Below, in pieces: positions 1 to 38,860 of a stretch of 38,860 nt of DNA (position 1 is the first letter of the stretch; the number at the start of each line of letters is the position of its first letter). This stretch comes from Bacteroidaceae bacterium. GTDB taxonomy: Bacteria > Bacteroidota > Bacteroidia > Bacteroidales > Bacteroidaceae. The stretch covers positions 1-38,860 of the forward strand of contig JAFUKC010000024.1 in the NCBI GenBank assembly GCA_017467885.1, written 5' to 3'. The notes under the pieces were generated by a model. The model saw only the letters and a list, made by a program, of their open reading frames with translations. It was not told the DNA's origin and searched no databases. The translations under genes and the position numbers were made by a program.

Positions 1-23
1 CCGTCTTGATTGAAACAGAAATT

Positions 24-134
24 AAGGCGATCGATAGCGTCGGGGATCCACCTCTTCCCATTCCGAACAGAGCAGTTAAGCCCGACAGCGCCGATGGTAC
101 TGCATTAAGTTGTGGGAGAGTAGGTCATCGCCAC
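24..134 (+). rRNA. rrf: 5S ribosomal RNA
   Basis: The core GGGATCCACCTCTTCCCATT and the following CCGAACAGAG...AGTTAAGCCCGACAGCGCCGATGGTACTGC are diagnostic of bacterial 5S rRNA. The 5' GGCGAT (26-31) pairs with the 3' ATCGCC (127-132) to close helix I. The window therefore begins at the 3' end of an rRNA operon, with 23S presumably just to the left. Exact ends are estimated from the terminal helix. Confidence 0.95.
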
Positions 135-143
135 TTTTTTAAG

Positions 144-183
144 AGTAAGAGATATTGCAAACGCAGTGTCTCTTACTTTTTTT
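144..183 (+). terminator. rRNA operon terminator
   Basis: A perfect 9-bp stem (AGTAAGAGA 144-152 with TCTCTTACT 169-177) is followed directly by a run of T. It lies just after the 5S rRNA, as expected for the intrinsic terminator of the rRNA operon. Confidence 0.85.
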
Positions 184-247
184 ATGCAACATACAGCCCA
201 CGCAATATAATATGCAATCTTCAGTAAATCCCCCTCCTCGATAAAGG

Positions 248-299
248 GCCGATGGTACTGCATTAAGTTGTGGGAGAGTAGGTCATCGCCACTTTTTTA
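248..299 (+). repeat. Duplicated 3' tail of 5S rRNA (52 bp)
   Basis: Positions 248-299 repeat 90-141 exactly over 52 bp: the 3' half of the 5S gene plus the first seven bases downstream. The matching 5' half is absent, so this cannot fold as a 5S rRNA. It is a non-functional fragment, probably left by recombination between rRNA operons or replication slippage. It is followed by its own hairpin and T-run. Confidence 0.9.
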
Positions 300-300
300 T

Positions 301-336
301 AGAAAGGACATCCATTAAAGGTATCCTTTCTTTTTG
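301..336 (+). terminator. Second terminator behind the 5S fragment
   Basis: AGAAAGGA (301-308) pairs perfectly with TCCTTTCT (324-331), followed by a short T-run. It differs in sequence from the first terminator. The 5S tail plus a second terminator look like the relic of the end of another rRNA operon copy. Confidence 0.75.
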
Positions 337-356
337 TATATATTGAAGTACGGTTT

Positions 357-389
357 CTTTAGTTCCTTTTTCCAAAAAAGGAACTAAAG
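357..389. repeat. Perfect 15-bp hairpin
   Basis: CTTTAGTTCCTTTTT (357-371) is the exact reverse complement of 375-389, with a 3-nt loop (CCA). Wobble and A:T pairs can extend it outward by about three more. No T-run follows on the plus strand. It may be a bidirectional terminator backup or a small dispersed palindromic element. Nothing else is visible up to 436. Confidence 0.6.
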
Positions 390-436
390 GAAAGTTTTAG
401 GTATGGAGAAAGATTTCTATTTTTCAGAGGATACTA

Positions 437-467
437 TTTGATAAAGACAAAATAGATCTTATTTTTG
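437..467 (+). promoter_or_regulatory. Consensus Bacteroidales promoter
   Basis: TTTG (437-440), a 19-nt spacer and TATTTTTG (460-467) match the primary-sigma promoter of the Bacteroidetes (TTTG-N19-TAnnTTTG) exactly. A start site near 474 would leave a leader of about 40 nt before the ATG at 514. This supports the small gene downstream. Confidence 0.7.
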
Positions 468-513
468 CAAAAATATTTTCATACTGTATCGGTTGGTTGT
501 AATTATTAAAATT

Positions 514-810
514 ATGTTTGATAAAATTTCTCTTATAGTAGGTGGCATTATTCATTATGCCCTATCCATTGTAACAATCTTTTTTGTACAACACAATAAA
601 AATTTATGGGCCATATTAGTGGCATTAGTGATTATTTTAGTGAGTCGTTTTCTATATATTCTTAATCCTGCTAAACATGGAATATATTCATTTACCTATA
701 AACGAATTCCCAATTGTAGCCGAGCATTGATTTTTTTTGAATGTTCGGGCTATATAATGTTGGTTATTGCGTTATTTGTTTGCATTTGGAAACTTTTAAA
801 TTACCAATAG
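514..810 (+). CDS. Small membrane protein of unknown function
   Basis: This 98-residue protein starts at the ATG at 514. A TTG seven codons upstream is possible but less likely. Three hydrophobic segments, roughly residues 6-25, 31-50 and 78-94, predict an inner-membrane protein. A short, somewhat basic, aromatic-rich loop (about 51-72) joins the second and third. I recognise no family and no catalytic motif. It sits alone between the rRNA operon remnants and a convergent acyl-CoA ligase gene, is clearly AT-rich, and is preceded by an exact consensus promoter, which is the main reason to accept it. It could be a lineage-specific orphan. Confidence 0.6.
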   Translation: MFDKISLIVGGIIHYALSIVTIFFVQHNKNLWAILVALVIILVSRFLYILNPAKHGIYSFTYKRIPNCSRALIFFECSGYIMLVIALFVCIWKLLNYQ

Positions 811-1067
811 CAATGGTTCAGCATAATGTATTGCAGAAGTAATTATAATCCTCGGCACTGTCAGAAGCACAGTTCTTGTTAGTTGAGTGATTGATCTTCT
901 AAATAATATCGAATAATTAATATTGGGAATTACAATAACACATAGCGCTGCTTCATAATTAACAAACGACTTTGGTATTATCAATATTAAGGCTCTGTAG
1001 AGTACCTTTGTACACTCCTTTCACCTTAGATTTCAACGCTTTGTATTTTGTTAATTCTTATAAACCC
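811..1067. other. Gene-poor stretch between convergent genes
   Basis: I see no convincing gene here. An isolated TACCTTTG at 1003-1010 matches a -7 box, but no TTTG lies 19 bases upstream and no gene follows on that strand. The right end is the hairpin that ends the acyl-CoA ligase gene. Confidence 0.5.
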
Positions 1068-1109
1068 AACGAGGCTGTGTCAAAATTGTTTTTTTGATGC
1101 AGCCTCGTT
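1068..1109 (-). terminator. Terminator of the acyl-CoA ligase gene
   Basis: AACGAGGCTG (1068-1077) pairs perfectly with CAGCCTCGTT (1100-1109). The stem continues inward through two G-T wobbles and then TCAAAA/TTTTGA, giving about 18 pairs. It lies 22 bp past the stop codon of the minus-strand ligase gene and may also act on transcription from the left. Confidence 0.75.
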
Positions 1110-1131
1110 TGGTTTGTAGTAAAATCAGTTT

Positions 1132-2784
1132 TTACTGGTAAAGGTATCGTTTGATACTCTTTTTGGGTGTCTTTTCGAACTCCTCACTCATTATTCTTAT
1201 TGTGGAGATGTGTTCGTATGAAGGTATCTGTTGGTTTAGCATCTTGCGTACTTCTTCCATTTTGGCAGGTAGCTGCTCCCGGGTGATTCCGGCTTCCTGC
1301 AATGCGTCGTGGTTGGGGTAGACAAGTCCTATGAATTTTTCACCTTCTTGTATTACAAGAGATTCTGCAACAAAAGGCATCTCGTTAAGACGTGCTTCAA
1401 TCTCTTCGGGATAGATGTTCTGTCCGTTAGCTCCAAGCAACATACTCTTGCAGCGTCCTTTGATGAATAAGTATCCGTCTTTATCGATTATACCCATGTC
1501 TCTGGTATGGTACCAACCTTCTTTATCCAAAGCTTGTTCTGTTGCTTCGGTATTTTTATAGTATCCAAGCATTACATTGGGGCCACGTACGATAATTTCA
1601 CCGGGAACATTCTCGGGGTCGTTACTCAAGATTTTAACTTCCATGTTAAGTGCCGGACGTCCGCAACTGCCCACCTTTGCTACTTTCCAATCGCTGTAAC
1701 AGATGATGGGAGCACACTCTGTTGCACCGTATCCTACGGTAAAGGGGAATTTCAAGCGGTGTAACAGTGCATCAATCTCGGTACTGCAAGCTGCACCTCC
1801 GGCGATGACGGTTGTAACGTTTCCACCAAAGGCTTTAAGCATTCTTTTACGTATTTTACCGTATATGATGTTGTTTATACCGGGGATTTTTGTAGCTATT
1901 TTCATTATGGGTTTCTGCAACTTTGGCATGACGCTTTTTCGAATGATTTTTTCGATTATGAGCGGTACGGCTACCACTGCAATGGGACGTACTTTGCTGA
2001 ATGCGTCAAAGATGATGCGTGGGCTTGGTGTACGTGTAAGGAAGAATATCTGTACGCCGCAAGTTAATTCATATAAGAATTCAAACGCCATTCCATACAT
2101 GTGCGCCATTGGAAGAATGGATAGCATGGTCATTCCGGGTTTCATGCATAGGGCTTCTTTTCCAAACATCATGTTATTGTAAAGTGCACGATAGGGTATC
2201 AGTACGCCTTTTGAGAAACCACTTGTTCCCGATGTGTAATTTATTATCGCAAGTTCCTCGGGGCTGTCGGTGTGGTACTTAATGTCGGCCGAAGTAAATC
2301 CACCGGGATATTTTTCATTGAAGGCCTTTTCGATGTTTGCATGTGCATTCTTAATTTCCTCTGTTCTGCTCATTGCAAGAGAAAAATCTTCTATACGGAT
2401 GATTCCTTCCAATTGTGGCATTTCGTTACTGTCGAGATTGTCGAGATTCGACTTTCCGGCAAACAACAATCGCGAATCGGAATCGTTGACAATGTGGTGT
2501 ACGTTGTCTTCCTTAAAATCATTCAGAATAGGTACGGCTACGGCACCGTAAGTTACCACTGAAAGAAATGAAATACCCCAATTGGAACTGTTTCTTCCGC
2601 AAATGGCAATGTGGTCACCTTTTTTAATACCGCTCATTTCATAAAAAAGGTGTAATTGAGCAATTTTGCTTGCAACGTCACCATAGGTGTGTGATTGGCC
2701 TTTGTAGTCGGTGAGTGCACTGTGCAGCCAGTTTTCTCTGAAACTGTCGGAATACAGTTTGATGAAACTTTGATTGTTAGACAT
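1132..2784 (-). CDS. Long-chain fatty acid--CoA ligase (AMP-binding)
   Basis: This 550-residue cytoplasmic or membrane-associated enzyme activates fatty acids: ATP + fatty acid + CoA give acyl-CoA + AMP + PPi. It has the ANL adenylating-enzyme motifs in order: phosphate loop YTSGTSGFSKG (183-193), adenine motif YGATE (352-356), GWYHTRD (423-429) with the ribose-binding Asp, the hinge region around GRCK (443-446), and GQNIYPEEIE (454-463). Length fits the FadD/ACSL group. The C-terminal A10 motif reads KTPKKSIKR (538-546), so the usual catalytic Lys position carries Ser543 with Lys542 beside it. I believe this is common in Bacteroidales homologues. It is transcribed alone; upstream are a 13-bp palindrome and possible promoters (TACCTTCG, plus 2849-2856, or TATATTTG, plus 2821-2828). 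Acyl-chain preference cannot be told from sequence. Confidence 0.88.
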   Translation of the reverse strand: MSNNQSFIKLYSDSFRENWLHSALTDYKGQSHTYGDVASKIAQLHLFYEMSGIKKGDHIAICGRNSSNWGISFLSVVTYGAVAVPILNDFKEDNVHHIVNDSDSRLLFAGKSNLDNLDSNEMPQLEGIIRIEDFSLAMSRTEEIKNAHANIEKAFNEKYPGGFTSADIKYHTDSPEELAIINYTSGTSGFSKGVLIPYRALYNNMMFGKEALCMKPGMTMLSILPMAHMYGMAFEFLYELTCGVQIFFLTRTPSPRIIFDAFSKVRPIAVVAVPLIIEKIIRKSVMPKLQKPIMKIATKIPGINNIIYGKIRKRMLKAFGGNVTTVIAGGAACSTEIDALLHRLKFPFTVGYGATECAPIICYSDWKVAKVGSCGRPALNMEVKILSNDPENVPGEIIVRGPNVMLGYYKNTEATEQALDKEGWYHTRDMGIIDKDGYLFIKGRCKSMLLGANGQNIYPEEIEARLNEMPFVAESLVIQEGEKFIGLVYPNHDALQEAGITREQLPAKMEEVRKMLNQQIPSYEHISTIRIMSEEFEKTPKKSIKRYLYQ

Positions 2785-2893
2785 GATTGTATTATGTTTT
2801 GATTGTTAGATTGTTGCTTGCAAATATAAATATATGTAATTTATGTTGCGAAGGTACACAATATTTTTATATCAAAACAGAAAATATGAAATT

Positions 2894-2926
2894 TTTTTGC
2901 ACAAAATACATTGTTTTGTGCAAAAA
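2894..2926. promoter_or_regulatory. 13-bp perfect palindrome upstream of the acyl-CoA ligase
   Basis: TTTTTGCACAAAA (2894-2906) and its exact reverse complement (2914-2926) flank a 7-nt spacer. It lies between yggS and the acyl-CoA ligase gene, about 110 bp before the ligase start. No T-run follows it in the direction of transcription, so a dimeric repressor or activator site is as plausible as a yggS terminator. Confidence 0.5.
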
Positions 2927-2994
2927 GCGGATTTAAATCTTTGATTTCAGATTAATTTAGCAGAAACAGATACTGTTATTATTGAACGGCACTT

Positions 2995-3675
2995 TTATAT
3001 ATAATGTTCAGGGGGACCGAATATGTCTGAACCGATACGTATATGTGTGCTTCCGGTTGCAATAGCTATGGGATAGTCGTCGCTCATTCCAGCCGAAAAA
3101 ATATTGAATCGTTCATTGTTTGCAAAATGCTTTGCTTTAATTTCTTCAAACAATTGTTTCACCGTTCCGAACTCTTCTTTTATCTGCTTGACGTCGTCGG
3201 TGTTGCTTGCCATACACATCATTCCGCGCAGCTCCACATTTTTCAGTTTATGCCAAAGGCCTTCATCAAGCATGGAACGGCATTCTTCGGGTGTAAATCC
3301 GAATTTACTCTCTTCACGTGCTATATGTATCTGCAAAAGACAAGGTATTATGCGTTTTGCTTTTGCCGCATGCTTGTCTACCTCTTGCAATAGGCGCAGG
3401 CTGTCGATACTGTGAATCAGATGTATGAATGGGGCTATATATTTTATTTTATTGCTTTGCAGATGCCCGATGAAGTGCCAATGTACATCGTCGGGCATCT
3501 GTTGTTGCTTTATTCTTAAATCTTGTGCCTTGCTCTCTCCAAAGTCCCGTTGCCCGGTATCGTATGCCGTTCTTATGGCTTCTACGGGGTGATATTTAGA
3601 TACGGCAATAAGCGTTACTCCTTGTGGCAGAGTAGCGTGCAATTCTTCAATTCTTTTTGCAATATCAACCCTCAT
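2995..3675 (-). CDS. yggS: YggS family PLP homeostasis protein
   Basis: This 226-residue cytoplasmic protein is a single-domain fold-type III alanine-racemase-like barrel that binds pyridoxal 5'-phosphate (PLP). The family (YggS/PLPBP) buffers free PLP and affects amino acid pools; no robust enzyme activity is known. The N-terminal LIAVSKYHP carries the PLP lysine (Lys27). The family patterns DFGESKAQDL, HWHFIGHLQSNK, SKFGF and GMSDDYPIAI follow in order, and the phosphate-binding end GSTHIRIGSDIFG is intact. Length is normal. Its start codon overlaps the end of the DUF4494 gene by 11 bp, so the two are co-transcribed and probably translationally coupled. Confidence 0.95.
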   Translation of the reverse strand: MRVDIAKRIEELHATLPQGVTLIAVSKYHPVEAIRTAYDTGQRDFGESKAQDLRIKQQQMPDDVHWHFIGHLQSNKIKYIAPFIHLIHSIDSLRLLQEVDKHAAKAKRIIPCLLQIHIAREESKFGFTPEECRSMLDEGLWHKLKNVELRGMMCMASNTDDVKQIKEEFGTVKQLFEEIKAKHFANNERFNIFSAGMSDDYPIAIATGSTHIRIGSDIFGPPEHYI

Positions 3676-4102
3676 AGGGGAAAATGTCTACAATTGAACT
3701 TTCGTTTACCGATGCAAGGTCGTAGTTCATGACTGAATCTTCCATGTGTTTTGTAAGACGTTTCACGGCATCGGCAACATCTTCGGCTTTAACCAATATT
3801 ACAACCGATGTCTTTTTCTCTTTTGCACTTACCTCGTCAATTGTCAGCATAACTATTTTGCATTTGAACCATTTATCGGCACTTTCATCGGTGGTATTTA
3901 CAAGCTCGTTGTATTTTGTACGTTCCATCTTCATTATATCGAATGTTCCCGTCACTTGTGGTTGCAGTTCCATTGTAAGACGTTTCTCGATTTCGGTGAA
4001 GGTGAATCCTTGTGTAAGATATACTTCGTTAACTTTTGTGTTAAGACCTTTTTCGCCTGCGCGTTCATAGGTTACTTTGCATTCGAACCAACTGATTGTC
4101 AT
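3665..4102 (-). CDS. DUF4494 family protein
   Basis: This 145-residue soluble protein has no signal peptide. The opening MTISWFECKVTYER, the central DKWFKCKI, the EKKT stretch and the ending IVDIFPYEG match the DUF4494 family, a Bacteroidetes-restricted group of unknown function. The predicted fold is mixed alpha/beta with repeated short strands. It is the first gene of a pair with yggS (11-bp overlap), so a link to PLP or amino acid balance can be suggested only from context. Upstream on the minus strand is TATCTTCG, a near-consensus -7 box inside an imperfect palindrome. Confidence 0.85.
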   Translation of the reverse strand: MTISWFECKVTYERAGEKGLNTKVNEVYLTQGFTFTEIEKRLTMELQPQVTGTFDIMKMERTKYNELVNTTDESADKWFKCKIVMLTIDEVSAKEKKTSVVILVKAEDVADAVKRLTKHMEDSVMNYDLASVNESSIVDIFPYEG

Positions 4103-4134
4103 ATCTGCTTTTTTTTAAAATTATATTGCAGACG

Positions 4135-4166
4135 CGAAGATAACAAATGAAAAATTGTTATCCTCG
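4135..4166 (-). promoter_or_regulatory. Promoter -7 box within a palindrome, upstream of DUF4494-yggS
   Basis: On the minus strand CGAGGATAACAA, 8 nt, then TTGTTATCTTCG form 12-bp arms with one mismatch. The right arm contains TATCTTCG, close to the TAnnTTTG -7 element, about 35 nt before the start codon. No T-run follows, so it does not look like a terminator of the upstream small gene. An operator overlapping a promoter is the better reading. The -33 element is not clear. Confidence 0.4.
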
Positions 4167-4235
4167 TTTTTAAGGCAGAAAACTTTATGAAATCTGTTTT
4201 TTTGCCTAAAATTCATCTTTTCTGCACATCATAAG

Positions 4236-4442
4236 TCACGATGATTGTGCAATTTCGAGCATGTCCCTTGTCACAATGTCATCACTCCAATTCTCTTCGT
4301 TGTCTTCTTCCACAATTCCTTCATTGTCGTCGTAATTGCGGTTGTCGTCATATTCGGGCTCCTCTTCTTCGTCCTCGAGGCGTGAGAAGAATTGTTCTGC
4401 TTCTCTGTAATTCTCTTTAGGAAATCTGATGCAAAATGTCAT
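4236..4442 (-). CDS. Small acidic protein of unknown function
   Basis: This 68-residue protein has a normal-looking N-terminus (MTFCIRFPKENYREAEQFF) and then a strongly acidic centre, with Glu/Asp making up most of residues 22-55, including a run EDEEEEPEYDD. No membrane segment or signal peptide is present and I recognise no family. It is divergent from ileS across a 166-bp promoter region and upstream of the DUF4494-yggS pair. Such acidic tails can be low-complexity artefacts, but start, stop and context are consistent with a small real gene. Confidence 0.5.
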   Translation of the reverse strand: MTFCIRFPKENYREAEQFFSRLEDEEEEPEYDDNRNYDDNEGIVEEDNEENWSDDIVTRDMLEIAQSS

Positions 4443-4527
4443 AATATTGATGTAATATATAATTTCTTAAACATTTGGATTGCAGAAATGTTCCCTCATG
4501 TGTGCGATTTTGCTTTTTATCTTTTTT

Positions 4528-4559
4528 GTTGCTTATTAAATCTCTTTTTGCTAACTTTG
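4528..4559 (+). promoter_or_regulatory. Probable ileS operon promoter
   Basis: TAACTTTG (4552-4559) matches the Bacteroidetes -7 box. GTTG (4528-4531), inside a T-rich stretch, sits 20 nt upstream as a one-mismatch -33 element. Transcription would start near 4566, about 43 nt before the ileS ATG. I see no T-box-like leader in this short space. Confidence 0.55.
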
Positions 4560-4608
4560 CGCGATTAATATAGAATATATTAGCAAAACTATATAGTTTT
4601 ACATAAAA

Positions 4609-7600
4609 ATGAAGAAGAAATTTCCGGTTTACAGCCAATTGAATTTACCTCAATTGAATAAAGAGGTGTTGAAAGAGTGGGACGAGAATGATGTGTTTTC
4701 AAAAAGTATGACTGAACGTGAAGGTGCAACCTCGTTCGTCTTTTTCGAAGGTCCTCCCTCGGCCAATGGTATGCCCGGTATTCATCATGTAATGGCTCGA
4801 AGCATTAAGGATACTTTTTGTCGTTTTAAAACGATGAAAGGTTTTCAGGTCAAGCGTAAGGCCGGATGGGATACTCATGGCTTGCCTGTTGAACTTGGTG
4901 TGGAAAAGAAACTCAACATCACAAAGGAAGATATTGGCAAGAAAATTTCTGTAGATGACTATAATCGCAACTGCCGCGAGGAGGTTATGAAATATACAAA
5001 AGAGTGGACCGACCTGACACGTCGTATGGGATATTGGGTTGATTTGGATAATCCGTATATAACATACGAAAACAGTTATATCGAATCGTTGTGGTGGTTG
5101 CTTAAACAATTGTATAATAAAGGGCTTTTGTACAAAGGTTACACTATTCAGCCTTATTCGCCTGCGGCCGGAACCGGACTGAGCTCACACGAGCTTAACC
5201 AACCGGGGTGTTATCGTGACGTTAAAGATACCACAGCTGTGGCTCAATTCCGTATGCTCGACCCAAAGAGTGAAATGACACAGTGGGGTACTCCGTATTT
5301 TATTGCTTGGACAACAACTCCTTGGACACTGCCTTCCAATACTGCATTGTGTGTGGGGCCGAAAATCGATTATGTTGCAGTGCAGACATATAACGGATAT
5401 ACAGGTGAGCCTGTAACCGTTGTACTTGCAAAATCACTGCTTGCAGCACACTTTAATCCTGCCGGTGCCGAGCTTTCGCTTGATGCATATAAACCCGGTG
5501 ATAAAGTAATACCATATAAGGTGGTAGGCGAATATAAAGGTACCGACCTTGTTGGAATGCACTATGAACAACTCTTTCCTTGGGTAAAACCGATTGTGAA
5601 GGATGGAGATAAGATTGTGGAAGCTTCGGCCGATGCCTTCCGAGTAATCCCGGGTGATTATGTTACCACTGAAGATGGTACAGGTATTGTACACATTGCA
5701 CCAACCTTCGGTGCCGATGACGCATTTGTGGCGAAAGCTGCAGGCGTACCTTCACTTTTTATGGTAAACAAGAAAGGCGAAACACGTCCAATGGTCGATT
5801 TCCAAGGTAAATTCTGGAATATTGATGAGTTGGATGATGAATTTGTTACAAAATGTGTCGATGTTGAATTGTACTCGCAGTTTGCCGGTGCGTATGTAAA
5901 AAATGCCTACGACCCACAATATACTGTTGATGGAAAATATGATGAAAAGGCTGCATCAAAGGCCGAGACACTTGATATTGCGTTGTGTATGGTTCTCAAA
6001 CAGCAGAATAAGGTGTTCAGAATAGAGAAGCATGTACACAATTATCCTCATTGTTGGCGTACCGACAAACCGGTGTTGTATTACCCGCTCGATAGTTGGT
6101 TCGTGCGTGCATCGGAGATGAAGGAGCGTATGTCGGAACTGAATAAAACCATTCAGTGGAAACCTGAATCGACGGGAACAGGACGCTTTGGCAAATGGCT
6201 CGAGAATCTTAATGATTGGAACTTGAGTCGCAGCCGTTATTGGGGAACCCCGTTACCCATTTGGATTAGCGAAGATGGTGAACAGAAGTGCATAGGTTCT
6301 ATTGCCGAATTGTATGACGAGATTGAGAAGTCTGTTGAAACCGGTGTGATGGTAAGTAATCCTTATAAAGACAAAGGATTTGTTCCCGGTGATTATAGTA
6401 AGGAGAATTATGACAAAATAGATTTGCATCGCCCTTATGTTGATGATATAATTCTTGTTTCATCAACCGGAAAGCCAATGAAGCGTGAACTCGATTTGAT
6501 TGATGTATGGTTCGATTCGGGTGCTATGCCTTATGCACAGATACATTATCCTTTCGAGAACAAAGAGGCTTTGGATAATCGTACAATATATCCTGCCGAT
6601 TTTATTGCCGAGGGTGTCGACCAGACTCGCGGTTGGTTCTATACCTTGCATGCAATTGCAACAATGGTATTCGACAGTGTAGCATATAAAACTGTAATCT
6701 CCAATGGTCTTGTTCTGGATAAGAACGGTGATAAAATGTCGAAACGTTTGGGCAATGCAGTCGACCCGTTCGAGACCATAGATAAATATGGTAGTGATGC
6801 CTTGCGTTGGTATATGATTACCAACTCGGCTCCTTGGGACAATCTCCGTTTCAACGAGGAAGGTGTAAAGGAGGTGATTCGTTCGTTCTTCGGCAAATTG
6901 TATCAGACATACAGTTTCTTTACAATGTATGCTAATGTCGATGGATTCACATTTGAAGAACCCGAAATTCCCGTAAGCGAGCGTCCGGAACTTGACCGAT
7001 GGATATTATCGGCGTTGAATTCGCTTGTAAAGGATGTAAATGCATGTTTGAACGATTATGAGCCTACAAAGGCCGGTCGTTTGATACAGGAATTTGTAAT
7101 AGACAATGTGAGCAATTGGTTCGTTCGATTGAGCCGTAAACGTTTCTGGGGTTCGGATATGAGTGCAGATAAGTTGTCGGCATATCAAACATTGTATACA
7201 TGTCTTGAGACAGTTGCACGTCTTATGGCTCCTATTGCACCTTTCTATGCCGAGCGTCTTTATCAGGACCTGACAGGCGTTACAGGGCGTGGCGAGGCTG
7301 CTTCGGTGCATTTGGCCAAATATCCCGAGTGCAATGAATCATGTGTGGACGGTGAACTCGAGTACCGTATGCATCTTGCACAACAGATTTCCTCAATGGT
7401 GCTTGCTTTGCGCAAGAAGGAGCAGATTATAGTTCGTCAGCCGTTGCAGAAGATTGCCGTTCCAACCACCGATGAGGTTATGAAGAGCCACATCGAGGCT
7501 GTGAAACAACTCATATTAAGCGAGGTTAATGTTAAGGAGTTGCAATTTGTAGAGGGTGATGGAATTTTGGTTAAGAAAATTAAATGTAATTTCCGCACTC

Positions 7601-8088
7601 TTGGAAAGAAGTTCGGTAAGCTTATGAAGAGTGTTAACGTTGCTGTTACCGAGATGTCGCAGCAGCAGATTGCCGAACTTGAAAAGAATGCTTCCATCAC
7701 TTTGCAGGTTGAAGGTACCGATGCTGTTATTGAGCTTGCAGACGTGGAGATATACAGCGAGGATGTTCCCGGTTGGACTGTTGCCAACGAAGGTGCTTTG
7801 ACTGTTGCTCTTGATGTGGAAGTTACCGATGATTTGCGACGTGAGGGTGTTGCACGCGAGATAATTAAGCGTATACAGGCAATGCGTAAGGAGCAAGGCT
7901 TGGAAATTACCGACAGAATAGCTGTGGAGGTTTCTCGAAACGAGGCAAGTGATGCTGCCGTGCAGCAGTTCGGCGACTATATATCGAATCAGGTTCTTGC
8001 CGATACATTGGAAATTTGCGATGGAGTAAATGGTGAAGTTGTCGAGTTCGATGGTTATTCGCTCAATATTTCCATTAAAAAAGTATAA
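4609..8088 (+). CDS. ileS: Isoleucine--tRNA ligase
   Basis: This 1159-residue cytoplasmic class I aminoacyl-tRNA synthetase charges tRNA-Ile. The HIGH-type signature appears as PGIHH (56-60) after FFEGPPSANG, and KMSKR is at 709-713. The CP1 editing domain lies between them, including the WTTTPWTLPSNTALCVG stretch and GTGIVHIAPTFGADD. The anticodon-binding domain and a long C-terminal extension (after about residue 900) follow. The length and the absence of a visible C-terminal zinc-finger Cys cluster fit the longer, eukaryote-like IleRS type, which in other bacteria is often mupirocin-resistant; that resistance is inference only. It is the first gene of a five-gene operon, 25 bp before the DksA-like gene. 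Confidence 0.97.
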   Translation: MKKKFPVYSQLNLPQLNKEVLKEWDENDVFSKSMTEREGATSFVFFEGPPSANGMPGIHHVMARSIKDTFCRFKTMKGFQVKRKAGWDTHGLPVELGVEKKLNITKEDIGKKISVDDYNRNCREEVMKYTKEWTDLTRRMGYWVDLDNPYITYENSYIESLWWLLKQLYNKGLLYKGYTIQPYSPAAGTGLSSHELNQPGCYRDVKDTTAVAQFRMLDPKSEMTQWGTPYFIAWTTTPWTLPSNTALCVGPKIDYVAVQTYNGYTGEPVTVVLAKSLLAAHFNPAGAELSLDAYKPGDKVIPYKVVGEYKGTDLVGMHYEQLFPWVKPIVKDGDKIVEASADAFRVIPGDYVTTEDGTGIVHIAPTFGADDAFVAKAAGVPSLFMVNKKGETRPMVDFQGKFWNIDELDDEFVTKCVDVELYSQFAGAYVKNAYDPQYTVDGKYDEKAASKAETLDIALCMVLKQQNKVFRIEKHVHNYPHCWRTDKPVLYYPLDSWFVRASEMKERMSELNKTIQWKPESTGTGRFGKWLENLNDWNLSRSRYWGTPLPIWISEDGEQKCIGSIAELYDEIEKSVETGVMVSNPYKDKGFVPGDYSKENYDKIDLHRPYVDDIILVSSTGKPMKRELDLIDVWFDSGAMPYAQIHYPFENKEALDNRTIYPADFIAEGVDQTRGWFYTLHAIATMVFDSVAYKTVISNGLVLDKNGDKMSKRLGNAVDPFETIDKYGSDALRWYMITNSAPWDNLRFNEEGVKEVIRSFFGKLYQTYSFFTMYANVDGFTFEEPEIPVSERPELDRWILSALNSLVKDVNACLNDYEPTKAGRLIQEFVIDNVSNWFVRLSRKRFWGSDMSADKLSAYQTLYTCLETVARLMAPIAPFYAERLYQDLTGVTGRGEAASVHLAKYPECNESCVDGELEYRMHLAQQISSMVLALRKKEQIIVRQPLQKIAVPTTDEVMKSHIEAVKQLILSEVNVKELQFVEGDGILVKKIKCNFRTLGKKFGKLMKSVNVAVTEMSQQQIAELEKNASITLQVEGTDAVIELADVEIYSEDVPGWTVANEGALTVALDVEVTDDLRREGVAREIIKRIQAMRKEQGLEITDRIAVEVSRNEASDAAVQQFGDYISNQVLADTLEICDGVNGEVVEFDGYSLNISIKKV

Positions 8089-8113
8089 ACATAAACTAAC
8101 TAATAATTAAGCT

Positions 8114-8488
8114 ATGGCAGAGAAGGTACGTTATTCAGACGAAGAGCTTGAAGAGTTCCGTGCTGTTATTATGGAGAAATTAGAACTTGCAAAGAGTAAT
8201 TACGACCAGATTATGAAATCTTTGCGCCATGAAGATGGAAATGATGTGGCAGATACATCGCCCACATATAAAGGCTTGGAGGATGGCAGTTCGGCAGCTT
8301 CGCAGGCCGAGCAGATGCAATTGGCGCAACGTCAGGCTAAATTTATTCAGGGCTTGCAGGCTGCATTGGTTCGTATCGAGAATAAGACATACGGTATTTG
8401 TCGTGAGACCGGTAAACTTATAGCAAAGGAGCGTTTAATGGCTGTTCCTCATGCCACATTAAGTATCGAAGCCAAGAAAAACCGTTAA
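8114..8488 (+). CDS. DksA/TraR-family regulator with degenerate zinc finger
   Basis: This 124-residue protein resembles DksA, which binds the RNA polymerase secondary channel and tunes transcription. The N-terminal half is helical, with a coiled-coil tip that contains Asp44 and Asp47 (NDVADTS), spaced like the functional tip aspartates of E. coli DksA. The C-terminal globular part (YGICRETGKLI ... HATLSIEAK) aligns with the C4 zinc finger but retains only Cys96. The other three positions are Thr99, Ser117 and Ala120, so zinc binding is unlikely. This form is usual in Bacteroidetes as far as I recall. It is co-transcribed with ileS and lspA, with 3 bp to lspA. Confidence 0.85.
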   Translation: MAEKVRYSDEELEEFRAVIMEKLELAKSNYDQIMKSLRHEDGNDVADTSPTYKGLEDGSSAASQAEQMQLAQRQAKFIQGLQAALVRIENKTYGICRETGKLIAKERLMAVPHATLSIEAKKNR

Positions 8489-8491
8489 ATA

Positions 8492-9112
8492 ATGGCGATG
8501 TCGGTGAAATCTCGCACACTGCTGACGTGTTTCTTGATATTTGGAGCAATAATCATAGACCAGGTTATTAAAATCACGGTAAAACTCTCGATGTACATGC
8601 ATCAGAGTATAAAGGTTTTTGATGATTGGTTCTATATATATTTTACCGAGAATCCGGGAATGGCTTTCGGCCTTGAGATTTTCGGGAAACTCTTTTTGAC
8701 AAGTTTTCGTCTGGTGGCAATAGGCTTGCTTGTATATTATCTTTGCAAGATAGTACGTAAACCTGTTTTTTCCACAGGTTATGTGCTTTGTGTCGCTTTT
8801 ATATTGGCAGGGGCTGCAGGCAACATTATAGATTGTCTTTTTTATGGCGAGATATTTACCGATAGCAATCATCGTATTGCCTCGTTGGTGCCGTGGGGTG
8901 AAGGCTATGGTCGTTTTATGTATGGCAAGGTGGTGGATATGTTCCATTTTCCTCTGTTCTCGTTCGATTGGCCCGAATGGCTGCCTCTCATTGGAGGAGA
9001 GCATTTTCTTTTCTTTAGCCCGATTTTTAATTTTGCCGACGCATGTATATCGTGCGGCATAATTGTGCTGTTGATTTTTTATCGCAAATATATCAATTAT
9101 AGTATCAAATAG
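8492..9112 (+). CDS. lspA: Lipoprotein signal peptidase (SPase II)
   Basis: This inner-membrane aspartic protease cuts the signal peptide from prolipoproteins after lipid attachment. At 206 residues it is longer than the roughly 165 usual in proteobacteria. It carries an inserted loop between the catalytic motifs, as in other Bacteroidetes. Visible motifs are Asp23 (IIDQ), FTENPGMAFG (51-60), catalytic Asp114 in AGNIID and catalytic Asp183 in FNFADA. Four hydrophobic segments are present. ATG codons at 8492 and 8498 are both possible starts. The next gene encodes a lipoprotein and lies only 3 bp away, so substrate and protease are co-expressed. Confidence 0.95.
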   Translation: MAMSVKSRTLLTCFLIFGAIIIDQVIKITVKLSMYMHQSIKVFDDWFYIYFTENPGMAFGLEIFGKLFLTSFRLVAIGLLVYYLCKIVRKPVFSTGYVLCVAFILAGAAGNIIDCLFYGEIFTDSNHRIASLVPWGEGYGRFMYGKVVDMFHFPLFSFDWPEWLPLIGGEHFLFFSPIFNFADACISCGIIVLLIFYRKYINYSIK

Positions 9113-9115
9113 GTT

Positions 9116-9892
9116 ATGAAGGGCCTGTATGTTAAAATGTTGCCGCTGTTCGTGCTTCTACTCTCTTCGTGTGAAGTGAAGATGCCCAAGGATATAATAC
9201 AACCTGTTGCTTTGGAAGAACTGTTGTATGATTATCATCTTGCGCAGGCTATGAGCCCCGATGAACTGAAATCGAAACTTTACATCGATTATGTATTTAA
9301 GAAACATAATGTAACGAAGGAACAGTTCGATTCCACCATGATTTGGTATACGCGTAATCCGCGACACATTTATAATATTTACGATAATTTGCAGAAAAGG
9401 CTCAGTGCCGAGGTTCTTGCTCTTGATAACAGCGATAGCGGCGGAAGTTCTTTAGCGCACCGGAATAAACCTCTTGTTGGGGATACCGTCAATTTGTGGC
9501 AGGGTGTAAAAACAGCATTGTTATCGGCAACACCTTTGTGTAATCGTTTACAGTTTAATTTCGTGGCCGATACAACGTTTGTGGCAGGTGACAGTCTTTC
9601 GCTTTTCTTCAATGCAAAAATGATACAACCTGTTGGTCGCAGAGTTGAGCAGCATGCCCATGCTGCACTTGTTGTCGAGTATGCCGATAGCACAGTGCAA
9701 GGTGACGGATGTCCGATAAACACTTCGGGGCATTATGCCGTTAATATCGGCAATGAAGAACAAAAAGAGATAAAGGAAGTGCGAGGTTTCATATATTACA
9801 ACGACTGCGATTCTTTGAAAGAGGCACGAATGCTTATTGGCGATATTTCAGTTGTCAGAATACATCCTGTTGCCGAAAAAGAGTCGGAGTGA
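9116..9892 (+). CDS. DUF4296 lipoprotein
   Basis: This 258-residue protein has a lipoprotein signal peptide: hydrophobic LPLFVLLL followed by LLSSC, with Cys19 as the lipidated residue. The next about 90 residues (LEELLYDYHLAQAM ... YNIYDNLQKRL) match DUF4296, a Bacteroidetes lipoprotein domain of unknown function that is often encoded next to lspA. The C-terminal half looks beta-rich and has no known domain. Its place directly behind lspA in the ileS operon is conserved in related genomes as far as I recall. Function is unknown; an envelope role is likely. Confidence 0.85.
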   Translation: MKGLYVKMLPLFVLLLSSCEVKMPKDIIQPVALEELLYDYHLAQAMSPDELKSKLYIDYVFKKHNVTKEQFDSTMIWYTRNPRHIYNIYDNLQKRLSAEVLALDNSDSGGSSLAHRNKPLVGDTVNLWQGVKTALLSATPLCNRLQFNFVADTTFVAGDSLSLFFNAKMIQPVGRRVEQHAHAALVVEYADSTVQGDGCPINTSGHYAVNIGNEEQKEIKEVRGFIYYNDCDSLKEARMLIGDISVVRIHPVAEKESE

Positions 9893-9898
9893 TTAACA

Positions 9899-10186
9899 AT
9901 GTATTACGCCACACATAGGTTACATATAAAGAAAGGCAATCCTCTTATGCTTCAGGTTGTAAAGGTGGAGAATGGACGGGTTGTCTCTTTTTTTGATTTT
10001 ACAGTCGAACTGCAGTCGATGTTGTGGGTTGACGAGATCGTGATTTCAGAGAATGGTTTTCTCGGTCCCGATTTTTCGTTAGACTCACTTCCCGATGAAA
10101 TACCCGATGTTGACAATCTCTCGTTGTCGGCCTTTTCTATAATCTCCTCATCGGCAGATGGTGTACGGTTTGTGAGATTGGGATAA
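9899..10186 (+). CDS. Small conserved protein of unknown function
   Basis: This 95-residue soluble protein has no signal peptide. It opens with a short beta-rich segment (YYATHRLHIKKGNPLMLQVV) and ends with an acidic, Ser-rich part. It is the last gene of the ileS operon, 6 bp after the DUF4296 gene, and its TAA directly abuts the stop codon of the opposing methyltransferase gene. I recognise no domain. Tight packing and a good coding pattern make it likely to be real. Confidence 0.7.
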   Translation: MYYATHRLHIKKGNPLMLQVVKVENGRVVSFFDFTVELQSMLWVDEIVISENGFLGPDFSLDSLPDEIPDVDNLSLSAFSIISSSADGVRFVRLG

Positions 10187-10948
10187 TTACTTGATTGCCC
10201 TTCTTCGGAATTCGGCACAGATTATAGCTGTGGCAGTTGATACGTTTAACGATTCTGATGTTTGACGGCCTATGGGGTAGTTGGGGATAAACAATTTGCT
10301 GTTTATGTGCTGTGCACACTCGCTGCCGATTCCGTTGCCTTCGTTGCCCATCACAATTATACCTTTACCCGATAATTCTTTATCATAAATGTTTTCGCCA
10401 TTAAGGAACGTTCCATAAATTGCAGCCCTTGCTTTCTGCGATTCCAGAAACTGCGGTAGGTGTGTATAGCAGACTTTTATGCGCCCTATTGCTCCCATCG
10501 TAGCTTGTACCGTCTTTGGGTTATATACATCGACGGTGCCGGTTGAGCAATATATATGTTCAATCCCGAACCAATCGGCAATTCGAATGATGGTTCCTAA
10601 ATTTCCGGGGTCTTGTATTTCGTCGAGTGCAAGGCACAGTTCGCGTTCGGGAACTGTGTAATCAGGTTCTTCTTCGCGTATGCGAAACACACCCAATACA
10701 CCTTGCGGGGTACGTAAAAAACTTGCGCGTTGCAGTTCGTCGTTGCTCACTTCTGTTATTTCCACCTTTGCATCGATACGATTTTCATGTAACCATTCGC
10801 GGGTGGCTATAATTCTTTCACACTTCAGGTCCGAGTGTAAAATATCCGTAACGGTTTTTCCACCTTCGGCAACGAACAGCCCGCTCTCTTTGCGGTATTT
10901 TTTCACATCTAAAGAGCGTATAAGTTTCAGAAGTGATTTGCTAATCAT
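10187..10948 (-). CDS. TrmH/SpoU-family RNA 2'-O-methyltransferase
   Basis: This 253-residue enzyme of the SPOUT class methylates a ribose 2'-OH in rRNA or tRNA using S-adenosylmethionine. An N-terminal substrate-binding domain (residues about 1-95, KYRKESGLFVAEGGKTV) precedes the knotted SpoU domain. SpoU motif 1 is LDEIQDPGNLGTIIRIAD (residues about 108-125), motif 2 VMGNEGNGIG (about 200), and motif 3 PNYPIGRQTSESLNVSTATA (about 218-237), all intact. The target nucleotide cannot be told; RlmB-like or TsnR-like are both possible. It is convergent with the ileS operon with no bases between the stop codons. A TAGCTTTG -7 box lies upstream (plus 10981-10988). Confidence 0.9.
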   Translation of the reverse strand: MISKSLLKLIRSLDVKKYRKESGLFVAEGGKTVTDILHSDLKCERIIATREWLHENRIDAKVEITEVSNDELQRASFLRTPQGVLGVFRIREEEPDYTVPERELCLALDEIQDPGNLGTIIRIADWFGIEHIYCSTGTVDVYNPKTVQATMGAIGRIKVCYTHLPQFLESQKARAAIYGTFLNGENIYDKELSGKGIIVMGNEGNGIGSECAQHINSKLFIPNYPIGRQTSESLNVSTATAIICAEFRRRAIK

Positions 10949-10980
10949 AAATAGTATGTCCGATATGAGTTAAAGTGATG

Positions 10981-11019
10981 CAAAGCTACCTTAAATATGC
11001 GAGGTTTTTGCTATATTTG
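10981..11019. promoter_or_regulatory. Divergent promoter region, methyltransferase / TamL
   Basis: Two -7 elements face away from each other: TAGCTTTG on the minus strand (plus 10981-10988), serving the methyltransferase gene, and TATATTTG on the plus strand (11012-11019), 27 nt before the TamL ATG. Neither has a clean TTTG at -33, so both are moderate candidates. Confidence 0.4.
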
Positions 11020-11046
11020 CGAGATTTTTTTTGGAGTTGCATAGGA

Positions 11047-13347
11047 ATGCCATTAAGAAAGGTAATATATATATTGATATGTTCGCTATTAACAGTATCG
11101 TGCTCGGTGTCAAAGTTCATCCCCGAGGATAAATATTTGTTGAATAGCGTCGAAATTGTATCGTCGCAGAGTGATGATATGATTCTGAAAGCACGTTCAT
11201 ATGTGCGTCAGCAACCCAACTCGAAACTATTTGGTGTTGTGAAGCTTCCAATGTACACTTATGCACTATCGGGACGCGATACAACCAAATGGGTAAACCG
11301 TTTTTTGCAAAAGATAGGCGAGCCACCTGTTGTCTACAGTCCTGAACTTGCCGAGCAATCAAGGGCAAACATCGAACAGATGTTGCACAACGATGGCTAT
11401 ATGCATGCCAAGGTCGCTTTATCTACATCGGTGGGTAAAAAGAGAAAAATCGATGTCCGATATTCTTTAGAAGAGAAATTAAGATATTCGGTAGATAAGA
11501 TACAAATAGTAACCGAGGATACAGCCATAGCCGGAATATTACATGAAAATTCGGAATCTTCGTTGCTCTATAAAGGAATGCCGTTCAGTGTGGATATAAT
11601 GGAGGCCGAGCGTCGCCGAATAACCTCCTTGCTTAATGACAAAGGTTATTATCGCTTTCAGAAAGAGTATATAACGTATATTGCAGATACGGCCTATCAA
11701 TCTACCAAGATAAATATTCAAATGAATATTGCTCTTTATCAACCGGCTTCGGATGCCGAACCTACTTCGCACAAGGTTTATCATTTCGATAAAATATCGT
11801 TCGTTTCGGGAGCCGGGTTGCGCCTTACGCAAGATGCCCTATCGTTATGCGACTCTATACATTTTCATAATTATAATGTCCGTTACAAAGGGAAACAATT
11901 CATATCTCCCAAAACCTTGGTTAACAATACATATATAGAACCCGGTGCACTATATTCGCAACAGGCTGCCGACCGTACATACAGTTCGCTTGCCCAATTA
12001 ACGGCATTGCGGTATACAACATTGCGAATGGTTGAGCACCCCGATACATCTTTACTTGATTGTTATATAATGTTCGAACAGAGCAAACGTCGATCCATCA
12101 GTTTCGATATTGAAGGAACAAATACAGCCGGAGATTTGGGCGCGGCAGCATCCATAACTTTCTCCGACAGGAACCTTTTTAAGCGTTCCGAATTGCTCTC
12201 ACTTCGTCTTTATGGTGCGTATGAAGCCATTTCGGGTTTGTCGGGATATTCCGGTGACAGTTATTACGAATATGGTGCCGAGTTAAGCTATCGTATGTTC
12301 GGTGGTTTGGTGTCACGTCTTATCCCTGTAGAGAGACGTATGATGAAGTCGTCAACATTGTTTACATTGAAATATAATTCACAAGAGCGTCCCGAATTCG
12401 ACAGACGTCTGTTGTCGGGTGCATGGAGTTATACATGGAGTCGTAACAGGCACTCGTTGCACAAGATAGACGTTGTAGATTTAAACTACATTTATGTACC
12501 TTGGATATCAGAAACATTCAAGCACGAGTATCTCGATAGTATCTCGAATCGTAATTCAATTCTCAAATATAACTACGAGAATCTGCTTATAACAAAGATG
12601 GGATATTCCTATTCCTATACATCTGCAAAAGCCGGTGACCGTGCACCGCGAAGAACAATATTCTCTCTACGCACCAACGTGGAGTCCTCGGGCAATCTGT
12701 TGAATATTGCAAACGAAATTTTAGGCGGTCATCGTAACAGTTCGGGGCAGTACACTTTTTTAAATATTGCGTATGCGCAATATGTGAAAGGTGATTTCGA
12801 TTTTACAACATACGTTACCATTGACGATCGTAACACTCTTGTCATGCATTTGGGTGTAGGTGTGGCATATCCCTATGGTAACTCTACTATATTGCCGTTT
12901 GAAAAACGATACTTCTCGGGTGGAGCAAACAGTATGCGTGGCTGGAGTGTGCGTACTCTTGGTCCCGGAAGTTTCCGCAGCAACGACAGTAATATCGATT
13001 TTATAAATCAATCGGGTGATTTAAAGCTCGATTGCAATGTCGAATTGCGCTCGCATCTCTTTTGGAAGTTGAATTCGGCGCTATTCATTGACGCCGGTAA
13101 CATTTGGACGTTGCGTGCCTATAAAGAACAGCCTGGCGGGCAGTTCGATATCGGCACATTTTATAAGGATATTGCCTTCTCTTATGGCTTGGGCTTGCGC
13201 TTCGAGTTCGATTTATTTGTTTTTCGACTCGACGGTGCGATGAAGGCTGTCAATCCGGCATATAGCGGGAGTGATAAATATCCAATATTTCACCCCGATT
13301 TCAGTAGAGATTTTGCATTGCATTTTGCAATAGGTTATCCCTTCTGA
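11047..13347 (+). CDS. tamL: TamL-like BamA/TamA-family outer membrane lipoprotein
   Basis: This 766-residue Omp85-family protein starts at the ATG at 11047. An upstream in-frame ATG at 10975 would bury the signal peptide. The N-terminus is a lipoprotein signal (IYILICSLLTVSC), so the protein is lipidated, unlike proteobacterial TamA. POTRA-like domains follow (about residues 30-330, including the LNDKGYYRF-type pattern), then a C-terminal 16-strand beta-barrel. The barrel carries the L6-loop motif SMRGW (629-633, VRGF/Y-like) in GGANSMRGW. The family inserts proteins into, or moves lipids to, the outer membrane; Bacteroidetes pair TamL with TamB, which is not in this window. An essential surface-assembly role is known for the Flavobacterium homologue. 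Confidence 0.85.
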   Translation: MPLRKVIYILICSLLTVSCSVSKFIPEDKYLLNSVEIVSSQSDDMILKARSYVRQQPNSKLFGVVKLPMYTYALSGRDTTKWVNRFLQKIGEPPVVYSPELAEQSRANIEQMLHNDGYMHAKVALSTSVGKKRKIDVRYSLEEKLRYSVDKIQIVTEDTAIAGILHENSESSLLYKGMPFSVDIMEAERRRITSLLNDKGYYRFQKEYITYIADTAYQSTKINIQMNIALYQPASDAEPTSHKVYHFDKISFVSGAGLRLTQDALSLCDSIHFHNYNVRYKGKQFISPKTLVNNTYIEPGALYSQQAADRTYSSLAQLTALRYTTLRMVEHPDTSLLDCYIMFEQSKRRSISFDIEGTNTAGDLGAAASITFSDRNLFKRSELLSLRLYGAYEAISGLSGYSGDSYYEYGAELSYRMFGGLVSRLIPVERRMMKSSTLFTLKYNSQERPEFDRRLLSGAWSYTWSRNRHSLHKIDVVDLNYIYVPWISETFKHEYLDSISNRNSILKYNYENLLITKMGYSYSYTSAKAGDRAPRRTIFSLRTNVESSGNLLNIANEILGGHRNSSGQYTFLNIAYAQYVKGDFDFTTYVTIDDRNTLVMHLGVGVAYPYGNSTILPFEKRYFSGGANSMRGWSVRTLGPGSFRSNDSNIDFINQSGDLKLDCNVELRSHLFWKLNSALFIDAGNIWTLRAYKEQPGGQFDIGTFYKDIAFSYGLGLRFEFDLFVFRLDGAMKAVNPAYSGSDKYPIFHPDFSRDFALHFAIGYPF

Positions 13348-13382
13348 TGAGGTATTAATGGTTAAAAGTAAAAATTATATAT

Positions 13383-14189
13383 ATGGAAATTCGTTTTATG
13401 AGTATTGGCAGTGGCAGTTGTGGCAACTGCTATTATATCGGAGTGGACGACTATGGAATACTGATTGACGCCGGTATACACACCAAAACAATCAGGGCCG
13501 CCCTTAAAAAAGAGGGTATCCCTTTCGAGAGTATATGTGCTGTGTTTGTTACGCACGACCATGCCGACCACATTAAATCATTGGGAGTTATTTCGTCGAA
13601 GGCAAATATACCGGTGTATGCAACCCGCGAAGTACACGAGGGTATAAACCGTAATTATTGTATTACAAAACCGGTAGACCCGATGTATGCCCGTTATGTG
13701 GAAAAAGAGGAGAAAACAAAATTTCGTGCATTTGAGATAACACCGTTCGAGGTTCCTCACGATGGAAGCGATAATGTTGGTTATTACATAGAGATAGGCG
13801 ACATCTCCTTTTGTATTGCAACCGATTTAGGTTGTATAACTGAAACTGTTGCCTATTATTTGGATAAGGCAAATTATCTTGTGATAGAATCGAATTACGA
13901 GGAGCAGATGCTGATGATGGGGCGTTACCCGCAGTTCTTGAAGAACAGAGTGGCCAGTTCCACAGGGCACTTAAGCAATCAGACAACAGCAAAATATATT
14001 GCTGCCAACTTCAACGAGCATCTTAAACATATATGGTTGTGTCATTTGAGCGAGGAAAATAATCATCCCGAACTTGCATATAAAGCAATGGAAATGGAAT
14101 TCGGCAGCTATGGAATTATTGTGGGAAAGGATGTGAAAGTCGATGTGTTGAAGCGTGCCACTCCGTCTAAAATATTTTATTTGGGTTGA
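13383..14189 (+). CDS. MBL-fold metallo-hydrolase (YycJ/WalJ-like)
   Basis: This 268-residue cytoplasmic metallo-beta-lactamase-fold protein carries the zinc motif THDHADH (57-63), a conserved SIGSGSCGNCYY start, a later VPHDGSDN His and DLG Asp (about 120-145), and TGHLSNQT (about 198). The layout matches YycJ/WalJ proteins, which have 5'-3' exonuclease activity and have been tied to replication or mismatch repair. The closest role is uncertain. It lies 35 bp after the TamL gene and may share its transcript. Confidence 0.88.
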   Translation: MEIRFMSIGSGSCGNCYYIGVDDYGILIDAGIHTKTIRAALKKEGIPFESICAVFVTHDHADHIKSLGVISSKANIPVYATREVHEGINRNYCITKPVDPMYARYVEKEEKTKFRAFEITPFEVPHDGSDNVGYYIEIGDISFCIATDLGCITETVAYYLDKANYLVIESNYEEQMLMMGRYPQFLKNRVASSTGHLSNQTTAKYIAANFNEHLKHIWLCHLSEENNHPELAYKAMEMEFGSYGIIVGKDVKVDVLKRATPSKIFYLG

Positions 14190-14260
14190 GTGGATAATTA
14201 AAAAAAAGACCTGTAAGAATTTCAAGTAGATAAATTTAAACAGCTTCTAAAAAAAATAGC

Positions 14261-14268
14261 TATCTTCG
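14261..14268 (+). promoter_or_regulatory. Possible -7 box for tyrS
   Basis: TATCTTCG lies 56 nt before the tyrS ATG. It differs from TAnnTTTG by one base, and the same eight-mer precedes the helicase and DUF4494 genes in this window. The -33 element is unclear. Confidence 0.35.
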
Positions 14269-14324
14269 CATCACGAATTGTGTATTACAAACATTAGAGT
14301 AAATATAAATAAAAACATACAGAT

Positions 14325-15620
14325 ATGAACTTTGTACAAGAACTTAAATGGCGTGGTATGATTCAGGATATGACGCCCGGGACGGAGGAGCAGTTACAGA
14401 AGGAGATGACAACTGCATATTTGGGTATCGATCCTACTGCCGATTCATTGCATATAGGCCATTTGGTGGGAGTAATGATGTTGCGTCATTTTCAGCGTTC
14501 GGGCCATCGTCCCATTGCGCTTATTGGTGGTGCTACCGGTATGATTGGTGACCCTTCCGGTAAGTCGAAAGAGCGTGTCTTGATTGATGAAGACCGTTTG
14601 CGTCATAATCAGGAGGCCATACGTAAACAGTTGGCTTTGTTCCTCGATTTCGAGAGTGATGCTCCCAATGCTGCAGTGTTGGTGAACAACTATGATTGGA
14701 TGAAGAACTTTTCGTTCCTCGATTTTATCCGTAACGTAGGCAAGCTTATCACAGTTAATTATATGATGTCGAAGGATTCTGTAAAGCGTCGTATATCGGG
14801 TGATAATGGTGCCGATGGTATGTCTTTTACCGAGTTTTCTTATCAATTGTTGCAAGGCTACGATTTTGTACATCTTAACGAGAGCCATGGCTGTAAATTA
14901 CAGTTGGGTGGTGCCGACCAATGGGGAAATATTACCACAGGAACCGAAATGATACGTAAGATTTCGGGTAATGAAGCATTTGCACTTACCTGTCCTCTTA
15001 TTACTAAAGCCGACGGAAAAAAATTCGGAAAGACCGAACAGGGTAATATTTGGCTCGACAAGCGCTATACTTCGCCTTATCGTTTCTATCAGTTCTGGCT
15101 TAATGTAAGTGACGAAGATGCCGACAGATATATAAAGATATTCACATCTATCAGCAAAGAAGAAATTGATGCTTTGCTTGCCGAGCATGCTCAAACTCCG
15201 CATTTACGCCTTTTGCAGAAACGTTTGGCACAGGAAGTTACTGTTATGGTGCATGGCAAGGAGGAGTATAACAAGGCTGTTGAAGCGTCGAGCATATTGT
15301 TTGGTAATTCCACTTCAGAGGCACTTCGCTCGTTGGACGAGGATACTTTGCTTGCTGTATTTGACGGTGTTCCGCGTTTCGAGGTTGAACGTGAACTTTT
15401 CGAAAATGGAATAAAAGCGGTTGAACTAACCACTGATGCTGCTGCAATATTTCCGTCGAAAGGCGAGATGCGTAAATTGGTGCAGGGTGGTGGAGTTTCC
15501 ATAAATAAGGAAAAACTTGCAGCATTTGACCAGCCGATAACAACAGACAGATTGTTGAATGATAAATATTTGCTTATTCAAAAGGGTAAGAAAAACTATT
15601 ATTTGATAATTGCAAAATAA
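14325..15620 (+). CDS. tyrS: Tyrosine--tRNA ligase
   Basis: This 431-residue cytoplasmic class I synthetase charges tRNA-Tyr. HIGH is at 43-46 (SLHIGHLVG), the Tyr-binding and ATP-binding core includes [13 protein letters not shown] (about 68-80), QLLQGYDF is at about 178, [11 protein letters not shown] is at about 193, and the KMSKS-type loop reads KFGKT (233-237). An S4 RNA-binding domain forms the C-terminus (about 365-431, [15 protein letters not shown]). Length and motif order are those of the TyrZ/TyrS bacterial form with KFGKT. It stands 135 bp after the MBL gene with its own possible promoter, and ends at a hairpin. Confidence 0.97.
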
Positions 15621-15640
15621 AAGAATTACAAATATTGTAC

Positions 15641-15673
15641 TTAAGGTGTTGCTATAAATTAGCAGCACCTTAA
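15641..15673 (+). terminator. tyrS terminator hairpin
   Basis: TTAAGGTGTTGCT (15641-15653) pairs with AGCAGCACCTTAA (15661-15673) through 13 positions, one of them G-T, with a 7-nt loop. It starts 20 bp after the tyrS stop. No strong T-run follows. Confidence 0.65.
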
Positions 15674-15748
15674 TTGTTGATAATCATGTAGTTCAAATTC
15701 CTTTTTATTCCTAATGATGAAAAACTTGTAATTTTATTTGTTTTTTTG

Positions 15749-15779
15749 TTTGCACAGTAAAAATTAATTAGTACCTTTG
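15749..15779 (+). promoter_or_regulatory. Consensus promoter of tRNA-Lys
   Basis: TTTG (15749-15752), a spacer of exactly 19 nt and TACCTTTG (15772-15779) are a perfect match to the Bacteroidetes primary promoter. The tRNA begins 23 nt after the -7 box. Confidence 0.85.
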
Positions 15780-15801
15780 CAACGCTTTAAGGCAAAGAGT
15801 T

Positions 15802-15874
15802 GCGCTGTTAGCTCAGTTGGTAGAGCAATTGACTCTTAATCAATGGGTCCAGGGTTCGAGTCCCTGACGGCGTA
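15802..15874 (+). tRNA. tRNA-Lys (anticodon CTT)
   Basis: This 73-nt sequence folds as a cloverleaf. The acceptor is GCGCTGT/ACGGCGT (G-T pairs at positions 1-72 and 5-68), the D arm GCTC...GAGC, the anticodon stem ATTGA/TCAAT around loop CTCTTAA (anticodon CTT), and the T arm CAGGG-TTCGAGT-CCCTG. The discriminator is A. CCA is not encoded (the next bases are CAA), so it is added after transcription. Confidence 0.96.
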
Positions 15875-15876
15875 CA

Positions 15877-15933
15877 AAGAGGAAAATGTTGTAAATCATG
15901 TATTTGACATTGAAGAACAAACATTTTCCTCTT
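15877..15933 (+). terminator. Terminator-like hairpin behind tRNA-Lys
   Basis: AAGAGGAAAATGTT (15877-15890) is the exact reverse complement of 15920-15933 with a 29-nt loop. It starts three bases after the tRNA. The downstream sequence is AT-rich without a clear T-run. Confidence 0.55.
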
Positions 15934-15987
15934 AATATTTATCTTTAAACGTGTAGAATTGCCGAAATTGGTAAGAAAATGTACAAA

Positions 15988-16218
15988 TTATAGCGGGTCA
16001 TAGGAAGTTCTGTGTAAGTAAACCTGTAAATTGGAAATTATGGTTAGCCATAATTTTTTATCAACTGCCCCTCTGCGGTTTGCTTTGATAAATTTGATTT
16101 TTGCATTAAAGAATTCTGCCATTGCATTTGACAAACTATAGTTGTAAAGTTTTTTCATGGTGCAAAGAAACTCTTTTTTTTGAGACGGATAATTAAATTT
16201 GCTACACTGAATTTCTAT
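15988..16218 (-). pseudogene. Transposase C-terminal remnant
   Basis: The minus strand from 16218 to the stop at 15988 reads through 76 codons. The stretch YSLSNAMAEFFNAKIKFIKA with the following NRRGAVD matches the C-terminal end of ISL3/ISAon1-type transposases (pattern SNA.AE.FNAKIK...RGV.D). The whole catalytic DDE region is missing: an in-frame TAA lies just upstream and no further transposase coding is visible. It is a decayed fragment between tRNA-Lys and the His-rich gene. I could not find flanking inverted repeats that define the old element. Confidence 0.65.
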
Positions 16219-16231
16219 TTACCCAAGGCTG

Positions 16232-16690
16232 TTAGTCGGTCAATAGTGAGAAAAATCCTATTAACCCTATTGCAACAGCTGCCGCCTCGGCTGCGTTGTT
16301 GTCGCAGTGATGCACTACAACAGGGTGGGGTGCAGGCTTGTGATGTACTACAACGGGGCGGGGTGCAGGCTTGTGAACTATAACCGGTGCATGGTTGTGT
16401 TTTGCTTTGTTGTCATGCCTGATGGCGCCTCTCTTTTTTTCATGTTTAGGCTTGTATATGTTCTTGCCGCCAATATCTTTTTTCTGCTCGCCACGTTTGT
16501 TCTCTATCCGCACCGGTTGCTTGTTGTCTTTTTTCTCACCTCGCTTTTGTGCCAATACATCGCTTGGCATTCCTATTATACCTATAAGAAATCCGGCCAT
16601 TACAATTTTCTTTGCAACACCAATAATACTCTCCTTCGACAAAGCAAAAAACTGTTTTCCACTCTGTTCTTTCTTACTCAAATTTTTCAT
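16232..16690 (-). CDS. His/Pro-rich exported protein of unknown function
   Basis: This 152-residue protein has a basic N-terminus, a hydrophobic stretch (about residues 24-43) and a likely signal-peptidase site after VLA (47). The mature part is very basic and rich in Lys, Arg and His. Near the C-terminus are two copies of KPAPxPVVVHH, encoded by a 33-bp DNA tandem repeat, then a short hydrophobic end (AAEAAAVAIGLIGFF). Clustered HH pairs could bind metal, but that is only inference. I recognise no family. It is a single minus-strand gene whose downstream neighbour is the dead transposase. Confidence 0.6.
   Translation of the reverse strand: MKNLSKKEQSGKQFFALSKESIIGVAKKIVMAGFLIGIIGMPSDVLAQKRGEKKDNKQPVRIENKRGEQKKDIGGKNIYKPKHEKKRGAIRHDNKAKHNHAPVIVHKPAPRPVVVHHKPAPHPVVVHHCDNNAAEAAAVAIGLIGFFSLLTD
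16307..16372. repeat. Two 33-bp tandem repeat units
   Basis: Units 16307-16339 and 16340-16372 are the same length and differ at only three positions. Each encodes the 11-residue KPAPxPVVVHH unit of the His/Pro-rich protein, so copy number could change in frame. A partial third unit follows from 16373. Confidence 0.85.
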
Positions 16691-16752
16691 AACTTGTCGT
16701 TTTAAAAGTTAAACAAATCTTCTCTTTGTGTATGGCAAAGATATTGATGATA

Positions 16753-16797
16753 AATTCCCCCTGCAACGTTAATTTCCTATTCGTTGCAGGGGGAATT
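16753..16797 (-). terminator. Terminator of the nan operon
   Basis: AATTCCCCCTGCAACG (16753-16768) is the exact reverse complement of 16782-16797, a GC-rich 16-bp stem with a 13-nt loop. It lies 28 bp beyond the stop of the last nan gene. No long T-run follows on the minus strand. It could also insulate the His-rich gene. Confidence 0.7.
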
Positions 16798-16824
16798 CCT
16801 ATAAGTGATGGGGTTTATACCCAC

Positions 16825-17928
16825 TTATTCGATTAAGAACCTGTGTATCTGTGGTGTGCGTATCCCCGGCTTAAGTTCTCCACCGATATAATATACAGCA
16901 TTTCGATAGTTTATAGCTATCGCACCGGCACGTGCAAATACAGGGTGGCTGTATAGAACGCGCCAACTGTTTTTGTTTGTGTCGTATTGCATAAGGTTGG
17001 GGTTGAAACGATACCATTCGGACGGTTGAAGCATGTATTCTTCTTTACTTATGAACGAATATTTACCCGATATCGCATCGGTGAATATCAGACGATTTAC
17101 ACCACCGGCAGCAATAATTGCAGTGTCGTTCAGCAGTGTTGCTGTACCACCCGAGAGCGAGAGCTCCTCATCTTTGCTTATATGGGGCAATGTGTTCCAT
17201 TCTTTGTTGATATGATTATAACAGATGCCATCGGCGTGCACCGTTGCTGCTGTATTGTTGTCGGCCGGGCAGAAGCCACTCCATATATACAGTGCATCCT
17301 TTGTTGCCGCACATATAGGTTGTACACGTGGAGGTGATGGCATGTCCGGCAGTTCACACCAATTTCCGTCTCTGTTTTTTATATCAAGCATAAATACTTT
17401 AGCCGATGGTTTACCCGATGCATTGCCACCTGCAATATATAACCTTCCGTCGGATATTGCTCCTGTGGCATTGTCGATGGTGCAGGGGAGGGGAGGTAGG
17501 GTGTCTATCCGACAATTATCGGCAAGGTCTATGCAATAGACTGTCGATAGCGGATGCTCCTCGTTGTTGCCACCGACAATATACCATTTGTTTCCATCGC
17601 AGACAGATACGCCGTAGGCCGACTTCTCGGGTAGCGACGATACCTGTTCCCACTGTAATGTATCGCCAAGTGTTGCCCTGTATATTCCTTGATAATAACG
17701 TTTAGAACCACCTTGGGCTGCCGGAGTGGTCGGGAAATTGCAACCGCCTGCAATATATATATGATTATCGTATATAGCGGCGTAACATGCCGATACACCA
17801 AATTCGTATCCCTGTTCGAAGCCGGGCATACACCCAATTTCCTTTAAAGGGCATGCGCCCTTATGGCTGTTTGTACAGCTAAAGAGCGCAATACCTGTAA
17901 ATATTAATAAAATATATCGTTTCATCAT
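16825..17928 (-). CDS. nanM: NanM-like mutarotase (N-acetylneuraminate epimerase), lipoprotein
   Basis: This 367-residue Kelch-type beta-propeller resembles the cyclically permuted mutarotase group and is likely to convert alpha-N-acetylneuraminate to the beta form. The signal peptide ends in LFSC, so it is a lipoprotein at the periplasmic or outer-membrane surface. Kelch motifs recur: IYIAGGCNF, WYIVGGNNEE, LYIAGGNASG, IIAAGGV and VYYIGGEL. I chose the start at 17928, where its ATG overlaps the nanT stop codon as ATGA. The next ATG, at 17925, is equally possible, and a much earlier start would lie inside nanT. Position as the last gene of a nanL-nanE-nanT operon supports the role. Confidence 0.85.
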   Translation of the reverse strand: MMKRYILLIFTGIALFSCTNSHKGACPLKEIGCMPGFEQGYEFGVSACYAAIYDNHIYIAGGCNFPTTPAAQGGSKRYYQGIYRATLGDTLQWEQVSSLPEKSAYGVSVCDGNKWYIVGGNNEEHPLSTVYCIDLADNCRIDTLPPLPCTIDNATGAISDGRLYIAGGNASGKPSAKVFMLDIKNRDGNWCELPDMPSPPRVQPICAATKDALYIWSGFCPADNNTAATVHADGICYNHINKEWNTLPHISKDEELSLSGGTATLLNDTAIIAAGGVNRLIFTDAISGKYSFISKEEYMLQPSEWYRFNPNLMQYDTNKNSWRVLYSHPVFARAGAIAINYRNAVYYIGGELKPGIRTPQIHRFLIE

Positions 17929-19187
17929 TCCATATTGATTGTCTTGGGGCGCAGTGCAAAGAATTGTATCATCAGTGACAGTACTGTAACACCGCCAAGC
18001 AGTGCAAAGCCTGTTCCCAGAGAGAGACTGCCTAAAGCTGTTGTTATGGCAGCACCGCCAAGAACTCCCGACATATTTATGAAACCGTATGCTGTGGCAC
18101 GCTGATGTGACGGAACAAACTGACACAGTATAGGCATTGTGTTTGTGTCAAAGAAACCGTAACCGATACCAAAGCAAAGAATGGCAAGGATAACTGCTGT
18201 AAGGCTGTTTCCGAGCCCCATGAAGATAAGTGACGGCACAATCAAGGCAAGGCCTATGCAGCTTGTGAACACACGTCCACGTACATTCTTCTGTACCCAT
18301 TTATCCGAGATTCTTGCACCAATCATGGCACCAACGAACGATGCTCCGGCAAGGCAGATGACTGCAGTGGGGCCGGCATAATCCATAGCCTCTTTGGGCG
18401 TAAGGCCGAAACCGCCTGCAATAACCTTTGCGACAAGCTCGGGCAACCAATTCTTTGTGGCCCAACCCGGCATACTCAATGTGGTAAATACGAAAAGTAC
18501 AGCCCAAAAAGCCATATTGCTAAGTACAAGCATAATACTTTTAAATATACTTTGACGATTGGTGTCATTTGTGCTTGCTACACTCTTTTCGCGTCCCGGA
18601 TCCTTTACAAAAGCAATAAGTACTATAGAATATACCATACCTACCAAACCGCAAACAAGGAAAACTGTGTGCCAACTGCTCAACTGCTCCGAGAATATCG
18701 AGCCGAATCCGCCTGCTATCTGTCCCAAATAGAGTCCTGTCATGTGTATTCCTATGGCAGTTGAGCGTGTCTTGCCATTGTGGATGTCGGCAATGAGCGA
18801 GAGGGCTGCAGGAATATACAGTGCCTCGCTGAATCCCATTATGGCACGCAGAATGTACAGTTCTTTATATGTGTCGACATATCCCATCAAGAATGTTACA
18901 GCCGACCACACAAACAGGCTTCCAACAATAAGGTTCTTGCGGTTTACCCGGTCGGCAATGGTGCCCGAGATGGGGCTCATAAGGCCGTATATCCACATGA
19001 ATGCGGCCATCAAGGCACCCCAACCCCAAGGGCCGGTGTAACTTTCGGCAACCTCAACAATGTCTTCAGCCATATGAAAACGCATGGTGCTGAGCATCTG
19101 GCGATCCATATAATTAAGGAACGCAACACCCGATAGCAGTATGACAACCAGCCAAGGGTACCATTTTTTTTCTTTTATCTTGTTCAT
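17925..19187 (-). CDS. nanT: MFS sialic acid transporter
   Basis: This 420-residue inner-membrane protein of the major facilitator superfamily has about 12 hydrophobic segments. The loop motif GTIADRVNRKN (between segments 2 and 3) and an early FLNYMDRQML near segment 1 are typical of anion:cation-symporter-like MFS members, including the Bacteroidetes NanT. Substrate assignment rests on context: it lies between the epimerase gene (14 bp upstream) and the nanM-like gene (4-bp overlap). I start at the ATG at 19187 because the next upstream ATG lies inside the end of the epimerase gene. Confidence 0.85.
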   Translation of the reverse strand: MNKIKEKKWYPWLVVILLSGVAFLNYMDRQMLSTMRFHMAEDIVEVAESYTGPWGWGALMAAFMWIYGLMSPISGTIADRVNRKNLIVGSLFVWSAVTFLMGYVDTYKELYILRAIMGFSEALYIPAALSLIADIHNGKTRSTAIGIHMTGLYLGQIAGGFGSIFSEQLSSWHTVFLVCGLVGMVYSIVLIAFVKDPGREKSVASTNDTNRQSIFKSIMLVLSNMAFWAVLFVFTTLSMPGWATKNWLPELVAKVIAGGFGLTPKEAMDYAGPTAVICLAGASFVGAMIGARISDKWVQKNVRGRVFTSCIGLALIVPSLIFMGLGNSLTAVILAILCFGIGYGFFDTNTMPILCQFVPSHQRATAYGFINMSGVLGGAAITTALGSLSLGTGFALLGGVTVLSLMIQFFALRPKTINME

Positions 19188-19201
19188 TTTGTGTTGTTCT
19201 T

Positions 19202-20383
19202 TTACATTTTTTCGGTTAATATTCTGCACAAATCGTAGCTCTTTATCATCATGCGCGGTATGTGGAACGGTCCTTTGAAGATGTTGCCTTTTGCAGGTTG
19301 TGCAACTGTTCCATCACGATGCAGATAGCCATACCACTCGCCTTTCTCTTCGTCGGGAAAATGTGCATATGTCCATTCGCTAATCTGTTTGTGCCATATA
19401 AGATATTTATCGTCACCTGTTGCTTCGTAGGCGTACAATGTTGCAATGATAGCCTCGGTTTGCGGCCACCAGAACTTCATATCTTGTGAGTAGTCTTGTG
19501 GTGGAAGGTTGCGACAGTCGCGGAAGTTGATAATTCCTCCATATTGCTTGTCCCAGCCCCATTCCCACGACCAATCGAGTATGGTGAGTGCTCGCTGCGT
19601 GAGTTCCTTGTCCCAATTACGGTTTTTAGCTTCTTCGAGAAGGAACCATGCTGTTTCTATGCAGTGCCCCGGATTTATTACCCGGCCGTTGCATGTATCG
19701 ATAAATTCACCGTTGGGGCCAACCATTTCAAGCAAGGCTTTGTACTCCGGTTTCATGAAATCCTTAAGTGATTCCACCGATTCGTTTATCTGCAGCTCAA
19801 GTTCGGGGTCGGAAATAACTTCTCGTATGCGCGAAGCTGTGTTGATAAGTATCATTACAAGCGAGTGTCCTTTGGCTTGCAGGGTATCAAGGTATTTTGC
19901 AGGCATGTAACCGGGTTCGGAGACAAATCTGCGAATATCTTTGAATAGTCGCAATGCTTTCTCGGCATATCTGTTGTCACCCGAGGCTTTGGCATATTCG
20001 GCCATGGCTATAGCCGCAAATGTTTCAGAAAAGACATAACGGCGTTTGCGTAAAGGGGTGCCGTCGGCCATTACCTCGAAGTACATACGGCCATCTTTGT
20101 CGAAGCAATGTGCCTCGATAAAGTCTATTGTACTTTTTGCTGCTGCCAACCACTGCGGGTTTTTCTCTATGGTGTTGTAGGCAAAGCTGCATACGAATGC
20201 AAAGCGTCCTTGGAACCAAACCGATTTTGTGCCGTCCATCAACGAACCGTCGCGGTCGAGACAGGTGTACACTCCGCCGTTTACATGGTCTACTCCATGC
20301 TCCAACCAGAATGGCATTATGTTCTCGGTTAAATCTTTACGATATTTTTCCTGCCACTCATGTAAATATGTTTTCCAATTCAT
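19202..20383 (-). CDS. nanE: N-acylglucosamine 2-epimerase (sialic acid pathway)
   Basis: This 393-residue cytoplasmic protein of the AGE/renin-binding-protein family forms an (alpha/alpha)6 barrel and interconverts N-acetylmannosamine and N-acetylglucosamine. Family signatures are WFQGRFAFVCSFAYN (about residues 56-70), NPGHCIETAWFLLEE (about 240) with the catalytic-type His, FWWPQTEAIIATLYAYE (about 300-316) and the C-terminal FHIPRMMIKSYDL. It is unrelated in fold to proteobacterial NanE; the AGE-type enzyme is the one known for Bacteroides fragilis sialic acid use. The start at 20383 is 7 bp after the nanL stop; upstream in-frame codons overlap nanL. Confidence 0.92.
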   Translation of the reverse strand: MNWKTYLHEWQEKYRKDLTENIMPFWLEHGVDHVNGGVYTCLDRDGSLMDGTKSVWFQGRFAFVCSFAYNTIEKNPQWLAAAKSTIDFIEAHCFDKDGRMYFEVMADGTPLRKRRYVFSETFAAIAMAEYAKASGDNRYAEKALRLFKDIRRFVSEPGYMPAKYLDTLQAKGHSLVMILINTASRIREVISDPELELQINESVESLKDFMKPEYKALLEMVGPNGEFIDTCNGRVINPGHCIETAWFLLEEAKNRNWDKELTQRALTILDWSWEWGWDKQYGGIINFRDCRNLPPQDYSQDMKFWWPQTEAIIATLYAYEATGDDKYLIWHKQISEWTYAHFPDEEKGEWYGYLHRDGTVAQPAKGNIFKGPFHIPRMMIKSYDLCRILTEKM

Positions 20384-20390
20384 AAGGCTT

Positions 20391-21308
20391 TTAGAATTTG
20401 TTGCAACGCTCGAAGAAGTTAATAGCCTCCAGTTCCTTGCGCATTGCCACCTCTTCTTCATCGGTCATATTCTGGAACGGTGTACGGTTTTTACCCAAAT
20501 CGAGACCGATAAGCTTCATGATTCTCTTTCCGCCGACAATATTTCCACGATAGTGGCATATTACGTTTATAACATCCTGCGAGAAGTTCTGCAGTTCACG
20601 TGCTTTCTCAAGATTGCCGGCATTCCAAGCATCGATTATTCCCACAAGGTTGCAACCGTTGTAGTTCGTTGTTCCGCCAATGCCACCTTGGGCACCACCC
20701 ATCGCAAGGCAAGGTAGAATGGTTTCGTCTTGTCCATGCAACATGTCATATTTACCGTTCTTGTAAAGGCGACACTGATTGTATTCGTACATGCTTTCGA
20801 AGGTGTATTTTATTCCTGCAAAATTGGGAATACGTCCATCTACCGCCTGCAGGAAACTTACCATCGACAGGTATGCACCGTTGAATGCGGGAATATGATA
20901 GAAATAGAAAGGAAGTTCGGGCGCAGCCGATGCAATCTCTTCACAGTATTTCACAAGTTCTTCCACTCTGTTTACTTTTGGGAACGGTGGTGCCATTGCA
21001 CCTATGCCGAATACACCCAACTTTTGCGCATGCTCGGCCATTCGACGGCTCGATTTTACACATGTGCTTCCTACATGTACTATTATCTTGAAATCTTTGG
21101 GAGCAGCTGCCACCCAGGCTTCGGTGAGTTTTATACGCTCTTCCTCGGTGAGCATGTAGCCTTCGCCCGACGAGCCGTTGATGAATACACCTTTTAAACC
21201 ATTCTTTGCCAGCATTTGTGCGTATGCAGGAATGGGCTCATAGTTTACTTCGCCATTTTCGTAGAATGGGGTAAATGGTGCGTTGATAAGTCCTAAAATC
21301 TTTTCCAT
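20391..21308 (-). CDS. nanL: N-acetylneuraminate lyase
   Basis: This 305-residue cytoplasmic class I aldolase (DapA/NanA family TIM barrel) splits N-acetylneuraminate into N-acetylmannosamine and pyruvate. The carboxylate-binding loop is GSSGEGY (45-51), where GSTGE is usual. The catalytic Tyr137 lies in FYFYHIP (134-140) and the Schiff-base Lys167 in GIKYT (165-169). GGAQGGIGGTTNYN (about 210-222) forms the later substrate-facing loop. It is the first nan gene. The 54-bp gap to the SIMPL-domain gene holds no obvious consensus promoter, so the two may share a transcript. Confidence 0.94.
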   Translation of the reverse strand: MEKILGLINAPFTPFYENGEVNYEPIPAYAQMLAKNGLKGVFINGSSGEGYMLTEEERIKLTEAWVAAAPKDFKIIVHVGSTCVKSSRRMAEHAQKLGVFGIGAMAPPFPKVNRVEELVKYCEEIASAAPELPFYFYHIPAFNGAYLSMVSFLQAVDGRIPNFAGIKYTFESMYEYNQCRLYKNGKYDMLHGQDETILPCLAMGGAQGGIGGTTNYNGCNLVGIIDAWNAGNLEKARELQNFSQDVINVICHYRGNIVGGKRIMKLIGLDLGKNRTPFQNMTDEEEVAMRKELEAINFFERCNKF

Positions 21309-21362
21309 GATAATTAAAGTTTTGTGGTTATTATTTTGTCTTTTTTCTGTGCAAAGGGTGAA

Positions 21363-22070
21363 TTATCTTAAGTAGTAATCTACAGTGGTTACTACACGTA
21401 TCTTCTTTATCTGGGGTGTCGTATCGTCGCTTGTGATGCTGAATTGTCCCTGATTGGCCCGTCGTATTCCCTGAAGTTTACTTCCCGAGTCATCTGCAAA
21501 CTTCTGTGCTACGGCACGTGCATTTTCAGTTGCTTCTTCAATCATATCTGGCTTAAGTTCGTTGAGCCCGGTGAATTCGAATCTTGTGGGATAACTGTAA
21601 TTTTCTCCAATTGCCACTCCCTGTTTCATGAGTTCTGTCTGGCTTTTCATCAATTGCAAGACTTTTTCCACTTGTGGAGAGATTACGGTTATAACCGATG
21701 CTACTTGGTAGCGGTATTTTATGTTGTCGGGGGTGTAGCTTTGTGCCTCGCGATCGGTTACGGTGGGTGCACCTATGATTATCTCGTTCTCTTTTATTCC
21801 ATGCCTTTGCAGGAATGATACAATTATATCGCTGTTCTTTTCAACTGTATTATACAGCTCCAAAAGATTGTTACCCACGCTGTTGAACGGCAATGGCCAA
21901 ATAACGCGGTTCGACATTACTTCACGCTCTGCCAATCCTTTTACTGTTACGTATCTGTCTTTCTCGGCAAACTGCTTAATGCCGTTGCCTATCAAATAGC
22001 CCATTATTATCAGTCCTATCATTAATAATGTGGCAGCCATGTTCACTCCTTTCAAATTCGTTGTTTGCAT
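21363..22070 (-). CDS. SIMPL-domain (DUF541) protein
   Basis: This 235-residue protein has one N-terminal membrane anchor (about residues 12-28, ATLLMIGLIIMGYLIG). A SIMPL domain follows, beginning at YVTVKGLAEREV with TEYxYQV-like and INPTRFEFTGLNEL-type segments (about 150-175), then an ALxNARxKA-like EATENARAVAQKFADDSG. SIMPL proteins are periplasmic or surface proteins of unclear role; a few have been tied to stress or outer-membrane upkeep. A second ATG ten codons in (22040) is possible. It lies just upstream of nanL on the same strand, so co-expression with sialic acid use is possible but unproven. The 216 bp upstream show no clear promoter. Confidence 0.88.
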   Translation of the reverse strand: MQTTNLKGVNMAATLLMIGLIIMGYLIGNGIKQFAEKDRYVTVKGLAEREVMSNRVIWPLPFNSVGNNLLELYNTVEKNSDIIVSFLQRHGIKENEIIIGAPTVTDREAQSYTPDNIKYRYQVASVITVISPQVEKVLQLMKSQTELMKQGVAIGENYSYPTRFEFTGLNELKPDMIEEATENARAVAQKFADDSGSKLQGIRRANQGQFSITSDDTTPQIKKIRVVTTVDYYLR

Positions 22071-22286
22071 ATGCGTTGCCTTGTATTATTGTAGAGATTC
22101 GTTTGCGGACAGGATGTAAAACTCATTTAAATTAATAAGCCTGTCTTTCTTTTCCTATAAACAACTCTGTGGTTGTATTGTTTGGTGCCTGTTTTCTCGA
22201 TTGCTAATATATGAAAAATTATTTATCTGTTATGTTTTTATTAAGGGTTTCTTGAAAAAAACCAGCGTATTCTCCTTTTATTCGTC

Positions 22287-22341
22287 TTTTATCATATACA
22301 GAAAGGGTGTCCGATTGGCACTCTTTCTGTATATGATAAAA
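22287..22341 (-). terminator. Terminator of the receptor operon
   Basis: The arms 22287-22309 and 22319-22341 pair over 23 positions with one G-T and a 9-nt loop. The minus-strand arm next to the loop ends in a TTTTATC/GATAAAA base, giving the needed T-rich end. It begins 6 bp past the stop of the tandem-module lipoprotein and separates that operon from the SIMPL-nan genes. Confidence 0.85.
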
Positions 22342-22346
22342 AGAAC

Positions 22347-24263
22347 TTATTCTGTAAAGCTGTAAGTCGTAACACTTTTTAAACCTGCTATTCTGAAGTA
22401 TTTCTCAATACTTCCGGTCAGTGTCACCTGTTTCTTATAATTATCGGGGTTGTCTACAAGGTTCAGAGCATTGCGTACTGCTCCCGATGGCAACTGTACG
22501 GGGATACACTTCGATGGGTCTGTTTCATCGGGGGTGTCGGCAAGAATAAGATTTGTGTTTGAGGTAGCTTCTCCTTTGAATTGTGCACCGCTCTCAAATG
22601 CCTGTCCGTTGACAGTTCCAACGATGTAACCGGTTACGTTAGCCGAAATTTTGCTGCCATCGACGTATGCAGCCATCGCTTCGGTAACGGTGTAGTTGGC
22701 AATCTCTATCGGCTCGTCTCCATCATCGTTTCCTTCGTCACTGCCATCGTTACTGCCGGCTTCGCCCTGTGCAACCACAAAGTTCTTTACCTCCCAGGTT
22801 CCGGCTTTTGTGGTGGCAGTGTACTTAAGTGCTATTGTCACATTGTTTTTGCCTATCATTGCAGTGGGAACGGCTACGTTTGCTTTTGCAAATGTTATCC
22901 AATCAGCCCCCTCTACGGCACTGTATTCAATATTTGTCCAAGTGGCTGTTGTAACATCACCGTTGTAGTCGTCGCTTATAAGCAATTGATGATTATCGGC
23001 AACTTTTCCACTCTCGGAGTAACGTATGATATATTCAAAAGCTATGTAGGCGGCCGATGCAGACGAGAGGTCTATAGCCGGTGAAACCAACCAGCTCTCT
23101 GCCGCATTATCTGCATTGTTTACGTATGCAGTAGCTTTTGCTGTGTTGTAATCATTTATCCAAGGATATTCGCCTACGGTCTCAACTGTGGTAAACGAGC
23201 CCATTGTTGTTGCAAACGATTCATAAATGTATGCACCTTCAACTTCGGGTGTTTCTGTTTCGGAACCTTGCCCTTCGATTGAGTATTTCGTAACAGTCTT
23301 TAAACCGGCAACACCAAAATATTTTTCCAGACTACCGGTTAGTGTCACCTGCTTTTTATAATGTCCGGGATTGTCTACAAGGTTTACACCGCTGCGTACA
23401 GCTCCTGATGGCAACTGAACGGGTATACATTTGCTTTGATCTGTTTCATCGGCTGTTGCTGCAATAAGTATGTTTGTGTTTGTTGTTGCACTTCCGCTGA
23501 ATACACATCCGCTTTCATATACTTGTCCGTTTATTGTTCCTACAATATATCCGGTAACTATGGCCGGTATCTGTTTGCCGCTTTGATATGCTGCAAGTGC
23601 TTCGGTTACCGTATACTCTTTCGCCTCTGATGGCGTCTCTGCATCGGAAACCGGTGCTTTGCCCTTTGCTACAGATAGCTTACGAACCTCCCATGTACCC
23701 GATTTTGTGGTGGCTGTATATTTGAATGCAAATACAATGTTGCTCTTTCCCATGAACTGTGAGGGTATGTCAATATTAGCCTTCGAGAATGTTGTCCAAT
23801 CGCTGCCCTCGGTAGCTTTGTAGTCGAGGTTGGTCCATGTTGCAGCAGCAGCGTCACCTGCATAATCGGTACTGATGAGGAATTGGTGATTTTGAGCAAC
23901 CTTTCCGCTTTCAGAGTAACGGATAATATACTCGAATGTGGCGTAAGCCTCTGTTTCTTCGGTAAAATCAACCGGTGTGGCAATTAACCAGCTTTCGGCC
24001 GGATTGTTAGTATTGTCAACGAATGAAGTGGCTTTTGCCGTGCTGTAATCGATCACCCAAGGGTATTCCCCTACGGTCTCCTCGGTGGTGAATACTCCTA
24101 ACCCCGAAGCAAAACTCTCGTTTATATATACGCCCTCTATGGTACTGCCACCGCTGTTTCCGCTGTTTTCGCCAGGAAGGATATAAGGTGCAGGTACATC
24201 TTCGCAAGCGCAGAAAGCAACCGACAGTAATGCTATTGCAAAAAGATTTTTAAATAGTTTCAT
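22347..24263 (-). CDS. Surface lipoprotein with two tandem copies of a DUF6359-containing module
   Basis: This 638-residue protein has a lipoprotein signal peptide ending in FCAC (Cys20). The rest is two near copies of one module: residues about 45-330 and 344-638. Each copy starts with a beta-sandwich of choice-of-anchor-J type (VYINESFASGLGVFTT and AYIYESFATTMGSFTT; IIRYSESGKVAxNHQ; KYTATTKxGTWEV). It ends with an OB-fold-like DUF6359 domain (YTVTEALAAY, TGYIVGTINGQ, CIPVQLPSGAVR, NLVDNP, KKQVTLTGSLEKYF). An acidic Gly/Asp/Glu linker separates parts of copy 2. The domain names are from memory. It is the last gene of the receptor operon. A ligand-binding surface role is inferred. Confidence 0.8.
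   Translation of the reverse strand: MKLFKNLFAIALLSVAFCACEDVPAPYILPGENSGNSGGSTIEGVYINESFASGLGVFTTEETVGEYPWVIDYSTAKATSFVDNTNNPAESWLIATPVDFTEETEAYATFEYIIRYSESGKVAQNHQFLISTDYAGDAAAATWTNLDYKATEGSDWTTFSKANIDIPSQFMGKSNIVFAFKYTATTKSGTWEVRKLSVAKGKAPVSDAETPSEAKEYTVTEALAAYQSGKQIPAIVTGYIVGTINGQVYESGCVFSGSATTNTNILIAATADETDQSKCIPVQLPSGAVRSGVNLVDNPGHYKKQVTLTGSLEKYFGVAGLKTVTKYSIEGQGSETETPEVEGAYIYESFATTMGSFTTVETVGEYPWINDYNTAKATAYVNNADNAAESWLVSPAIDLSSASAAYIAFEYIIRYSESGKVADNHQLLISDDYNGDVTTATWTNIEYSAVEGADWITFAKANVAVPTAMIGKNNVTIALKYTATTKAGTWEVKNFVVAQGEAGSNDGSDEGNDDGDEPIEIANYTVTEAMAAYVDGSKISANVTGYIVGTVNGQAFESGAQFKGEATSNTNLILADTPDETDPSKCIPVQLPSGAVRNALNLVDNPDNYKKQVTLTGSIEKYFRIAGLKSVTTYSFTE
22350..24131 (-). repeat. 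Intragenic tandem duplication of about 0.87 kb
   Basis: The stretches 23274-24131 and 22350-23234 encode the two modules of the surface lipoprotein and are visibly similar at DNA level, for example where both encode EYPW, ESGKVA, NHQ and CIPVQLPSGAVR. This is an old duplication within one gene, long enough to support recombination. Confidence 0.8.
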
Positions 24264-24302
24264 GGTTTCTATTTTTTAATTGTTATTATTCTGTGATTGT
24301 AT

Positions 24303-25151
24303 CTATTGTTGTTCGACGGGAATTATATCGTCGAGAGAGGTGAGCATAAATTGCCATGTAACACTGTTGCTGTTGCGCGAAGTGAAACGAGTGAGTATTC
24401 CCACAACATCAAAATTACCGGTGTACATAATATCCTCGGCAAAGTTTGCATAAGGACTCAAACGAAAAACAATGGATGTCCCATCCAGTTTTATGGTACG
24501 TTCAACCACGTTATTGTAAACCTCCTCTTCTGGTGCATATTTCGTGAAGCCGTCGGCCTCTTCGAAATGTACATTGTTTATGCGTACATATTTTGGCAGA
24601 TATTCGAGATTCTCTTTTTTAATGTATTCACCATCGATTATCTCGGGAGATATTCCGTTTGCCTCCAGCGAAGCCTCGCCTGTAAGTTTCACGTGCTCTT
24701 CGAACACCTGTGCACTCATACGTCCTATCCCGCCATTGTACAGGCCGCCAATCTGGGCAAGTTTGCCGTAGCCACCTATGTGCAGCCCCTTGCAGTTCAA
24801 TACAATCTTCTGTCCTAAAGCCAGCATTGCATACAACCCTGTATCGTTTACTCCCACAATGATGGCTCCACTGCCATCATCTATCACAAATTGTTTATAT
24901 ACATTTCCCGATATGTCGTTGCTTACAACAACACCTTCTATAATGATGTCATCTGTTATCTCCTGTACGCTGCTTGCCGAGATAACCGAGGCGTACTCCT
25001 TTTTCAAGTCGGCTATAGTGGTATTGGCATTGCCCAAACTGTTGTTGCCATAAGGCGGGTTTTTGAAGTCCGGCTCATCAAAATCGTTCATACACGAGGT
25101 TGCAGTGATGAGCACCAAACCCAATATCAATATATTCTTTATTGTTTTCAT
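24303..25151 (-). CDS. DUF5689 lipoprotein
   Basis: This 282-residue protein has a signal peptide ending in ATSC (Cys20), followed by acidic Asp/Glu residues (MNDFDEPDF), which favour surface export in Bacteroidetes. The body matches DUF5689: TIADLKKEYAS, then an OB-fold-like half (IIEGVVVSNDISGNVYKQFV, IDDGSGAIIVGVND, LGQKIVLNCKGLHIGGYG). Such proteins are routinely encoded beside a TonB-dependent receptor. Here it lies 18 bp after the receptor gene and 39 bp before the tandem-module lipoprotein gene. The function is unknown; a substrate-binding partner of the receptor is the likely role. Confidence 0.87.
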   Translation of the reverse strand: MKTIKNILILGLVLITATSCMNDFDEPDFKNPPYGNNSLGNANTTIADLKKEYASVISASSVQEITDDIIIEGVVVSNDISGNVYKQFVIDDGSGAIIVGVNDTGLYAMLALGQKIVLNCKGLHIGGYGKLAQIGGLYNGGIGRMSAQVFEEHVKLTGEASLEANGISPEIIDGEYIKKENLEYLPKYVRINNVHFEEADGFTKYAPEEEVYNNVVERTIKLDGTSIVFRLSPYANFAEDIMYTGNFDVVGILTRFTSRNSNSVTWQFMLTSLDDIIPVEQQ

Positions 25152-25169
25152 ATATCTGTCTTTTTGTGT

Positions 25170-27839
25170 TTAGAAACGGAGGCCGATATTCAGATAAGCG
25201 TTGAATGCGCTTGCGTAATACAAATTAGGGTTTTTAGTGAACTTGTATATTCGTGCATCGGTTGTGTTGTCCAAATTGTATTTTATGTCTCCACGGTTTT
25301 GTTCGTATCCGCCTGTAATCATATCCCGGTTGTTCAATATATTGTTGAGGCTTAAGTTTATGTTAAGACGTTTACCGCCACGCAGATTGATGCTTTTACC
25401 AATCGAGGCATCTAACATGAAACCGCCCTCGCCTTTAAACTGCGAAGGAATGTTCAATATCTCGTTGCCGTTTTGGTCTATCACAGGATCGCCGACAACG
25501 TCTGCAAGTCGTGCGTAGGGTGATGCCGAAATGTATACACGGTCGTAATAATTAGCATTTGCACTCAAATACCAACCGTTGGTGTTATAATCCACACCAA
25601 AACTCAATGCGGTGAGCGGGGTTCCGTCCAAGTGCGCGCCATCCATGTATACAACATCTTCTTTTACAAATTGGGCATTCTCGCTTATGAGGAATCCGTT
25701 GGCATCTTTTGTGTACTCGGCATTGCCGATGCTTGCCACAAAATTGAAAGCAAGTGCCGATGTCACATTGTAGTTTATTGCGGCTTCAATACCATAATGT
25801 CTTTTTGCCAATCCGCTCATGGCCAAATATGTAAATGTCGATTCTGCATCGTTGTAGAATCCGGTCTGCTTGGTTATGTTGTTTATCAGCGTATAATAGG
25901 CTGCAATTTTCGCAGTAATGGGACCATAGGAGAGGCGATAGGCAAATTCCTGATGCCAGATTCTTTCATTGCAAAGGCCGTTTATGTAGTCGTTGCGCAT
26001 ACGCGGTGCAACAAAAGCGTTGTAGGCAACCGGGGCGCGCTCTTGAAGGCCGAAACCAAACGATATCATATTGTTGCCATTAATATTCCATAAAGCAGCA
26101 AGTTTTGCTCCTCCGGCAAGGAATTTGGCTGTTCCGCTGCTCCCTTTAGAGTTATCCTTTGCTCTGCCGTTACGCATGTTTCCGTAACGTTCCATAGTCG
26201 TTCCGTCTATATGTGCTTCAGCTGAAATTTGGAAATTACTTTCGCTGTATGTGTATTGTCCGAAAAGATTCATCTTGTTGACATATATGTCGTAGTCGTA
26301 CCCGAATACGTCACCTTCTTCTATTTTTCGGTTGGGATTATCCATGTCATTCTGAATATAATCGCTCTCGTAACCGAAATCTCTTACCGAGAATTTGTCG
26401 ATGTCGGTGTAGCGGTCGGCACCCATAAGGTCGCTCATGGTTTTATAGTGCATGCCTTTGTTTGTACTCAAATTAATACCGGCTGCAATTTTGCTGTGAT
26501 TGTTGAACTCGTGGTTCAATATGGATGCAAGGCTTAACATCAACTGGTCGTTGTGACGTTCCTCTACATAGTAGAGAGCTTCGCCGCCGTTGGCATTTGA
26601 TTGGCGGTTAGCAAAATACATGTAATCCCAGTCGAGTTGTCTGTTTGCTTTGCTTGCCTTCCAATAGTTATAGCTTTCCCACCATGTAGCCAATTCATCC
26701 TCGGTTGGTTCATAATTCAGGTCCCATACATCATAGGCGGCACTTGGCATTTTTTTATAGTAGTTCGGACGTGGGTCGGCTGCGTTGCCGTTCCAGCCGA
26801 GAGCTGTTGTTCCGTAGTTTGAATACTTGCCTGCAACCGAGGTCGTCAATTTTGTTTCGCGGTCTATTTGCCAATCCCAAGTGAAAAGGATGGTAGGTTC
26901 ATAAGAGGTAACAACACGTGCGTTGCGTTTTTCCCCATTCTGATATCCCCAGTTTGGGTTGTAATAGTGGCTGTTTGCCAACCAATATGCCTCCTCGGTG
27001 GCAGCACCTTGTTGTGCACGCTCGGTGGGAGAGCCCCAATGTGAAACAGAAATCGAATGTTTGTCGTTTATGATTTTCTGTGCGCTGAAGAAATAGCCTA
27101 AAGAGTTGTAGAATGTACCCTCTATAACACCTTCGTTTGCCCAACGATACGAGGCCGAGCCTGTGAACGCCCAACCGTTGTTCATCAGCCCGGTGGAATA
27201 GGTGTACATAATACGTGCAAGATAGTTACGATTGCAACCTACAAGTGACAGTTTATGCCCTGCAGCATATTGGCTTGCACGCATGTTTATATTGCTGGCT
27301 CCGGCAATATCGCTGTGTCCGAATCCTGCATTTTCGAGGTAGGTTGCCCCTTCGCGGTTACGGGTTGCGTCGTTAAGACCGCCAATCATACCGTAGCTGA
27401 AGTTTCCGCGCTCGGCATCGTTAAGCAATACCCCGTTTGCATAAACATTGTTGTATTGGTTGTCGTATGCTCTTATGCGAAATCGCATAGGGCTGAACAG
27501 GTAACCAACTTCAGAAAGGAAATAATCGTCGTTCGACGAGGTTATTGCCGATGAACCTTGTATTACATCTTCGTCCTCGTTCAGCTGCCCTTCGGAGAAT
27601 GTAAATGCGTCCTTGTCGTCATTTGTTGCGATGTTTACGATTGCACTTGTCTCGCCAAGTAGCAATGTATCCATCGGTAAACGTTTTACAGGGTCTTTTT
27701 TAATCTCCTTATTCACAGCAGCATTGCTGTTGAACGGCGCTCTGTTTAGATTTGTATTGACTTCTGTTGTTTGTGCATAGGAAGTGAAAATCCGGATGCT
27801 GCATAATAACATTGCCAAATACTTTGAAAAAGTACTCAT
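25170..27839 (-). CDS. TonB-dependent outer membrane receptor
   Basis: This 889-residue outer-membrane receptor has a signal peptide (cleavage near SYA-Q at 21-23), a non-canonical N-terminal region (about 24-120) and then the plug and a 22-strand barrel. The plug carries VYANGVLLNDAERGNFSYG and GASNINMRAS, corresponding to the usual iNGxp and GvINI motifs, and the protein ends in aromatic YLNIGLRF, as barrel proteins do. The usual Bacteroidetes CarboxypepD-like domain and SusD partner are absent, so it is not a SusC-type glycan importer. It heads the operon with the DUF5689 and tandem-module lipoproteins, divergent from the nuclease-family gene. Confidence 0.86.
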   Translation of the reverse strand: MSTFSKYLAMLLCSIRIFTSYAQTTEVNTNLNRAPFNSNAAVNKEIKKDPVKRLPMDTLLLGETSAIVNIATNDDKDAFTFSEGQLNEDEDVIQGSSAITSSNDDYFLSEVGYLFSPMRFRIRAYDNQYNNVYANGVLLNDAERGNFSYGMIGGLNDATRNREGATYLENAGFGHSDIAGASNINMRASQYAAGHKLSLVGCNRNYLARIMYTYSTGLMNNGWAFTGSASYRWANEGVIEGTFYNSLGYFFSAQKIINDKHSISVSHWGSPTERAQQGAATEEAYWLANSHYYNPNWGYQNGEKRNARVVTSYEPTILFTWDWQIDRETKLTTSVAGKYSNYGTTALGWNGNAADPRPNYYKKMPSAAYDVWDLNYEPTEDELATWWESYNYWKASKANRQLDWDYMYFANRQSNANGGEALYYVEERHNDQLMLSLASILNHEFNNHSKIAAGINLSTNKGMHYKTMSDLMGADRYTDIDKFSVRDFGYESDYIQNDMDNPNRKIEEGDVFGYDYDIYVNKMNLFGQYTYSESNFQISAEAHIDGTTMERYGNMRNGRAKDNSKGSSGTAKFLAGGAKLAALWNINGNNMISFGFGLQERAPVAYNAFVAPRMRNDYINGLCNERIWHQEFAYRLSYGPITAKIAAYYTLINNITKQTGFYNDAESTFTYLAMSGLAKRHYGIEAAINYNVTSALAFNFVASIGNAEYTKDANGFLISENAQFVKEDVVYMDGAHLDGTPLTALSFGVDYNTNGWYLSANANYYDRVYISASPYARLADVVGDPVIDQNGNEILNIPSQFKGEGGFMLDASIGKSINLRGGKRLNINLSLNNILNNRDMITGGYEQNRGDIKYNLDNTTDARIYKFTKNPNLYYASAFNAYLNIGLRF

Positions 27840-28048
27840 ATTGTTAATTTTTAATAGTTTTGTACATTGTTAGTGTTTTTTATGCCTAAAATCTTACGAA
27901 GATGGTAAAAATTGCTTTTTGTAGCAAGTATTTTATTATAAAAAATTATTAAAACTTTATTTCTTTATTTTTAATCAGTATAATTCCGGTTTTACCATTT
28001 AAAATTACTACTTTTACAAAAATTATAACCATCGAATAATAGAAACAA
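27840..28048. promoter_or_regulatory. Divergent promoter region between receptor and nuclease-like gene
   Basis: This 209-bp AT-rich gap must drive both directions. On the minus strand a TTTTTACCATCTTCG stretch (near plus 27900) resembles the TATCTTCG -7 box of other genes here. On the plus strand TACTTTTA (28009-28016) is a weak -7 candidate. No strong palindrome is visible. Confidence 0.35.
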
Positions 28049-29089
28049 ATGAAAAGAACTTCTCTGCTTTTGCTATTTTCATGTATTGCTGCCTTTTATA
28101 GCTGTGAGTTATCGGCACAAAAAAAATATGAATTGTACAGCGTTGGCTTCTACAACCTCGAGAACCTGTTTGATACCATTCATGATAAAGGAAAGAATGA
28201 TTTTGAGTATTTACCCGAAGGAACCAATAAGTGGGGAACTATGAAGTATCGCAGCAAGTTAAAGAATATGGCTACGGTACTTAACGAAATGTCGACAGAT
28301 ATGTTGCCTATGGGTATGGCTGCAGTTGGTGTTTCAGAGATAGAAAACAGTCGTGTACTTGCCGACCTGGTGTCACACGAGGTGTTGGCACATCGTGGTT
28401 GGAGTTTTGTGCATATTGAGGGGCCCGATGCGCGTGGTGTCGATTGTGGTTTGTTGTATAATCCCAAGTTATTCACTCCTGTTGCAAGCAAATTGGTCCC
28501 TTATTTAACAGAGGACAATGATAGTACATACAAAACACGTGGTTTTCTCACAGTAAGCGGTGATATGGCGGGTGAGCGTGTGCATATTATAGTTAATCAT
28601 TGGCCTTCGCGATATGCAAAATCACCGGCCCGCGAACGTGCCGGTGTACTTGTGAAGGCTGTTAAGGATTCTCTTTTGGATGCAGAACCTGCTTCAAAGG
28701 TTATAATAATGGGTGATATGAATGACGACCCCGATGATAAAAGTATGGCTAAATGTCTTGGGGCTGTTCGAAAGCAGCAACAACTGAAAAGGTCGACCGA
28801 TTTATATAATCCTTGGTGGAATATATTGCGTAACAATGGATTGGGTACGCTTAAATATCGTGGAAAGTGGAATCTGTTCGATCAGATTGTTGTCAGCGCC
28901 GGCCTTGTGGGTAAGGATCGTAGTACATTGAAATACTACAAACCCGAAATTTTTACACGCAGTTATATGTTGCAACAGGAGGGGAAATATAAAGGTTCGC
29001 CCAAACGTACACACGCAAGCGGAGTGTGGCTTAATGGATACAGCGACCATTTGCCTGTGATAATTTATCTTATAAAAGAACGTAAATGA
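28049..29089 (+). CDS. Secreted endonuclease/exonuclease/phosphatase-family enzyme
   Basis: This 346-residue exported enzyme of the DNase I-like fold has an N-terminal signal (LLLLFSCIAAFYSC). The Cys at 19 fits either a lipoprotein or simple cleavage near SAQ. Catalytic motifs are complete: FYNLENLFD with Asn36 and Glu38, VSEIEN (Mg-binding Glu), VNHWPSR (His), GDMNDDP with Asp223 and Asn225, and YSDHLPV with Asp333-His334. The set fits a Mg-dependent phosphodiesterase that cuts nucleic acids or sugar/lipid phosphates. It is divergent from the TonB receptor operon, which suggests that it feeds that receptor. The exact substrate is unknown. Confidence 0.87.
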   Translation: MKRTSLLLLFSCIAAFYSCELSAQKKYELYSVGFYNLENLFDTIHDKGKNDFEYLPEGTNKWGTMKYRSKLKNMATVLNEMSTDMLPMGMAAVGVSEIENSRVLADLVSHEVLAHRGWSFVHIEGPDARGVDCGLLYNPKLFTPVASKLVPYLTEDNDSTYKTRGFLTVSGDMAGERVHIIVNHWPSRYAKSPARERAGVLVKAVKDSLLDAEPASKVIIMGDMNDDPDDKSMAKCLGAVRKQQQLKRSTDLYNPWWNILRNNGLGTLKYRGKWNLFDQIVVSAGLVGKDRSTLKYYKPEIFTRSYMLQQEGKYKGSPKRTHASGVWLNGYSDHLPVIIYLIKERK

Positions 29090-29131
29090 TATAAATGAAG
29101 AGAGCGATTTTGTCGCTCTCTTCATTTATAT
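29089..29131. terminator. Bidirectional terminator overlapping two stop codons
   Basis: The arms 29089-29107 and 29113-29131 pair perfectly over 19 bp with a 5-nt loop (TTTTG). The outer AT-rich ends supply T-rich tracts in both directions. The TGA of the nuclease-like gene ends at 29089 and the sod stop lies at 29126-29128, so the hairpin includes parts of both stop codons. Confidence 0.9.
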
Positions 29132-29743
29132 ATTCAATCGGCTTTCTATCATCTCCCAATCGACAATTTCCCATAAGCGTTTTACGTGTTCGGCTCTACG
29201 GTTCTGATAGTCCAGATAATAGGCATGTTCCCATACATCAATTCCGTACAATGGTGTCATCTTATGCCTTAAAGGATTGTCGCCATTGTGGCAATTAATT
29301 ACAGCGAGTTTGCCACTCTCCTCCTGTGCAAGCCACACCCAACCGGAACCAAAAAGTGTTGAGGCGGCCTCTTCCATTTTTTGTTTCAGAGTATCGAAAT
29401 TTCCGAAATCGAAATGTATGGAATTTTGCAAGGTGCCGTTCGGGCGGTTGTTTGCCGGGGGATATGGTGTAAACTGCTCGAAGTACAGAGCATGATTAAG
29501 AACCTGTCCGGCATTGTTCAATAATGGCCCTTCGGGTGCCTGTATGACAATTTCGCGTAATGTCATTGTCTCATATTCGGTGTCCTTAACTAGGCGGTTG
29601 AAGTTATCTACATACGTTTGCAGATGCTTGCCGTAGTGATATTCTATTGTTGCCTGGCTGATTACCGGAGCCAGTGCTCCTGCCGGATAAATAAGAACAG
29701 GCATTTGATAGCCTGTTACGTTGCTTCTTACAATTGTACTCAT
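29126..29743 (-). CDS. sodB: Superoxide dismutase (Fe/Mn type)
   Basis: This 205-residue enzyme converts superoxide to hydrogen peroxide and oxygen in the cytoplasm. The four metal ligands are present: His36 in YHYGKH, His84 in GQVLNH, Asp169 and His173 in DVWEHAYYLDYQNR. Gln80 just before the second His is the Fe-SOD arrangement, though Bacteroidetes enzymes of this group can work with either Fe or Mn. The start is uncertain: residues 1-13 (MSTIVRSNVTGYQ) lie before the usual MPxLxY start, and the ATG at 29704 would give the standard length. It is convergent with the nuclease-like gene. Confidence 0.95.
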   Translation of the reverse strand: MSTIVRSNVTGYQMPVLIYPAGALAPVISQATIEYHYGKHLQTYVDNFNRLVKDTEYETMTLREIVIQAPEGPLLNNAGQVLNHALYFEQFTPYPPANNRPNGTLQNSIHFDFGNFDTLKQKMEEAASTLFGSGWVWLAQEESGKLAVINCHNGDNPLRHKMTPLYGIDVWEHAYYLDYQNRRAEHVKRLWEIVDWEMIESRLNI

Positions 29744-29796
29744 GATGTTTCTTGATAAATATAGTTCAGCATTTATAACAAGGTTTCTCTTCTTAT

Positions 29797-29829
29797 GTTC
29801 GCAGGTCTGCCGATTTTTACATATCTTCG
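29797..29829 (+). promoter_or_regulatory. Possible helicase gene promoter
   Basis: TATCTTCG (29822-29829) with a GTTCG (29797-29801) 20 nt upstream is a near match to the Bacteroidetes promoter. It lies just before the helicase ATG and in the divergent gap to sod. Confidence 0.35.
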
Positions 29830-29849
29830 CAAAAGAAATCTACCGATAA

Positions 29850-32189
29850 ATGATGATAAATTACGAAGAAGAACTAAATGCAGCACAACTTGCCGCGGTA
29901 CGTTATCTCGACGGCCCTTCTCTGGTTATAGCAGGTGCCGGTTCGGGTAAGACGCGTGTGCTTACATATAAAATATCCTATCTTCTCGAGCAGGGTTACG
30001 AACCTTGGTCTATTCTTGCACTTACGTTTACCAATAAGGCGGCACGCGAGATGAAGGAGCGCATAGCCCGTCAGGTGGGTGAAAGAACTGCTTCATTCCT
30101 GTGGATGGGAACATTCCATTCTATTTTCTCGAAGATATTGCGTCGCGAGGCTTCGTTGTTGGGATACGATTACAATTTTACCATTTACGACCAAGGCGAT
30201 TCGCGCAGTTTGGTTAAGAGTATAATCAAAGAGATGCAACTCGATGATAAAATATATAAGCCTGCAAATATAGCCGAGAGGATTTCTTCGGCAAAAAGCA
30301 GGTTGATATTTGCCGAGGATTATGCCCGCGACCAAGGCCTTATCGGTGATGATGTCAGGGCAAGGATTCCATCTATGGCCGAGATTTACAGCCGTTATTC
30401 GGCGCGCTTACGGCAGGCCAATGCCATGGATTTCGACGATCTGCTGGTGAACACATACCGTCTGTTCGAGGATTATCCGGCCGTTTGCGATAAATATGCC
30501 GAGCAGTTCCGTTATGTCTTGGTCGACGAGTATCAAGATACCAATTACGTACAGGGTTGTATTGTGTGGCAACTAACCCGTATGCGCAAGGCAATATGCG
30601 TTGTAGGCGATGATGCACAAAGTATTTATTCGTTTCGTGGTGCCGACATAGGCAATATTCTTGGTTTTTCGGCAAAATACGGCAATGTAAAACTGTTTAA
30701 GCTCGAGCAGAATTATCGTTCTACAAAAACGATAGTAAATGCGGCAAACAGTCTTATAGCAAAAAACAGAGAACAGATAGAGAAGACGGTTTATTCCGAG
30801 CGTGGCGATGGTGAGCCACTTGCTGTTTTTTCTGCATATTCCGATTATGAAGAGGTGGATATAGTAGCCAACAAGATAGCCGAGCTGCGTCGTATGAATG
30901 GATATGATTATTGCGATTTTGCTGTCTTGTATCGTACTAATGCTCAATCGCGCATATTCGAGGAAAAGTTCAGGAAATCCCATATACCTTATAAAATATA
31001 TGGCGGACTTTCATTCTATCAACGTAAGGAGATTAAGGATGTGGTTGCATATTTTCGCTTGATATGTAATTGCCACGACGAGGAGGCTCTTAAACGTGTC
31101 ATCAATTATCCGGCTCGCGGCATAGGTGACACAACACTCGAAAAGGTGAAAAATGCAGCCATCAATCATTCGGTCAGTATGTGGACGGTTATTACACAAC
31201 CCCACGATTATGCTTTGGAGGTGAATAAAGGTGCACTTGCGAAGTTGCAAGGCTTTGCTTCGCTTATATCGCAATTTATTGATGCCGCAGCTGAAAAAGA
31301 TGCTTTGTCTGTTGCGCGCGAGGTTGTAAACTCAACCGGTTTGTGGTCCGAGGTGTTCAAGGATACGACTGTTGAAGGCCGCAGCCGCCAAGAGAATATG
31401 CAGGAGTTGATGAATGCCATAAACGATTTTGTGGACATGCGGCGCGAAGAGGGTAACGGGAATAACAAACTTGCCGATTATCTTGCCGAAGTGGCATTGT
31501 TGACCGATCTTGATTCAGATGATTCGGAGATGACCGATTATGTTACATTTATGACCATTCATTCGGCAAAAGGATTGGAATTTAAAACAGTCTTTATTGT
31601 TGGACTCGAGGAAGAACTACTGCCTAATTCCTTGGCGCAAAACTCGTTAAGTGAATTAGAGGAGGAACGTCGCCTGCTTTATGTGGCAATAACACGTGCA
31701 ATGAATCATTGTATTCTGTCATTTGCAAAAAGCAGATACAAATATGGCTCGTTCAACTTTACCGAACCAAGCCGTTTTATTAAAGAAATCGATTCGCGCT
31801 ACCTCTCTTTCAAGGGGCTTTCGAGTATCAATCCCGAATCGCGAGAAAGAGGAACTTCGGTGCGTGGTACGATGTTTTCAACACCAAACGAACATGTGTC
31901 ATATTCTTCATCTTTCAATAATAGGGCGAAGGTTGCATCGCCACCGGCAAAAGAACCCTCTGTTGCCGGGTCACGCTTCAAGCGTGTCAGCGATATTTCA
32001 AACGCTCCTTCAGCCGCTGCAAGTATAAACGGTTTGTCGGTGGGTACTGTTGTGGCTCATGAACGTTTCGGTGTAGGCGAAGTTGTGTCACTCGAGGGTG
32101 TGGGTGATAATGCAAAAGCTACAATTAAGTTTCGGAATGCAGGCGTAAAAACACTGTTGTTGAAATTTGCCCGCTTGACAATAAAATGA
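29850..32189 (+). CDS. uvrD: UvrD/PcrA-type ATP-dependent DNA helicase
   Basis: This 779-residue superfamily 1A 3'-5' helicase acts in nucleotide excision and mismatch repair and in clearing recombinase from DNA. Motifs are in order: Q-motif LNAAQLAAV, Walker A GAGSGKTR (29-36), TFTNKAAREMKERI, Walker B DEYQDTN (about 228), VGDDAQSIYSFRGAD (about 255-269), QNYRSTKTIVNAAN, TIHSAKGLEFKTVF, LLYVAITRA. The C-terminus (about 730-779, VGTVVAHERFGVGEVVSLEG) is the PcrA/UvrD RNA-polymerase-binding tudor-like domain. Length is slightly above the family norm. nspC follows 23 bp later. An alternative ATG one codon in is possible. Confidence 0.95.
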   Translation: MMINYEEELNAAQLAAVRYLDGPSLVIAGAGSGKTRVLTYKISYLLEQGYEPWSILALTFTNKAAREMKERIARQVGERTASFLWMGTFHSIFSKILRREASLLGYDYNFTIYDQGDSRSLVKSIIKEMQLDDKIYKPANIAERISSAKSRLIFAEDYARDQGLIGDDVRARIPSMAEIYSRYSARLRQANAMDFDDLLVNTYRLFEDYPAVCDKYAEQFRYVLVDEYQDTNYVQGCIVWQLTRMRKAICVVGDDAQSIYSFRGADIGNILGFSAKYGNVKLFKLEQNYRSTKTIVNAANSLIAKNREQIEKTVYSERGDGEPLAVFSAYSDYEEVDIVANKIAELRRMNGYDYCDFAVLYRTNAQSRIFEEKFRKSHIPYKIYGGLSFYQRKEIKDVVAYFRLICNCHDEEALKRVINYPARGIGDTTLEKVKNAAINHSVSMWTVITQPHDYALEVNKGALAKLQGFASLISQFIDAAAEKDALSVAREVVNSTGLWSEVFKDTTVEGRSRQENMQELMNAINDFVDMRREEGNGNNKLADYLAEVALLTDLDSDDSEMTDYVTFMTIHSAKGLEFKTVFIVGLEEELLPNSLAQNSLSELEEERRLLYVAITRAMNHCILSFAKSRYKYGSFNFTEPSRFIKEIDSRYLSFKGLSSINPESRERGTSVRGTMFSTPNEHVSYSSSFNNRAKVASPPAKEPSVAGSRFKRVSDISNAPSAAASINGLSVGTVVAHERFGVGEVVSLEGVGDNAKATIKFRNAGVKTLLLKFARLTIK

Positions 32190-32212
32190 TACAAAGATAA
32201 AACAACATAAAT

Positions 32213-33382
32213 ATGAATGACGAACAAATAAAAAGCATACCATCGCCTTGTTATGTGATGGAAGAGAGTCTTTTGCGACGTAACCTCTCGTTAATCAGTC
32301 GTGTTGCAAGCGAGGCCGGTGTAGAAATTATATTGGCTTTCAAAGCATTTGCCTTGTGGAAAAGTTTTCCTATTTTTCGTGAATATATAAATTCTGTTAC
32401 AGCAAGCTCACTCTTCGAGGCGCGTTTGGCGTTCGAAGAGTTTGGTTCTCGTGCACATGCATTCTCTCCGGCATATACCGATGAAGAATTTGATGAAATA
32501 ATGCACTGTTGCAGCCACATTTCGTTCAATTCGCTGACTCAATACGAAAGGTTCTATTCTCGTACAACATCATCGAAACATCCTGTTTCGTGTGGAATTC
32601 GCATCAATCCCGAGTATTCCGAGATTGAAACCGAACTTTATAATCCTTGCGCGCCGGGCAGTCGATTCGGAATGACAGCCGATATTCTTCCCGAGGAACT
32701 CCCCCGCGGAATTGAAGGTTTCCATTGTCATTGTCATTGCGAATCCGATTCCTATGCTCTTGAACATACATTGGAACATATTGAAGCTAAATTCGGAAAA
32801 TGGTTGCCTATGATTAAGTGGCTCAACCTTGGCGGAGGCCATCTTATGACGCGAAAGGATTATGATGTAGAACATCTTATAGGCCTGCTGAAAGGTTTGC
32901 GTAAGAGGTATCCCAATCTGCAAATTATATTGGAACCCGGCTCGGCATTTGCATGGCAGACAGGCTCGTTGGTGTCGTCGGTGGTAGACGTCGTGGAGAG
33001 TCGCGGAATACGTACCGCTATTCTTAATGTTAGTTTTACATGTCACATGCCCGATTGTCTCGAGATGCCGTATCAGCCGGTTGTGCGTGGAGCAGAATCT
33101 CTTCCGGCCGATGCTGTTAAAAATGCCGCTCCCGGTGAGAACATCTATCGTTTGGGTGGCAACAGTTGTCTTAGCGGCGATTATATGGGAAGTTGGCGCT
33201 TCGAAAAACCGTTGCAGGTAGGCGATAGAGTAGTGTTCGAAGATATGATACATTATACAACTGTAAAAACCAATATGTTCAATGGCATATCGCATCCAAG
33301 CATTGCATTATTGCACGAAACGGGAGAATTAGAGATGTATAAAGTGTTTGAATACGAAGATTACCGCAATAGAATGTGCTGA
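32213..33382 (+). CDS. nspC: Carboxynorspermidine decarboxylase
   Basis: This 389-residue cytoplasmic PLP enzyme of the alanine-racemase-fold decarboxylase family makes norspermidine or spermidine from the carboxy precursor in the alternative polyamine pathway. Lys44 in LAFKAFALWK binds PLP, GFHCHCHCES lies in the phosphate region, the glycine loop is NLGGGH, and the active-site Cys319 is in NSCLSGD. Length is normal. It may share a transcript with the helicase gene. A strong terminator follows, then the acquired element. Carboxyspermidine dehydrogenase, its usual partner, is not in the window. Confidence 0.95.
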   Translation: MNDEQIKSIPSPCYVMEESLLRRNLSLISRVASEAGVEIILAFKAFALWKSFPIFREYINSVTASSLFEARLAFEEFGSRAHAFSPAYTDEEFDEIMHCCSHISFNSLTQYERFYSRTTSSKHPVSCGIRINPEYSEIETELYNPCAPGSRFGMTADILPEELPRGIEGFHCHCHCESDSYALEHTLEHIEAKFGKWLPMIKWLNLGGGHLMTRKDYDVEHLIGLLKGLRKRYPNLQIILEPGSAFAWQTGSLVSSVVDVVESRGIRTAILNVSFTCHMPDCLEMPYQPVVRGAESLPADAVKNAAPGENIYRLGGNSCLSGDYMGSWRFEKPLQVGDRVVFEDMIHYTTVKTNMFNGISHPSIALLHETGELEMYKVFEYEDYRNRMC

Positions 33383-33395
33383 TTTAGCTACCATG

Positions 33396-33440
33396 CATCC
33401 CTTATCTAATATAGGTGAGGGATGTTTTTTTTCTTTTTTT
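33396..33440 (+). terminator. nspC terminator
   Basis: CATCCCT (33396-33402) pairs with AGGGATG (33418-33424), extended by wobble pairs, and is followed by an uninterrupted T-rich tract of about 16 nt with one C. This is a classical intrinsic terminator and marks the edge of the conserved backbone. Confidence 0.9.
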
Positions 33441-33708
33441 ATGAAAAATTACGGTTCTCAGAGCAAAAAAGTTGAAATTCTGCGTTTTGAACTGAGCCAT
33501 AACGCATTAAACAGAAAACCTCGGAAATAGTAACGATGGCAATTTGGCAAAGAAACGCAAGGTAATGAAATAGAACGGTTGCCAAGTCATTACCCGATAA
33601 TGCAGAAAGGTTTTTCTTTGTGTCGTCACGTTTCATCGTTCTGCGTTAGTTTGCATATCAATGTATAACTCGCTGACAACTAATTTTGTAACCAAAAAAG
33701 ATTAGATT
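33441..33708 (+). promoter_or_regulatory. Probable attachment-site region upstream of the integrase
   Basis: This 268-bp gap holds no gene. It has the short-repeat pattern expected of an att region with integrase arm sites: a direct repeat TTCTGCGTT (33478-33486 and 33639-33647) and inverted repeats TTGGCAA/TTGCCAA (33544-33550, 33579-33585) and GGTAATGA/TCATTACC (33561-33568, 33587-33594), which are interleaved. A TAATTTTG box (33681-33688) is a -7 candidate for the integrase. The core crossover site cannot be fixed because the other end of the element is not in the window. Confidence 0.45.
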
Positions 33709-34917
33709 ATGCGAAGTACATTTAAGGTGCTGTTCTACGTGAACGGAAGCAAAGAGAAAAACGGTATTGTCCCAATTATGGGACGAGTGACAATCAATGG
33801 TTCTGTGGCTCAATTCAGTTGCAAGCAGAGTATCCATAAAGACCTATGGGATGTGAAAGGCAACCGAGCAAAGGGCAAGAGCAAGGAATCGAGAGACATC
33901 AATTTGGCTTTGGATAATATCAAGGCTCAAATCATCAAACACTACCAACGCATTTCAGATAGAGAAGCGTTCGTAACTGCCGAAATGGTACGCAATGCCT
34001 ATCAAGGTATCGGAACGGAGTATGAAACCCTCCTCCGAGCATTTGACAAGGAGAACGAAGCCTTTGCCAAGCGTGTTGGCAAGGATCGCTCATTGAGTAC
34101 ATATCAAAAGTATCTTACCGTAAGGAAATATCTTGCCGAGTTTATCAAGGTAAACTATAAGCGTTCCGATATTGCAATGAATGAACTTACGGAGGATTTC
34201 ATTCGTGATTATTGCTTGTATCTGAGAAATGAGGTAGGACTTGCTCAATCATCAGTGTGGATATATTCAATACCATTGAAGCACATTGTAGCCACTGCTC
34301 ACTATAATGGTAAGATTGCACGTAATCCATTTGCTCAATATAAGGTTGACCCCGACCACAAAGAACGAGGTTTTCTAACCGAAGATGAGTTGCAAGCCTT
34401 TACAACGGTTGAATTGAACAATCCCGATTTGGAGCTGGCAAGAGATTTATTCGTATTCGGCTGTTGGACGGGAATATCATTCATTGATATTAAAAACTTG
34501 ACAACGGAGAACATCACAATGTTGGGTGGTTCTCCTTGGATTGTATCAAAGCGACAAAAGACAGGCGTACCGTTCCAAATCAAATTGATGGATATACCTA
34601 TGCAGATTATCAAGCGATATGAGCCATACAGAATAAGCAACAATCTTTTCAACATCGGCAGCCACGACACTATAAACAAACGCATAAAAGAGGTGGCTAA
34701 ATTATGTGGCATTGAGAAGCGAACTTCGTTCCATCTGAGTAGGCACACATTTGCGGTGTTAGCCTTGAACTATGGTATGCCAATAGAAAGTGTGAGCAAA
34801 ATTCTCGGACATACGAACATTACCACAACGCAGATTTACGCTAAAGTAACCAATACCAAACTTGAACACGATATATCAATGTTTGAGAGTAGAGTTTGTG
34901 AAAGATTTGCAATATAG
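33709..34917 (+). CDS. Tyrosine site-specific integrase (IntDOT-like)
   Basis: This 402-residue tyrosine recombinase integrates and excises a mobile element. An arm-binding N-terminal domain (about 1-90), a SAM-like core-binding domain (about 105-205) and a catalytic domain (about 220-395) are in the usual order for Bacteroidetes integrases. Visible catalytic residues are Lys284, the HLSR box with His342 and Arg345, His368 in LGHTN and nucleophile Tyr377. The first catalytic Arg, expected after TG in the TGLR-like motif, is replaced: TGISFID has Ser257. The same change is known in CTnDOT integrase, so this is probably functional. It faces inward from the nspC junction, marking the left end of the element. 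Confidence 0.92.
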   Translation: MRSTFKVLFYVNGSKEKNGIVPIMGRVTINGSVAQFSCKQSIHKDLWDVKGNRAKGKSKESRDINLALDNIKAQIIKHYQRISDREAFVTAEMVRNAYQGIGTEYETLLRAFDKENEAFAKRVGKDRSLSTYQKYLTVRKYLAEFIKVNYKRSDIAMNELTEDFIRDYCLYLRNEVGLAQSSVWIYSIPLKHIVATAHYNGKIARNPFAQYKVDPDHKERGFLTEDELQAFTTVELNNPDLELARDLFVFGCWTGISFIDIKNLTTENITMLGGSPWIVSKRQKTGVPFQIKLMDIPMQIIKRYEPYRISNNLFNIGSHDTINKRIKEVAKLCGIEKRTSFHLSRHTFAVLALNYGMPIESVSKILGHTNITTTQIYAKVTNTKLEHDISMFESRVCERFAI

Positions 34918-34922
34918 TAGGT

Positions 34923-35294
34923 ATGAAACGAGCAATAATAACAATCAGCGAATCGGGCAATGTGAACATTCCAAGCGGTAATGTTTGGATGTCCGAAGTG
35001 GAGTTAATGGAGTTGTTCGAGGTAATAGCTCCGACACTCCGAGCCGCCATCAAAGCAATATATAAGAGTGGAACACTCTGCCCTGTAATCACTCAACGAT
35101 GCGACACGATTACTCCTACAAGTTGGGCGACCTTCTACAACCTTGAAGCGGTCATCGCTCTTGCATTTAGGTTGAACACCTATGGGGCAAGCAGGATAAG
35201 GCAAAAGGTGTTGGAGGCTTTGTGTCAACGAAAAGAGAATGGAATATGTTGGATTATGTCATGGAATAATAATGCTATTCCTCACTGCAATTAA
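34923..35294 (+). CDS. Small protein of unknown function, integrase-linked
   Basis: This 123-residue protein starts 5 bp after the integrase stop and is surely co-transcribed with it. The N-terminus (ITISESGNVNIPSGNVWMSE) reads as beta strands and ELMELFEVIAPTLRAAIKAI as a helix-turn-helix-like stretch. FYNLEAVIALAFRLNTYGA recalls the phage-regulator/RhuM-like N-terminal pattern seen in small genes next to Bacteroides integrases. The end (CQRKENGICWIMSWNNNAIPHCN) is unlike that family and may reflect an altered C-terminus. A regulatory role in the element is only inferred. Confidence 0.65.
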   Translation: MKRAIITISESGNVNIPSGNVWMSEVELMELFEVIAPTLRAAIKAIYKSGTLCPVITQRCDTITPTSWATFYNLEAVIALAFRLNTYGASRIRQKVLEALCQRKENGICWIMSWNNNAIPHCN

Positions 35295-35409
35295 ATCTAA
35301 ACAACAGTTCAAATAGAACACTTAAATAATTTATACGACCATTAAAAATTGCAATAATACTATTTTGTATTTCATTTTTGTAATTTTACTACATAAATCA
35401 CAAATATAA

Positions 35410-35441
35410 CTTGTTTTTATGGAATTTTATTTGTATATTTG
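35410..35441 (+). promoter_or_regulatory. Promoter of the ATPase-RloB cassette
   Basis: TATATTTG (35434-35441) is an exact -7 box with CTTG (35410-35413) 20 nt upstream. A start near 35448 leaves a leader of only about 20 nt before the ATPase ATG. The surrounding 170 bp are strongly AT-rich, in contrast to the chromosomal backbone. Confidence 0.6.
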
Positions 35442-35468
35442 CACTGTGTAATATATAAATTAGCAGTT

Positions 35469-36767
35469 ATGATAGCAGAATTCACCATTGAAAATTTTTT
35501 CTCAATAAAGTCTCCGCAAAAGATAAGTTTTGAGCCTTCATCAGATATCTTTATGTCTGATGAATATTCCTACGAAGTTAAGAACGGAGTAAAATTGCTT
35601 AAAGTGGGTATCATATATGGTGCTAACGCTTCTGGTAAAACCAATATTTTGAATGCTATTGATTTTTTCAGAATGCTTGTACTCAGGATGCCTAAAGATA
35701 GAAATGAAAAAACGGGGGTGGTCCCTTTTATGCTTGATGAAACATCTAAGAATGAAACCACTAAAATGTCGATGATATTCTATATCAATCAGTCGAAGTA
35801 CATCCTTACTTTTGAATTGGATGCAAAATATATCTATTCAGAAACGCTAACTGTTTATGATTCTATCCGACCCACCAAATTGTATAGCCGCAGTTATGAT
35901 GCTACGTCAGATTCTTCAATCATAGAATTCGGCGTAAACCTTAAAATGACAAAGAAAAGTCAGGATGTGATTTCAGGTAACACTATCAATAACAGCAGCG
36001 TGCTTGCCGCTTTTGGTAAAAGTAATGTAGAACGGACTAAACTAAATGATGTGTACGATTACTTTGCCAAACAAGTTAAAGAGGTGTTGGCACCTGGAAT
36101 GTTGCTCTCGGGCTATGTAAAATCTCGATTAGATAAGGATGAATCGGGAGATCTAAAAAAATTCATTCTAAACTTTCTAAAAGCTTCTGACTTTAACATA
36201 GAAGATGTCATATTGCGAGAAGAAGAGAAGTTGATTACTCCTGAATTGGAGCAACTGATTCAAAATACCCCTATTGGTGATGATGCAAAAGCAGATATGC
36301 TTAGGAAGGGGAAAATTACAAATACTGAATTAACATTTAAGCACAAAGCTGGTGACAGGCTTTACGATTTGTCGGAAGAATATGAGTCCAATGGTACAAT
36401 GAGATTTTTGGGTATGGCTGTGATACTGAATTTCTTGTTAAAGACCAATCGTTTTGTACCTATTGATGAAGTCGAAACAAGTATTCATTACGAACTTCTG
36501 GCATATTTTATAAAAGTATTCTTGGCAAATAGCGAAGGGACATCCCAAATGCTATTGACAACCCACGATATCAATCTTCTCAACGAAGATTTCATTCGCC
36601 GAGATACGATATGGTTTACAGATAAGGATGAATTCGGAGAAACTAAAATAGTACGTCTATCATCCTTGGGGCTACATAAAAATCTCTCCCCATATAATGC
36701 TTACAAACAAGGGAAGTTGGTAAAACTACCGTTCCTTGGTAGTCAATATATTAACCTAAACGATTAA
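35469..36767 (+). CDS. AAA-family ATPase of a RloAB/AbiL-type defence pair
   Basis: This 432-residue SMC/ABC-like ATPase begins at the ATG at 35469, which matches the family start MxxEFTIENFxSIK. Walker A is GANASGKT (51-58). The ABC-signature-like LSEEYESNGTMRFLG spans 301-315, Walker B and catalytic Glu form VPIDEVETSIH (330-340), and TTHD at 364-367 is the switch His. The 60-300 interval is the coiled/lid region. The form is that of AbiLi/RloA or PARIS AriA ATPases, which sense infection and unleash a partner effector. The partner gene follows after 4 bp. Base composition is more AT-rich than the backbone, in keeping with transfer. Confidence 0.82.
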   Translation: MIAEFTIENFFSIKSPQKISFEPSSDIFMSDEYSYEVKNGVKLLKVGIIYGANASGKTNILNAIDFFRMLVLRMPKDRNEKTGVVPFMLDETSKNETTKMSMIFYINQSKYILTFELDAKYIYSETLTVYDSIRPTKLYSRSYDATSDSSIIEFGVNLKMTKKSQDVISGNTINNSSVLAAFGKSNVERTKLNDVYDYFAKQVKEVLAPGMLLSGYVKSRLDKDESGDLKKFILNFLKASDFNIEDVILREEEKLITPELEQLIQNTPIGDDAKADMLRKGKITNTELTFKHKAGDRLYDLSEEYESNGTMRFLGMAVILNFLLKTNRFVPIDEVETSIHYELLAYFIKVFLANSEGTSQMLLTTHDINLLNEDFIRRDTIWFTDKDEFGETKIVRLSSLGLHKNLSPYNAYKQGKLVKLPFLGSQYINLND

Positions 36768-36771
36768 TGAT

Positions 36772-37374
36772 ATGAGGCGAGCAGTAACAAAGAGTATCGC
36801 TATCATAGGCGAGGGAGAAACAGAATGGTTCTACTTTGATTCTTTGAGGGTGGCGTGTCGCTATCCTTTCAAAGTTGCACCAGATTTTCCGCAACATAGC
36901 GACATTAATCATATTCTTAAATTGGTTGAATCATATTTGAATAAACAGTATGACTTTATTGTCTGCCTGTTCGATATGGATAGGCTATACCAATTCCCAA
37001 CTGAAATGCAATTGTATCAAAAGGCAAAGAGTAAGTATCGTAGAAAGAAGTATGCAGGAAGGGTTATGTTTGTAGAAACGAATCCTTGTACAGAATTTTG
37101 GTTCTTGCTTCATTTTCTGCCAAATCTGGTTTGTCGCAGATATGATAGTTATGAACAATTGCTTCCTGAATTACAGAAGTATATGCCAGGATATGAAAAG
37201 ACTAAACGTTATTTCATCCGCACCAATCTTTACAAATACCTAATAGAAAATGGGGACTTGGAAAGAGCTATGTTAAATTCCGAAAAGCTGTGCCAGTTAT
37301 GCAAAGAATCACCAGAAGATATAATTGCATACTCAGAGATACATAAGGTTATCAGCATGCTTAATAAATTATAA
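36772..37374 (+). CDS. RloB/AbiLii-like TOPRIM effector
   Basis: This 200-residue protein matches RloB (the AbiLii partner), a TOPRIM-like nuclease or effector. The acidic start motif is GEGETEWFYF (13-22), with Glu14 and Glu18 in place of the TOPRIM Glu. DMD (68-70) in CLFDMDR is the metal-binding pair. NPCTEFWFLLHF (104-115) is the family hallmark (NPxFExWLLLHF). It is 4 bp downstream of the ATPase, so the two are expressed together and probably form one complex. In related systems the ATPase restrains the effector until phage infection. The target (tRNA, DNA or other) cannot be told from sequence. Confidence 0.8.
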   Translation: MRRAVTKSIAIIGEGETEWFYFDSLRVACRYPFKVAPDFPQHSDINHILKLVESYLNKQYDFIVCLFDMDRLYQFPTEMQLYQKAKSKYRRKKYAGRVMFVETNPCTEFWFLLHFLPNLVCRRYDSYEQLLPELQKYMPGYEKTKRYFIRTNLYKYLIENGDLERAMLNSEKLCQLCKESPEDIIAYSEIHKVISMLNKL

Positions 37375-37395
37375 ACTCAAATCGTTGGTAAAAAT

Positions 37396-38860
37396 ATGAC
37401 ACAAGAAGAATTTGAACACAAACATCATATTAAACTTCTATCTAATCATTTCTTAGAAAATGATTGGGTGTGGTTATATAAGAAGCAGCATTACAAAGAC
37501 GGAGCAATTGACATTTACTATAAGTATTGGTGTTATTTGGCAGCCCCATCTAAAATAATAAATGCGTTATCTTCATATATTGCGGATATTCCTGATGACA
37601 CAAGAGGTGATTTAATCAATGGATGTGTATATAAACCTTTTGTACACGATGGCTTTGAACCATTGACAATAATTCGTGATTTCAAAAACGGCGCTGAACG
37701 ATTTGCTCAAATTAGGATTGCAGAAGAAATTATTTTTTACCATAATCTGTATGAGGTACATAAAGAGAATACAAGGCTGTTCTTTGACGATAAAGATGTC
37801 CTGGTTTGTGAAGTCACTGACACTTCAGCAAGAATACTTAACAGATACCTTAAAGAATTTATGGCTGCAAAGAAAATGGATTTGGTATGCCATTGTCAAT
37901 CAGAAATAGAATACAATATAAACGAATACTCTCCAAATTTTAAATATAAATGTACATCGGAACAAGGTGAAGATATAAGTCAAACAGACTCCCAGCAGTA
38001 CAATATTATGGTTAATCCATGTTTTACACAAATGCGTAATTGGTTCAATGGAAAGTCAGTTGCTAATCACACGCCTCTTAAATGCTATCAAAAATCAATG
38101 AACACTCAATATATTATTGCAACCGATAAAAATGGAGTAGACATCTTGTCTGATGAAAACACCTTTCCATATACCCCAATTTTCTTTGACAAGAAATTAC
38201 TTTCTCTATATATGGGGCATGAAAAACACTGTGTTGATTCACTTAGAATTACTACACCAGATTTCTCCATCCGTTGCGACAATGATAACGAAAATTATAT
38301 CGTTGCATTTTTAAAAGATGTTTTAGATCTACCGCATAGAGAGCAAATTGTTTGGAAAGGTTATAACATCGCTTCTGACGGGCGCAGTTTTAGTAAACAT
38401 TTTCAAGAAACAATGGTTCAAGGTAATTGGAATTCTTTTGCCGAATCAATTGACTTTGGTTTCAGGGACACATACAAAACATTATTAAAGAAGTGGGAAG
38501 ATAATTATAAATTCCCGATTTTTAAACCGTTAAATCATGCTCAGAGTGAAATTCCTGACAAAATTAATCTTTTACAAGACAATGACTATTTTGCTCTAAG
38601 TTCGTTGCTTCAACAAATAGGGTTGATGTTTTATGATAGTTTAAATAAGGAAGAACTTTATAAAAACATCCTTGAACCGACAGAACAAGAAAAGAAAGGG
38701 ACATCAATCGCATACTTACACCGATTATTTGGTGAACTTAAAATTGATGATATAGATTTTAATACTTTCTTAAAAAATGCCAGGACATTACGTTCAATAT
38801 TTTCACTCGCTCATCGTAATAGTATAAGAATTACAGATACAAATGAAAAGAAAGCATTAA
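37396..38860 (+). CDS. Large protein of unknown function, possible third defence component (incomplete)
   Basis: From the ATG at 37396 the frame stays open through 488 codons to the window edge, so the protein is truncated here only by the window. It begins 21 bp after the RloB-like gene on the same strand and is equally AT-rich. No signal peptide, membrane segment, Walker motif or known nuclease motif is visible. Notable stretches are WVWLYKKQHYKDGAIDIYYK (24-43), EEIIFYHNLYE (110-120), KEFMAAKKMDL (153-163), a Cys/His-rich piece VCHCQSEIEY (164-173) and a C-terminal NARTLRSIFSLAHRN (461-475). I do not recognise the family. It may be part of the RloAB operon, or an independent gene in the same island. 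Confidence 0.7.
   Translation, partial: MTQEEFEHKHHIKLLSNHFLENDWVWLYKKQHYKDGAIDIYYKYWCYLAAPSKIINALSSYIADIPDDTRGDLINGCVYKPFVHDGFEPLTIIRDFKNGAERFAQIRIAEEIIFYHNLYEVHKENTRLFFDDKDVLVCEVTDTSARILNRYLKEFMAAKKMDLVCHCQSEIEYNINEYSPNFKYKCTSEQGEDISQTDSQQYNIMVNPCFTQMRNWFNGKSVANHTPLKCYQKSMNTQYIIATDKNGVDILSDENTFPYTPIFFDKKLLSLYMGHEKHCVDSLRITTPDFSIRCDNDNENYIVAFLKDVLDLPHREQIVWKGYNIASDGRSFSKHFQETMVQGNWNSFAESIDFGFRDTYKTLLKKWEDNYKFPIFKPLNHAQSEIPDKINLLQDNDYFALSSLLQQIGLMFYDSLNKEELYKNILEPTEQEKKGTSIAYLHRLFGELKIDDIDFNTFLKNARTLRSIFSLAHRNSIRITDTNEKKAL

Follow-up and report, generated by a model that had tools for sequence, protein, structure and literature searches.

An unnamed multi-phylum protein family with a near-invariant Arg–His pair, found beside RloAB on a Bacteroidaceae integrase island, is a candidate anti-phage HEPN-type RNase

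The island and its third gene

The stretch of DNA analysed here, termed the window, comprises an entire contig (G000:C20, 38,860 bases) in a genome bin that is 63% complete. At its right end lies an island in which an integrase is followed by an RloAB pair and by a third gene, ORF3. The features are as follows (A4 and A6 are alignments of ORF3 relatives, described below).

33709..34917, + strand: tyrosine recombinase/integrase of the island (Pfam Phage_integrase 2.5e-18, Phage_int_SAM_5 3.9e-14, Arm-DNA-bind_5 2.1e-13)
34923..35294, + strand: 123-aa gene between the integrase and RloA (PADLOC PDC-S05 1.3e-10, partial similarity)
35434..35441, + strand: putative Bacteroidota -7-like element TATATTTG upstream of rloA
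35469..36767, + strand: RloA/AbiLi-like AAA ATPase (PADLOC AbiLi 1.5e-67; Pfam AAA_21 3.1e-28)
36772..37374, + strand: RloB/AbiLii-like gene (PF13707 E 5.7e-29; PADLOC AbiLii 8e-19)
37396..38860, + strand: ORF3, unnamed family protein (ATG start; frame 37396..38859, 488 codons, open at its end)
37723..37755, + strand: block EEIIFYHNLYE, residues 110–120 of ORF3 (E110 in 90%, E111 in 93% and L118 in 97% of the 73-row A4)
38341..38367, + strand: EQxxWxxxN block (E316, Q317, W320 and N324 in 73/73 A4 rows)
38557..38860, + strand: C-terminal domain from residue 388, proposed to be HEPN-type (R and H the sole invariant columns of the 90-row A6)
38791..38814, + strand: R466-x6-H473, the Rx4-6H motif RSIFSLAH (R and H in 73/73 A4 rows)

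A sequence-only reading of this DNA had reported a co-directional frame of at least 488 codons starting 21 bp past RloB, behind an ATPase–RloB pair and an integrase, and the coordinates, the PADLOC AbiLi and AbiLii matches, PF13707 and the Pfam integrase domains confirm this arrangement. According to PMC10440598, RloAB/AbiL consists of an AAA ATPase and an RloB/AbiLii TOPRIM-like protein, with AbiL being bicistronic; the two genes upstream of ORF3, an RloA-type AAA ATPase and RloB in tandem (35469–36767 and 36772–37374), belong to this class, related loci of which lack ORF3. The same reading called the island AT-rich, which is accurate for RloA (35.6% GC), RloB (36.3%) and ORF3 (32.4%) against 42.5% for window positions 1–33400, but not for the integrase (41.0%) or the 123-aa gene (43.8%). 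The latter aligns with a portion of numerous PDC-S05 models in PADLOC and has a counterpart at 7528–7899 of the locus L055.

We take TATATTTG at 35434..35441 to be a putative Bacteroidota -7-like element. No such element was present in the 21 bp separating RloB from ORF3, and one lies inside rloB at 37065. The presence of an element before RloA and its absence between RloB and ORF3 suggest that the three genes may share one transcript, although the pattern, TANNTTTG, occurs in the window no more often than in shuffled sequence.

Because the window is a whole contig, ORF3 is cut by the contig end. The remainder, which the sequence-only reading had wished to see, was recovered from L055, a near copy of the island that a genome-contig scan located in a Bacteroidales MAG of water-deer caecal origin. 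There, ORF3 is intact and stops after 522 aa, and the window copy therefore lacks its last 34 codons and the stop. Over their common part, the two copies differ at 8 nucleotides and 3 amino acids (99.5% identical). This intact copy, together with relatives encoded in 107 genome-contig stretches, establishes ORF3 as a real gene.

Comparison of the two islands revealed an uneven pattern of nucleotide identity: 91.5% for the integrase, 85.2% for the 123-aa gene, and then 99.8% for RloA, 99.3% for RloB and 99.5% for ORF3. Left of window position 33433, the islands are unmatched (209/392 aligned positions, 53%). The two copies of each of RloA, RloB and ORF3 are thus far closer than those of the adjoining integrase, which indicates a more recent common origin and fits exchange as a block; the trio probably moved together once, as a single event read from two islands. 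On the opposite strand to the right of the L055 ORF3 lies a second integrase, which matches that of the window by sequence search. The same flank (11772–18493, - strand) holds what we take, by reading alone, to be a helicase-like protein of 972 aa and two methylase-like ORFs, and an additional module of restriction-like type thus seems to be present in the L055 island.

A widespread family with a near-invariant Arg–His pair

At E 1, none of Pfam, PADLOC, NCBIfam and PHROGs yielded a match to window ORF3, and at E 10 no PDB sequence did. When the 78 members of alignment A3 were searched against the profile libraries and the PDB, only scattered weak matches emerged, none of them a credible match to a solved structure in the PDB. 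The best, to an OB-fold model of DNA polymerase delta (one of 78 members, E 0.0031), and those to a SAP-domain model (seven of 78 members, E up to 0.017) were taken as chance. The family is unnamed in the copies of Pfam, NCBIfam, PHROGs and PADLOC that we searched, so the gene is as unrecognised as it had first appeared; six protein accessions of relatives likewise had no mention in open PMC text.

Distribution of the family is wide and patchy. It occurs in 5/399 genomes of the same taxonomic family, one of the five matches being a 32-residue piece, and in 16/395 genomes of the phylum (the genome of the window is included in both counts). The 107 stretches came from one scan, and the best 80 of them were taken further. 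Two viral contigs carry relatives, as do plasmids of Pseudomonas, Agrobacterium, Ensifer, Rhizobium, Rhodococcus, Streptomyces, Nostoc, Moraxella and a Fusobacteria bacterium; phage records searched with the window protein yielded none. Family members span many bacterial phyla and one archaeal MAG. On a tree of 73 rows, 13 named groups, one of them archaeal, require 17 group changes in all against a possible minimum of 12, and Pseudomonadota rows need 5. This suggests some horizontal transfer of the family, of which the tree count is no proof.

Among the matches listed, the closest relative outside L055 is at L056 549–2149 (27–29% identical); an ORF pair upstream of it presumably resembles AbiEi/AbiEii, by reading of the sequence alone. 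More divergent members (L042–L053, L135 and L168, mostly 567–637 aa) come from other Bacteroidota, a viral contig and a Pseudomonas plasmid, and retain R and H in motifs such as LRHGDAH, MRVGDAH and LRNEIRGH. Four of the five loci L077, L100, L112, L115 and L087 have the family gene broken into two ORFs; these five are decayed copies or frameshifts.

Alignment A4 contains 73 rows from 72 of 82 loci (80 from the genome-contig scan and 2 viral), with L064 entered twice. L072, L077, L081, L087, L100, L112, L115, L118 and L122 were left out as cut, split, short or near-duplicate, and L135 as distant. Ten residues are invariant in A4: F264, Y272, D295, E316, Q317, W320, N324, R466, S467 and H473. 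Three segments had been singled out by eye as likely handles, and all are conserved in this alignment, EEIIFYHNLYE and RSIFSLAHRN strongly (R466, S467 and H473 of the latter in every row) and KEFMAAKKMDL moderately (L152 80%, M161 75%). The number of residues between the Arg and the His is 5 in 63 A4 rows, 4 in 8 and 6 in 2.

The Arg–His pair persists beyond A4. Both residues are present in 24/24 further, mostly more distant rows, with 4–6 residues between them, and in 9/10 pieces left out of A4 or of the 24-row set, the exception being L087, whose altered C-terminal tail has no His; together, 106/107 relatives examined retain the pair. The residue after the Arg, expected to be polar in a HEPN motif, is Ser in all of A4; in the 24 distant rows it is S, H, N, T or Q and also V, L or G. 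Among those 24, ten depart from EQxxWxxxN (L042, L043, L046, L053, L166, L167, L169, L170, L171 and L173) and two more lack that part of the protein. The 90-row C-terminal alignment A6 has no invariant columns other than R and H.

According to PMC3710099, an Rx4-6H motif defines the HEPN superfamily, and RNase L, RloC and PrrC require its His to act as nucleases; this is the motif that all A4 rows, all 24 distant rows and every left-out piece except L087 carry. Comparisons with HEPN profiles and structures were less telling. A Pfam HEPN profile matched 1/78 members (E 0.083), and PDB searches with the family returned no HEPN chain. The profile tests (hmmsearch and hhalign) were controlled with a reversed profile, the N-terminal region and RloB. 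Against an Abi_C set, a first hhalign run gave 1.5% and paired the motifs (RloB control 1.1%), whereas a second gave 12.6% but did not pair them (controls 0.5% or less); against ApeA-HEPN and PF05168 sets it gave nothing. A rank test for Abi_C reached an AUC of 0.81, but 0.68 with the reversed profile, and for the PF05168 set there was no gain over its controls. High-ranking Abi_C proteins were dropped as homology support for want of a motif-on-motif alignment. Since profile methods do not confirm HEPN, it is at the level of the motif that we infer a HEPN-type C-terminal domain.

Neighbourhoods of the family and its relation to RloAB

RloB is present in 122/399 same-family genomes and the ORF3 family in 5/399, the two 399-genome sets being taken as identical from their matching handle ranges. 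The two are adjacent only in the genome of the window. They co-occur in one other, G306, but there the ORF3 family is represented by the 32-residue piece, which sits on a different contig; the other ORF3-positive genomes (G056, G071 and G075) are absent from the RloB-positive list. Viewed from RloAB, the DNA fetched for nine related loci (RloB 37–88% identical) contained no relative of ORF3; one locus, L206, is uninformative as it ends 266 bp past RloB. Viewed from the family, a phmmer search with the window RloB across 104 family loci, three of them duplicates, found RloB at L055 only, a search in which a divergent RloB could be missed, and RloA-like ATPases lie near members only in L055, L012/L126 (one locus) and L133. 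A three-gene RloAB system was also not recognised in the literature, judged from titles and the starts of abstracts. On the genome counts and both sets of loci, we reject, as a general claim, the idea raised by the sequence-only reading that ORF3 is a fixed third partner of RloAB, for which it had proposed looking for homologues beside RloAB pairs. ORF3 is linked to RloAB locally, in one lineage, and is no constant component of it.

Differing genes fill the slot after closely related RloAB pairs in L204, L205 and L208 (RloB 69–88% identical). By reading alone, we take L208 3063–3713 to resemble a trypsin-like protease and L204 5283–6548 to resemble a JAB/Mov34 protein. A variable third-gene slot downstream of RloB is possible.

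The surroundings of the family elsewhere are rich in defence genes. Twenty close neighbours were scanned of 61 that qualified (same strand, at least 180 aa, at most 188 bp away), and 13 of the 20 matched PADLOC at 1e-8 or better compared with 1/10 control ORFs; this choice favoured long, close neighbours and included L133, picked after its RloA-like match was known, and the controls were the ten longest ORFs from the non-island part of the window, from one genome only. The sole control match was a UvrD-type helicase. The matching neighbours comprise three type IIG restriction–modification (R-M) enzymes, one type I R, AbiH, AbiLi and a PtuA/PDC-M01A-like ATPase, along with two Upx, one PDC-S73/Aga_TIR, PDC-S26, PDC-S39 and PDC-S58. 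Type IIG enzymes stand directly before family members at L060, L062 and L070. For the remaining 7/20, no PADLOC model matched at 1e-8, and metabolic or otherwise ordinary genes also occur among the neighbours (ribonucleotide reductase, methylmalonyl-CoA mutase and starch synthase domains). Tally scans, which count families and not loci, took in 86 immediate neighbours out of 251 candidates lying no more than three ORFs away. In the sample tested, then, homologues are not found mostly away from defence genes, and the association with defence that had been supposed is supported.

On plasmids, one member lies inside a type I R-M operon, another beside SAVED, nucleotidyltransferase, ThiF and Mov34/MPN/PAD-1 genes, a third between DUF499 and ThiF genes, and a fourth adjoins gamma-mobile-trio genes; the annotated neighbours at the remaining plasmid loci are hypothetical genes, ATP-binding proteins, toxin–antitoxin genes, integrases and transposases. 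No neighbour recurs throughout. In an all-against-all BLAST of 1349 ORFs of at least 90 aa from 101 deduplicated loci (E 1e-6, with half of the shorter protein and 40% of the longer one covered), no neighbour family occurred in more than 5 loci, ruling out a constant partner gene outside RloAB at the thresholds used.

One neighbourhood has a paired arrangement of its own. In L012 8193–11127 (the same as L126, from Prevotella aff. ruminicola Tc2-24), a 424-aa ORF overlaps the start of the ORF3 relative by 59 bp, and roughly 3 kb beyond this ORF pair there is an AbiLi-like ATPase. The SIR2_2 similarity of the 424-aa ORF is weak (E 0.017, under the Pfam cut-off, tested on the 387-aa form in L005). 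The ORF and the ORF3 relative are possibly a local two-gene unit.

A proposed stand-alone abortive-infection RNase

Several known systems resemble ORF3 in part. PMC11087260 describes Tha, a HEPN defence RNase from a Staphylococcus prophage, as a 301-aa protein that carries the motif R265NSIMH270, lacks a discernible N-terminal domain and has phage tail proteins as its trigger. Like Tha, ORF3 is a single protein on mobile DNA with no recognised N-terminal domain and a C-terminal R-x4-6-H; unlike Tha, it is 522 aa long, and the comparison, made by description, is with a functional analogue (PMC11087260). HEPN-type Abi proteins, which according to PMC3710099 include AbiJ, AbiF/AbiD, AbiU2 and the C-terminal domain of AbiA, several of them adjoining R-M systems, share with ORF3 and with Abi_C (PF14355) proteins an Rx4-6H type motif behind varied N-terminal regions. 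The ORF3 family differs from them in being matched by no Pfam or PADLOC profile, and its comparison with Abi_C was not significant. DefensePredictor reported four further validated systems with HEPN domains (PMC13092281); overlap of the ORF3 family with these, or with the many predictions of DefensePredictor, is possible.

The large family-specific N-terminus and the C-terminal Rx4-6H motif, resembling Tha, lead us to propose a sensor N-terminus and an RNA-cutting C-terminus. On balance, and with confidence a little better than even, we favour ORF3 as a putative stand-alone, mobile anti-phage RNase of HEPN type that acts by abortive infection, has an N-terminal sensor and forms a second layer to RloAB. 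The N-terminal region (about 385 aa) would hold ORF3 inactive and sense infection, and the C-terminal domain (about 135 aa) would be a HEPN-type endoribonuclease using R466 and H473. Once triggered, ORF3 would cleave RNA and halt growth of the infected cell. We infer all four elements of this scheme, namely the HEPN fold, the RNase activity, N-terminal sensing and abortive infection. In the window, ORF3 would be the last known gene of an RloA–RloB–ORF3 unit on the integrase island, and there it probably provides an independent second layer alongside RloAB.

Three other readings were weighed against this proposal. RloA, RloB and ORF3 could be one system here, in which RloA and RloB sense or gate and ORF3 is a dependent effector or sensor. 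The 21 bp spacing on one strand, the near-identity between islands of just these three genes beside more divergent integrases and 123-aa genes, and the RloA-like ATPases near two other members (L012/L126 and L133) all speak for such a system; the genome counts, with adjacency in one genome, the nine related RloAB loci (one uninformative) with other or no third genes, and the finding of RloB by phmmer at no other member's locus but L055 make it quite unlikely. The suggestion that ORF3 is a new effector, sensor or inhibitor in a three-gene system thus survives in part: the gene is defence-linked and plausibly an effector, but not a fixed RloAB partner.

It is also unlikely, in our estimate, that ORF3 is a non-nuclease defence protein, such as a binding or regulatory subunit of an R-M system, with EQxxWxxxN as the functional block and R and H as structural residues. 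Here the invariance of E, Q, W and N throughout A4 is informative, as the HEPN reading explains no role for this block, and so is the position of members immediately behind type IIG enzymes or within a type I R-M operon; however, EQxxWxxxN departs in 10/24 distant rows and R and H in none, and a constant partner is lacking. Least probable, and to our minds very unlikely, is that ORF3 is island cargo unrelated to phage defence that lies beside defence genes by chance: although ordinary metabolic neighbours and the 7/20 without a PADLOC match would fit this, the excess of PADLOC matches over controls and the patchy distribution over many phyla do not. The putative stand-alone HEPN-type RNase remains our preferred account.

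An extension of that account, which we consider somewhat improbable, is a layered module in which the AAA ATPase/TOPRIM-like pair and a new HEPN-type RNase would travel as one mobile unit, with the RNase elsewhere serving as a plug-in second layer behind type I or IIG R-M, CBASS-like, AbiH or AbiL systems, as PrrC does for PrrI. The analysis corrects a tempting reading, as a gene can be tightly linked to RloAB in one lineage and still be no fixed third partner. It also adds a large multi-phylum family, unnamed in the libraries searched, to the strong anti-phage candidates, and two near-invariant residues make this family directly testable.
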